From positions 4,605,442-4,669,441 of the forward strand of contig NC_087379.1 of assembly GCF_963675165.1 (NCBI RefSeq): 64,000 nt of DNA. Direction: 5' to 3'. Each line of letters opens with the position of its first letter. The stretch's first letter is position 1. The DNA comes from Halichondria panicea (lineage: Eukaryota; Porifera; Demospongiae; Suberitida; Halichondriidae). A program made the translations under genes and the position numbers. Shown here piece after piece: positions 1-64,000 of this stretch. The notes beneath the pieces are model-generated. The model was not told the origin of the DNA. It worked only from the letters and a program-made list of their open reading frames with translations, and did no database searches.

Positions 1-331
1 CCACGCCTCTTTGTCTGCATGCATGCCCCCCGGGGGAACCCAACCCACATCCGTTGCAGACATATATATCCACATGGGCCAGAATCAGGTGGTACGATTA
101 TTCACCTCGCTTCCCGCTCGGCAATAACCACACTCACTAATTCGTTCTGAAGTCGTTGTAAGCGGCTGTAATTAGAACTATCTACCTAGTACAGCTAGTG
201 GCTTGCTCGGGAAATGTGAACCATGTAAGCTGACTTTGTTAAACAGACCAATCAGATTTATGATATCTACGTGATTTGCTGGCCACATAGAAAAGGCTGT
301 ACGTACATGAAAAAGAAAATGGACCCTAAGT

Positions 332-1184
332 ATGTTATTGGGACAAGTTGCTGCTGGGCATACATCAGCTGTGCATCCAACTCAACCTTTGATTGCTCCA
401 AAGCCCAAGGGAAAGGCAGATCTACCCCTTCAGCAAGTTAGTGGGAATGTGGCACAAATTAATAACTCAGGAACCCAATTTAACGTTCGAAACACAGTTG
501 TTAAACAAGCAGTTTGTCAGTCACCACAGTCTGAAAGCAACGAACCAGTGAATATAACAATTAAAGTATTTCATCCTATCAAGCAGAAAGAGTGGAAGAC
601 TTTTGTATTGAAATTGAAACTATATCTGAAATGAACAGTGTTAGAGCTCTTCGTGAGGAAATAACTTGGCAAGCAGATTTTGTAAGCTTTAATCTTGGCT
701 TTGTCAATTGATATTGGCTATAATTATTGTTGGTTCTTGTTTTTCACTGAGTGATGATATCAAGCTAGTCTGTATTAGAAAAATTGATTGACAGGGGAAA
801 GATGCTGTGGTGTGTCGGTTTGCCTGAGAGACATATTGAAAGTGGTATATTGTATGTGTAGACTCATAATCAGATGAAGAACAACCAAAGAAGCAATTGG
901 AAGGAAAGGTCAGTGGTCTTGTATCTAAAACACAACGAATAGATTCCATCGTGAATGAACTCAGTGAAAAACATGGGAATACGTACAATAAGATACAATA
1001 CAAACTTTGGGCTGAAACTATTGACGTAAAGAAACACGAGAGTAGAGATGTTCCACCGCCTGGCTCAATATGGAATAATACATCCAAGAAACCAAAGCAT
1101 TCGAAGTTGATGCAATGGCATGTGCTTTACTACCATGACAAACAAAGTTGCGTCCGCATTTTCTCTGAGGCCTTCACCATCTGA
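332..1184 (+). pseudogene. Unrecognised protein gene fragment, frame broken
   Basis: I do not recognise this family. Open reading runs from an ATG at 332 to about 570. The coding-like signal then moves to another frame (about 560-682, acidic, including ALREEITWQ) and ends at a possible donor GTAAGC near 683. A second coding-like block at about 870-1184 contains LVSKTQRIDSIVNELSEKHG followed by a Trp/Pro-rich part. The two blocks do not join in phase with any splice pair I tried, so the gene may be decayed or may use splice sites I missed. The block composition (Lys, Glu, Ser) looks like real protein rather than chance. The start is also uncertain. Confidence that something here was once coding is moderate; confidence in the model is low. 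Confidence 0.3.
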
Positions 1185-1189
1185 TCATA

Positions 1190-1670
1190 CTACTCCTACT
1201 AAAGACTTGAATGAACCAACCCCTGAATAATTTGCACCATCTCTATACTTTTGCAATCAAAAGTCCAAGCCTTTTAGAGTTATGCATGGCTTTCTTTTTA
1301 GGTAGTTTGTAGCCAGAGGAACTGGCATTGCATGCACATTTATCAGAGTAGGTTGGACACGCATCATCATGACGCGTTCAGTGATGTGATAATTATAGAC
1401 CACTATCCAATAATCCTTGGCCAAATAAAAATATTTGGGGCTTAGATCAATTCTGGCGCAATTTAAGCTCATATAGTAGCTATCGATTTAGTGATACCAT
1501 CATTACATGATTGTAGTGTTAGGTGCGCAAAATAGATGTTTAAAACTAAACTGACTACCTACCTCAGCTTCATTTTTTTTGTATCAAAATCAAATCCCAG
1601 GGGGGCGAAATACCCCCCTCGCCCCCCTCAATGCAGCCCTGACTAGAAACTTGCCTCTAGTGTGAGTGAG
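1190..1670. other. Non-coding, repeat remnants
   Basis: No gene is seen here. The segment near 1345 (CAGAGTAGGTTGGACACGC) resembles the terminus of the CAGAGGAGGT element family found intact at 55890-56242. The segment 1598-1645, with G/C runs and ending AATGCAGCCCTG, matches one end of the small element at 18576-18753. Both look like single degraded ends. Confidence 0.5.
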
Positions 1671-1676
1671 TGGGTT

Positions 1677-2211
1677 CATAGATAGAGTAGAAGAGGGATT
1701 GGAAACGGAAGTACCCTCGAAGTACCATCCGTGTATCTCCGCGGTTTTAATCGAGGCTTACTTTTTTAACGCGAGGGCTAAACATGAATAATTCATGAGA
1801 ATTGTTTTGCTCTCTGTAAGAAGTCCACGAGCAGTTCTGCTGCTAAACATCAACTTTCTCTAATACTTGAGGCCATTTGGGACACAGGACACTATTTAGT
1901 TACAAAGCCTTAGCTATATCAAAGGTACTATAGGAACACAAGCATGAAAAAGCGCTCTGTGTACCTCTAGCTACTTCACGACAATCGAGATTATATTTTC
2001 TTTGTTTCCAATTGATACTTACTATCAGGGGGCATGTGATTCAGTAATGGGGGTAGCTCTGAGATGTATGCTTTGGACACAATAAGTTTCCCGGGCTTTT
2101 GCGGGAGTTATGAGGAGATACACGGATGGTCCCAGAGCCACTACGTAGACTTCATTGTAAAACATCACGTGAATCACTTCCGTTTCCAATCCCTCTTCTA
2201 CTCTATCTATG
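1677..2211. mobile_element. Short TIR element with 7-bp target duplication
   Basis: The left end CATAGATAGAGTAGAAGAGG is repeated as its reverse complement at 2172-2211, giving a near-perfect inverted repeat of about 36 bp. A second shared block, ACCATCCGTGTATCTCC, lies further in on both sides. The element is flanked by the direct repeat GTGGGTT (1670-1676 and 2212-2218). It is about 535 bp with no coding sequence, so it is a non-autonomous DNA transposon (MITE). A degraded copy of the same end is visible near 14896-14930. Confidence 0.8.
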
Positions 2212-3115
2212 GTGGGTTACACCACATCTCCACATGACCACCCTACCTGTCGCTTCCTTGCAACGAGCAACTATCTAAATATGTTTGCAGATGACATGGC
2301 TATTTATAGAGTCATTAAATCCATTAAAGACTACGATACACTTCAGGAAGACGTAAACAGTGTTGCTGCTTTCATGTCTGGCAAACACCTTCAATTCAAC
2401 GCATCAAAATGTAAAGTGATGTTAATATCAAACAAGAGAAGTAGGTCCATCGAGCCACCCATATTTACAGTCAATGGCTTTTCCCTGGAGCGTGTGGAGA
2501 CGTTCAAATATCTAGGAATCCAATTTTCATCGAATCTTTCTTGGCATGCCCACACTAAGGCACTTTGTAAGAAATCGAGAAAACTTGTTGGACTGCTACA
2601 CAGAAACTTCGCAACTCATTCTCCCCCTTCTGTTATACTGAAACTATACAAATCTTTCATTAGACCAAAACTAGAGTATGCTTCAATCGTTTGGAACCCA
2701 CACTTAAAATGCATTATCAAGGATATGGAAAAAGTTTGCATTAAAGGTTTGCCTAAAACAGTGGGATTACTCTATCAGCTATTTGGAACTTTTGAAACGA
2801 GCAGAACTACCAACACTGGGTCAGAGAATGGCATTGGCCAGTCTGCACCATTTATTCAAAATTATGTATAATATAAGTTACTATGAGGACACACCTAAGA
2901 AGAAACAATTAACATACAATACAAGACATGTTAACAATCTGTCTCTGACTCCGGTATCATGCAGAACATCGGTCCATAGTAACTCCTTTTTCCCAAGGAC
3001 CATTGAACTGTGGAACAGGATTATGGCAAATTATGAACTTATAATTAGCACTTGTACTCCCGTAAAATTATTTAAATCTATACTTAATGACCCTGTAGTA
3101 CTTAGCATGCTTTGA
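2212..3115 (+). mobile_element. LINE reverse transcriptase fragment (5'-truncated)
   Basis: The translation shows the RT catalytic box NMFADDMAIY at about 2277-2306. It continues with the conserved blocks FKYLGIQFSSNLSWHAHTK and RPKLEYASIVWNP, and in a second frame with NSFFPRTIELWNR close to the C-terminus. The frame changes near 2790, so the copy is dead. Endonuclease and most RT fingers are missing, which is the usual 5' truncation of LINE insertions. This is a non-LTR retrotransposon with CR1/L2/Jockey-like C-terminal blocks; the clade is an inference. It ends at a TAG at 3115. Confidence 0.85.
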
Positions 3116-3139
3116 ATAGGTAGTTACACTATATAATAG

Positions 3140-3271
3140 TTAGACACTGTTTTGGAGGTGTCTATGGGATTTAGAAGCCCAAAGGCACTCATTAGTATCC
3201 CGAGCGTAGCGAGGGTACTAAAGTGGCTGAGGGCTTCTAAATCACATGGACACCGACAAAACAGTGTCTAA
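3140..3271. mobile_element. Small hairpin MITE
   Basis: The ends TTAGACACTGTTTTGG and its reverse complement flank a 132-bp unit. The arms remain complementary for about 40 bp each, including GGGATTTAGAAGCCC against GGGCTTCTAAATCAC. There is no coding capacity. The target duplication is not clear. Confidence 0.75.
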
Positions 3272-3596
3272 CTCATTTAGATATTAGTGCACATGCGCAA
3301 ATCGCTTGACTACAATACAATTACTTGACAATGGACTACTAGGTATACTAAGTAAATTTGCAGGTATACTAAGTCTCATAGTATACCTGCTCTGAGGCAC
3401 TTTTCCCATGTACTTCCCATGTAGATCTTATCAACTATAGTGTCTAATATTATTATAAATATAATTATATATAATTATATATATATATATATTTTTTAGG
3501 GTACTAACTTATTAGCTTCTGCTATTTTATTGTATCCTGGCTTTGCCGAATTGTTAAAAAAAAAAAAGAAAAATACAAACTATAGAATTCCTTTGG

Positions 3597-3916
3597 GGTC
3601 AAAGATAAGAATGTAAAAGCTTGTCAGAGCTAGAAAACGCTAAAGATTAATGGTGGTCTGAGCTTCTGATCATAATTTAATAATCATAATCCTTATAGAC
3701 AAAAATTAGAAAGGTGTCGAAATGCTATGTCCAGCATCCATCTTGAAATTTTTTAGTAGAGTATAAGGAAGGTGTGAGTACTCCTATATAGGCCGCTTTT
3801 GGCTACTTGTAGTGTCACTTGCAGAGCAGTGGAGCATTGAGGTGCCTATATTGGGTCTATTCTTATGAACGCACGTGATAAATCCTGACGGTGGATGACG
3901 CGCATCCAGCTTCCTC
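3597..3916. repeat. Degraded copy of the CAGAGGAGGT TIR element family
   Basis: This segment aligns along its whole length with the reverse complement of 55890-56242. Shared landmarks include GAATGTAAAAGCTT, GAACGCACGTGATAAA and CCTGACGGTGGATGACGCG. The termini are eroded (AGCTTCCTCTG at the right end). It is a second, older copy of the same non-autonomous DNA transposon. Confidence 0.8.
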
Positions 3917-4640
3917 TGTACATCTATAGAGGTTATGCACGCAGCCTGTTGCTATATCCACCGTACGTTTCTTACACAGAAGTGATAGTAAAACACACAT
4001 GTTTGATCGACGTGTTGATGCAAAATTAAGAGTTGCTGTGCAATGAGCTGTAGTGCTAGATACTATATAAGAAATAGATGCAGGCTACAGACTAGTGCAT
4101 AATCAAGGGCGTATAAAGAGAAGAGGGCATGCAACTCCAACGTGCGAGCAAAAACCGCATTCGATCTATTTATAGCTATCTCTACACACGTACTTTACAC
4201 AAAATCAGACAAATCTATAATCTATTTTTAGAGTAAGTTTGCAGTAAATTTCACCGCCCACTTACAGTTTTTACCCTCATCTCTTCATATGCCCTTGATA
4301 TTATCATCAGTGAGCTCTGAGGTTGGTGGTTGGTGGTTGACATTGTCATGCATTGTGTCGAGGCTGTATACATGTACATGCAGTCTTAAGTCTGAGCAGT
4401 AGTGGAGCTGGGCTGACAATCAGTGATTCTTGGCCTCTTATCTTGGATAGCAGAAGCTAAACTAGTATAATAGGCACTGGAATATATATCCAAAGGACTA
4501 GCTATAGATATCAATACTCTGCATAGCCAATAATAGTCTCCAGCCATGCACTATTGCATATGCGTACAAGAACAAGAAAAGTAAAGCCTGCATGGGGACA
4601 AGGCTCTATATAATATTGATTAGTTCACACAAGAAATGTT
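3917..4640. other. Gene-free stretch
   Basis: No supported exon, RNA gene or clear repeat boundary was found on either strand. It is AT-rich with scattered short palindromes. Confidence 0.4.
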
Positions 4641-4650
4641 TTGAATACAT

Positions 4651-4850
4651 ATACCGTATAGCACGAAATTTTCGCGGATTAGAATTCTACACGAAAATTA
4701 AGTCCACGAAATGTTCTAGAATTACCTGCTATAACATGCAAAGGTTTAAAGGCGTGGCTTCCAGTAAGCAGTCATTCCGCGAACATTGTGCAACGAAATG
4801 GGCAAATCCACGAAATATAAGTGCCTCGAAAACTTCGCGCTATACGGTAT
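4651..4850. mobile_element. MITE with TACCGTATAGCRCGAA termini
   Basis: The left end ATACCGTATAGCACGAAA and right end TTCGCGCTATACGGTAT are inverted repeats around a 200-bp non-coding body with CGAAAT/TTTCGCGG motifs. Related ends occur at 47660-47672 and 59465-59480, so this is a multi-copy family. Confidence 0.75.
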
Positions 4851-5271
4851 ATAGAGACAGTTGTATTACAATTGATTCTAGAAATGTTATACCTCGAGTG
4901 ACATGCAGGCCAAAATAAAGGATTGGTTGATCAGCGGTGCTGTGAAAATCAATTAAAGCCGCGTCGAGTGGCAATCTTCCTCTGGCTAGCCACACGTTTC
5001 TGATTAATTTTTGCTGATCATGTGACCAATAGCGATGCAGTTATGTGATTGTACTTAAAATTGCACACTAACTTCTTATTGCACTCTTCTTCTTTTTATA
5101 ATACTCTGTATATACTCATGTATGCATGATTCAGAAATGCAGTGTGAAGCTAGCTAGTTTCTGTAAACTATATGTTTTTTAGCTCATGATCACCAATAAA
5201 ACCTTTATAATAGCTATAACGTTGTTAAATGCTGGTGCACTCTAAAGCTAGCTAATGTAACTATATAACTA

Positions 5272-5738
5272 CTGTGGAACCTCCATTAACGACTACCTCC
5301 AAAGAGCACACTATATAACGGCCAAGAGCTCAGGTCCAGATTGAAACTACAATGACTTCAATGTAAAAGCAACCTCTCAGGAGCGACCACCTCTCTACTC
5401 CGTATAACGAGCAGCTTTCTAGTCCCCAACCAGCTTTAGCAATGGAAAATAACTTCCCAGAACGGATAGCCACACCCAGAATTAGCAGAAAGTTATTGCC
5501 GAGATAGTATTATTTTGCACAATCGTGAAAACCTAGCTGTAGCTTGTCTCTACATATAGCCTTTTCAAAGCTTGTATGAGCTAAAGAAGCAGTTAGCAGA
5601 TTCATTTGCAGCAAGAAATTACTCATAGAGCATACATAGCTGGCAATCGAAACCTCCCATGCAAGGAAGACCACCTCTCTATATATAATGGCCAAAAGGC
5701 TGTTCCCCAATGGTGTCCGTTTTATGGAGGTTCCACTG
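5272..5738. mobile_element. pogo/Tigger-like MITE with TA target site
   Basis: The ends read CTGTGGAACCTCC and GGAGGTTCCACTG in inverted orientation, bounded by TA on both sides. Internal repeats of the form ACCACCTCTCTA-TATAACGGCCAA occur near both ends. CAGTGGAACCTC termini with TA duplication are characteristic of the pogo branch of Tc1/mariner. The body of 467 bp has no transposase. Confidence 0.75.
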
Positions 5739-5791
5739 TATTGCTTTGGGGGATCTCCATATAATTGCATGGTTACAATATTTTGTAATAG

Positions 5792-8700
5792 TTGGATTCA
5801 TTACCGTATTATTATGTATACTTACAAGCCTTGTATTTTCTATATGGGTGTTCAGGTCCTCCCCAGAAGCTGGACTATTGTTACTGACACAGAAACGTGA
5901 GTGAGTATTACACAGTTGAGTCACTAGCTTTATGAATGCGAGTCAACTTTAGGAAAACGCCAATCTACCAGAACGAGACAACAGGGGAAACCCTCCTCAA
6001 ACTACCTGGATGTAAGTACATGTACTTGTGCACACGGTTCTGTGTGTTTTACATCCTGTGTAGATCCCCTGCACCAAACCTCTGCACACCCTGGTGTCGC
6101 TTTTTATGATGAGCCTCGAGAGAAGGTGTTCACCTCCAGTGGTGGGCATGCTGACTTTGCCAATGGAGTTAAAGTGGCTGTTCCAGCTAATGCTATCCCA
6201 GTAGGGACCTCTGTGGGCATTAAAGTCCAACCCAGCCTTGCCCCCATAGATGTATTTGTGATGCCTGAGGGCATTCAGTCTGCAAGTCCGTCTTACTTAA
6301 TTTCTAGTGAAGGTATAAACGGACAGGTGACCGTGAGCATGGAGCACTATGTACGAGTGTCCACCCAAGAAGAAGCTGGTAACCTCCTTTTTCTCCAAGC
6401 TGACTCGTCTCCTAAGAGATCTGGTTCAAAGAGTGTCTACGAGTACCGGGAGGTGCGAAAGGGCTCGTCACAGTTCACTCCTGGAGGAAACACCGGTAAA
6501 CTGACCAGACGCTTGTCAAAGAAACGGTTCATTAAAATTGGCCGCCAAGCTCGTGTTAGAGGTGAGTGCATATTGAAATGTGCTTGTAAGTGTGAGTGAC
6601 ATACTTTTGTTGCAGACTCACCACCCAACCTCTACACTGTCAGAGTTTACTTGTCTCCTCCACACACAACTGGAGACAGAATGGCTCTGGTCATTATCAG
6701 CTACTTCCAACGTCTGTTTCACGATGTACGTGCATTGCAGATTATATAGCCTCGTTTATATGAGGCCTTTAATCCGGGTTGGAATCAGGATTAAATCTAA
6801 CCTCGTTCGGCCGGTTATAATCCAACCCACCTCTGGAGGTGGTTCAGATTGTGTCAAAAGCGGTTTAGCTTGAGTAAACACAAAGGGCTAATTCTGAGGT
6901 GTTGTACATGTTTGTGAGTGTTTCTAGAGTAAGGCTGTAGCTTCCTATCAGCCAATGTTGAGCAAATGCAATTAGTGGTCATTTTACTATGCCCACTACT
7001 CAGAAAAATCCGATCCGGATTATAGGTGTCGTAAACGGGGCTTATAAATTGTATGATTCAATTAGCACATAAATTGTTTGCCAACAGTTTTTGCGGAAGT
7101 TTGAGGTTGACGTCATTCCCAGAGATTATCCACACTTGTCAAATAGCCCTGCTGATAAGACAATCAAAAACGCTCTTAGTTTTATCGAAGTTGATGCAGT
7201 ACTGGAGCTAGTCTGTGACTCAGCCGCCTGGAGGAGTGTGCCTAACCAGACAATGGTGAATACTCAAAACTTTTTATTTTATATCGTATGTGATTTTTCA
7301 CTTTTTTCTTGTGAAGCAGATATCCCCCAGAGGAGGTCGGACACCACTCGACCTTTCCGCTAATTATGACCTTTTACTTACATTTTCTAATCCTTTTTGC
7401 TATACTCACGCTCTGCTTATATAGATATTTCCGCCCAACTAGTAAATATAGTGGCTGTGACATTATAAATACTATTTATACCCCACCTATAGTCTGGGGG
7501 GGGGGCCAGACCTTTTCTCAGAGGGGGGAGGGGAAGATCTATAGAGGAGAAAAGGCCTGGAGACTCTTGCAGCACTTTCCTGTGCTCTTGGAATATCGAG
7601 ACTTGGAGGGAGGAGTAGATGTAGCAATACTCTCATTTCATTGGCTTGTATCCAAATTCCACAGAAGCAATACTCGCATTTCATTGGGTTAACAATCACA
7701 TGACATGGATATGCATTTCATTGGCTCTAGCCACATTCCGCTAGAGCACCCGGAAATGCTGCAAGAGTCTCCATACTTAATCCTATAGCTCTACTTGATT
7801 TTTCCCCCGAGCTATTAGATCTGGCCCCCCATGCAGATTAATATCCTACCTTCGATCTTGATTTTCTTGCTCTGGAGTCTTTGTTCCTTCCAAGAGGAGT
7901 TCATTTCTGTCTGTTTGTTTCTCTGAATGGCCTGTCGTGTGCTGAGCTGATCCCAAAATTCATTGTACCTCTTTTATTTAATGCAAAACCAAGGTATGCA
8001 TAAGGGTAGGTCAGGTAGCTCAGATGGCTATAGTGTGACGACTTCCCCTGGACAACACAAAAACAGAAAAATAAAACAAAATTAAGGAGCTATGGCTAAT
8101 TATGAATAAAAAGCTACTGAGGTTCGATTTAAATGATGAAACAGAGGAGCTATTGTTAACTTCTGGTGGTAAAGAGTTCCATTTCGGTATATTCCATTTC
8201 GGTATTACATCCAGATAAAGGGAATGTTTGTGGGATGAGGTGCCCACATGGTTGTGCGGATGGCGGGGTGGGTGAGAGGACAGTGGGAGGAATACAGGAT
8301 TTGTTGTTGAAGCATACTTGAGTTTTTGGATATTCCTGCGGTCTTTAAGTGATTTGAATTGGAGTTTGTTAAGTAGAGAGATATAGTCAGATTTCCATTC
8401 TTTGGTTATGATTTTGCAGGCAAATGATTGGGTGTTCTCCAGTTTCTTGGTGGGGTCCCATACTGCGGCGCAGTATTCAAGTTTAGGTAGCACAGTGCCT
8501 CCTGTAAATTGTATGCTTTGATAGCTGTGATGCATCTTTTAATTTCCTGTGGAGCAATCCCAATTGTTGTGTCCTCACAGTGTTGGTAATGTGCTGAGAC
8601 CAGGACAGATTCTTAGAGATGGTGACGCCGAGGTACTTGAAACATTCCACAATGGGGAGATTTGCTGGTTTGAAATAGAGAGGGTGAGTGGGATCGCATT

Positions 8701-8866
8701 CATAGATCTTGTGATGGGTAGAACATTGGTTTTTTTGTTGTTTAGAAGTGGGGGACAGAGTCGAATGCCAATTTCATTGCTGTCCTTAGTATCGAAGGTT
8801 CTCGAGAGAATTGTTCACAATCAAATATCACTATATCTAACATCAAACAAACTTCTCTCCAACAAC

Positions 8867-8910
<44 letters not shown>

Positions 8911-11900
8911 AATTCTGCAAAATGCATGGATACACTAGTAGCATATTACGCTAACCTAATGTGCGCCCTGTATATATTACTTACAATAGCGAGTACAAAT
9001 TAAAAATAAAGACTAATATTATACTAATGCAAGTGACAGAGTACATTTCTCTTAAATGACAAAATCGATGTACTTTCCTGCAGCTCCAGTGGTAATTCAT
9101 TCCACACAGATATTGCCTTTGGGAAAAAAAGAGTTCGCATATGCATTTGTTCTGCAAATTGGTCTTTCAAACTGTATATTTTTTGTGCTTCTTAGATTGA
9201 GAGGGCATACTCTTCTTTCCAGTGGTGGATCAGGGAATTTAAAGTTACCATTTATTACCTGGTAAAGGTATGATAGCTTCAGGTACAATCTTCTTGTAGA
9301 AAGGGACGGTAGGTCCACAGTATCTAATAGGGAGTCGTAGTCCATATTCCAAAGTTTTGTGCAGATTTTAAGGGCAAACTTTTGTACTTTTTCTATTTTG
9401 TGAGAATTTGTTTTTTGGTGTGGATCCCAAACAGGGGCAGCATATTCCAGTTTTGATCTCACAAGGGAGATGTAGAGTTGTCTTAAACATTCTAGTGACG
9501 AGTGGCCATAGAACTGTCGGTAAATTATACCAACCTGCTTGCAGGCATTTCTGCACATTTCTTCTATGTGTTTTGACCATGAGAGGTCGTGAGAGATCCA
9601 CACGCCAAGGTACTTGTAGTGGTCAACTTTAAGTAGGGGACGTCCACTGATATTGAGACACATGTTGGGAAGTGGTGGGCTGAATTTTCTTGATATAGTC
9701 ATGTATTTACACTTGCTTTGGTTAAACAAGAGTACATTTCTTTCAGACCATGCTTGGAGTTGATCAATATCTCCTTGCAATTTTATATAATCTTCAGGAG
9801 ATTGAATAGGATGGTAAAGAAGAAGATCATCAGCATAGAGCAAGAGACTTCCTTCATTTTGATGTAGATCGATGTCATTTATATAGATTAGGAAAAGAAG
9901 AGGTCCCAGCACCGAACCCTGGGGAACTCCTGACACAACCTCCGAGATATTTGATGACTTTCCATTTATTATGACATATTGTGATCTATTCCTGAGGTAG
10001 CTTGCTACCCAAGATACCAGGTGGGGATCTAGGTTCAGATTGGTTAGCTTACTCATCAATATCGAGTGAGGAACCTTGTCAAATGCTTTTTTGAAATCAA
10101 AAAAGACTGCACATACACTCTGACCATCTTCAAGCAGTTTGTGCCAATTGTGCACTGCCGTAAGCAGCGCACCTGTGGTGGATTTTCCTTTAGTAAAACT
10201 CCATTGTTTATTCGAGAGGAAAGATATATCTTTTAGCTGTTCTAAGATTTTACTATACATATGTTTTTCCAGGAGCTTTACAAGGATGGAGAGTAGCGAT
10301 ATAGGGCGATAGTTTAAGGGATCAGACTTGTCGTTTGATTTGGGTATTGGAGTGACATGAGCCAATTTCCAGTCGTATGGCAGTTCACAGTTTTTTATCG
10401 ATATATTGAAAAGCATTGTTATACTTGGGGTGATCGTTTCAGCAGTAGCCTTTAGCATTTTGGCGGAGATTCCATCAGGACCATTTGCTTTTGTGGTGTC
10501 TAGATTTGATAACAGGTTGAATACTTCATCTTCTGTGCAGCGTAAGTTCTCAGGTAAGTCTCTTGTTGGTTGTTTAAAGGAATTTGGGTCAAGAGGAGGA
10601 AGTGAATGGTTGAAATTTGCATAAAACTGTTTGTTAAGGACCTGGGCCTTTTCTTCATCCTGTTCGATTTTGCAGCCATTTACTACAAGACATGGGATAG
10701 AGCTATCTGATTTTCTCAGGTATTTCAGAGCTGTCCAAAATTTTTTTGACTGAGGCTTGAGGGTGCTAAAGAAATCTTGTTTACTCCGTCTGAGAGTGGT
10801 CACAACCTTATTTCTGATCTGTTTGTAGGTTGCAAAATCAGAGGGTTCGTTGTATTTTCTGGCAAGTCTGTAGTAATAGTTTCTCTTTTTGATATCTCTT
10901 ATTATATTTTTCGTTAGCCAAGGAAGATTCTTTCGGGTTGCGATTTCTGCTGTGGGAATACAATTTCTCATAGTAGTCATGAATACATTCTTCCACTCTT
11001 TCCAGGATGACTCAACAGAACTTGGGTGTATGAAGCTGGTAAGATCAAATGTAGCCAACATATATCTTGCTTTGTCAAAGTCAGCATAATCATATCTCCA
11101 TACTTTGTTTGTGTGCGTACGAGTGTGAGAGTTTGCACGAACTTTCACTTGTAGACTGATGCCAAGATGATCAGAGTTGGCTAGTGGAGGCACCGTTTCA
11201 CAGTACTTTAGAGTTCTTGGAGATGACATAAGAACGAGGTCAATAAGAGTTGATGTGCCATCAGCTGCAATGCGTGTGGGTTGTTTCACCACCTGAGTTA
11301 GAGAGAAGCAGTCAGTAATATTTGCAAGGTGATTGCACAAAGAAGTAGTATTTGCTGACAGAACATTCACATTAAAGTCACCTAGTAAAATAAGATTTGA
11401 AATTGAACAACTATTTAGACTACTTAAAACATGAAATAACTCATCAAAGGTTGACAAAAGTGAGAAAGGGGGCCTATAAAAAACACCAATACAAATACTT
11501 TTGTTTTGACTTAAAGTTATGGAAACAAATATAATTTCTAAGCTACTATAATCAGTAGTGATGATATCAAAAATATAGTTGTCTTTAATGAATAACATAA
11601 CCCCCCCACCATGACGATCACGATCCAGCCTCACTATAGTGTAACCAAGTAGTTTGAGTTCAGAATCAGTTATATTATCATTTAGCCATGTCTCGGTTAC
11701 ACATACTACTTCTGGTGAGAGAGCAAGACAATTTGCTGCAAGGCAATCAATTTTTGGTAAAATGCTCCTGGCATTGTAATATAGAAAAATTTTGGTTTTA
11801 GGTCAGGACTTTCAACTCAGGATGCACTACTTATACTAGCTGTCACAAACGACTGGCACCAATTACTATCAAAAAACACTTGGTAAAGCCTATAGTTAGA

Positions 11901-14900
11901 AACATCAGATTTATCATCAGCTTTGTGGATTGGGATTACATTCCAGGCCGAGGGGACTTTTCCTTGACTGAGGGATAGGTTGAAGAGTGTAAACAGTTTA
12001 GGTGGCTATGTAGCTGGCAGTGTTCCTTAACATAATACTATAGAGATTCCATCTGGTCCAGAAGCAGTCTTTTGTTTGTAGTGTAGTAGTAGTTGTTCTA
12101 CCTCTAAAATAGAGCAGTGTATGGATAGAAGGCAGACTGCTTGAGTAGTTGGTGATGGGATAGCAGCGGCTGTGAGGGTTTAGAGAACAAGATGCCAAAA
12201 AATTGTTAAAAAAATTCGCCTTCTCAAAGGTTTTTCTGCTGAGTGGTATTTGAGAGTTATCTGGGGTGGAGTCCTCGGATGGTTTGGTGGCAGTTTGTGA
12301 TATGCAGACCAAAAGTCCTTTGGGGAGTGGATGTTTCTGGCGAGATTTGAGAAGAAGTCTTTTTTGGCCGATTGAAGGGCACTGGTCAAGTTGTTTCTGC
12401 ACTTATTGTATTTGGACCACGATTGGAGAGTGTTTAAGCATTTTGCTCTCCTGTAAAGACGGACTTTCTTCTGCATTAATTTGATGATAGATTTTGTTAT
12501 ATGCGGCAGCTTTCTTTTGGAGGGAGATCGTTTTGAACGTATGAACTTGGACATAGTTGCCATGAATACATTGAACCAGGTAGACCAAAAGAGGTAAACA
12601 TCAGTATCTGAGAGGAAGCTTGTGGGAATGTTCCTAAGAGCATTTTTGACAGACTTGAAGTCTGCTTTCTTGTATAGCCCAAATTTCCTGCGAAGAGCTT
12701 TAGCACTTTTTGGGAGGGACATGTCCAATGAGACGAATATTGTGTTGTGGTCGCAGCCATCAAGCGGTGGGCCGACTTCACAGGACAGAAGTTTTGATTG
12801 TCAGTGAGATAGATATGGTCAATAATGGACGAAGATGAGGTTGTTGATCTGGTTGGTGACGAAACAACTTGTTTGAGAGATGATTTGTCACTGCATACCC
12901 ATGTGTCAGGAGATGCTTGCAGGATGGAATAGTTAGGTCCGAGAGGCCAATACAGTGGGTGTGGAAGCCAGGTTGGAGGCCTAGTTTTTACCCTAGAAGA
13001 TTCTGACTGTAAACTAGTGAGGACCAGGAGCTGATGACATCACTGGTGGTTAGAAAGTACCGAGGAACAGACTCCATGCAGAGCTAGAAGACAAGTGTTG
13101 CCATAGCTACAGCCGGCCACTATAGCACTATACTACACTGTGTACTAGTTGGACAGATCTATAACAGAGCGTGGGTAGCAATTAAAAGGTCATAATTAGC
13201 CAAGTGGTGTCCGACCCTTCTCTGCCTATTAATTTTGTCGTGTTGGCAGATTTCCCAAAGAGAAGTGGACCTGCCAATGATTGGTAAGTTCTCACGAGAG
13301 AAGCTTCATGACTACCCACCCAGGATAGTGTGTCGGTTCTTCCCTGAACAAGGAGCTATCTCCACCACATGCACTCTCTCACTGCATGGCTTTGACACGC
13401 CAGTCAGTGTAAACATGGCATTGGAAGGCTTTGACAAGCCAGTCAGTGTAAACATGGCATTGCTCACTCCTCAGAGATCAGTGGACACTAAACAACTCAA
13501 GGTGTTTCACTCAAGTTCTATTATAGTTAAATACACTTTATATGTGCCATCAAATGCATGAGTAAAAATGTGTATACTCTCTGTTGCTTACTTAATACCT
13601 AAGACCTACATCCGTATACTGATGTGTGTTCGTTATATACAATGCATGCACGTGATTGTAGGAAGCCACTGAAGTGCTGAGGAGAACAGTTAGTGAGATA
13701 ACCACCACATCACAGCTTGGCCCTTCTGTGGAGAGTGTACTATCACTAATGGAGAAAATGGCAACTGCACTTCAGTGAGATGTCTACTATATAGCACTGC
13801 ATGTATTTACTTATCTCCCACCTCAGGTCATCTTCTCTGAGCGAGCTAGCAGCCCTCACTGACTCCATACGGACAGAGATAGAGTCTGTCCTTGTAGTGA
13901 CCAGGAGGGTTGTCGAGGACTGCACATTACAGAGTGAGAACATTGGAGCTAATCTCTCTAAGATTGATGATTTATCTCGCCAGTTTTGTATGGTGGCCAG
14001 GGCCAAACGCAGACACTGTCAAGGTGAGAACATGTGTTTATGATATCAAGTGTTAAGATTTCAATGGTATATACAGACCAGTCAGAGGAGGCAGCTGCTC
14101 TTGTTGACCTGGTGGAGAATGGAGCTAATCTGTTAAGAGCTGTGGACTTAGCACTCAGGGAGATCGACACACTCAGTGGTGAGTGTACATTGTCAGAGTT
14201 ATGCTGTGTATATATATTGAGCCTTAAAAGGTAACTATTATAATGTACCTACCCAAGGTTATGAATTTTAGAGGGGCTTTTACTCCCCCCTCCCCCTTGG
14301 ATTTGGTTCTGTTTGCCCTTTTAAAGTCAAACATGGTATTAACATAATTATTATGTATTTATTCTGTATTTTCTTGAAGCTGGGAAAGGGTTAATTCAGA
14401 GGAGATAATGACGTAGTCTTTATTAAAATACTTGAACCTTGAACAAACTTTTAACAAGCTCTTTTCTAGCCAGCAGGCTACCTTTTCATTCTGGAAACAA
14501 GAGTATACTTATATGATGATATAGCTGAGCTATACATTCACTCTACAGCACGGTAGCTCCTACTTTATAAAGGTCAGAGGTCAGTTTGACATGACAGAAC
14601 TACGACCTTTGTGAGAGGTCACCCCTTTTAGGCACTGCATGATTTCTCTGGAGGGGCGCAGTAGCTAAAAGTTAACTAATTTGCAGCAGCAGTAACATGA
14701 AGGGGCTACTTTATCACAAGAATCAGGGCGCGACATGCAGTCAAACTTGCAAATTTACTGCACAAAACATAAGCTCACGTAATGATTCATTAGTGACCTT
14801 TTGACCCTGTCCACCTTCCTCTGGGGTTAATTATCTTTTGTAGTTTTAGCCACACCCTATAACGCGGAGTGATTCACGCAAACATTTTCATTTCCAATCC

Positions 14901-16140
14901 CTCTTACTGTTCTATCCTTGGTCTATCACAGTGTCCATTGGTGCATGCATCATTGTTCACGCTCAATGTACCTTACTTTAAATTAACATTTATTAGAACC
15001 TTATTAACACCTTACGTTATGTAATATTTACTACTACCTTAACCATGATTTGATGTTGATATCATACTCTTCTCTAACAATTCTCATTGTTAGTGCTCCA
15101 CTTCCTCCCTTTGTTGTTGTGCGAGCCTCTGGGGCCCTGCTCCACGTATTTAAGGTTTTGTTTACCTTTTTTGCCTCACTTCACTTTAACTTCGTTTTAC
15201 CCTGTATTGTCAGTTGATGTTTTGCTTCTCAAACTAAGAATTTGGTTAAGCTATACTGTGAAGTCAATTTGTCTATAATTAGTTGTTGTTGCCTATAGCT
15301 AGGAGCCTGTCTCTAGCTAATTTGTCTAGCCTGTCTAGAATCCCTCTACACCAAGATAAGAGCTCAACAATCATTCATTGTTCCATGTGCCTTCTATGCT
15401 CTGTGCATGTACTACAAGCAATGCGCATGCGCCTATTCTCCGGATGCGCTTATATAGAGATTAACCACGCCCATGACATTTCAATGACGCATGCATGTGC
15501 ACTTCTCCATTAACTGGCTCGATCGTTGTCTGCAGAGGTCTATAGTCATCAGCAGTAACACAACAAGTGAAGGAGACTTGTGTAGAGACCAGTTGTTGGG
15601 CAGAGAACTGTGCAGAGAATCATGCGCCTTCTATCGAGGCTTTTGGTCTGCTAACCAATATGCGCCTATAATATATATATAATATTATTAGTTGATGTGC
15701 GCTTATTAACCGGTATATACAGTATATTGTATGTATGGCAATAATATATAATTATGTATTGTACAGTGTACTGAGTCTATTTGTTTTCATTAGTGCTCCA
15801 GTGTGGGCATACCATGCTCTATAGCCATTTCCTCTTTCCTGCAGGTAACACTGGCTACAGTGTGCTGATGAGCTGCAGTGAGATGATAGTTCAGTCACTC
15901 TCTGAGGATCCAAAGGCATTGGCCCTCCACCTCCTGTCAGCTGGGATCATCACTGTGTCCATTCTTGAGGCAACCAACGAGTTAAATGAGACAAAGAGAG
16001 AGAAGGCTACCCGATTGTACACTGCCCTGATTGGTGTGGTTAAACACCACCCCCACAAGTACGACGTGTTTGTCTCCACTCTCAGACGCAACCCACTACA
16101 CACTGACTTGGTCAGAGAATTAGATAGCAAGTGCATGTAG
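5792..16140 (+). CDS. UNC5-like receptor tail: TM helix, ZU5, UPA-like, death-fold
   Basis: Exons inferred: 5792-5900, 5953-6011, 6064-6561, 6616-6725, 7088-7255, 13250-13501, 13662-13774, 13827-14023, 14077-14178 and 15845-16140; all junction phases agree. The first visible exon encodes a hydrophobic span (ITVLLCILTSLVFSIWVF), taken as the transmembrane helix. The third exon carries a ZU5-like domain (SSGGHADFANGVKVAVPANA, then NGQVTVSMEHYV). Exons 4-6 have spacing and composition like the UPA region (VDLPMIGKFSREKLHDYPPR). Exons 7-9 are helical and acidic. The last exon ends in a six-helix-like death-fold segment, CARD- or death-domain-like (LLSAGIITVSILEATNELN ... YDVFVSTLRRNP ... LVRELDSKCM). 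The order TM-ZU5-UPA-death matches netrin receptor UNC5. No extracellular exons were found upstream, so the N-terminus is missing or lies beyond repeats. Ligand and signalling are unknown. Confidence 0.7.
8020..8868 (-). mobile_element. Old LINE 3' part with an inverted RT segment
   Basis: On the minus strand, 8750 down to about 8020 encodes RT C-terminal blocks: FKYLGVTISKNLSWSQHI, then PKLEYCAAVWDP, then SLPPEV. The frame is broken. On the plus strand, 8755-8868 encodes an earlier RT block (PISLLSLVSKVLERIVHNQ) in the opposite orientation. Upstream minus-strand sequence at 11880-12800 encodes the linker and the RT block ending DKSDVSNYR, which would normally run straight into that PISLL block. 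The copy therefore carries an internal inversion and lacks the YADD region. A younger LINE has inserted into it. Confidence 0.65.
8870..11815 (-). mobile_element. Nearly intact LINE (endonuclease/RT), with poly(A) tail
   Basis: The open frame runs from about 11800 to 9097 on the minus strand, roughly 900 residues. The endonuclease part begins within NARSILPKIDCLAANC and TETWLNDN, then RHGGGVMLFIKDNY, so the 5' end is truncated and no upstream ATG is seen. RT blocks are complete: [34 protein letters not shown] and the catalytic LLLYADDLLLY. The 3' end carries a 36-nt T run on the plus strand (8870-8905), which is the poly(A) tail. At an A7 run near 9125-9132 the frame shifts by one base. In the other frame the expected ending (KAISVWNELPLEL) continues to about 9035. 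The lack of other stops indicates a recent insertion. The protein would be an endonuclease/reverse transcriptase for target-primed insertion; a CR1/L2-Jockey type is inferred. Confidence 0.88.
11830..12960 (-). mobile_element. Old LINE 5' part: endonuclease-RT linker
   Basis: The minus-strand translation from 12728 shows the basic, Trp-containing linker typical between LINE endonuclease and RT domains (FWSTWFNVFMATMSKFIRSK ... SAKKDFFSNLARNIHSPKDF). After a frame change it shows an RT finger block (VPSAWNVIPIHKADDKSDVS). Upstream remnants of endonuclease lie at 12960-12780. It is separated from its own 3' part (8020-8868) by the younger LINE. It is a decayed copy. Confidence 0.65.
13388..13465 (+). 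repeat. 39-bp in-frame tandem duplication in the UPA-like exon
   Basis: GGCTTTGACACGCCAGTCAG at 13388 recurs at 13427 as GGCTTTGACAAGCCAGTCAG. The unit is 39 bp and adds 13 residues (FDTPVSVNMALEG then FDKPVSVNMALL). The reading frame is preserved. The two copies differ by very few bases, so the event looks recent. Confidence 0.9.
14179..15844. other. Long last intron of the UNC5-like gene
   Basis: Between the donor at 14179 and the acceptor ending at 15844 I see only repeat remnants. These include a C/T-rich 14275-14305 segment, a degraded end of the 1677-2211 element family near 14896-14930, and a palindromic AT run at 15665-15690. No additional exon is supported. Confidence 0.5.
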
Positions 16141-17400
16141 TTTGCATGTCAACAACATAAAATATGTATAATATATGATCGTGCGTACTTTCGCTTTAGG
16201 CTCTGTCATTCAAAGTTACATATCTCCCTTGAATTGAATTATACTCATGACCTTTAGTTTTATGCTGATCTTATCCTTACTTTGATGTTTTCTTTTAAGC
16301 TCTGTCAACTGTAAAACTAAGCAATAATACAACTGACAATCTTTACCAAACGAGTGTTGCAAGCTGCGCTGCATGTACTAATCCTCTCGCCATGTTATGC
16401 TTTCGCTCAGAGTGTTATAGTAGAGGGAATAAGTTTTTTCTATAATGAATTTTAGCTAGTTTAATAGCTTATCTATACTGAGAAGAAAATACTTGTTTAC
16501 ATGCATCTATATTGATGTTATCCATTATATTATTATGGGGTGCCGTTTAACTTAAAATTATGTTTTAACTATTATTTGACACTTATAAATATAAGGCACA
16601 TTACAGAAGTAGCGTCTCGTGTGCTTTTTTTAAACGCCGCATTGCCTTATAAGAAAAGTGTGTAAGTGACATAAATTACAGACCGCGAAGTAAAAAGTCC
16701 TGACGATCCTCGCCTCTGATAGTCTATATGATCTATCTCTCTAACTAGCTACGTATACATATTATACGTAAAACAATGAGTACGAGTAGTAATATAGCGT
16801 TACTATCAACATACATGTAAGCACTCTATCAAACGCACTAGCAGTTCAAATACAGCCAGCTAGGCTGCTAGCCAGTGTTGTGAGTCACCATGGAAACAGT
16901 GGGGCGACGGAATATAATATATATAGGTGATGTACTTATACATAAGTCATCCTCTTATAATAAGAGCATTATTATGACTTGTGTATAATTATTATTATAT
17001 ACAATGCAACAACCAAAGAGTAGAACTTTTGATTTTTTACGTTTTTGTGAATATCTTCTAAACAAAATGTGATTGGATCAATTTGAGTGTAGGTACTGAA
17101 AGTTCAACTATTGGCGCTTCCATTGGACCACCACCTGTTACATCATATGACATCATCATTCCAAAATGGGTGCTATAATATGTGTACATTGAAAATATGT
17201 TATAATTATGTCAAGTGAATAGCATACAATAATCATTCAGTATAGATTACTAGTTGTTCTGCAGATGAATGGGGAGGGTTGGTGCACCGTTAAACCCATC
17301 ATTCTCGACTCAAGGTCGGGCATCTACTTGCTTTTTCTATACCTGTATGCATGGTTTTGTGCTGTTTGCTCTTTTTTTTTACTTGTCTAGGATAATACAA
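16141..17400. other. Intergenic, no gene seen
   Basis: The stretch follows the TAG of the UNC5-like gene. It is AT-rich with short tandem AT runs. No exon with consistent splice sites was seen on either strand. Confidence 0.4.
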
Positions 17401-17404
17401 GGTC

Positions 17405-17612
17405 TCAAGGATCCACCAGAAAAGGCTGCAATGGTATTCCCAGTAGGCATAACTCGAGAACGAAGCTTTATTTTGCAAATCCACAAACACGAATCCAAGA
17501 AAACATGACTAGAAGCCTATAGAAACTCTTACTTTCACTTCATTGATCCAGCTGTAGCAGTCTACACAAACACACTACCGTATACCTCGCTTGCGCATGC
17601 GCACCGAGGCAT
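17405..17612. repeat. Interspersed repeat, inverted partner of 23632-23865
   Basis: The segment aligns with the reverse complement of 23632-23865. Shared landmarks are GCATAACTCGAGAACGAAGC, AAAACATGACTAGAAGCC and the terminal CTACCGTATACCTCGCTTGC followed by GCATGCGCACCGAGG. The CCTCGGTGC end also appears, degraded, near 25110 and 24495. No protein is supported. Confidence 0.75.
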
Positions 17613-18190
17613 CATTATAGCCTGGAATCACCATGTGATAAAAAAATAATTACACCCGCTATATGACATAATTATGCTAGAATAATCAATACAGTACTTA
17701 CGTAGGCCATAATTATAAGATGTATGTAAGATATATATAAGATTAGAAAGTCCTAAAGGGGGAAATTTTACCCTCCTATTGTGTAGATTGCCCCCCTCGG
17801 ACAGTCTCTTACAATATAATTAGTTTTTTTGCTATGAATAGGATCAGATGTCTGGGAAGACAAACTATACCGTAGGATGTCCAGAGAGACAACTTACGTA
17901 TGAGGGTGACCACCGGTACATTAATATATCAACTTCCAGCTGGACCAAGGAAATTGTGCGAAGGCCACAAAAGTCAGTACGACAAGACATTCAAAGTGTG
18001 CCCAATCTCCTCCCATGCTTCCCCACTCTACACTTACTACACATTAACTGACGTGCATATACATTTGTTGTACCTTTTCTCACTGCTCTTTTGTCACAAA
18101 TTGATCTGATCCATTATAAAACCACCATCATTGGATATGCACAACTTTATGGAGTTATTCGTCGATAATCCTAACTTGCCTGCACACGCT
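17613..18190. other. Downstream flank of the mARC gene
   Basis: No exon is supported on either strand. An open frame at 17848-18051 has no recognisable composition or splice context, so I leave it out. Confidence 0.4.
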
Positions 18191-18191
18191 A

Positions 18192-21100
18192 TTAAGATTG
18201 TACATAGAGAGTGTCTTCAATATTAATTCTCCCACTATTGAGCACTGAAAAGCTGTACCCAAACAGAGGGGATGGGCCAAACCTCGAGTCAGTGGGACAG
18301 TTATACACTGTTTCATGAAGACGATACCTGCATGGGGTGAAGAGACTGGCTGAATAGCGCACCACTAGCTGCATCTACACTTTACCACCATAATTATATA
18401 AGACACAAAAATTACGTACGCAACTATATGGTGCTATATATGGAAGGTCGGCTTTATATACTATAAGTAGTGTGAAGGAAGTGGGTGTAAAATAGTGGGA
18501 TGATCTGTCACTACATGTATGTAGTTAGATTACTGAACTAGGATACTGTGTGTGATGTTAGGCCCTTCTTGATTGCAGGGCTGCATTGAGGGGGGCGAGG
18601 ATGGTAATTTGTCCCCCCTGGGCACAGTTTCGCCCCCCCCCCCAAGGATCTGGCAGTGTACCACTATAATTCTGATGACTTCGCCCCTCCTACATTTTTA
18701 AATTTCCCAATTCGCCCCCTCCCCCCTAATACAAAATCCTGAATGCAGCCCTGGATTATTTGTGTTCTGTTGCGCAATCCCTTCACCTTCAATTTTAAGT
18801 AGCTGTATGTTTTGCATTTGTTATACTCGATCTTTAATGTGAATTTTAGATACTATACCTCCTACCGTCAACCTCATGCACTCGCTAGACTAATTCGGTC
18901 TCGCTAGCCAGCCTAACAAAGTTTTATACATGTTGTAATTATAATTTATATTTAAAAAGCCATAAAATTACTGCCGTCACGTGTCACGAGACACAGTTAT
19001 TGCATACAACATGATGTGAGCATCTTGGGAGAGTTCACATCCATCGTGCATGGCTTTTTGTTTGGATGTGCATGTATAGATATGTGTAGCAAACAAAACA
19101 ACATCTGTCAATATACTTTATGTTCTACAACTGTTGTTTGTAGTTGTATGTGTAGACAGTAAGTGTAGTGAACAAAACAATATCTGTCAATACTTTATGT
19201 TCTACAACTGTTGTTTGTAGTTGTATGTGTAGACAGTAAGTGTAGTGAACAAAACAATATCTGTCATTTTCTTCCAACAACTAAATCGTTTCGCTTTTTG
19301 TTGTTGTTATGTGTACAGTAATGTGTAGCTATGTGTAGTGAACAAAACACACACAATTCACATCTGTCTATTGTGCTCCGTTTTCGGAACAACACAAGGT
19401 TGCAAATTCTGTTGACTGATCAACACGTTCTGTCCACTACTATATAAATCTGATGCCTATTCCTTCTGTTGCACAAAAAATACTGTTATGGACTAGGACC
19501 AACTGACCAACACTCCGAAACTGATTTCCACACAAAGGGATTGATCGTATCATGGAAAAAGAGAGTTGTGCAGATCCTGACAACACAACGACTAAACGAG
19601 TGATTTCTGAAAACACATACGATTTGATTGAACGCAATGTAGTAGGTAGAGTTGGATTTATCCCTACTGTCAGCCAGAGTAAGAAGACAACTGGACGAAG
19701 TACGATAATTTTCGTGACCATCATAGCAACTTTGGCTTTGGTGCTTGCAGTGACAATATTGATCATTGACAAGACATCAAATCAACCTGCCGCCAATACT
19801 GGGAGCCTGGACAACACACAAACCCAGCTGAGTGCCTCGGACGAGTCAATTCAGAACCAATTTTTTCAGGCACAGTTGAACAATTTAACTCGTGCTATAC
19901 TGCCAGCAATACAAGCAATTCAGTCCAATATTGATGAAAATCATCGAGAGATACAGGATCTTCATACGCACCAAAGCAAAAAGATACAAGATCTTAAAAA
20001 TGACACTTTTCGAGATATTGAAGCCATTCGCACACAGCAAGACAGCACCAACCGTGAGATACAATATCTTCAATCACAGCACAATGACACTGATCAGAAG
20101 ATGGTACAAGCTAATGGGAACAACTCAGAAGATACACAATGCCTTGGATTTGATCACAGTCATCCTGCGCCTTCATGTCAGCAGATTCTTGATTGCAGTC
20201 CGTCCATTTCGAGTGGTCATTTTTGGCTCGGAACAGAAGAGAATGTGGTATTGATGTTCTGTGACATGAACAGGACATGTGGTGGTATGTCTGGTGGGTG
20301 GCTACGTTTGATTGCGTTAGATATGCGAGACGAGAATCCACCATGCCCCGGTAATTTGATGCTAATAGAGGAATCAGGAAAAAGACTGTGTACTGGAAAT
20401 TCTGGTAGTAGTGCGTTTATTGAAGCAAATGTGCAATACAACATGGTGTGTGGCAGAGCAATCGCGTATCAATACGGTGCTTTAACCTCTTTTTACACAA
20501 CACAACATGGAATTGACAATGGCTACGTCAACGGTATTAGCCTTATACATACAGTTCCAATCCTCGCAAGCATATCTGGACATTTGCAGGAGCTCACGAT
20601 GAATATGGTTCTACAACGAGAGAAAACTGTCCGTGTATTTCGGGAACCAGTGCTACTCAACCACCAAGTTTTGTAGGGAATGATTATTTCTGTGATACAG
20701 GTGCAACTCGAATTTCCAATGACTGTCATGTTCCTCTTCCCCCAATAACATAATAATTACACTACATAAAATCAACCACTACATGTAAGTAACTAAATTA
20801 AGTGCTAAACACTCGGGGCTTGAAGTGTGCTTGTAGATCTATAGTAGTAGGTCATGCATGCACTGGGACTACAGGATCAAAATCTTGGCTGGAATAGCGA
20901 GGTGACTGCATTTCAGAAAATAGCCGGGGCTATACTGATTGAAAAAAGGACCTTACCTAGAAATTAATGATGGTTCTGTATAAAGGATAATGAATCATTA
21001 CTGCTCTCTATTTCAGTAATTCTGCCAAACCACACCCAAAACGTCATATCCGGCTGTAAATTACATTGAAAACCTAGTTTTGGGCAGCCAGTACTGCTAG

Positions 21101-23658
21101 TATACGGAATAGCCAGTGGCCGCATTTCAGGGCAAGTTTTGTGTAGTAAACATCTAGCTAGCAATCCGTGCAAAACAAAATGTCCAGTATATCAAGGTGG
21201 CCGTACTTCAGAAGCCAGAATAGCAAGAGTCTCACTGTAATTAAAAGACAAATAAACACATGGGTAATAGTCGGCCACTGACTCACTCTTTGAGAATTTT
21301 AAGTGGCTCCTCACCAGTGACGTAGCCCTGCTCTGGATTGACACGAGACGTCTTACAACAACCACAAGCTTTCAGCCCCCTCAGAATTAACGCATCACCG
21401 ACTCTCACTACTGCTTCCCAACTGTCCTGTTTGGATGAATCGTACGTGCAGGAGGAGTGAGAATGAGAATGTTTGCTTCATATAGCAACCAATCACTGGT
21501 TGACACTATTGCTATTGTGCTGCAAGGCATTGCCGTATTTTCTTTACATCCAGAAAACCTAGAATCCAGAAAGAGCTTGAAAGAAGATGTTAAATCAGTT
21601 CAAGAAGATATAAGTGCTATGCTTACGTCACCATCTATACATGTATATATGCAGGTATTTCGTCTTGTACTTCTGGCTCGTTTAATCTCCCTTTTTTTTC
21701 CTAAAGTTGCAGTTTTACTACACTGGAGATTATAATGGGATTATAAAAAAAACGTATTAATCGTTCGGATTTTGATTGCACTACTGCACTTTTTTTAAGA
21801 GGCTATCATTGTCTAACGGCCTGCAGTCAGACCTCGAAACCAGAGCTGTACATACTTTACTTGTTGTAGATTACTTGCTGTTTAGAGCCTTCTGTTGATA
21901 CGAGAGAAAGAGAGAGAGAGAGAGAGAGTTCAAAGAATCGTGGCTATGTTCGAACTATGTTCCAGTATTTGGCCTTGTCACTCCGCCGAGGAAGCTTTTT
22001 GTTGGCCGTGAGTTTGAACTTGCTTACCTAGGTACCATCAGCTTAGTGCTCTGAGCCGCTGTCCTCGAGAACAAGCGTTTGAAAATAGAACGTGTTCGAT
22101 AATCGGTTGTTTACTCTAGTACTACCCAACGGTTTTTATGGGCTGCATAGCTAATAGTTGCTTATTCTCCTTCATGCACTCCTGTCTGTACGTATGTGCA
22201 TATACTAGTTTGTATAATTACGATGTGAAAGTGTTAATTTCATTGGGATGCATGCTGATGCGAGATCAATCATAATGAGTGTGTTAACATGGAGGGTGAC
22301 ATTGTACGAGTGCATGTGTTTTGTCTGTATCTCAGGAAACTGGTCAGAGCCAGAGAGAGCTAGCAATAGAGTAGGTATGTGTGTAACTTTACTGTCTAAC
22401 CATAATTCCGAGCGAAGCAAGGCTCTAATCTGGTCACGTTGAGATTTTGGAGAAAAAAAGACGACAACGATGACGTCGGACTAGTGGCTCTGGTTGCTGC
22501 AGACTGTAACGGTTCGACTTCAAAGTTGGAGGACGTGTTAGCAGGAGTGTATGAAGAGGAGTATCCAACTGTAGCAGTTGTAGTGTAAACCAGGTTTCGG
22601 TACAAGTATGTCATACCACGTCACTATCAGACCGCATCTAAGTGGGTGCGTAGGTGTAGTGGTTAATTAGTTAAAAATGATATCAGCATACACACGTGTC
22701 AAAAGTTCGCTGTGTGCATGGTCTCATTTGGAGGGTAAATAAATTATTCCATTGCACGTTTTAAACTAAGCTCTCGAGTTTTTTAAGGTGGAATGGAAGG
22801 TACGTTTGGAGTCAGATACAGATGAAGAAGAGGGCTAGCTAACATATAATGAGATTCATTATGTGCCTATTATTAACATCGGTAGACTTAATTCAGCTTA
22901 ATCTCAGACCACTGGGCAAGAGGTGAGCACCAACCCATAAACCGATAACTTGGGCCCAGATACAAGGCAATGTAGAGCCACCACCCATTCCGTAGCATGT
23001 GTAGGCGTGTGAAGCCACGCTATCCAAACGGGTAACCCTAAGAGGCTATGCCTCACCTAAAGATCACAAAGAGGGGGGAACCCCCTCACACAATAAGTGC
23101 TGTGCTCAAGCCCAAGCAGGTGGTGTGAGAAAAAGGGATACCCCCAGAGGCGCCGAGGTGAGAGGGGTGGAAAGACGCTATTAACACTTAGAGGCTTCCA
23201 ACACAAGAATGACTACCACGCGGTAGGTCCCCTACTGCGCATGCGCAGCCACCCCTACTCGTATTAATCCCAAGAGTACTTGCCCCTGGCTGCCATTAAC
23301 CATTGTTTTGTCCTCACACACAAAACCCACTATTAATTACAAAGTCGACAAGACCCACAAACAAATTTGCAATGTGAAAAATTGCTAGGATTGGCTGGAT
23401 GAAACACCAAAAAGCGTAGAAACAAGAAAGCGGGCGAGAGCATAATTTAATCCGTTACAATGTCATTCACATGTACGTTACATTCTTTGCTGGTAGTTTT
23501 CCATGCTATTTTGTGGTTTTTCCGCTTATGCTCTCACCCACTTTCTTGTTTCTACGCTTTTTGGTGTTTCCCTCAGCCAATCTTAGCAATTTTTCTTTTA
23601 TGGGTCTTGTTCCCATGCTTTTTATGCCTCGGTGCACATGCGCAAGCGAGGTATACGG

Positions 23659-23695
<37 letters not shown>

Positions 23696-26600
23696 CTATT
23701 TCAGCTGCTCAAGGATCAATGAAGTGCAAGTAAGAGTTTCTATAGGCTTCTAGTCATGTTTTCTTGGCATGCTATTTGTGAATTTGCAAAATAAAGCTTC
23801 GTTCTCGAGTTATGCCTAGTTTTGCTTACTTGGAATGTCATTGCAGCCTTTTCAGAAGAGTCTGTAGCAAAACTTGTTCACCGAGTGTTGCTACTCTACT
23901 TAGTAGTTAGCTCTGCACTAGAACACTAGCTATTGGTAGCTGCAAGAGTGAGAAGAGAGTAGTTGGGCGGAGCCCGACCGTCCCTGACGGGAGGTAGGGT
24001 TTCAAGCCTATGTCAGGATTTGTCTTTGCTGCAACTATAGTTGCAGCCCAATCAGATTGCAGCATTTCTACTGTGGTCTGTGTCACGTCCGGTTGTGCAA
24101 CCTCAAGCAAGATAAAATGGTTAACACCCACTTCAGAATAATAATATTCATAGAATAAAATGATTATTCATAGCTGCTTATCAGCGTGTTACATAATTCA
24201 GCAAGACAAATCCTGACATAGGCTTGAAACCCGACCTCCCGTCAGGGACAGTCAGGCTCCGCCCAACTAAGAAGAGAGCTGCAAGGCTCTGCTGACTTGC
24301 AGCCATTATTAATTTTTAGACTTGAACTTTTGGCATCGATCGTTTTTAACAACAATCATGGTCGATCATTACCCACTATTTGAGTTTCCCTGTGATTGCA
24401 TGCAGCAAAATTAAAAATGTTCATCATGATAATTATAATCAATGTGTGTATAAAAGCTAGCTATTAGTAGTTTTATGTTATGTAGCTTTGGCACCTCCAC
24501 CGAGGCATCAGCACCCACGATGCTTTCATTTTTCTTAGTTTTTGCTCTTTTTTTACTCTCCTTTATTAATTTGATAACTATGCGAAAATCTGCTGCAGTT
24601 AATTGTTAGGTTGCTATCGATACTGTAAATATAGCACTTTGGCATCCAGGTAGTAAGCAAACTGAAACAGACCATAGACCGATTACTATAATCCGCGTCC
24701 GCTTACGTGCTGGAAACAGAAGTCTGATGGCTAGAGATTATCTTAGTGTAGGTATTCGATGTATGAGCAGTTTCTTCTTGAAACGGGTGAATCAGCAGAG
24801 AACTAAATGCAGACGGTACAGCTCTTTTTTCACTTTTGTAACTAACTAGATAGTGCTCTAGTGCGAGGCTAACTAATAAGTCGAATAGAAACTTTGTATT
24901 CAAGTTTACTATGAACGATTCTGCAATAGCCTTCATTCTATAGGTAAAACTATAGCCATAACTCATACGAAGCTCTATTTTCAAATCCATAGATCAAAAT
25001 CCATGAGACATAGCTAGAAGCCATTAGTTATGGTCACATAGTAACCATTGAGCAGGAAAAGATGGAATACACAGACACACACACGTTTAGCTTTACCGTA
25101 TGACTCCTGCGGCTACGCCCCGAGGCATAATAATCACTTAAGCACCTCCAGTGCAAAATGCCTCGGTGCAAGTTTTTGTCGCACTAAAACAGTCTGGAAA
25201 TGCACCTTTCAAGGAAAAGAACGTCTGAACGCCTGGTTAAGTTCCAATGTAGGTTTCGTGTTATTGATCAAGAAATGTCTTGGACTGGTAATTAACCGTA
25301 CAGGACAGGGCGTTCATGCATGCCCACAATTAGTCATGATTCACATGAACCTATTGTACTATTTAAGTCGTTCTGTGTGATGTGATCCACATGACTAATT
25401 GATATATCGTGTTGTATGCAATATGCAAGGCAGCTCGCTCTTGGGGGGATGCGTCCGCAGGCTTGTATTTTTTGCAACATTCGGCCTTACGCTATGTCTG
25501 TTAGTACATAATAGGAAAGGGCTTAAATTCCAGTGCAAAAAACCAGCACTTGAGCATGCCGCTAAGCTTATAATCGAGAATGGTGAATAGTCCAATTTTA
25601 CTACGTAGGTTAGTGTATAGTTAAAACACGTGGGTAATAGTCAACCTTTCAGGGCCATCGGACTGACTCACTCTTTGAGAGTTTTAAGTGGCTCCTCGCC
25701 AGTGACGTAGCCCTGCTCCTGGTGGACACGAGTCATCTTACAGCGACCACAAGCTTTCAACCCCCTCAGAATTAACTCATCACCAACTCTCACTGCTTCC
25801 CAGCTGTCCTGTTTGGGATTGTGAGAGAAAAAAGCACATGATTGAAGTACATAACATTTGAGAACATTAATTGTCAATTTGTGGCTGCCTAAAACGTTTA
25901 ACACCCACATGCATCATGCATACACGCACAATTGTACTTTCTGGCGCATACATCGTATCAAGCAAACTTTATAGTATGCTCCATACACATACCTCAGCAT
26001 GTGGTAGACATCCTGACAAAACAACGTTGGGTCGGAATCTTTCCATCAGTAGAGCAGTGTCCAGTTTAGAGTTAAGCAGCTCCAGTGATGCCTCAGAGGC
26101 CATTAGCACTGGGGACCAGTCAGAGAAGCTTGTCTGCATGTAAGAGACACACAAGTTAGCGATAGAAAATGATACAAATACAGAATTGTTATTTTACAGA
26201 AGCTGAATTTATCGTTAATAATGTAGAAAGAGTTCGCCATCACCAAACCGTTTTCACCTACTGCATGTTATACTGTTTTTAAAAAGTTACGCCCACAAAT
26301 GTATAGCATCCAACATTATAATACTTCCAAAATATTTGGTGTTAAAACCAGAAGCATACACAGCCTGTGATAACATCAAAAGTTAATAACCTCTTCTCCA
26401 TGCCTGGCGATGTCCTCCCATCGTTGATCCTGCCTGAGGACCCTGGCCCTGTGACGAGGGGCCATGTAGTACAGCCGACAGCCGTCTAGTCCTAAGTACT
26501 GTGAAATCCACTGACTGGCCTCCTCCCCCATGTCCACGCCTTCACCACTTATTGCCCACACCCTAGGTAAAGTATGAAAGTAACAAAGGTGCTGATATGT

Positions 26601-27401
26601 CTTGGTGCACATATTCATTTCTTAGCTATAGACACGTGTAACTAGCGTAATTTACGGCCACTGTTACCAAGGAAGTAATTAATTTTCAAAAAGTGAAGTC
26701 CTGAAATGTGTAATTTCTTGTCTATAGCAAGCTATATAGAGTCTCAGAGCTGTAGCTTTTGCAGCTCTGTTACTCACTCACCAGGTAAAAAATAATAACT
26801 CGTTATATTGAGGCTATCCATCCTGTAAATGCAGCACTTTGGCGTTGGTATTGGGCCATGCACAAAAAGGTAAACCCCACCGTGACTGACATTCTGCCAC
26901 CTACTTGACTAGTGTGGTTTGGGCATCCTCTGGTGGTTGTGGGAGAGTCAGTTTGCTCATGTCAGGAGCGTTGAGGGAAAGTTGTACTTGACCATCGTCA
27001 AGGAAAGTAAGCTCAGGCTGGATTTTGGCCATACTTGGTTGCTTACGCTGGCTGCAGAAGGATCCAGTCTTGTCAATAATCACCCAGCACCTGTACAGTG
27101 ATTGAAGAAAAGTAAAATAGTGAGTACACCCTAAATCCCGTAACTCATTTCCAAATACGCACCTGTCATAGAGGAGGCCTCTTTTGAAGACGTCGGCAGA
27201 GTCCACTTCAATTCTATGGCAGGACTTGACTGGGTATACACACAGCTTGGAGACCTTGGCCACTGGGGTGAGATAAGCAGAAGGAGAGCTGGGAGGCATA
27301 TCAGGGTTTGCTTCCTCCACCTTCCCCCTCAGCAACCACCAGAGGAGAGTGCTGGCTGCAATACCTGAGCCCACTCCCAGAGCCTGAGGGCTGATATCCA
27401 T
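18192..27401 (-). CDS. MTARC: Mitochondrial amidoxime-reducing component (MOSC domain)
   Basis: The minus-strand start is the ATG at 27401. Exons inferred: 27163-27401, about 26907-27090, 26391-26563, 25996-26133, 25669-25828 and 18192-18329; the last ends at TAA. Residues 10-27 form a hydrophobic N-terminal anchor (ASTLLWWLLRG), as in mARC proteins of the outer mitochondrial membrane. The MOSC N-terminal barrel begins at SKLCVYPVKSCHRIEV. The MOSC core has FRPNVVLSGC and the Cys loop LKACGRC, whose first Cys corresponds to the molybdenum ligand of mARC, followed by GEEPLKTLKE. The final exon gives the conserved PLFGYSFSVLNSG ending. The family reduces N-hydroxylated compounds with cytochrome b5 and its reductase. 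The penultimate intron is only about 170 bp, but the last is about 7.3 kb and contains another gene and an exon copy (21289-21430). Confidence 0.88.
18576..18753. mobile_element. Short MITE with CAGGGCTGCATT termini
   Basis: The left end CAGGGCTGCATTGAGG and the right end CCTGAATGCAGCCCTG are inverted repeats around a C/G-run-rich 178-bp body. The flanks GATTG and GATTA may be a short target duplication. One end of a second copy lies at 1598-1645. Confidence 0.7.
19092..19350. repeat. 77-79 bp tandem repeat upstream of the lectin-like gene
   Basis: The anchor AACAAAACAAYATCTGTCA begins at 19092, 19171 and 19248, with a partial fourth occurrence at 19341. Each unit contains CTACAACTGTTGTTTGTAG, which can form a hairpin. 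The array ends about 90 bp before the TATA box of the gene that starts at 19552. It could hold repeated regulatory sites; no factor can be named from sequence alone. Confidence 0.85.
19441..19448 (+). promoter_or_regulatory. TATA box for the gene starting at 19552
   Basis: TATATAAA lies 104 bp upstream of the ATG at 19552. This leaves room for a short 5' leader if transcription starts near 19472. No upstream coding exon is evident, and the single-exon gene body supports this position. Confidence 0.55.
19552..20752 (+). CDS. Type II membrane protein with coiled-coil stalk and fibrinogen-related-like domain (frameshifted)
   Basis: The ATG at 19552 starts a single-exon gene. Residues about 45-70 form one membrane helix (VTIIATLALVLAVTILIID) with a polar cytoplasmic N-terminus. 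Residues about 95-190 are a Gln/Asn/heptad-rich stalk with NLT and NNS glycosylation sites. The C-terminal ectodomain opens with SCQQILDCSPSISSGHFWL, then VVLMFCDMNRTCGGMSGGWL and DMRDENPPCPGNL. This resembles the N-terminal part of fibrinogen-related domains common in sponge and invertebrate surface proteins. In the annotated frame the last ~43 residues lose this pattern. Dropping to the next frame near 20549 restores KHIWTFAGAHDEYG, CPC and NDYFCDTG and ends at TAA 20750-20752. So one base is missing relative to the ancestral frame (mutation or assembly error). The gene lies antisense inside the last mARC intron. Ligand unknown. Confidence 0.75.
20880..21241. mobile_element. Degraded pogo-like element end
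   Basis: The reverse complement of the right end reads TTACAGTGAGACTCTTGCTA and continues with TTCTGGC. The same family start occurs on the plus strand at 58566 (TACAGTGGACTCTTGCTAAT). Internal CACCTCGCTATTC-like motifs recur in both. CAGTGRGACTC termini beside TA suggest a pogo/Tigger relic. The left boundary is not resolved. Confidence 0.5.
21245..21445 (-). pseudogene. Duplicated copy of the mARC penultimate exon with flanks
   Basis: This aligns with 25625-25830. Homology extends into the intron on both sides (GGGTAATAGTC downstream, CCAAACAG upstream). The exon copy at about 21289-21430 is fully open on the minus strand: DSWEAVVRVGDALILRGLKA, then CGCCKTSRVNPEQGYVTGEE. The acceptor CCAAACAG and the donor context AAAGAGTGAGT are both kept, as is the exon phase, so it could splice to the last exon at 18329. 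Differences include one inserted Val and Arg-to-Cys in the Cys loop. It is either an alternative exon or a fortuitously intact duplicate. Confidence 0.8.
21447..21690 (+). pseudogene. Duplicated talin exon-intron-exon fragment
   Basis: The segment aligns with 37247-37490 of the talin gene, including the exon (TIAIVLQ ... SLHPENLESRKSLKE), part of the following intron (ACGTCACCATCTATACATG) and the start of the next exon (GTATTTCGTCTTGTACTTCT). Because the intron is retained, it is a DNA-level copy and not a retrocopy. It begins two bases after the mARC exon copy ends, on the opposite coding strand. Confidence 0.85.
22331..22842 (+). CDS. Small acidic C-terminal exons of an unknown gene
   Basis: Three exons join in phase: about 22335-22369 (after ATCTCAG), about 22444-22584 (donor GTGTAA), and about 22791-22842 ending GAGGGCTAG. 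The product reads ETGQSQRELAIEFWRKKDDN, continues NGSTSKLEDVLAGVYEEEYP, and ends VEWKVRLESDTDEEEG. The acidic tail and consistent splice phases suggest real coding sequence. The 5' part is not found; it could lie upstream near the talin-derived fragment. No family is recognised. Confidence 0.35.
22900..23300. other. GC-rich non-coding segment of unknown type
   Basis: This stretch is distinctly richer in G and C than its neighbours, with short runs (AGAGGGGGGAACCCCCT, TACTGCGCATGCGCAG) and several small hairpins. It has no open frame of interest and no tRNA-like A and B boxes that I can recognise. It may be an interspersed repeat or the body of a non-coding RNA; I cannot decide. Confidence 0.3.
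23632..23865. repeat. Interspersed repeat with a TG microsatellite
   Basis: This is the inverted partner of 17405-17612. It starts at CCTCGGTGCACATGCGC, contains a (TG)n run at about 23659-23692, and continues with AAGAGTTTCTATAGGCTTCT and CTTCGTTCTCGAGTTATGCC. The TG run has expanded only in this copy. Confidence 0.75.
23960..24269. mobile_element. Mutator-like MITE with perfect 9-bp target duplication
   Basis: The unit starts TAGTTGGGCGGAGCC and ends with its exact reverse complement. The inverted arms stay almost identical for about 70 bp, including CCTGACGGGAGGT and TTTCAAGCCTATGTCAGG. It is flanked by the identical 9-bp repeat AGAAGAGAG (23951-23959 and 24270-24278). Long TIRs with 9-bp duplications are typical of Mutator-like (MULE) elements. 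The 310-bp body has no transposase. Confidence 0.9.
24300..25620. other. mARC intron sequence without a gene
   Basis: No exon is supported. Degraded CCTCGGTGC-type repeat ends occur near 24495 and 25110. A short phrase (TGTAAATATAGCACTTTGGC) near 24625 recurs near 26830 with small changes, suggesting another dispersed repeat. Confidence 0.4.
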
Positions 27402-28086
27402 GATGACTTGCAGTTGAAACAGTGAGTCTAGCCAGAGATAGAGTAACTTGATAGGTCTAGCTATTAAACTCCATGTGTTTGCATATCATGGGTCTTCCCC
27501 CTGCCATGCCCATGCAACTTAGATCTATGAATAACCTATCAATTGTTGCTGGAATGCAAAGAATGCTGTTGAGGTTAAGTTGTTTGACCACCACCATGCT
27601 CTAGCCACGTCTGACTGGGACAACTGACAGGTATATCTGCTCTAGCTAGCTGTGTGTACGTGTACGTATCTAGAATATTGTGTGTGTTCTTACATAGATC
27701 TAAACCTTTCTGTTAAACATGCATGGTCAAGGTTTGATCAGTAGTCTCAAGATATGTAGATATATAATCTAAGGAAAGCCTTCAGTCTCTTTAATAGTAT
27801 ATATAGTGTGATTATATTTTTATATAGTCTACTAGTATGATGTTTCCGGTCCATTGGTTTGGTTATGATCCGAAGCAAACGTGTGGATTTACAATGTCAA
27901 TGATTTATGTAAATTCGAGACGAGAGTTCATTGTTGGAGCATCAGTCTTTATAGATCTATAGCCCATAATTTTACTCCGTTAATACACTATATTGCACAA
28001 TAAATTATGGCCAATTCTATTCACATCCAAATGTGGCAATCATAACTCATGCTGTTGGTCTACATAGTATTGTTCAATCCACAGCT
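27402..28086. promoter_or_regulatory. Divergent intergenic region between mARC and talin
   Basis: The starts of mARC (27401, minus) and talin (28087, plus) face away from each other across 685 bp. Both upstream regulatory regions must lie here. I see no clear TATA box at the expected spacing for either gene. Blocks such as TTGGGAAACCC-type sites are absent, so no factor can be proposed. Confidence 0.45.
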
Positions 28087-31000
28087 ATGCCTCCACTACT
28101 TCTAAAGATATCCGTTGTGGGAGGAGTGACCAAGTTACTGCATTTTGATAAGTCAATGACAGTGTTTGATGCATGCAGACACATCCGGGCAAAGTTAGCA
28201 TCGTCAAGTCAACAACAATGTAAGATTTTCATGGATCCTTTAATAATTAAACAGCAGTCAGTATTTCAGGAATCAGACTACTTCAGAATGTCGTCATCAT
28301 CATTATTTTTGGCCACCTATAAATTGTGTTCCTATAAACCTTGGGACCAAAGTCTATTTTAGTATTAGTCAGTTAAAAATGTTTTAGCTTGTTTGCATTT
28401 TGACACAACTCGTGCAGCTGACCAGACGTACGGCTTGTTTCTCTCAAAGGAAGATCCAACGCTAGGCATATGGCTCGAGAATGGCAGAACTTTGGATTCC
28501 TATAAATTCAAGTCAGCAAAAGTTAGTAAGCCATGCAGTGGTATAATTATAGCTGTTATCCAGATATTAGTGTAGTCAACCTCTGACACACAATACAGTT
28601 ATAGTTATGACTTTAATGGGGCTTCTGTGTACATATTGCTATCCCACACATTGTAGCTCACACAATCACTTAGTGTTGGCTTTGTTGAAAAATGCATGAG
28701 TCTAATTTAACAGGAGTGCATGCATGCATGCTTGTACATATTTATATCTTATAATTATGACTAAGAATGTATACAGTACTTATACTCCTTTGGTCATTTC
28801 CTTCCCTCAGACGTCACTGGAGTATCGTTCAAAGCAGCGACTAATACGTGTCTGTACGTTGGATGGGGCGACACGGAAAGTTGTTATCGATGGTAGTCTA
28901 CCGGCACTGGAAAATATCAGAGCAGTATGTGCACGAATAGGTATGTCCTTTGAGCTTGGAAATAACAGTACAGCTATGACCTTCTCCTTGCTCCAGGAAT
29001 TCAGAATCATCAAGAATTCTCTTTCACAGTGGACAAAGACTCACAGAAATCTACTTTTAAACGAGTACGTGTAATAATGGCAGTATACTGAATTCACTAG
29101 CAGCATTGTTACATTCCTAATATCTCACCAGGCCGATAAACCCAGTGCAGACAGAAAGCTTGACACCCTCCGAAAAGAAAGGCACACTCACGATTTCTGT
29201 AAGTTATTGATAGATCTACTAGATGGTATTTTAGCCACAGTACCCACAAAAAGCACACACGTAATGACATTATCCTATAAGTATATATAGGTTTTGTGTA
29301 GTGCTAACTAAACTTACTTTATATAACCTTTGCTTTTTGTTATGTTACCGTATGCGCACGTACATTATAAGCCAGAGAGCCCTATATACTTTGTGTTGAC
29401 TCCTTAATATATTATTACTACTATAGTGCACTGGGTGGACCCTCATAAGACACTGAGGGAGCAGGGACTGTTTGGAGACTCTGTGGAGCTCACTCTCAGG
29501 AAGAAGTACTTCTTTTCTGACGAAGACATTGGAGCCAATGACCCAGTTCAGCTGCATCTCCTCTATACCCAGGTACGTTCAATGACATTTTAAAATCATC
29601 ACTCATGATTCCTCGCAACATTTTTGTGATCATGCACATTAGGTACTTCTCTGTGGTGATGCCAAACATTTACAAATTGTCTTGATCACTTTATGCATGT
29701 ATACGATTACATAAATTATTGTGATATAAGAAGTAGGAATTATACAGGCACCTATATATATATATATACCTTACAGACTAGCGAAGCAGTGACCAATGGA
29801 GTGCATCCAGTTACCATAGCAGAGGCCCTATCTTTGTCAGCTCTAAGATGCCAGGAAATGTATGGAGATTACCTGGAAAGGAAATTCCAGAAAGGATCCA
29901 TCAGATCAACGTACGTCTCCAAGTAGAAATGTACCTGATCTCTAGTACACTTTTGTCCTACTCAGTTTGAGAGGTTTTCTACCAGTGGAATACAGAAAAG
30001 ACACAAGAAAAACAAAAGCCAGCTTTCTATTGGTACGTACGTATACACCAATCACAATGTAATTAACTGAGTGCATACTGATGCAGGAGTATCAAAAGCT
30101 GGCTGGTCTCGAGGATTTGTCAGCCAAGTTCCAATACATTGAAAAGTGTAGAAAGCTAGACACCTACGGAACGTCATTCTTTGCTGTCAAAGTAACTTAC
30201 TACTATAATAGATTCTCTTATTATTTCACCCACACTGTTTGCTTTATGATTAGGAAAAGGTTCCTCGACGAAACAAGCTCCACCCTGTCCTGCTCGGAAT
30301 CAAGAGGGAGTGTGTGCTCACACTTGACATTAAAACTAAAGAGGTTCTAGAGATGTGGGAACTCCAAACCATCCACAGCTACTTCTCCACTCCAACAAGC
30401 TTCTGTCTGGTAATAATAGCTAAGAAATCCACTCAAACAATTGCGTGTGCATCTTTATTCAGAATTTTGGTGGCTACCGATCTGGCTTGTACATTGTTAA
30501 GACAACTGAAGGAGAGTCGATAGTTCAACTACTAGACGGCTATATTCAACTCATTCAGCAAACAGTAAGCTTTTATTATACACTCAAGGCATGCATCAAT
30601 GTTTGAATCACTTATAATAATTATAGATGAAGCAAAATTCAGTTCTCCCTCCTTCATCACCCAATGAGAAGGTTCTTAGTCCTAAGGTAAAGAATTCATT
30701 TGTATACATGTGTGCGCTATATATATAGACCTTTCTTTTGTGCGCCATCTCTTCAATTAAAGTGCGTACGTATAATTATACATGCTTTGCACTACATGTG
30801 CTTCATTGTAATACTCCTTCCCTACACTTCAGGAGAAAATGCAGCAAGTGATTTCTGAAGTTATCAACAATGTGTCTCAGTCTCAAATTGCATTAGAAAC
30901 ACCAGCTGAATCAAAAGTACGTATATACAAGTATTACACATGGCATAATACAGCCGAAATTACGCTCATCCATACATGCACACGCATGCATGCAGATAAA

Positions 31001-34000
31001 GAAAGCAAAGGGTGTTACTATAGAAACCTCCAAGTTGAAGCTCAGTGCATTAGTGAGTGCTCTTCTCTATTCAAGTGCTATACTCTGGAGGGAAACAATG
31101 TCCAAAAGTTGTGACTACATTCAAATCTCTGCTGCAGCATACAGCTTGTACGTTAATCATAAACCTTGATCATGTTACTGCATGGTGCACAATATAGGGA
31201 ACCAATTGTCTCTGCCTTGACTGACTGCTCTAGACTGCTAGCTTCCCTGGGTCTCACAGACAAGGACAGTGTAAGGATTCTCGGCTCAGCAAAGACTCTC
31301 GTTGACACCATTAGCAGGCTACTGGCACTGGTTAAACAGGATGAAAGTGTTAGTATCTGTCACATCACTGTAATTACACTGCTCGGGTATTTATGTCTTA
31401 ACAGTATATTGCTAGTAGATACACTGCATTGCAAACTGATGTTGCTATTGTACATGTGTTTAATTAATGTATGTACATACTAACATTGGCAGGTTGATGA
31501 TCAAGTACAAGCTACGTTAGAGGATGTTGCGTCCAGAGCAACTGATTTACTGGCGATAACAGACCTGAAGAAGGGAGTATCGTATGGCACATACCAATCT
31601 GCTGCACCTGTGGTGTTATCAGTTACAAGCTCTGTATCCAGGTTCCTTGCCGAGACCATGAGGATTAAAGGAACATGTGGCGATGATACTCTAGAAGTGG
31701 AAATCATGTCCAGTGTGAAGGTATGAGTACTTCAATGGCTATAATTATATAGATTATGCTTACGTATAATTGTTTATGTCCCCGAGTACAATAGGGTCTG
31801 CATGAAGAAGTCTGCAAGTGTATGCATAAAAAATCTGTATTAAAGTTATATACGTACAACTTACAAGTTGATTTCTACACAATGCATGCATCTTCAAATT
31901 GAATGTATGTAGGATGTCAAGCTGTCTTGTCAAGTCCTAGCTACTTCATTCACTGTGCTCTCCTCTTGTTCTGAGTCTCCCATTGGCCAATCTCTCCTCA
32001 TTGAGTCAACACAGGCTGTCATTGAGTCTGTTCACAGACTATGCTTTGCATCTAAGGTAATGCTATATAATAGCGTCCAGATACTTTTTTAAATGTTGTC
32101 GCTTTCTAGCTGGATTCTGACTTAGAAGCGTTCAATCATAATTCAATTGTTTTCAAAATAATCCTTTTGAATTGAGGAGTCTTGAATACTTTTTATTGCT
32201 TGTTGCTATCCTTGCATATATATAGTGGATGAATTTAATGTTTTCTCTCAGGGTGTGTGCTTGGACGGAGGTTTGATCATTGAAATCGGAGCTTCAGCAT
32301 CCACAGTAGCTTCAAATCTGAACTCCCTGATTACAAAACTTGGAGCAACATCCCAGGAATTTCCGAGACATCCATTAGAGAAATCTTTCACTAGTGTTTT
32401 AGCTGAAGCTAGAGTATTGAAAAGGTAAAAAACAGCATTTTATGTATGACTGACTCTATACGAGTTTGTAAACAGCAACAATTGTCAAATTTATTGATGA
32501 CATTTTACATTCTAATAGTCTTCTAACAAGAAAGCAGCCCAGGAGAAAGGTTCTAACTCTCACAAAGAGCTTCATGTTAAAGATGGCTGCACTGATCCAA
32601 AACCTCAAGTCTTACTACACAATTAAGGACTTTGATCGAAAGAGGGAACTGCTCGATTCGCTTAAAAAGTTGCTGGATGAGATTAGTGTCTTGGTTGAAG
32701 GTGTGAAGGACACTTTTCTGTCAAAAGTATCCACTGGTGAGGACTAACTACTATATGTGCTGAAGTTAAATTCGAGGTTGAAAGGTTTATCATGTGGTGC
32801 TTATATTGTAGACTGAGCCAAACTTGGTAAATTGATTATTACCCCTCTCAAAAATGTGTGTTCCTATACTTAATTGTCATGCTATATCCTGTATGCAGAC
32901 GCGGTACTGAGCTATCTTGACGAATCAGTGACTACTGTGTCTGTTATTGTCGAACCGCTCCTGGAGCAAATCAGATACACTCAGTTCTCAAATACGGTGC
33001 ACACAACATTCGACAGCACTTTAGTGCTCACAGTCATCGTAGAAACTGCAGCTGGTGAGTGTGTACGTAGTTGTCTATCTACAGCAGATATGTTGAAATG
33101 TGTACTAGAGACATCTGTATAATTATAGTATCTATGTGGACATTAAGGTGGTAATCAATACGTCATTCATTGCAGAGCATTCTGAGTTTAAAACAATGCT
33201 GCTAGAACACTGTAAGAAGGTGGAAGCCAAGTTGCGAGCTGTGCAAGCTGCCTTCGGTACTGAAAACCATGTTATTATGTGGACGGATATTAGAGAAATG
33301 TTTCCAGTGAGTCTAAATGCGTAGTAAGTGTATATACTAAAATTTAACCCCCCCCCCCCCCAGTACTTATCGTCTCTGTGTACCTTCTCAAGAGCACTGG
33401 CACAAGAGCTGTATTCCAAGAATCAATACGTTTCAGAAGTGATTCGCATGTGGAGCTTTCATGTTCAGTCTCAACTCTATGAGCTAAAATCAATTCTGTC
33501 AAAGGTAACCAATTCTTTTGTCATTCCTCTTGAGTAATTGCTTTTAATCCTAAAGATGATGAGCTACAGTGGAGGAAGCTTCGAAATTTGTAGCAAGTCC
33601 CTGAAAACTCTGAGAGAATCTATCCAGCACCCATTGAAATCAACTGACGGACTTGATGCCTTATCGTATGGTCAAACATGTCACACGTTAGCGCGGTCTT
33701 GCAATGTTTTCATCTCTCTGGTTTCTGAGTTGACTGATAGGTCAAGGAAGAATTTCACCTATACAGTATTGGTCTCCCAAACAGAGAAAATTGTCAATTC
33801 TTTGCTTGGATTAAGACAAGATGTAAAGGAGTCGAAGTCGATGGAACTGGCTGTGCGACTATTAAATGAGATCGAAGGGCTTGGTGAAGAATTGTTCAAC
33901 CACTCACCATTGGACCTTAGGCTAATTGATGCACTTCGTAAAACTATTTTCGAGATCAGAGTCTGTTTACCTCTTCATCAAGAATTCTCAACTACTCTTC

Positions 34001-37000
34001 AAAAACTCAGAGAATTTCAAGATCCTGCAGTAAGTGGATTAGCGTTGCTAATAATTATTTCCTTTACATATACCTGGTCCCTAAAGGTTTCATTCTCCAA
34101 GCCACCAGAAGACATCAGTCTCATTAATGCTATCCGGTCGATTCATGCCACCATTTCAGTAATCCTTGATGCTCCCAATACGTCATTAGAGGAAATCAAG
34201 GTTTCGTTGACCAATTTCACATCTGCTGTTCAGTCAATTCTTTCCATTGGTAAAGAGAAAGCTTCTTGCTTAGTGAGTTAAACCATAAAATAAGTTTGTA
34301 GGCTCACACGCTTCATATTAAACAGGATGATCAGCATAGGGCAGGTATACTAGCAAAACTGAAACGACTCTGTAGGAATTCATGCCGAATACTTCACACG
34401 GCAACAAGGGTATGCTATCAGCCGGGAGTATGCTCCCTGACATTGGCGCCAGCTGCTAGGAGTCTTGTATCATCACTGACTGACATTGCTTTAGTTTTAA
34501 CAAGTTCTGGAACTGAGCGAAAAAACGAATATGATCTTGCTTTAATGGAATTAGAGGTATATTTCACTCATTTCTCCATCGTAATCGTTTCAGTTTGTTT
34601 GTTTTCATGCAGGCTCTTAATGCAGTGTTTTTGACTGGAAGTAATGTTAGTGTAACGTATTCAACCACCAATTATTCTGAGTGCTATGGAGCAATTGTGC
34701 AGCAAGTGAAGGTGAGGGTCAAAGTGATGAACGCAATTGGCTATACAGACATTGTTTATTTGCAGAATATTTTAGACGTTACAAGTGAGCCCAAAGAGAA
34801 AATGTCAAGTATTGTACAAGCAGTCAGAAACATACTTGATTCTGCGATAAAGGTAATGAATTTTAGCATACCATCAGAAATGTGCATGATTAATCACAAT
34901 AAGTTATTGTGTGTTCCAGGCTGCAGGTCTATGTTCACAAAATTGTGAAAATCCTTACGCTCATGATTATCACATGACTGAGTCTCAAATGATGATGTGG
35001 AATGCTCAGTTCCTGGATATCTGTGAACAGCTACTTGACCCATCACTAAACAGTACTCAGGTATGCATGCTGTATACACTGACACTGCATGTTGATAGTG
35101 TAATAATTTTATAGATATCTCGGTTAGAATGCAAATAATGCAAATGACTTCTAGTGGCTATAATTATGTACTCTGCCTAAATGAATTCATGCATGCAACT
35201 ATACGTTCTCAATCTCTGTAGCGATTAACTCTCGAAACAACTATCTCCATGGAGCTGAGGTCAATGAGTAGAGTTATAGAGTACATGGCATCAACTTTGG
35301 TTGGCAACATCAACAGGAGAAAAATATTGCAATGTATGGAATATTTGGCCATGAGAGTTTCCAATTACCTTGAAGTACGTTAATTGTTTCATGTGTTCGT
35401 GTTCAGTACATAATGCAGTGTGTAAGTTGATTTTACACAGTCATTGCTCATACACACACACATGCAGGTCGTAAAGGAGTCCACCTTTGAAAGTGTTATT
35501 TCTGCAACTAGCAGTCTGGTTAACATGTATGTTGTCATGGAGAGTGTGTACAGCACAACAGCAGCTACAGCACTGTCTGTACCCAATCAATCCATCACAG
35601 TGGTACGTGTGTACATAGAGTGTAACTATCATTTAAACCATACACTCAGTATTTTATTGCTGATATTAACTTGGTAAAAATTTCCTATGTCAAGTTTTGT
35701 AAACTTATATAACTCGTGTGCGTTAATTTTCACTATACCAGTATAAGAATTACCCACTAATTTGCCACCCACCTGTTCAGGCTTCAAGCAGCGTACTTTC
35801 ATCTGCAATGACATGGTTGAGGACTGTCCAGTCACCTCAAGAGCAGACTACTAAGCCCAATGAGGAACTTGCTGCTTTTAGAGAAGATGTACAGAACTTG
35901 GTCACTGCAGTGAGGTATGTAAAGCAAAAGGAGAAGTTTACATGCTGATTACTTCTCTACTGTAGGGAAAATGTCATTGGACGACTGAATTATGCAAGAT
36001 GTTTACACCAAACGGATTCTTTCAAGACCACTCTAGATGCTGCTGTCAATGAGACGACAAAAAGCTCAGAAGTATTATTCGTAATAGTATTGTCCGCTAG
36101 TAGTATATACATGTGTAACCTGGGGTCGTAAAGAACACAGATACACATATTTTTCTTATCACTGCTTGCAGGGAATTGTTGGCTCTAGTAGTCTCCACGC
36201 CAGTGTGACCAAAGTAAGGAGGAGCTGCTATCAGATGGAAAGAAAGTTGAAATCTATTCAATCTCTTCCTCATGTGGACTGTATCGGTCAACAGGTTAGC
36301 AGCCATTGCATGGGTAGCCTCGATGTTACGCCTCTTAGTTTGTGAAAAGCACATAATATTATATAAGATTATACTGTTGTTTTTATGAGTAGCCAAGTAT
36401 CGCATTATCGTGCGGCCTTGAGGTCACTTGGGAGCAGCCGTTTTTGTTTTATTTTTAGTGATAGGTTGAAGACTATCCGTTTTCCACTGTGCATAGTGTC
36501 GTTAAAACTGCTTTTGACATTTTCAAACAGATTTGTGAGACTACCATAGAAATGGAAGTACTGCTGGAAAGTGTGGTTAAGACGTGCTCTCTCACTTCCA
36601 AGTCAGAGAACACACTGCTTCTTGTTCAACATTCATCCACATGCTTGGAAGCACTGTCTGATATACTACAGTGGTTAAATGATTTGGCCTCCGGTGATAG
36701 TGAGTTGAATGATATTGATCTGTTGAAGTCGAAAATACAGAAACTCTTGTGTGGTTTGGATGACCTCATTTCATTGACTCTGGCTATCAGTACCAAAGGA
36801 TTTAATCCAGGTATGTGTGTGTTTTTGGCAATGGTGTAAGCCGGAATGTGGAGTTATGGATGCTGCTCATTTATTTTTACTTTGCTTCACTGAGGGTCAT
36901 TCTGCAGTGAGTATCATGGAAATCAAAAGAGCTGCCAAGAGAGATGAGATTCCACCATTTGTTTTTGAGGATACTGACAGTGACATATACATTCATGCCC

Positions 37001-39741
37001 AGCTGACAACACAGTGTCATTTGCTTACCAAAGCATTAAACTCAATGGTAGTGGCTGAGCTTGTTTTTATAACTGTGTTTATTATGCTCTGGTGCTATTT
37101 TAGATCACTGAAGATACAGAGGGACAAATGGACCTCCAGCTCAGTGTACTATTGTGTTACAGAGAGATCTCCAAAATTGTCTCCAGCATTCAGGGAGTTG
37201 GGGAGGTTAGTTTGATCAAGCATTTTCGGGCACTATAATAATCTTGCAGGAGGAGCGAGAATGTTTGCTTCATAGCAACCAATCACTGGCTGACACTATT
37301 GCTATTGTACTGCAAGACATTGCCATATTGTCCTTACATCCGGAAAACCTAGAATCGAGAAAGAGCTTGAAAGAAGCTGTTAAATCAGTTCAAGAAGATG
37401 TGAGTGCTCCGTAAACATAATTATTTAATGCTTACCTCACCATCTATACATGTATGTATGCAGGTATTTCGTCTTGTACTTCTGGCTCAGTTAAACGAAG
37501 ATGGTGCACAATGGTCTGCCGTTGACAACTTGAGAAGCTGTGTTTCGAATCTAGACCTCTACTGGGTGTGTTCAACGTATGCCCAGCAATCAGATATTGA
37601 GCAAACTGATTCTCAAACAAGGTATTACATACGTGGTGTGTAGGAAAAATTTGAGTGTAATGGAATAGACAATGTGAAATGTGCATGACCTTACTTGATA
37701 CTACATGTATGAATTTTTTGTACGCGTATGCGTAGATAAGAGTTTTGTAAGTTTTCAATTTCAATTATTTTACAGGAGTTTCACGTCAGACGATGCACAA
37801 GTTTTGCTTGAAGCGGTGAGCGATCTTGTGAAGGTTAACGAGGAAGACCCAGACAAACTAGTCTCCTCCGTTCTCCATGTTTCTTACACGGTCTCTTCTA
37901 TTTACGAGTCTCTGGAGGAGAGCTATGCTACTATGGCACTAAGCAAGTGTGATGTAAGCACATTGTATATACAAGTTACTTTTGGTGCATTGTATACCTC
38001 CTCTTCCATGCAGTTGCGAATTATTACAGCTCTTAGGGATATCTCTACTATCCTCGTTGATTTGCTTAAGATGTCCTCTGGGACTTACTCGCTTACTACT
38101 GGAAACATTACATCTTCTTTGAAGGTGCAGTGGCTATAGTTTGAACGTTTGCCTAACTCTCTTTTTGTGTGATCTCATGCAGCTAGCTCAGCAAGCTGCA
38201 ACGTCCCTCCTTGAAACTGTTAAAGAGGAGAATCAGAAAGCAACAGTAGTGGATACAATCACTGCTACAATCAACCATGTTGACTACTTACAGACAGTAA
38301 TAAAGGTGCGTGTAACTATATATATTCCATACGCTATGAAATTACGAACTTTTCTGCCGCTCTTATCAATTCCTGTAGGCTAAATTTGACAGTCCTTCGG
38401 AAATGACATACACAGATGTGGTTTGCTCAACTACTCTACTAACACTTCTTGCAAAACGAATGAGGGACACAATTGAGCGTAGCGGCAGTATTGATGAAGT
38501 TGTTATCACCGAGTGTGCTTTGCTGACCAGGCTAACCCTGACATCACTCGTATCTGTGTCTTCACGACTTATCTCTATTGTGGAAGACCAAACAGAGAAA
38601 ACAGAGTAAGTACAGAAGGTTATATAAACTACTATTGAATTTCTGTGGTATTGTTTGTGCCCTTGATATACGTTGGTGCAGTGCACGGATATAGTGTGTG
38701 GTTTGTACTATACACCAAAACGTACACACTGTGTATACAGATTGGTCCAAGGAAAGTCTGAGTGTATCTCTTCGATTCAGTTTGTGTTGCTTCAACTTAA
38801 AACAAAGATTGTGAGCCCAAATGAAGTGAGCATGGAAGTAGTGTCCAGTAGTATGGATAACATCACTTCATTCTCCCAAGAAATGCTAGAAGTGTTCGAG
38901 AACATAGGTAAGTATTGGATGTGGTCAGGAAGATAAGAATTTCTTTCGTCCAGTTTGAATTGCAAGAGATCATGATTATGATACTAATCCATTCCCTTTT
39001 CTACAGGTGGTGCTATTACTGGTGTTGGACCCTTTCAGCTAAATATGTTAGATTATTTTCAACCATGGTCAGGTCATCATTACATCACAGTATGTAAAGC
39101 TGCATGTTAAAAACTACGTACCTTCTATGTATAACTAAATTGTTACAGGAGGATGTCGACAGCCCTGATGGTGATAACTCTGATGACCTTGTAATAGCAA
39201 ACACATGTGGTGCTCTTCTACAAGCATTGCAGTCTCTGGTAACTGTGCCGATTGGTGATTCCCTGACTCTAGACAAAAGATTTTGGGTCCAGTCCCACAT
39301 TGCAATGGTAATGGGTAACTATAATTATATAGATCAAGAGTTAATTCTCCAATAGTAGTCATCTAGCTTGTTGGTTATACTTTATACTATGGCATATTAT
39401 ACTGATTATGCAGGTGTCAAGTCTCAATTTGAAAGTCGAAGGCAAGTCGTTCAATACACATTACCTTGCTCGGATGCTGTTAAAGATGGTAGCAGATACT
39501 CTCATACTGTGGAGGGTACTCGATATGCCGACTAACAGCGATTGGTTGGTGAGTATAGTGTTATTATAATTATACATTCATTAGGCATGCACACTCAAAA
39601 TGAATTGTGGTAAGCTTTTACATTATCTTGGCCTGGTTTTTAAGATTGTGCTCGTATACTTATGTTTGTCTGTATTAATTTTTAATGCAGGCTCTTGTGA
39701 CATCTTCAAAAACTCTTGCCCAAGCAATAGCAAGAATGTAA
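28087..39741 (+). CDS. TLN: Talin-like protein: FERM head and divergent rod
   Basis: Talin links integrin tails to actin at adhesions. Head exons inferred: 28087-28219, 28418-28521, 28811-28940, 28997-29064, 29132-29198, 29427-29572, 29777-29910, about 29965-30030, 30087-30191, 30253-30408 and 30463-30564, all in phase. F0 starts MPPLLLKISVVGG; F1 has TYGLFLSKEDPTLGIWLENG; the F2 region has LREQGLFGDSVELTLRKKYF and NDPVQLHLLYTQ; F3 (PTB-like, NPxY-binding) has YGTSFFAVK, HPVLLGIKRECVLTLDIKTK and VKTTEGESIVQLLDGYI. From about 30.8 kb some thirty short exons encode helical rod sequence. It is unusually low in alanine and rich in Ser, Thr, Val and Leu. The frame ends ALVTSSKTLAQAIARM at TAA 39739-39741. 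No I/LWEQ actin-binding block or dimerisation helix was recognised. Exon 13 or so uses a C14 run as its polypyrimidine tract (33348-33361). A copy of one rod exon lies at 21447-21690. Confidence 0.88.
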
Positions 39742-39992
39742 CTTTTTTTATTCACTGTAACTTTTAGAAGATAAATCCGAGGTGAATCTTTCTGGATCAC
39801 AAAATCATTGCTGTAATTATAGAGTGTGTTTTTTATCACAATACGGTAGGAATATTTGAATCTATAATACTATTTAACTTGAGTGCAAATTGATTAGTCA
39901 ACTTATCTATGACCAGCACAAGATAGATTGAATACGTAAGTAACTGAGTTAAAACGCATGAGCAAAAAAACACAAAAATTACATGAATATTA

Positions 39993-42900
39993 TTATACAC
40001 TGGTAACTTCCACTTCATCTTCAAGAGTAAAGTTTGGTTGATAAAGCCTAAGTTTTAGCTGAAGAGTGTTGATCTGTTTCTGAGTAATGGTCAGCTGTTT
40101 CTTCATCATTCTGTGCTTGTCTTTTAGTCGACTGTTTTGAGACGCAAATTTCTGTGTAATCAAACAGTGGCACCATCAATACAATAATTATGCTACGTAT
40201 ATACTATTATGAGAACGAGTATCGTATATAATTATACAGACATCACTTCAGCCCTGGCGAGTTACCTGTTATATCATGCTATAATCACATATTGTGTTTT
40301 ATATAATGATGACCCTGTTCCAAATTAAGCCTGGCGCTATGCTGTGTAATATTATAGGGACTGCATGTATGGCTTTTATGATATAAATGTGCACATTATA
40401 TTATATAATGCTTCAGCAGCAGCACAACGTGAAAAACCAAACAAAACAAATGGTTACACTTACGATATTTTCAGTTGAGAGGACCACATTATGTTCTCTA
40501 AGTCTCACCACATCGTCCGTCAGCGATTGAAGGGACTGGAGCACCGAGTCTGAGCATCCAAACAAATAATGTGCACGTTAAATCGATCTGTTACATACAT
40601 GAATATTACTATACTACGGAGATATTGATGTAGGCAACATGTACGTTGTACATACTATTGAGACAATTATTTCTTACCATAAAGCTCTCCAACATCCGTT
40701 GAAATGCTGTCAATTGACTCTGCTCGACGTATAACCATATCCTACAAAGATGACAATTAATACAAATATGTATTAACTGTGCAATGAATAATGATACAAA
40801 ATGAACAATTATGGAATGTGTGGGAGTTACGTATTGCTCCGTCAGTTGATGCATGTATATGACAGTCATCAAGACTATATGCTTACATGTGTACAATATC
40901 ATAGCTCTACCCACCTCTCTATCCTCAGAGCTAGCCCTCTGCTCGAGGGAATTAGAGCTCCGGAACTGAATGTTCTTTAGAATGTCCTCCAGTCGTCTCT
41001 TTTCACTCTCACTTTGTCTCTGCACCTCACCATTCAGTGAGTCGTTGTGCTTTGGGGAAATCTCGTAACGAGACGAACTGTCTCCACTTCTTCGCAGTAT
41101 TTTTGGGGTATTTTGTAAGGACATTGATTTTCGATGACCTGGGTTGAGTACTCTGAATTCGTTCTGAGGAGAGCCAGCAGAGGTAAAAGAGTTTAGATAA
41201 GGATTAGACCAGTCATAGGGGGTCACTTGCACGGCAGCATCAGCCATTTTGGGTTTGCCTGGTAGTGTGAGACACACATCAGAGATGGACAAGTCACTTT
41301 CCTTCCTCTCGAGGATAGTGGGATTAGATTTGGTCCTGGGAATGAAAAAGCAAAGTAAAAAATACTCCAACACATTTTAGTTACACAGCTCAGTATAAAG
41401 TGTGTAATTATGAGTAAATGCACGGATCAGTTACTTATGAAGATCCGCCGTAAAGAATGCTAACCTGTCTGGTGACGGGCGGTGCTCAGCCTTGAGCCTC
41501 TCGTGCTGTCTCTTAGCAGCTATCTCAGCCTCCACTACACTGGGCAGATCATAGGGAACACTCCAGTTCAGAGAGGACGCAATAGATGAATCCTCAGAAG
41601 AGTCTCTCTTCATAGAGTGTTTGATCACTGGGGAAGTTGGTTCTTTCCGCTTTCTGAAGTAGTCGGAGAATCCTGCTGCACCACCGAACGATTTTGTTCT
41701 CTTTGGTCTCTTTCTATCTTCTGAGTCTGCTTTCTTGGTAGTGAAGCGGTTGCGAGGTTTACCTTTAACATCTACTCTGGACAGCTCGGCCAAGTCTGGT
41801 GTAGCGTGCCCAACGGAAGGACGGCCATTGATCATGACTGTGTAGTCAGATGGCGAGTGCTCCTTCCTACAGCAATTTACACAACCATGAAGTTAACAAG
41901 TCATATACACGTGACACATTAATCAATGCAGAGTATGAGAGCACTCACTGAATGGATGCACTGGCCAGATCAGGAGTGCTCCCCACCACCATCTCCCGTG
42001 GCGACGATGGCTCAGACCGGAGCTTACGATAGATTTGCTGTTAGAGAGAACATTGCGATAAATAAAGCACACATTTTTTCGTCACACAAGTGAAGGATTT
42101 AACAATAGTGAACTGAATGACGGCCAATGCATTCTCATAATCATTCAATGTGATTGCGTAATACAAGTATATGCTTGGTGCACAAGTTGGTGCTAAAATT
42201 GCACACTCAGATTCGATTAATTAATTAAGAAGAGTATAACGCACCCTTGATGGGTCAGCTGCTAGTGACTTTCTCTTTGTGGATAGGGAGTTTTGAGGTG
42301 ACTCCTTCTTGTTGAATATGCCACCCAGCGTTCTCCTTCTGCGTCGCCTAGTCTTGACCGAGTTCATTTCAGAACCAGACGCTAGAGATGTCTGTATGTG
42401 GAAGCAGTCACTGAGTATGCGCATGCACGACAAATACAATAGTCAGATTATGCGAATAAGGCATGTGAATATAGCGTAAGGCCTGTAGCCCCAAACTGCA
42501 TGTGACATTGAGGAATTACATGTACAAAAGAGTATGCCCTGAGCTACACCAGATAGCTCACCATTCCCTTGATGAGAGAGGGGTAGTCCACATCATCCAT
42601 TGTCTGTGCTATCTCCTCTACCAGGTGGAGGAAGAGCTGCGCTCTTGTCCGATTCTGGGGAGCGAAAATTCATTTAATTTGTGAAATAAATCACTACATG
42701 TATAATTTGCATTTCAACCTATACTGATGCATTGATTCTGTAACATCTCTACTAATGAATTGTGATAAATAGACTCACAGCAAGTTTCTTGAAGCTGGGT
42801 GCCATGTGACAGTTGAACTCTGCATTGAGTATCTTCGTCAGCAGCCACTCTCTGAAGTCTGGTCCCTTCTGAAACACTGCCGGGTCAGGTAAGGGTGGTC

Positions 42901-45900
42901 CAAACTGAGGCACGTCATCTTTAGCTGTCACTGCCACCTTTGGGGGTGAGGGCATAATTATGCAAACTGCACTAAATTAAGAGATATAGTCTAAATTCAC
43001 CCTTCATTCATTGAAATATACTACTGTATGTACATGTATCCAAACATTCACCTACCTTGTAGACAGTGTGGTCAGTGTTGGGGTGCTCCACTTGTACTGC
43101 TATGTAGGAGTGGATGAAGTGAGAGCGGATGGCACTCGGACAGAACGGAGTGTTCTCCTCTTGGAACACTACCACCACTATGTCATTTCCAATGTGCCTC
43201 TTTTTTTGTACCTAATGGGCAAATCATTGATGATAAAATCAAGTAAAAGACAATTCTGTGAGAATATTAATTTTGTTGCCAGCATATACGTATAGCAATG
43301 TTATTGTATGGCCCCGAGGCTTTCTAATGTCTCTCCTTTAACTTAAAGTGGTGCTGGACTACCAGTCACTCTGTGCAAGAGATGAAACAAAGTATAATCG
43401 ATTGTGTGGGGGAGTGGTTGCTCACATGCTGGGGGTCACTGTCGTCGTGTGGGAGGAGGGTGGAGACGTGGAACATGATCTCCCTGTCCTTGTACACAGT
43501 GTGCACAGACTGCTCGCCAGTCTGATCGTTGTTCACGTCTAGCCCTCCACGATACCTGCAGCAAATATAATGTTGTATTACTTGTGGACATGAGAAAAGG
43601 ATGTGTGCAAACAGTCAACAAATTAATTTGCACAAAACATAAAGCTGGGGATTGTAGGCCATGCATATTGCTCATTAAGCAGTTACTAATTCCAAGCCCC
43701 CCCCTCTTGCACGTGTAATACCAGCTCACATGCATACATGACTCCCAAAGTTTACCGTTTGAAATTGCATCAATGCATATCACAAGCTTTCCACTACCTG
43801 GGCCAAATACTTTAACAAATTAATACCAACTTACCCTTCAAACCCTTTGAGGGTAACTTTTGAACCCAACATAGTCAGGAATTCATCTAGAGATTCTGAA
43901 TGCTTCACATTGCCAAATATCTCTTCCTCACTTGTCTAGGCAGGAAAACAAATCATTATATCATTATCTTTGTCATCGAAAATTCAAACATATAGCTAAT
44001 TTGCTATGCTTTCATCATGTCCTTCATTCATTCATTGGTTCACTATCACATGGCAACATGCATTGTGAGAAAAGAGTATGCCCCTACCTGCTCAAAATGT
44101 TGGTGGATAACTCCAATTTTGTGCGTCTTGGCCACTGGGTGCTCATCAAACTTGCGAATCAACTCAGCCGCCTGTGCATGGCAAATATTTGAAGTAACAG
44201 AGACACGCTCATAATGATGTGCAATGTTTTCTGATTGTTAAAACTGAAACTGCCAGCATAAATTATAGTAATTTTCAAATCTTAGCCAGTAGGTTTACCT
44301 TGGGTAGCTCAATTTTGAAGACTTTGTCAGTGGTGATCTTATCAGCTGACACATAACGTATATAGTCTGGAATGTCCAGATTGCTGAGAAGTTGAGAGTC
44401 AGGAAACACCTTGTATATTGTGTCTGACTGAGTTCTGTGAGAGAGAGAAACAGTTAGATTAATCGATCATTAAACGTGCAGCAAAGAATTTCATTGTAAG
44501 CAGTTATTTAATGGTGGCATTGCTTGCCTTAGTATAGCTCTGACTTGGGTTCCCTGATAGTCCTTCTCAAACTTGATGGAGAGTAGTACTGGCCCGACAT
44601 TGGGATCCCTAGCAATGTAGTTGCTATGCTCCTGTATTTGGGTAAGAGGGTGTGTTATCACCTCGTGTACAGCTGTTAAAAATTAGCCAGATCATTAACT
44701 ATCACTGTAGCAGCATCATGCATTTCGAAACTGTGGAATTCTCCACAGACATACGTACATGCATGCCAGTACATATCCAATGGTAAAGCATGAGAACACA
44801 TTAACTCGTTAACGGATGCACTTAGTCGAAATTAGAAATCTAATTAACAGAAGCCCACAGGGCCTTCACCTCACCTGACCACAAAAGTGCCCCCCATAGG
44901 CGAGTGCAGTGAGGTCACACTGCACAGTGTAGTGCTCAGTACTGATCTCTGGTGCAGTCCACATGTCATCTTCTCCCTTAGCACTCTCGTACTCCCCATT
45001 CTGCACCCAGTACCCCCCATCAGGGGACTCTATCAGCAGCGGGTAGGGACCTTCACATTCCATCATCTACACGGTAAAAATAATAGTGATCTCATAATAG
45101 ATCTACAACTTTGGGCTGTATACACTACCTGTTACTGTCAGATACTTTCAAAGACTACTTTTATTTGCACCTATGTACAACAGGGTTTTGAAGTAGATTA
45201 CTTCCTACATGTTTTGTAGCTTGACGAAGGTAGGAAATGTGATACATTTTAGTGTATACACAAAGTAAGAGCCTTCATTGTAGCCACATCCCCTCCATAA
45301 TAAACTATCCTTACCCTCTTTAGTGCCGCCATTGACCTTCTCCCCGGTGTGGATGCAGACCCAGCCATGAGAGGAGGGGGGCTAAATGACTGACGCACTT
45401 CATCTCGTATGATGTCTAGATCGTCTAAGCTCACGGAATGACGGGGCTTCTGTAGAGTGGACTCTGGCGAGACCTCAATTGAGGGGGGGAGGAGCTCCGG
45501 ACTTGTCGATCCCAGCACTCCGTTAGTGAATGAGCTGCTGACAGTGATTGTATCTGCTTCATCATGGCCGTTCCTGTAACCAGACTCCTGTACGTAGGAG
45601 AAAGTAGCATATAGGATGATTATGAAAGAGAGTTAGTGCTTGATTTAAAATCCCACACTGCTGATGATAATTCAATTCAATTTGAAATAGAAATAGTACG
45701 CTACTCACGTCAAACACGTCGTCATTGTTGCTTTCCTCTGGGTCATTCACTGAGCCTGCTTTGAGTGTGTAGCGCTGATTCTCATATCTGTTGTCCTGCA
45801 ACATGAAGTGTCAAGTTTAATTTCTCTGTAAGTTAGGACTGGTCTGATGTATTAAATCAGACTTAGAGTATACATGTAGTAGGCTCTGTGAATCGAATGG

Positions 45901-48900
45901 ACTCCCAACAATACCAGGAAAACTGAGCCTCAAAAACCAACACATTCCAGGAATACATTATTTGGCTCGGAGTCACAGACTACTAGACACACTTATTGCT
46001 CACTGATATGCTCACAGACACATTATATGTACCACCCAGAATTTAAAGTCTTATGACTATATAATTATATAATAATCATAAGCATAAACATACCTGCACT
46101 TTCGATAGGAGCTCAAGAAATACATCTCTCTCTTGAAGCTACAAGGAAGGAAGAATAATATGTGTGATAGGTCCAGAGGTTGTTTGTTTGAATGTGCTTA
46201 CTACTGAATTCCGGACGCTGGTCTGACCTTCCTCGGGAGGAGCAAAGGACTTGGAGCTTAAATCCTCAGTGCTCATTCTGTAGTGTGGTAGTGTGGCGGA
46301 TGTTATATGTAATTATACATAAGTTCCCAGTGTCGAGCTCGAGTAAGTTAAGAAAACAAATTTTCAATTATGAAAAGTTGGCTACTGTATATACAATAAC
46401 AGGCTAGCTCTAAAATCATGTTTGCAATGATACGTGCATGGGATACATGCAGACACTCACGTCCAAGGTTCAATGGCTCGGTCTGGAATGGGAAGTGTTC
46501 CTTTGCTCTTCTTTTTCCTGAGCCTCACTGACCCGTAGGTTTTACCTCTCCTGTGTGTGTGTGGGGGGGAGGAGGTGTATTTTGTGCTCTTCCTGATTGT
46601 ACAAGTAAACTACATTTCTTATATCCTGCTAGTATAATACTTAACTTAACAATATACATGTGAATTGGCTAACCTTTAACTCACTTACAACCAAATAAGT
46701 GACATACAGGTAAACACCCAAATCACAAACAACACGTGAAAAACCATTAACAAGGTGATTTCGGAAATATTATATAGGATTTTGGGGGGTTTTCATTCAA
46801 AAAATATCAGGTAGATATCTCTAAACATCAAAAACACCCGTGCAAAACCATCAACAAATGCATTTTCGGAATTACATATTAGGGATTTTTCCTAGTATAT
46901 GGCGAGTGAAAACTCTCTGTATAGTAGAGGCAGTGATAAGATAGCCACACATAAGGGACTGATTTTGGCTGAATATGGTGGCCAAGCCGTGAATAGTCGT
47001 GATAAAATGAGCCATACATAGAGTGCCAATGAAGTGTCATGTCACTAATTAAGCAATGAATAGAAATTCCAATGCCCACTAACCCGGAGGAAGCGACAGC
47101 AGCCAAACCTCACACACCAGCATGTGCAAAATGCCTTGAACTCTACACATGCAATGGGAAAATAAAAAAATGATAGGGGCTTCACATTTGATATTGACAC
47201 TACAATAACACTAGCTTCCTCACTCCCAAACAAGGCACAGCCTTGCACTAAATACGTATGTTTGAAAGGTCTTCAAAGCATACAACAACAAATTCTTCAT
47301 CATACACACACCCCAGGAGTGCAGAGACAGCTGTCTTGCACATAGACTGACCACCCACTATCGAAAGGTGTTTTTTTTACTAGTCTGGGGTGCACAGTAG
47401 AACTACAAATAAAAATACCATTATACAGGATGTTTGCAATTCTGATACTATATAGGTACAACAAAATGTAAGTAATACTGTACGTATACTGGGGTCAAAA
47501 CATTCGTGGGTTGAGCAATATTTAGTCAGTTTGTGACATGTATTTTTGTTCACTGCAAGTAAAGGCGGTCAGTGATCGTTTCATTCGTGGGTAAAATATT
47601 CGTGCTCAGGGAATCACAATTATAAAACCACGAACATTCCTCCCGAAAATTGCGCGCTATACGGTAGTATGTATACGTAGTTACAAACTATAGCTTTGAA
47701 GATAGTGATGTCATGCTGTTCTAACGGGGACTCTATGAGATAATTTATAAAACAGGACATTGTAACTCTGACCACACTTCTGAAAAATTTATATATAAAA
47801 TATTTGTGCTCAGGGATTCACAATCATGAACACCATGAACCGCTATACAGTAGTACGTATACGTAGTTGAACAAACTATAGCTTTGAAGATGGTGATGTC
47901 ATGCTGTTCTAACGGGGACTCCATGAGATAATTTATAAAACAGGACATTGTAACTCTGACCACACTTTTGAAGAATTTCCATCCTAAAAGTATGTTATGA
48001 TAACTTCCCTAGCGACGAGTATGGCTATAAACTGAGCTATCCGTTACTTTTTAGACAGCAAAGCAATGCATCAATTTCATAAACCTAGCTATCAGATTTC
48101 GAGAGATAGTGAACTATACTAACTTAATTTGTGAAAGCAGCTAGCACTGCATGGTGTTCATTTATGAACACATGCCTAGCATACATGAAACAGTTAAGAA
48201 ATAAGTATATCACTAATAACTTGATGTCACATACATTATGATTATGACCAGCACTGTTCGTTTGTATACATGCAGCAAACAAGTACAGACCATGCACTTA
48301 GAGTATTTTCCCTGTAATAATTATTCTAACTTACTTCAAACTTGAGAACCAGGTTGCCATTTTCTCAGCTTAGGCGCAGCTTGTCCTACTTATTACAAAG
48401 TGCACTATATAGCTAAGTATCTAAATTAGACAGCTCGAATAAACAAGTTGCTACACTGCGTGGATTTATTAATTAAAGATTCTCTGCAAACTTAGTTGAC
48501 TGTTTATTGAGTGACTACTAGTTCAATTCTCTATGGGCTGAGTGTTTATCAAGTGAAAATCACAACACCTTGTTTTGGGGACTTGCCAAACAAACAAACC
48601 AGTTTATTGTTATCCCCTCACATGTGCTGCAGTATATACTATACATTATACTCACATGCGGCGGTGATGCCAGCTAGTAAAATTAATTATGATCACAATC
48701 TGTGCAGCCGCATGCACACACACACACACACTATACATTGGGACTGTCTCGACTTTGTTGCTACAGTTCAAAAGCATGGCAACCATTCTATAGTAATTAT
48801 ATCTTGGATGGTAGCCATAAAAATAGCTTGTATGCTCATTCACTCGTAATGCGCAATTGGCCCTGTAGAATAATTTCACTACCTGCAAGATTAATGTGGC

Positions 48901-50417
48901 GGGGAAGCATATAGTCACAAAATCAAATGATGCACATGCAGGACCAAATTAAGCCCCGATACACACTTTTGTAACAGATATTAAGCATTGCTAAATCAAG
49001 CACGGTTGGAATTAGCAAACAAGGTATACGCCATGCATACTGGGGAGCACTTATATGACGCTTGTTGACAAACTCACTAATATTGTGAGCAAAATAACCT
49101 TTGAGACAGAAACTGTAGAGGGAGTTGTCAGGTTAGGATATATGGTGTGCACCCTCTCCCACATATAAACAAGGAACGCCCCATATAAACCGTAGGGACT
49201 CAATTCAAGGTGGCTACGTATAGGCACTTCAAACAATCTTTTGAGGGTTTGCGAACAAGGTGTTAACACATACACGTAGCTCCAGGCACGTTTGAGGCGG
49301 CTATGCATAACAATGTATCAAAATAGGTACTTTCAGTTATTGTGCCGCTGTGGTTAAAGCAATGGGTTACAATCAAAAAATGTGCTAACTTTTGAAATAA
49401 TTCTGTAAACTATTGATCTAGTGAAGTACAGCCTTGTCTCCGCTCGTGACATACACAGTAGATATCCAATCAGTGATTGTGCCAATTAGGTTACCACATT
49501 ATTATTAATAAGACCTATCACATCACATTAGACATTGAATAGGTGGCCCAGCTGACACCCAACTCTAACTTGTGTACGTATGATTAATGCAATTAACCTC
49601 AGATTAAGGCATTCCAAGTTATTAGAACACAATGACTACAATCACAGCAATACAGTTTACTGTACGACTGTCCTTATCAGTACATATGGAAAAACACACA
49701 GGTGCTCTCATTTTTTAAAAACTAGAGCAAGATTCTTTTACGCTCCATATATGCATAGTAACTGATGAGATTAACAAACACATAGCAAGTAAACATTGTG
49801 TCTTGCTCTTCCTACATAATGTTCAATCAATTAATAGCACCACACGATTACATATACTGGTATTCCCAGTCACACTGCATGGTGTTATTACTGCATGGCT
49901 GCTTGCTATGTACAAACCACAGTACATAATATAGAAACACTCCACGCAAGAAACATGCACTCCACACAAGCTGACCGTAGGCAAATCGAATTTAGGTTCG
50001 TCAATGTTACATGCTGCAGTTGTGCTATACAAGCCCTGATACATGCTGTGGTATGCTGTTCATTATTGAAGCACACTTAGATGGATGCATTCTATACTAA
50101 AGTATGGTGGGACAATTCACGACCATAGCGTATCTATGGTAGCATTCATGTATGCACTGTAGTGATTATGACGTTCTGCTAGTGCTTTTGCATGGGGACT
50201 CAGTTACGGTACATGCATGCATGCACAGTATGATTCAATGCAAGTGACTAAGTGTGTAACAAGATAAGTCACAAACCGAATGTTTTATTGCTAGAAGAAG
50301 AGATTGTCTTAGCAATCAAAGTGGTGGGAGGTTGTCACAACTGTTTGCACTTACTCACCATGGGGAAGCTGTCTTGCCAACTTTACTCTTCAGCTTGTTG
50401 CTTGTCATAGTACTCAT
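39993..50417 (-). CDS. RAP1GAP: Rap1 GTPase-activating protein with GoLoco motif
   Basis: Rap1GAP stimulates GTP hydrolysis by Rap1. Twenty-two exons fit in phase: 50359-50417, 46461-46550, 46202-46277, 46094-46138, 45709-45795, 45315-45587, 44875-45066, 44528-44631, 44299-44434, 44088-44171, 43835-43935, 43426-43555, 43056-43211, 42779-42937, about 42555-42655, 42243-42390, 41950-42040, 41465-41866, 40917-41335, 40678-40742, 40464-40552 and 39993-40151. A GoLoco motif is split over exons 4 and 5 ([20 protein letters not shown], with the key QR). The RapGAP domain shows [46 protein letters not shown] and the catalytic Asn loop [19 protein letters not shown]. It ends [20 protein letters not shown]. 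The tail is Ser/Lys-rich and ends in a coiled coil ([18 protein letters not shown]). The intron after exon 8 appears to use a GC donor (AAG|GCAAGC). Intron 1 is 3.8 kb. The gene is convergent with talin. Confidence 0.92.
46551..50358. other. Rap1GAP intron 1: repeats, no gene
   Basis: The 3.8-kb intron holds a direct repeat of about 55 bp near 46733 and 46848 (AAACCATYAACAA motifs), an element end TGCGCGCTATACGGTA at 47651, the tandem duplication at 47593-47985, and a CA run at 48717-48731. No additional exon or RNA gene is supported on either strand. Confidence 0.45.
47593..47985. repeat. Tandem duplication of about 190-200 bp
   Basis: Copy 1 (about 47593-47795) and copy 2 (about 47796-47985) share GTGCTCAGGGA, the MITE end CTATACRGTAGTA, and a long near-identical tract from GTCATGCTGTTCTAACGGGG to AACTCTGACCACACTT. 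The spacing is 203 bp at the left and 188 bp at the right of the unit because of a small indel. Each copy carries one TACCGTATAGCGCG-type element end. Confidence 0.85.
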
Positions 50418-50419
50418 GC

Positions 50420-51320
50420 TGGACTGGTAGTTTGTCTTGCACTATAGCTAACTTGAGGTACTTGAGATTGTGGTTACTGTGGCTACTATGTTAGTAAACA
50501 AACTCGAGCTAGTAGTAGCTATGATAGTAGTAGTAACTGCACATCCAATAACAGCACTGACTGTACTCTACCTACTCTGCAGGAAGCTTTGTACAAACTG
50601 GCAGACTAGCTGCTCTAAAGGCAATAGTGATGCTAGGCTAATTGGCAGGTATGTATTACAGCACGGTTAAGTGGTGTAGTACAATACTTGTGGTTAGGAC
50701 CATTAGCTCAGTCATCTGTTCTAACAGGAAGCAGTAGCAACCATAGGTACTTTTGGAATACAACCAATACAGCCAAGCTATTAGTGTAGAGCACATGTAG
50801 GGGTGTCTGACCACAGAGCCAAAAGGGGCTTCGCAAGAGTTGTTAGTTGTGATGTCACCAACGATACAATGTACATGATGCTAATAAGGGCATTGACAAC
50901 ATGCAGACTTGTTACTCCAATTATCTACATGAGGTACAAACTAAAGTGTATGGAGCTGCTCCAAATCATGTTTAACACATAACTAGCCGCCAGGGTGGGA
51001 ATGGCATTTGCCATACTGCTACAAACAAGTACAAATAAACATAACCACTGCTAACAACAAAACAATCGAACACAACAACATACCAAAATCATGGAAATTA
51101 AAGTAATGATCCACAATTTTGCGAGTGTGAACAAGGATGTATAGTATATAGTACAAAACTTGTTGTCAGTCAATAAACAGCGAAACACACACACACAGAG
51201 TCACAACCACAACTCTTCCTTCTAGGACTTCAGCAAACAACAAACACCTAGTTCTAGTTCTGTATGTGGGATGCACACAAAACCACAAACTTGTATCATC
51301 AAAATTAATCACAGCACTCG
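50420..51320. other. Intergenic region upstream of Rap1GAP
   Basis: No coding exon is supported. The Rap1GAP promoter must lie in the part nearest 50420. I see no canonical TATA box at a fitting distance. A CACACACA run occurs near 51186. Confidence 0.4.
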
Positions 51321-51680
51321 TAACATTGGTATTAGCTCCATCACTGACACCATCTGCTATGTTATGAGGCCCCAAAATAGCAGTACATGCAGCTAATCAA
51401 AACAATTGTGTGAGCCTACATAATTGCAATTTCCTCTTCCTGGAATACGTACAACTAATTTACCTGATATCGTTCATAGATACAGACTTAGCAGAATCGG
51501 TAACATTGGTATTAGCTCCATCACTGACACCATTTGCTATGTTATGAGGCCCCAAAATAGCAGTACATGCAGCTAATCAAAACAATTGGGTGAGCCTACA
51601 TAATTGCAATTTCCTCTTCCTGGAATACATACAACTAATTTACCTGATATCGTTCATAGATACAGACTTAGCAGAATCCT
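51321..51680. repeat. Exact 180-bp tandem duplication across an exon end
   Basis: TAACATTGGTATTAGCTCCA starts at 51321 and again at 51501, and the two 180-bp copies differ at only about four sites. The unit includes the last 34 coding bases and splice donor of the minus-strand exon that begins at 52716, plus intron and a possible next acceptor. It is a recent duplication. Confidence 0.92.
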
Positions 51681-52716
51681 CAACCAGCTCTTGAAAACGA
51701 ACACATCTCCTTAAATTTTTTTTTCCGGATCCTCGTCTAATCTTGGGCAGATGTAAGAGAATGCTCCTCTTCTTGTTGCTAGCACCCTCACTGATCGTTT
51801 GCATACTTTCTGAATGAGACATAGGCGGTCTTTGCTCTAAGTCTGCTGCTGTGAAGTTTGTACATGATCTTGAACAAGGTATAATTGTTGTGAATCCTTT
51901 TTGGTGTGAAGTAGCAGCTTTTTTATTTTTGACACACTCCGTATTAAAAGGTAGAGTACTGTTAGTCACAGTCACCTTGTTATGGTTGGTGCTAATGATT
52001 TCTTTGTTGATAGGAAATGAGTCATCAGTCGTTAATCTGCCAGGTGAGTCGACATTTTGATGGGGGTACGAGTTATTGTCAAATATGTACAACAGTAGTG
52101 TGGCTTCCCTACTGTTGGTTTGATGTGACGATGTGCATGCTTGCTTTAGTACACTCTTGGACAATTCAGTTGTAGTTTTCATCTTCGGTTTTATCGACTT
52201 ATTTCCCTTGTAAGGATCTTCCCATTTCCTTTCGACTTGCAGACCTCCAGCAATGATTATTTCTTCGAGGACCATATCTTCCAAGGAAATAGGGACTGTG
52301 CTGTTGCCGTCTGAAAGTGGTATCTCTTCTGTTTGCTTAACCCCACCGGACATGGGGAGAGTTGATTCCACAGCTGGAACGTTCCTGATTGATGCAGCTG
52401 GCTCTTGTCTGTCACTAATAACATCGAGGATTCCTGAGGGGGGCATTGAGATATCGGTTGGCCTTCTTTTGTCGAAAATCAAGATTACCGAGTCCCTAGC
52501 ACCTACAGCAGAGTAGTTCACAGCCTCCATATCAAACACCTCCTGCCAACCATTCTCACTAAGACACTCAGTGCTACCTCCATTCAGCGGGTTGTCTACA
52601 CTAAAAGAAACAGTGGCCACAGATTTCTTCTTCTTTAGCGACCCTCTCTTTATACGTTTCTTTGAGGTCACTGCTTTTGTTTGGCTAGGTATCACTTTGC
52701 TATTGGGTTGCCCCAT
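51542..52716 (-). CDS. Basic, probably N-myristoylated protein of unknown family
   Basis: The first in-frame ATG is at 52716 and gives MGQPNSK, which fits the MGxxxS N-myristoylation pattern with a favourable Lys7. A strongly basic stretch follows (KKRIKRGSLKKKKS), suggesting membrane and acidic-lipid contact. The middle has acidic patches (LEDMVLEEIII) and many Ser/Thr. The C-terminal part has another basic block (KKNLRRCVRFQELVED). I recognise no domain. The main exon runs to about 51652. The frame there would stop at once in TAA, but CAG|GTAAAT is a good donor. Splicing to an acceptor at 51573 (GATTAG) would add about ten residues and stop at 51542. A 180-bp tandem duplication overlaps this end. 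The protein has about 358-365 residues. Confidence 0.55.
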
Positions 52717-52759
52717 CCTACACACACAGCTGTGAATGTTAACTGACACCAGTTAACAA

Positions 52760-54480
52760 ACCAGCTAGTTGAGACAACTTAGCATACCTAAGACACACAC
52801 AAAGAGGTAGGCTACCTAGCTAGCTACTATACAGGCCAAATTGGTGAAGCATGTGATATGGAGTGATGAACACAATGGAGCCGGCCATCTTTGGCACACT
52901 ACTACAACTACAATCAAACAATGTTGATTACACATGCAGACAGCTATACCGCGTACACACAAGTCATAAACAGCTAACATATAAGCAGGTTACTTGAACC
53001 ATAAATTATAATTACATATTTGCTACTTCACACAGGCAATGATTTAGGTTAATTATTTGCCCATCCGATATAAAAGTGAAAATTTAACCTGCAATGATTG
53101 TGCTTGGTTGTTGGTAATAGCCATGGTTCGGTTCACTGTGGACAAAGACAAAACAAACCCCCCTACACAACCTGCATGATAATACCTATCGTGCACTAAC
53201 CAGTTATGTTGGTACTGAATCATATATCCGACCACTCCCCACCCAATTATGGCATGCACTGAAAGAGCATCCTCCTACAGTACTAGTAACCAAACCAGCT
53301 ATTCAGTTACGCACCACAGCACACAGAGTAAAACTAGGTGCATGCAGTAGGAGTACGTACATTGTAGCACATTGTAGCTATGGATACTTGGCTTAATTAT
53401 GATATGGTCAAAAAGACAATAATAGAGACACTTAGCGAACTCATTTGCATCTTTTCAAATGATGAGATCACCACTCGGGTAATAATATGAGTGTGTCAGC
53501 TATTAATTGTACATTGTACTATACATACAATCACTGACCAGAGAAAAAAATTGTGGTTTTGGTTTCTAGCAGGTATAGTGGGAAACTCCACCACTAACGT
53601 AGTGCACAAGGAAATATCAGTTGTACTCTAAGTACAAAGTATAATAAATTATAGTGAGAGCACTAATGACTAGTTTTCCACAGGGGGCACAGGGGTGAGT
53701 GCATAACACTACCAATGTCAATAACCTGTGTACACAAACAGATCTAGAGCAAATGATTTTAGCATGGTTCTAGGAATGGACAGTGGGAAACTTATCCACT
53801 CTCCAAGGAAATGTCAGTAGTACGTACTTTGGAGTACGTTATTGCATATTTACAAAGTGGGTATTGAAACTTGAGCAGCAAAAACAAACACAACACTTAT
53901 TCAACATGGCATGGATTCCTTGAACACAGAAACAACCGTACCAGCACCTGTTTATAATGTATACATACGCCCCATCACACACAAACAAGCATATTCTGTA
54001 TAACTTTCATCCTAAAGTCTCTTTATCCCAACAGTCTAATAGCCCACTTGCAATTAGTCACAACAAGACTACTCTGTCAAGTTATGTACTTCACCGCATT
54101 GAAGGGGCATGGTGTACATAAGAGCTACAAGATACGCCCACCTTTTCCATTGTGTTGACAGCTAGGAAGCCATTTAGCACCCCATTTCACACAGTCAGTT
54201 TACAGGACCGTGTAAATAGGTAAAAAGAGAAAAGTCTGACGGACATGGCTATAAACAGGGAAACCCAATGTGTTCAGCAAGCTAGGAAGCCTAGGTTTTG
54301 ATGTGGTTTCAGCTCCAGGGTTGCTGTTTTTGCTAGTTATAGAGTATAATACAAGGAAATGCATGTAATTATTGATAAGTACTGTAGCCACACAATTACC
54401 AAAGGGATCATCCCATGATCCTGGATGGTCTACATGGTAGCTAGCTAGATGTTAATTATTTGCATACTAATATAGAGGGG
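52760..54480. other. Gene-free stretch
   Basis: No exon with consistent splice sites or codon pattern was found on either strand. Two related phrases (CAGTGGGAAACT... CCACTCTCCAAGG near 53780 and GTGGGAAACTCCACCAC near 53578, each followed by CAAGGAAATRTCAGT) suggest a short dispersed or local direct repeat spaced about 230 bp. Confidence 0.4.
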
Positions 54481-54497
54481 ATGAAAGGACTAACTAA

Positions 54498-54582
54498 CCT
54501 TTAGTTTTTAGAGGCCTGTCCAGGGTGATCTTGAGCCTTCTGTCGGTATGAATCTGGAACTCCACCAGATCTCTTTTCTTGA
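54498..54582 (-). CDS. Orphan exon candidate
   Basis: On the minus strand an open segment reads KRDLVEFQIHTDRRLKITLD followed by RPLKTK. It is bounded by a plausible acceptor (CAACTCAAG) and donor (AAAG|GTTAGT). The composition is protein-like. It does not join in phase to NECAP upstream or to the 52716 start downstream with the splice sites I tried, so its gene is unknown. Confidence 0.3.
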
Positions 54583-54848
54583 GTTGGAATTTTATTCAGA
54601 GCAGCTCTAGCTACATAGCTCAGTTGCTACTCTCTACAATGCATGGTACACACCACGCATTACTATGTATTCATTTTGAGGAGGTGTGTCACCCACAATA
54701 TGAATGTTGGCTGCAATATTAGTTAAAGGATCATCACTAAAGAAAATCATACTCTGAGATCTGAGATCATAAAGTATACAATCATAATATTATCGTATTA
54801 CAGTGTGTAAAACATCCAACGACACATATAAAACCATTGCTACAGAAG

Positions 54849-55322
54849 TTAGAATTCTACCCACCCCCCTCCACTACCCTCAGTTTGTGGTTTCGGTTTT
54901 GTACCAAACGACTCAAAGTCACCCCAGTCGTCTTTTGGTTTCTGTGATGGCGGTGGGTTCAAAGGACGAGCTGCATTCGTGGGAGGTGGAGGGAGCAGAC
55001 TACCACCCACACCTAGACCTGTGGTAATGGGAATACAGTGTAATAATATTCAATGCAGGTTTTATCTCGTGAATATAATCATCAACGACAAATAAATTAC
55101 CAATAACCTACACAAAGGTGACACGATTCAATGTAAGCTGCACCACTACATCCTAATCCTAACCCTAACCCTAGACCTAACCCTAAAACTAAGTCTTTAC
55201 TTCTTACCGACTGATTTTGGCTTGCTGGCTCCTCCACTGGCTCCAGCTCCAGTCTTGTTTTTCTACAAGAGATCACAGAAAAGCAAGTTAGAATGTACGC
55301 ACGCACGCACGCACGCATGCAC

Positions 55323-55354
<32 letters not shown>

Positions 55355-57467
55355 TATCCAGTACAGTAGCTAAGGATACCTGCAACGCTGACTGTGCATG
55401 TGAATAGAACACCAAGTCAAATAAATTCTGCATAATCACATAATCATACACCAACTCCCACATTATAATTATTACTAGGTATACGCACACGCATGACTAG
55501 CCTCACGCAGAGTTGTATTTAAGTACACATTTTAGGAGAAAGAAGGAGAGCTTGCTAGAGAGTATAGAGAATGAGATTTATGAAATAGCAAATACATAAT
55601 CATACATTTTTGGTTAGAATCAGTCTCTCAAGCTCAAGAACTCTGCTGTCTCTTTCCAAGAGTATAGTAGTGTCGTTGTTGGCTTTGTTCTTGTACAGCC
55701 TAAAGCTACTAGTACGTAGCTTTCATTCTAGCATAATTATGCCAATAGTAGATCAGTTTAGAGGTAATAAAGATTAACCGAATGTAGCCACACTCAATTC
55801 CGCATTCCTGAAGCGTGACATTCCTGAGCGTGACATACATATATACAAAGGTTTCGTGAGATACGATGCAGTATTAGTTGGCTCGCACTCAGAGGAGGTT
55901 GGACACGCGTCATCCACCGTCAGGTTTTATCACGTGCGCTCATAAGTTAAAATGACTGATTAGGCACTATTAGGCACCTCGATGCTCCACTGTTTTGTAG
56001 GCTGTACAGAGACACTGCAAGTAGCCAGAAGTGGTCTAGGAGCATTCCCACTGCTCTCTCACCTTCCCTACACTGCTGAAAAGATTCCAAGATGGATCTA
56101 GACTGAACTTTTCCAATTTTTGTCCAACAGGATTATGTATGAGCAGAGGAGGTCAGAGCACCATTAATCTATTTTTCTTTAGCGTTCTCTAGCTCTTACT
56201 TGCACTGATAAGCTTTTACATTCTCACCTTTGACCTCCTCTGGCTCGCGCTAAGGCGCTCGGCAATTACACTCACCCCAAGATTGATCTGTATCTTCTGT
56301 CCTGCTTTGAGACTGTAGTCCTTGTGTTGCACTGGCTCTGTCTCCTGCTTAGCTATTTCTTGACTTGTCTTAACACCCCTACACAAGAAACACATGACCA
56401 GTTATTAGTACAACAAAGCATTGAAAATGAATGGTAGACCAACAAACACTTACAGCACACTCTACACAGTACAAACTTGATACATTCAATATGCACCAAA
56501 CTTTATTAAAGGTGAATGTATAATGGTTGAAAAAGATACCTAAAGCTACAAATTCAACCCAGGATTTTTCCGAAGAGCTCACTTGAAGTGGTCCTGCAGT
56601 GCCACGTTGAAGTCAAAGGCGTCCCCTCTATCCTCAAACCCTAAACCCACAAAGGCATGTTGCCCGGAGATGTCCTGTAGCCTCAGCACAAAGTACCTAC
56701 TCGAGTCAGACACAGGCTCTATGGCCAGCCCGGGGTGATTGTCCACGGGAGATTGGGCAAAAAGCTCACCTGGGGAGGTGAAATTTGGTTGTTATGCAAA
56801 GTTACATGTACAAACTGTTACCTGCTATCAATTCAGCCTTAATTCACACGAAATGATAATTGCATGCTTAAATCGAATGATAATTATGGGATCATTTGAT
56901 TTAAGGCGACCCTCTGACATTTGAGAACCGCTTTGATTTCTTTTACATACATGGTCTTAAAACGTAACACTATCTTCCACTCATTCTTCTCCACTACCTC
57001 CCACCCTCTCCCTTTCTTCCCCACTACACCACTACCTAAGTACTTTTTAGTGTCGCCTTAAAATCGCAGCTCATTGCAGGTCACCATGCTGACTCTCGTC
57101 CGCTTGCCCTGTTTCTCCTTTTTTCTTTTCTACACAATTAAGACTCACCGCTAATTCTGTCTTCAAGTCTAACCCAGCAGACATTGCCTTTAACAACAAT
57201 TCTCATTCGGCCCTTCCAGTTCGGTTCAGTGAGTTGCCAGTCAGCAGCCCTGAATGAAAGCAACAACAACTGCATTACTCTTCTTTTTATCACTGTTCTA
57301 TTAATATTAAAAGGTCTACCAATGCAATGGAAAGGTTTATGACATAATAAGAATGCTGTCTTCCTGATCACACACCTCACAGCTCTGGTAGTGGAGCCAC
57401 GAGGTGGTATCTGGTACACAAACACATCTGGCTTGGCTAGAATGACTCTCTCATAGGTATCAGCCAT
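54849..57467 (-). CDS. NECAP: NECAP, adaptin-ear-binding coat-associated protein
   Basis: NECAP binds AP-2 and clathrin-coat partners during endocytosis. The ATG is at 57467. Exons: 57376-57467, 57149-57249, 56583-56769, 56276-56378, 55208-55262 and 54849-55018; all phases agree. The N-terminal PHear domain covers the first ~130 residues: [77 protein letters not shown] and [20 protein letters not shown]. The linker has [12 protein letters not shown] and a Gly/Pro-rich stretch ([18 protein letters not shown]). Two adaptin-ear-binding motifs close the protein: [10 protein letters not shown] and the terminal WVEF just before TAA at 54849-54851. This is the same arrangement as vertebrate NECAP (WVQF end). 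Introns hold a telomere-like tract, a CA microsatellite and a CAGAGGAGGT element. It is divergent from the gene at 57643 with only 175 bp between starts. Confidence 0.94.
55149..55192. repeat. Interstitial telomere-like (CCCTAA)n tract
   Basis: CCTAATCCTAACCCTAACCC and CTAGACCTAACCCTAAAACT follow one another within a NECAP intron. This is about six units of CCCTAA with a few variants. It is the metazoan telomere repeat, here at an internal site. Confidence 0.85.
55296..55355. repeat. CGCA/CA microsatellite
   Basis: An ACGC repeat changes into a pure (CA)n run. It lies in the NECAP intron between exons 4 and 5. Its open frames are low-complexity and not protein genes. Confidence 0.9.
55890..56242. 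mobile_element. CAGAGGAGGT TIR element with 9-bp target duplication
   Basis: It begins CAGAGGAGGTTGGACACG and ends GACCTCCTCTG. The flanks are GCTCGCACT (55881-55889) and GCTCGCGCT (56243-56251), a 9-bp duplication with one change. The 353-bp body is non-coding. A second full-length but older copy is at 3597-3916. The 9-bp duplication suggests a Mutator-like family. It sits in a NECAP intron. Confidence 0.85.
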
Positions 57468-57642
57468 CTTCTGTCTTCTTTTTATACTGTGTATACTTTT
57501 GGTAGCTGCTAGCTCAGCACTAAAAGAAACAGAGTCAGAGTAAAAGTAGCTAGTATAATTGACGATCATGGGCCATGGCAACATAAAACTGAAGGTGAGA
57601 AGAGTACTATAATTTATAATATTTTAGCTAACTAGAGCAACA
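57468..57642. promoter_or_regulatory. Compact bidirectional promoter region
   Basis: NECAP starts leftward at 57467 and a membrane-protein gene starts rightward at 57643. The 175 bp between the two ATGs must hold both promoters and leaders. No TATA box is obvious. Confidence 0.45.
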
Positions 57643-58442
57643 ATGTGGCACTATTTTTGGTTGCATCAAGTCTATCATGTTTCCAGGCTTTGCCCAAAGT
57701 ATCGTACACGGAAATGTCCTCTGTAAGTAGATAAGTTACATATATCTCTATCTACCAGTACAGTACAGTAGTGTGTCACATGCACTATTTATGTAGGGTG
57801 TTCCTGTTGCTATTGCTGAGTGTTGGTACTCTGGTTCCACACATGTATCTCATCGTCCTGTGAGTTGACGCCTTATTTTACAAACTTGTAAAATGGGAAA
57901 TTCCCTTGCTGAACCTGTAATTGTTTGTGTTTTGTGTATGTGATACTCTTTACCATATCTTCACCATTCCTTTACTGACATGACTGGCTTAGCTAGCTAC
58001 AGGTACTCACTGTGGTATAACTTTCTCTACATGTATGTGCATGCATGCCTTACCACTGCTTGATTTCTCTAGCCCTGAGTTCTACACTCGGTTCTGCCTC
58101 TATCCCGTCCATGCTCTGCTGGTTGTCCAGGTGATGCTCTCCGTAGTAATGCTAGGTGAGAAGGGATGTCTATTCAAGCACTTTAATTGACATCATTTTT
58201 CTAGATCCTGCCATAAGCAGGGTCAAGAGGCTGGTAGTCCCATTTATAATAGCGTGTTGAAGGTATTTACAGCTCTTTATAACCACTGCCTCCGTTTCTG
58301 GCTAGGATTGTGCCTGCTGTTTGTGACAATGGAGCCAGTGCCTGAGTTGGTGAAGTGGTCATTCCATCTCTATGGCCTGATGGACCTGCCGTTTGGGTTG
58401 GGGTTCCTGGTCACCTTCTTCCTACCTGGCTCCTGTGCACAG
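57643..58442 (+). CDS. Small multi-pass membrane protein, unknown family, junction unresolved
   Basis: The ATG at 57643 starts MWHYFWLHQVYHVSRLCPKY. Exons 57643-57722, 57797-57859, 58073-58155 and 58205 onward join in phase. They give two hydrophobic segments: FLLLLLSVGTLVPHMYLIVL and PVHALLVVQVMLSVVML, the latter after PEFYTRFCLY. In that frame a TGA occurs at 58258-58260, giving about 93 residues. A second strongly hydrophobic block, FWLGLCLLFVTMEPVPELVK then LPFGLGFLVTFFLPG, lies at 58254-58442 in another frame and ends at a CAG|GTACTA donor. I found no splice pair that joins the two, so there is a frameshift, an unusual intron, or a short isoform. A related exon with its intron lies at 63850-64000. 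I do not recognise the family. Confidence 0.5.
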
Positions 58443-58565
58443 GTACTACACTGTATGTGCAGTCTAGTATCATCATCATCACTTTACAGCAGTCAATACT
58501 TACACAACTCTACCTCTCCATTTGTTTCAATCAGCTAATTGGTATCAGGAGTGCATGAATTATAT

Positions 58566-58680
58566 ACAGTGGACTCTTGCTAATTCGGCTCTCTGAATTA
58601 CGCTCACCTCAATAATTATAACGGTCATTTAACTCCTCCTGAAATACGCCCACCTCGCTATTCTGTTAATTATTCGGTTT
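58566..58680. repeat. pogo-like element end
   Basis: TACAGTGGACTCTTGCTAAT followed by TCGGCTCTCTGAATTACGC matches the inverted end at 21190-21241. Only one terminus is visible. Confidence 0.5.
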
Positions 58681-58888
58681 TGACAACCCCAAATGAGATT
58701 TTTAATGTACTTTTACACGCATATATGTCCAGATATGATGTTGTGAGTGTAGAAATTGATTACACTCGAATACAGAGAATAATAATTTATTATCCTCGAG
58801 ACATACCGCTTAACTTAAAAGTAGTCATTAGATTCGAGGCAAAACTATGTAGTATAGTGCTGTGTATTTTAAAAAGTCCATACCGGAT

Positions 58889-59289
58889 ATACCGTATTTA
58901 CTTGATTAAATGCCCTCCTTGAATAAACGCCCAGGGTAAAAGCTCCGTCTTTGTCAATAAACGCCCATATATGGGGCGTGGCACTGTGGGTGGAGCTGAA
59001 ATAGCACATGGATCCCAGTTGCAAGCATGGCAGCATAGAATAATAATACTTTTTATGATGCATCGATGGCAGAGAGAGAGATACCGACACAGAAGGCACT
59101 CCTATGACTTAAATTTAAGCTGAGAAATAGATTTAAGCTGAGACAGCGGCCCAAGAAGAGCACAATAACTGCTGCTGTGCAAGAGTTTTGGAGTAGACAT
59201 AACAATAAACGCCCTCCTAGATTAAACGCCCCCTCTAAAGACTTGATGTGAAATAAACGCCCGGGCGTTTAATCAAGTAAATACGGTAT
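58889..59289. mobile_element. MITE with TACCGTATTTACTTGATTAA termini
   Basis: The left end ATACCGTATTTACTTGATTA and the right end TAATCAAGTAAATACGGTAT are perfect inverted repeats of about 22 bp. The body of about 400 bp has repeated AATAAACGCCC phrases near both ends. There is no coding sequence. Confidence 0.9.
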
Positions 59290-59484
59290 TTTGATTTGAG
59301 TGTATAAACTTTTGCGGAATGACAGTTAGTTCACGGATTTAATTTTCGCGGAATAGCGCAGCCTTTCTGCAGCATGCATGCATGCGATATTAAATTTGTG
59401 GGTATAAATGTTTGCAGTACATGCTTAATCAGCGAAAACCGCGAACATTTATGCCCTCGAAATATACACGCTATACGGTATTGT
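59290..59484. mobile_element. Member of the TACCGTATAGCGCGAA element family
   Basis: It lies directly beside the previous element. The right end reads ACACGCTATACGGTA and the body carries TTTTCGCGGAATAGCGC and GAAAACCGCGAAC, as in 4651-4850. The left end is degraded. Confidence 0.6.
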
Positions 59485-59489
59485 GTTTC

Positions 59490-61340
59490 AAATGCGCTAA
59501 TCGGGTAATTTCCCAAGGCGCATGAGCGGCCACAGGTTTATAGTAGTCATTTGGTTTGTTTGTCTGTTTATTTGTGATATGTGAGTCTACTCACCTGGAT
59601 GCCATAGCACTGTGTTTACAGCACGGATATATCCTCCACAAAACAAGTTATTAGTGGCAGATTTCGATGTTAAAGCTTCATTGTCGTATAAAAGTGAGCT
59701 AAGAGGAACTTGCACGTTACCTAGCTCTACACGCGACCTTTATTCAAGGTATATCTACATAATTGTTTGCAGCTGAAGTGATCCTTTACCGGTATATTGT
59801 ACGTTGTTGCTTCTTTACTCCTCTGGTTTTTATATTCATGTCAACAGCCGAGGGTTAGCACCTCAGTGCTCTAGTTACACCTGCACTGACTATATTTGAT
59901 AGTGCTAAACAATCGATTTATGCAGCTTTGATTATGCACACAAGATAGTATAATTAGTGAGCAACACAGCATGTATACATGTAGACTGAAAATGAAATTA
60001 CTCCTGGCTGCACTGGAGTGCTGTGTATTTTGAAAAAAGTCGATTTATGCAGCTGTGCACTGTGGTTGGGGCCCCAATAGGTACACAGGAATATATGCCA
60101 CCATGCACTGCTAACTGATTTAGTGTTGTATCAGTAGCACAGAGGAGGTTGGACACGATCACTTGCACCAAGTTGTTTGCTGACTTGGCACTTTTGTTGA
60201 CACAGTTTTTCAATGCGACCTGGGTTAGTGTATAATAGAACATGCGACATTCCTACCCCTTATACCCTACATTATACCATACACATCGCACAGTTATCTA
60301 TGAGTGCTCTGGCTTTATTGAGCTTTTAAACTAGCCACGCCTGTAGTCAAGATCAGCTAGAGTGTGAAGTTGAGTAACTAGTCTCAAAAAGTAGGTTAAA
60401 CCCAAGATATTTCTGCTTAATGTTACATGCGCTTAACTCAGGCAGAAGAGAGGATGTCCTCTGGCATTGATACTTAACCTATATAGATACCTATGACCAT
60501 ATCAACATATTTTTTCTGCCCACAAGCAGTCGCACACTGCATGCATGTACTATTAAACTTGAGCTAGCTCGCATGCAGCTGCATGCCTGTTCTAATTAGT
60601 CCGGACATCTCACGTGTGCTGTAATAATCTGTTCCAATTATATGCAGACAATTTGTTGTTTTTTTTACTATCCGAAAAATTAGAACATACGATATACACC
60701 ATTCACAATAAGTCAGTGCATGTACATGTACGTACTTACTTGTACATGTATACACATATGAAGCTAGCAGCTAAGGTATATCGGAGCCTACAATAACTAA
60801 TGAATAGGTTTGTTGTACATAGCATTAATTAGGTTCTGCAGCTTTTTTCTTATCTGAGGCTTTTAATCGAAATCGGCCATTGTTAGCTTCAGATATAGGT
60901 ACAAACTAGGATTGGGGATTGGCCAAGAGCCTGCAATATTTCGAGCAAGTTTTTTCACTGGTAAACAAGTTGTCGTGACTAAATTTTACTGTGAGATTTA
61001 CAAAAGGGAGCCGATTAGTAGCATAGCTTAATTGTGAATTGCGGTTAATCATTATTTTGCTGATTGACATTGTGCTTTTGGTGCTTTTTAGGCCAATCCT
61101 GAAAACTACTGGTAACAAAATTCACATCTATATAGTTCATTACTATTATAATAGATACCCGGTGACTTTATTTGCATGTATAAATTCTTAAATTTTTTCC
61201 TGAAATCTTGTGTGCCATCTCACAGTACTCTATATATAGAATGAGATTATAATTATACTCAAAAGGCCACATCATACCATACAAGTGCATGCATTACGTG
61301 CATAATTATATACACCAACAATATTCATGAGCTTTCAAGT
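59490..61340. other. Intergenic, no gene seen
   Basis: No supported exon was found on either strand. A single CAGAGGAGGTTGGACACG element end occurs at 60141. Otherwise it is AT-rich sequence with TGCATGCATG palindromes. Confidence 0.4.
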
Positions 61341-61359
61341 GGAGTCAGGAGTCCACGAG

Positions 61360-61368
61360 TATAAAAGG
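61360..61368 (+). promoter_or_regulatory. TATA box of the secreted Cys-rich gene
   Basis: TATAAAAGG is 45 bp upstream of the ATG at 61413. It implies a transcription start near 61390 and a leader of about 20-25 nt. The match to the metazoan consensus is perfect, and the gene is a single exon. Confidence 0.8.
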
Positions 61369-61412
61369 ACTTCTTCAAATTATAGATTCATTCCAATCCA
61401 GCACTACAAAAA

Positions 61413-62603
61413 ATGCAGGTCATCTGTCTCTCATCACTTCTGTTCTTGTTAGGCTTTTCCCACGCAGAGATTGCCATGTCTCCAACAGATACAGCTATCT
61501 CCACAATCAACAAGGCTGCACAACTAGCATCAACCATGAAAACTACCGACACTCGAGCCAGGAGATCCGTAAATCTCAGACGACTATCCACTGAAGAGTT
61601 CAATCAATGTCAAACAATAGCTAGTAGGGTTGCTTGTGAGACTGGCCTTCAGGAGGACCTATACACTCTGGCACTGGAATGCCAGCAGCAAGACACCGCT
61701 AACCAGGCTCAGTTTGCTTGTGGAGTCAATGAGAATGGTCTATACTGCAGCCAGGGATTGGACATAAGTAAACAGTTCTTTAAAGAAGCATTTTCAAATT
61801 GTCGATCGTTTTCATCTTGCTCATCCAGCTGTCGAAACTCAATCACCCGTATTCGAGACCAACTAGGCTGTTGTTCTGGTCACTGGACAAATTTGTTTGT
61901 TGACAGCCGAACAAACTTTGACGGGGCACTCTGGTCAGTTTGTGGTGTGAGCACAGGTGAACTGTGCCCTATTCCAGACTACAACTCCACCGTTACATCC
62001 CGATTCTGCACAAAAGCCGAAACCAGTCGAATCCTTTTCTCTCGCCGATGCATGCTGAATACATCAGGAATAACAGTCAAAACACTTGCTAACACTACTG
62101 GCTGTGAAGGAGTAGCCAAGATCCATGTTGAAGCATGCAGCGTCAATTTCAATGGAGATTTCTGCGCTCTAAAAACTTCCCAAGGCAGGATAAGTACCCT
62201 GGTCCAAAACTGTGCACAAAGTTTAGTCTCTGGCAACGCTTGTTCTTTCTCATGCAAAGCTTCTCTGATTACACTTCATAGTGTGTTTGGATGCTGTATC
62301 AACAGTCTCTTCAATGGTACTACCACTAAAATTGCTCCAATATCAGGTTCAGAAGAATTACTTCGATACTTCACTAACAGTTTCTGGTCAAAATGCAATG
62401 TTGCTCCTCCTGGTATGTGTGAGAACCCTTTGTTGCTGCCCGAGATTAACAATGAGGATGTTACCACCAGTGAACCAAATGGGGGAATCAAGACCAGTGA
62501 AACAAATGGGGGAGTCAAGACCAGTGAAACAAATGGGGGAGTCAAGACCAGTGGTGTGATCAGTGTGATGCTGATAGTTGCACTAGCTTTGTTCCTCTTC
62601 TGA
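61413..62603 (+). CDS. Secreted Cys-rich repeat protein, probably GPI-anchored
   Basis: This is an uninterrupted 396-residue frame. Residues 1-19 form a signal peptide (MQVICLSSLLFLLGFSHAE). A dibasic stretch near residue 49 (TRARRSVNLRR) could be a furin-type processing site. Two related Cys-rich units follow: about residues 64-190, with SSCSSSCRNS, LGCCSGHWTN and LWSVCGVSTGELC; and about 196-340, with NACSFSCKAS, FGCCINSLFNG and FWSKCNVAPPGMC. The shared order of Cys pairs, CC and a final C indicates internal duplication. NTSG, NTTG, NGTT and NSTV are N-glycosylation sites. The tail has three nine-residue repeats (TSETNGGVK type) and a hydrophobic C-terminus (VISVMLIVALALFLF), typical of a GPI-anchor signal. 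I recognise no named family; an adhesion or surface-recognition role is only a guess. Confidence 0.8.
   Translation: MQVICLSSLLFLLGFSHAEIAMSPTDTAISTINKAAQLASTMKTTDTRARRSVNLRRLSTEEFNQCQTIASRVACETGLQEDLYTLALECQQQDTANQAQFACGVNENGLYCSQGLDISKQFFKEAFSNCRSFSSCSSSCRNSITRIRDQLGCCSGHWTNLFVDSRTNFDGALWSVCGVSTGELCPIPDYNSTVTSRFCTKAETSRILFSRRCMLNTSGITVKTLANTTGCEGVAKIHVEACSVNFNGDFCALKTSQGRISTLVQNCAQSLVSGNACSFSCKASLITLHSVFGCCINSLFNGTTTKIAPISGSEELLRYFTNSFWSKCNVAPPGMCENPLLLPEINNEDVTTSEPNGGIKTSETNGGVKTSETNGGVKTSGVISVMLIVALALFLF
62466..62546 (+). repeat. 27-bp tandem repeat coding TSETNGGVK
   Basis: Three units start at 62466, 62493 and 62520. Units two and three are identical, and unit one differs at two positions (Pro for Thr, Ile for Val). 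The frame is kept. The repeats form the stalk before the GPI-type tail. Confidence 0.95.
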
Positions 62604-62962
62604 GACATAGAACATACATGTAAGAACTATAAGACTCTAGATATAATTATGATTATAATGCTAGAACCACTTGAGTGTGTTTAGTAGGGGATTATAAGTC
62701 ATAATTTCATAGTTCCCAGTAAATCATTATAAGCTGAGGGTATAAAGTACATTTATATATACAGCCATGTTCAAAATTTTTATTACCCATTCTGTAGACT
62801 CGATCTTGTGTATCAAAAGTGTTCGCTAATGTAGCAAGCCGTTCTTTGCCGTACATGCAGAACCGAGAAGCTTAGGCTGGGGGGTGGTCCCTCAGCCCTC
62901 AGGTTACGCCCCCGTGCTTTGTATAGGATACACCACACCTACGAGGATATATGGGGTGCATA

Positions 62963-63127
62963 CGGAGGAGGTCCGACAGGCGCGGTGCAGCTCAAGCAAT
63001 TAACCTCAGCAAAAACATACGACGTTGGTGGATAATTATTGCTCAATCAAAGGCTAATTGGTTGAGCTGCACCGTACCGCACCTATCGTACCGCGCCTAT
63101 CGTACCGCGCCTATCGTACCTCCTCTG
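62963..63127. mobile_element. TIR element related to the CAGAGGAGGT family
   Basis: It starts CGGAGGAGGTCCGACAGGCG and its reverse-complemented right end starts CAGAGGAGGTACGATAGGCG. Both arms continue with GCGGTGCAGCTCAA. The right arm holds three tandem copies of a CGTACCGCGCCTAT-type unit. Flanks GGGTGCATA and GAGTACATA match at 7 of 9 positions, which may be a decayed 9-bp duplication. Confidence 0.7.
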
Positions 63128-63129
63128 GA

Positions 63130-63850
63130 GTACATATCCTCTGAGTAGGTGCATGTGGTAGATATTTGACTTATACCACGTGACTGAAGCACTATAAAGG
63201 ACCTCCCCCTAGCAACAATTCAATCCACGTTGCATACTGCAAAAAGAACAAGACTACGCCGGATTTTGTAGTTGTTGAAGAGCTAGTTAAGCAATAAGCC
63301 ATCTCTTACAGATGCTCAGGAGCTTCCTAGGTCCAAGTGTTGTGCATTCGACGTCTTTTGCTGCAGATGCAACTTCTTCTTGGTGAAAATGTATCTAAAG
63401 CACGCCCATGGACCCATGGAGGCTTAGCCAGAGGAGTCTGGAACCACTTGACCTTAGCTACATGTAATTAAGGTCACTAATTGGAAACTTCTCTTATAGA
63501 CTACTTCAAGCCAAGTTTTTAGTGTCTGTCAGTTTAAAACGTTATTTTTCAGGGGGAGTCAAATTTTATTTTTGCCAATTTTGCTCAGAAGCAGAGATAC
63601 AAGTCTCAAAGCCAGCTGTGTGGCGACCTCTAGAACAAGCCGCTCATGATATCGAGGCTAGTACAAGAGCAATGATTGTATCTCTGCCAACATTTTCCTA
63701 GCACATTGTATAGCATTGGGCAAACCACCACCATTGATTATAGCACTCCTGATTATAGTAAAGCATTGATTATAGTAAAGAGTAGCCTGCTATAAGCTTT
63801 AACTCCTAGCTGCAATATTGACTTTGCAATGTCTTACAAGTATACTTGTT
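63130..63850. other. Intergenic, no gene seen
   Basis: No exon is supported before the paralogous segment that begins near 63850. A short tandem phrase (TTGATTATAGYA) repeats near 63735-63780. Confidence 0.4.
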
Positions 63851-64000
63851 TATGTTGGGTATGCGATGATCTTTACCATCTCATTACTGCTTTGCACTTT
63901 CCACTTTCACTTGTGGCCATCTTTACCAAGATTTCAATCCTCCAGTCCTGAGTTCTACACTGTTTTTGGCTCCTATTCCATCCATGCTCTACTTGTGGTC
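63850..64000 (+). CDS. Partial paralogue of the 57643 membrane-protein gene
   Basis: The exon after TCCTCCAG (about 63946) encodes PEFYTVFGSYSIHALLVV, matching PEFYTRFCLYPVHALLVV of the gene at 57643. The upstream intron is also similar (GATGATCTTTACCATCTC against GATACTCTTTACCATATC). This is a genomic duplication in direct orientation. The copy continues past the window, so its integrity is unknown. Confidence 0.6.

Follow-up and report, generated by a model that had tools for sequence, protein, structure and literature searches.

The closest described counterparts of the locus analysed here are repair-mediated duplications, which were surveyed in the human genome by Pace et al. (2009), where 824 proximal cases, the longest of 619 bp, are given in the excerpted text of that paper (PMC2671141). 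The chimeric human cases, those with two donors, number 20, and in all of them one or both donors are found within 5 kb; in five of these, the donor pair is located on the same chromosome, 289-3,432 bp apart, whereas in the other 15 the second donor comes from another chromosome (PMC2671141, same excerpt). At the 68 human breakpoints inspected in that survey, fillers of 1-68 nt and microhomologies of 2-9 nt were found. In one case, the complete exon 7 of ACSBG2 was copied, in the opposite orientation, into an intron of its own gene, with no constraint on this copy in evidence (PMC2671141). Complex human insertions templated from several loci are attributed to FoSTeS/MMBIR in the available part of PMC5120786. 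Among the titles and abstract openings retrieved for repair-mediated duplication, no title beyond that of Pace et al. concerned such a survey.

Here we describe a chimeric patch in a 64-kb window of DNA (the window is the whole stretch that was analysed). Self-comparison of the window yielded two strong matches for the stretch in question, both on the plus strand. The host gene, mARC, consists of six minus-strand exons (exons 1-4 at 27401-27163, 27090-26905, 26562-26391 and 26133-25993; exon 5, of 137 nt, at 25808-25672; exon 6, the last one, at 18327-18192), which, when joined from 27401 to 18192, form an open frame of 336 residues. The joined protein contains the Pfam domains MOSC_N (1.2e-29) and MOSC (1.9e-19) and matches human mARC1 over residues 47-107 and 140-334 (E 1e-43), with exon 6 falling inside the second of these stretches. 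In a search of the window with this protein, exon 5 alone was matched twice, and a scan of viral contigs detected no relative. Exon 5 holds what we take to be the catalytic cysteine of mARC.

The gene adjacent to mARC, transcribed divergently from the plus strand, is talin-like. When 13 stretches of the plus strand from 27970 to 38383 were scanned, only three matched FERM domains, two of them reaching the cut-off: 27970-28362 (FERM_f0, 6e-7; talin-1, 1.6e-5) and 30063-30350 (FERM_M, 2.7e-6; talin-2, 0.0017). The third, 29660-29926 (FERM_M, 3.1e-4), is under the family cut-off; all three are on the plus strand. The talin name is based on these head exons, 9 kb upstream of the segment that served as the second donor (37250-37494, plus strand). 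This segment comprises an exon (37250-37399), a 64-nt intron and the start of the next exon (from 37464). Neither of its two exon stretches matched a Pfam family, and the exons at 37 kb appear, from their strand and position, to belong to the talin-like gene.

The initial, sequence-only reading of this region reported fragments of two genes lying side by side inside an intron, and the alignments confirm this at 21254-21434 and 21447-21685. The host intron (18328-25671) belongs to mARC itself and is its last, so that the patch lies between exons 5 and 6. The first piece (181 nt, minus strand, 21254-21434) is a copy of 25624-25816, that is, of mARC exon 5 with its intron edges (in the mARC sense, 8 nt before the exon and 33 nt after it). 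It is 83% identical to its donor when gaps are counted (E 6e-54), with mismatches at 15 of the 181 aligned bases in an alignment started at 21241. The second piece (239 nt, plus strand, 21447-21685) is a copy of 37245-37494, a talin exon-intron-exon segment, again with 83% identity counting gaps (E 3e-76) and with 16 mismatches among 231 aligned bases. The divergence of the two pieces is alike (Fisher p 0.71), which points to about equal age. Because both pieces contain exon and intron sequence, they were copied from DNA, as the sequence-only reading had concluded; the retained introns, together with the opposite transcription of the two genes, rule out a retrocopy. Given that the first piece is on the strand of its host gene, the patch also qualifies, by its sequence, as a same-strand exon duplication.

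The gap between the two alignments is a filler of 12 nt (21435-21446), not the two bases reported earlier. At the left joint (21241-21253), the acceptor TTAA (21241-21244) is accompanied by about 10 nt that are absent from the donor. The order and orientation of the donors are both preserved in the patch. Within the window, 11,429 bp separate the two donors, roughly the 12 kb of the earlier estimate, but the donors belong to neighbouring, divergently transcribed genes and are therefore not the unlinked sources envisaged in that reading. The patch is 3,939 bp from the start of the mARC donor and 15.6 kb from the talin-like donor. When homology was extended from anchors past the patch edges, three of the four extensions had a score of 0, against 3.6 for the left one; the latter (21165-21253 to 25529-25623) was rejected, its score having been equalled by 8 of 60 random placements. 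The chimeric unit is present in only one copy within the window, and a plasmid sequence search with 20800-22400 produced no match.

In its overall structure, the patch resembles the chimeric duplications of the human survey: both are short and have two donors, one of them within 5 kb, and both contain a filler at the joint, are DNA-based and show no sign of retrotransposition (excerpt of PMC2671141). As in the case of ACSBG2, a whole exon was placed in an intron of its own gene, although the orientation is the same here and opposite there (PMC2671141). Two further features set the patch apart, within what the excerpt covers: its two donors are separated by 11.4 kb, which is outside the range observed in the 20 human cases, a range that is not a definition, and the patch lies beside a repeat rather than inside one, whereas the survey method required an interrupted repeat (PMC2671141). 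Serial templates, with microhomology or small insertions at the joints, are shared with the FoSTeS/MMBIR templated insertions; those, however, are rearrangements in human patients and families, whereas the patch is only an old product (excerpt of PMC5120786).

We consider the patch to be, with a probability of roughly two in three, a chimeric repair-mediated duplication, produced via synthesis-dependent strand annealing or template switching. The two donors, the sharp edges, the like divergence, the filler, the kept introns, and the lack of element ends and of a collinear remnant all argue for a repair scar. Under this reading, a chromosome break would have occurred in the last intron of mARC, at a TTAA; the broken ends would have copied short stretches of nearby DNA, at distances of 3.9 kb (mARC exon 5) and 15.6 kb (the talin-like gene); and the new strands would have been joined through the 12-nt filler, leaving the patch as the scar. 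A single event appears to be responsible, with both ends apparently primed at TTAA. We infer, rather than prove, this origin, and the event would be of a known kind.

The word TTAA is found at the left edge of the acceptor and at both outer donor edges (25621-25624 and 37491-37494). In 200,000 random placements, a donor-edge tetramer occurred in the left 16 nt of the acceptor with a frequency of 5.9% per edge and 0.35% for both edges, in a test designed post hoc; the same tetramer at both donor edges and in the acceptor was seen in 0.03% of random placements, likewise post hoc. A plain search for shared words gave a longest direct match between the flanks of 4 nt (TCTC), a length reached by 86% of random flank pairs. 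For this reason, the microhomology that the sequence-only reading proposed to look for at the joints is suggestive only.

The nearest rival to repair, which we regard as unlikely, is the duplication of a 12-16 kb segment containing parts of both genes, followed by a large deletion. One deletion, of 11.4 kb, would be sufficient if the copy was dispersed (25.6-37.5 kb), and this form comes closest to the repair model, whereas two would be required if it was in tandem (21.7-37.5 kb). The preserved order and orientation are what a larger duplication predicts, with an estimated chance of 1 in 4 for two independent pieces, and they count against repair, as does the distance between the donors, which exceeds the 289-3,432 bp of the five same-chromosome human pairs (Pace et al. 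2009, excerpt of PMC2671141). The like divergence of the pieces fits a duplication too, and the same TTAA words could serve both a tandem junction and the deletion. Nevertheless, more than 96% of the copy must be gone, with two islands left, and the collinear remnant of inter-donor DNA that such a history predicts was not found. Specifically, when the interior (25817-37244) was compared with 14000-25620 at high sensitivity, two weak matches emerged (62 nt, minus; 31 nt, plus; E 0.003 each), neither of them collinear with the patch and both on its right side, and no convincing collinear remnant of a continuous copy of the 11.4 kb between the donors was found. A single control stretch gave one match, with E 0.15; the stray matches of the interior are thus slightly better than that of the control, which is a further point against the repair model. 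In the tandem form, 21686-25528 should recur directly to the left of the patch, and no direct copy was detected there, the only strong match being an inverted dispersed repeat (23588-23853 to 17651-17419). For one segmental duplication containing both genes, which the sequence-only reading named as the finding that would overturn its own account, no collinear remnant of the DNA between the donors was found; later loss may account for this.

There is a slim chance that the patch derives from a second, unseen mARC-talin locus or represents an assembly error. Other donors may exist beyond the 64-kb window; however, a divergence of 7-8% is large for an assembly duplicate, and both donors are nearby and in the right order.

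The ends of the patch were also inspected for signatures of transposable elements. There is no CTRR at the 3' boundary of the patch on either strand: the only two plus-strand occurrences of CTRR are within the talin copy (21673) and 16 nt past the edge (21701), and on the minus strand there is none. On the 5' side of the minus strand, no TC was found, and the sole plus-strand TC is at 21232, so a Helitron pair of 5'-TC and 3'-CTRR is missing from the patch boundaries. The longest exact inverted match between the flanks is 5 nt, a length reached by 42% of random pairs; no terminal inverted repeat (TIR) or target duplication beyond the random level was found at the patch flanks, and no piggyBac-type ends (TTAACCC/GGGTTAA) were detected at the patch. 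Although a dispersed repeat stops about 14 nt short of the patch on its left side, the capture of both pieces by a transposable element (Helitron or Pack-TIR) that then inserted here is scarcely credible, given these ends and the failure of the left-hand repeat to resume on the right, where 128 of 200 random placements gave as good a score. Of the causes listed in the sequence-only reading, template-switching repair thus fits the evidence, whereas a capture element is left without support.

The dispersed repeat on the left of the patch (20917-21239, plus strand) has a second copy at about 58870-58562 on the minus strand and is absent to the right of the patch; an insertion of the patch inside this repeat was therefore rejected. 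A 15-nt word similar to GTGRCYGYAYTTCAG occurs three times in the repeat, and both copies of the repeat have CACTGTA near the patch-side end, a possible terminus of a DNA transposon that targets TA. The inverted pair 17419-17651/23588-23853 was considered as the terminal repeats of a large element and discarded, as it includes a TG microsatellite and has a third related stretch at 24822-25136. Elsewhere in the last intron of mARC, there is a MITE-like element (23960-24269) with inverted arms of about 72 nt that are 94% alike and 167 nt apart. The same intron contains, on the opposite strand, a 383-codon open frame (19525-20676, plus) with one hydrophobic stretch near its start, for which no Pfam family was found at the cut-off. 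The window further includes a non-LTR retrotransposon frame of 901 codons (9097-11802, minus) with an endonuclease and a reverse transcriptase (RVT_1, 2.5e-36); a head-to-tail pair of 179-bp copies that are 98% identical and separated by one base (51320-51678); and two head-to-tail copies of about 200 bp that are 84% identical (47592-47978). We set aside the weak self-matches with E above 0.01 and two with E below it, which pair 24586-24710 with 59664-59518 and 24613-24643 with 26813-26843.

The two copied pieces differ in their state of preservation. The copied mARC exon (21287-21426, minus strand; 140 nt against 137) is open and keeps its GTGAGT donor and AG acceptor; it has one in-frame 3-nt insertion, with the phase unchanged. 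With the copy in place of exon 5, a full-length frame of 337 residues is obtained, and the use of both exon 5 and the copy, or of neither, breaks the mARC frame; the copied exon could, by this prediction, replace exon 5 but not join it. In the talin copy, the exon has acquired an in-frame stop (CGA to TGA) and insertions of 6 nt and 2 nt, the splice donor has been lost (GTGAGT to ATAAGT), and the intron, at 45 nt, is 19 nt shorter than that of the donor. This shortened intron is in frame without a stop, which results in a 98-codon open frame (21439-21735, plus) on the strand opposite to mARC. We do not accept this frame as a new gene because stop-to-stop frames of 80 codons or more number 109 in the window.

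Since the patch is located in the last intron of mARC itself, on the same strand, a position that the sequence-only reading missed, the potential for a chimeric transcript raised there is first of all that of an alternative mARC exon. The copy resembles the products of tandem exon duplication, including mutually exclusive exons, in its homology, matching phase, nearly equal length and placement in the next intron; it is unlike them in its talin passenger and in having no clear sign of constraint (excerpts of PMC9013439 and PMC3228551). Similar length, the same phase and splice sites, and a homologous protein, by which mutually exclusive exons are recognized in the excerpt of PMC3228551, are all found in the copy. 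In the literature search on mARC and exon duplication, 'amidoxime reducing component' and 'MARC1' were absent among the matches listed.

A working mutually exclusive exon of mARC, kept by selection, is nonetheless an improbable interpretation of the copy. It is favoured by the position on the same strand between exons 5 and 6, by the retention of near-equal length, phase, donor and acceptor, and by the full-length open frame that either exon alone leaves. It also draws on the ratio of 7 nonsynonymous to 7 synonymous differences from exon 5 (a count that omits the inserted codon), because so few nonsynonymous changes appeared in only 3.1% of 20,000 neutral runs in which all changes were placed on the copy (3.7% of the stop-free runs). 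However, the exon of the broken talin copy has 6 nonsynonymous to 4 synonymous differences, and synonymous changes on a constrained donor exon shift the ratio likewise. The open frame of the copy is unsurprising as well, given that no stop arises in 55% of the neutral simulations, and the pyrimidine tract of the copied exon is weaker (11/20) than those at the five other acceptors (13-15/20).

The residues that distinguish the two exons also speak against use of the copy. As outgroups, we took human mARC1 and three bacterial relatives, the latter from a contig scan in which 36 stretches fitted a pattern and 3 were relatives. At the R/C difference (exon 5/copy), all four outgroups have R; this arginine, which precedes the second cysteine, is kept in all five other sequences (exon 5, human mARC1 and the three bacterial relatives) and is replaced by cysteine in the copy. 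The cysteine that follows the lost arginine is presumably the molybdenum ligand, C273 in human. At the T/I difference in EPLKTL, T is present in all four outgroups, whereas M/T corresponds to L in three outgroups and I in one, and T/S to T in three and P in one. The H/N site is D in all four, with the N of the copy being nearer to D; Q/P is split, with Q in two outgroups and P in two; and the seventh difference, E/A, falls where the outgroup alignment is ambiguous. Two sites with unanimous outgroups, and two others at which most of the outgroups concur, have lost the family residue in the copy; exon 5 departs from it at one site. The MOSC score drops from 70.3 bits with exon 5 to 58.4 with the copy, although the chimeric protein is still far over the cut-off of 22.7 bits.

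The copied exon is probably inert, because the arginine is lost and its substitutions are much like those seen in the talin copy, which is broken, and we read its residue pattern as decay. The repair event would have left, by accident, a second, splice-ready copy of exon 5 that is probably unused and decaying. We deem it very doubtful that this single repair accident made, in one step, a ready-made mutually exclusive exon with the catalytic cysteine of mARC, for which the antisense talin piece would supply branch-point-like words and a pyrimidine-rich tract (TTCTCATTCTCACTCCTCC), so that a filler fragment would have become the splice signal of another gene. In this scenario, the mARC primary transcript would also include 239 nt of talin antisense.

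If the repair reading is true, the patch would document, in a clean and old form, the assembly by break repair of fragments from two neighbouring genes in a single stretch of DNA, and would show how a phase-matched exon copy can arise in its own gene without simple tandem duplication. The spliced talin-like and mARC genes suggest that the host is an animal. If it is an invertebrate, as suggested by the divergence of the talin-like gene, a class of events surveyed in vertebrates would be extended. The importance of the locus would be much greater only if the copied exon is used in RNA.
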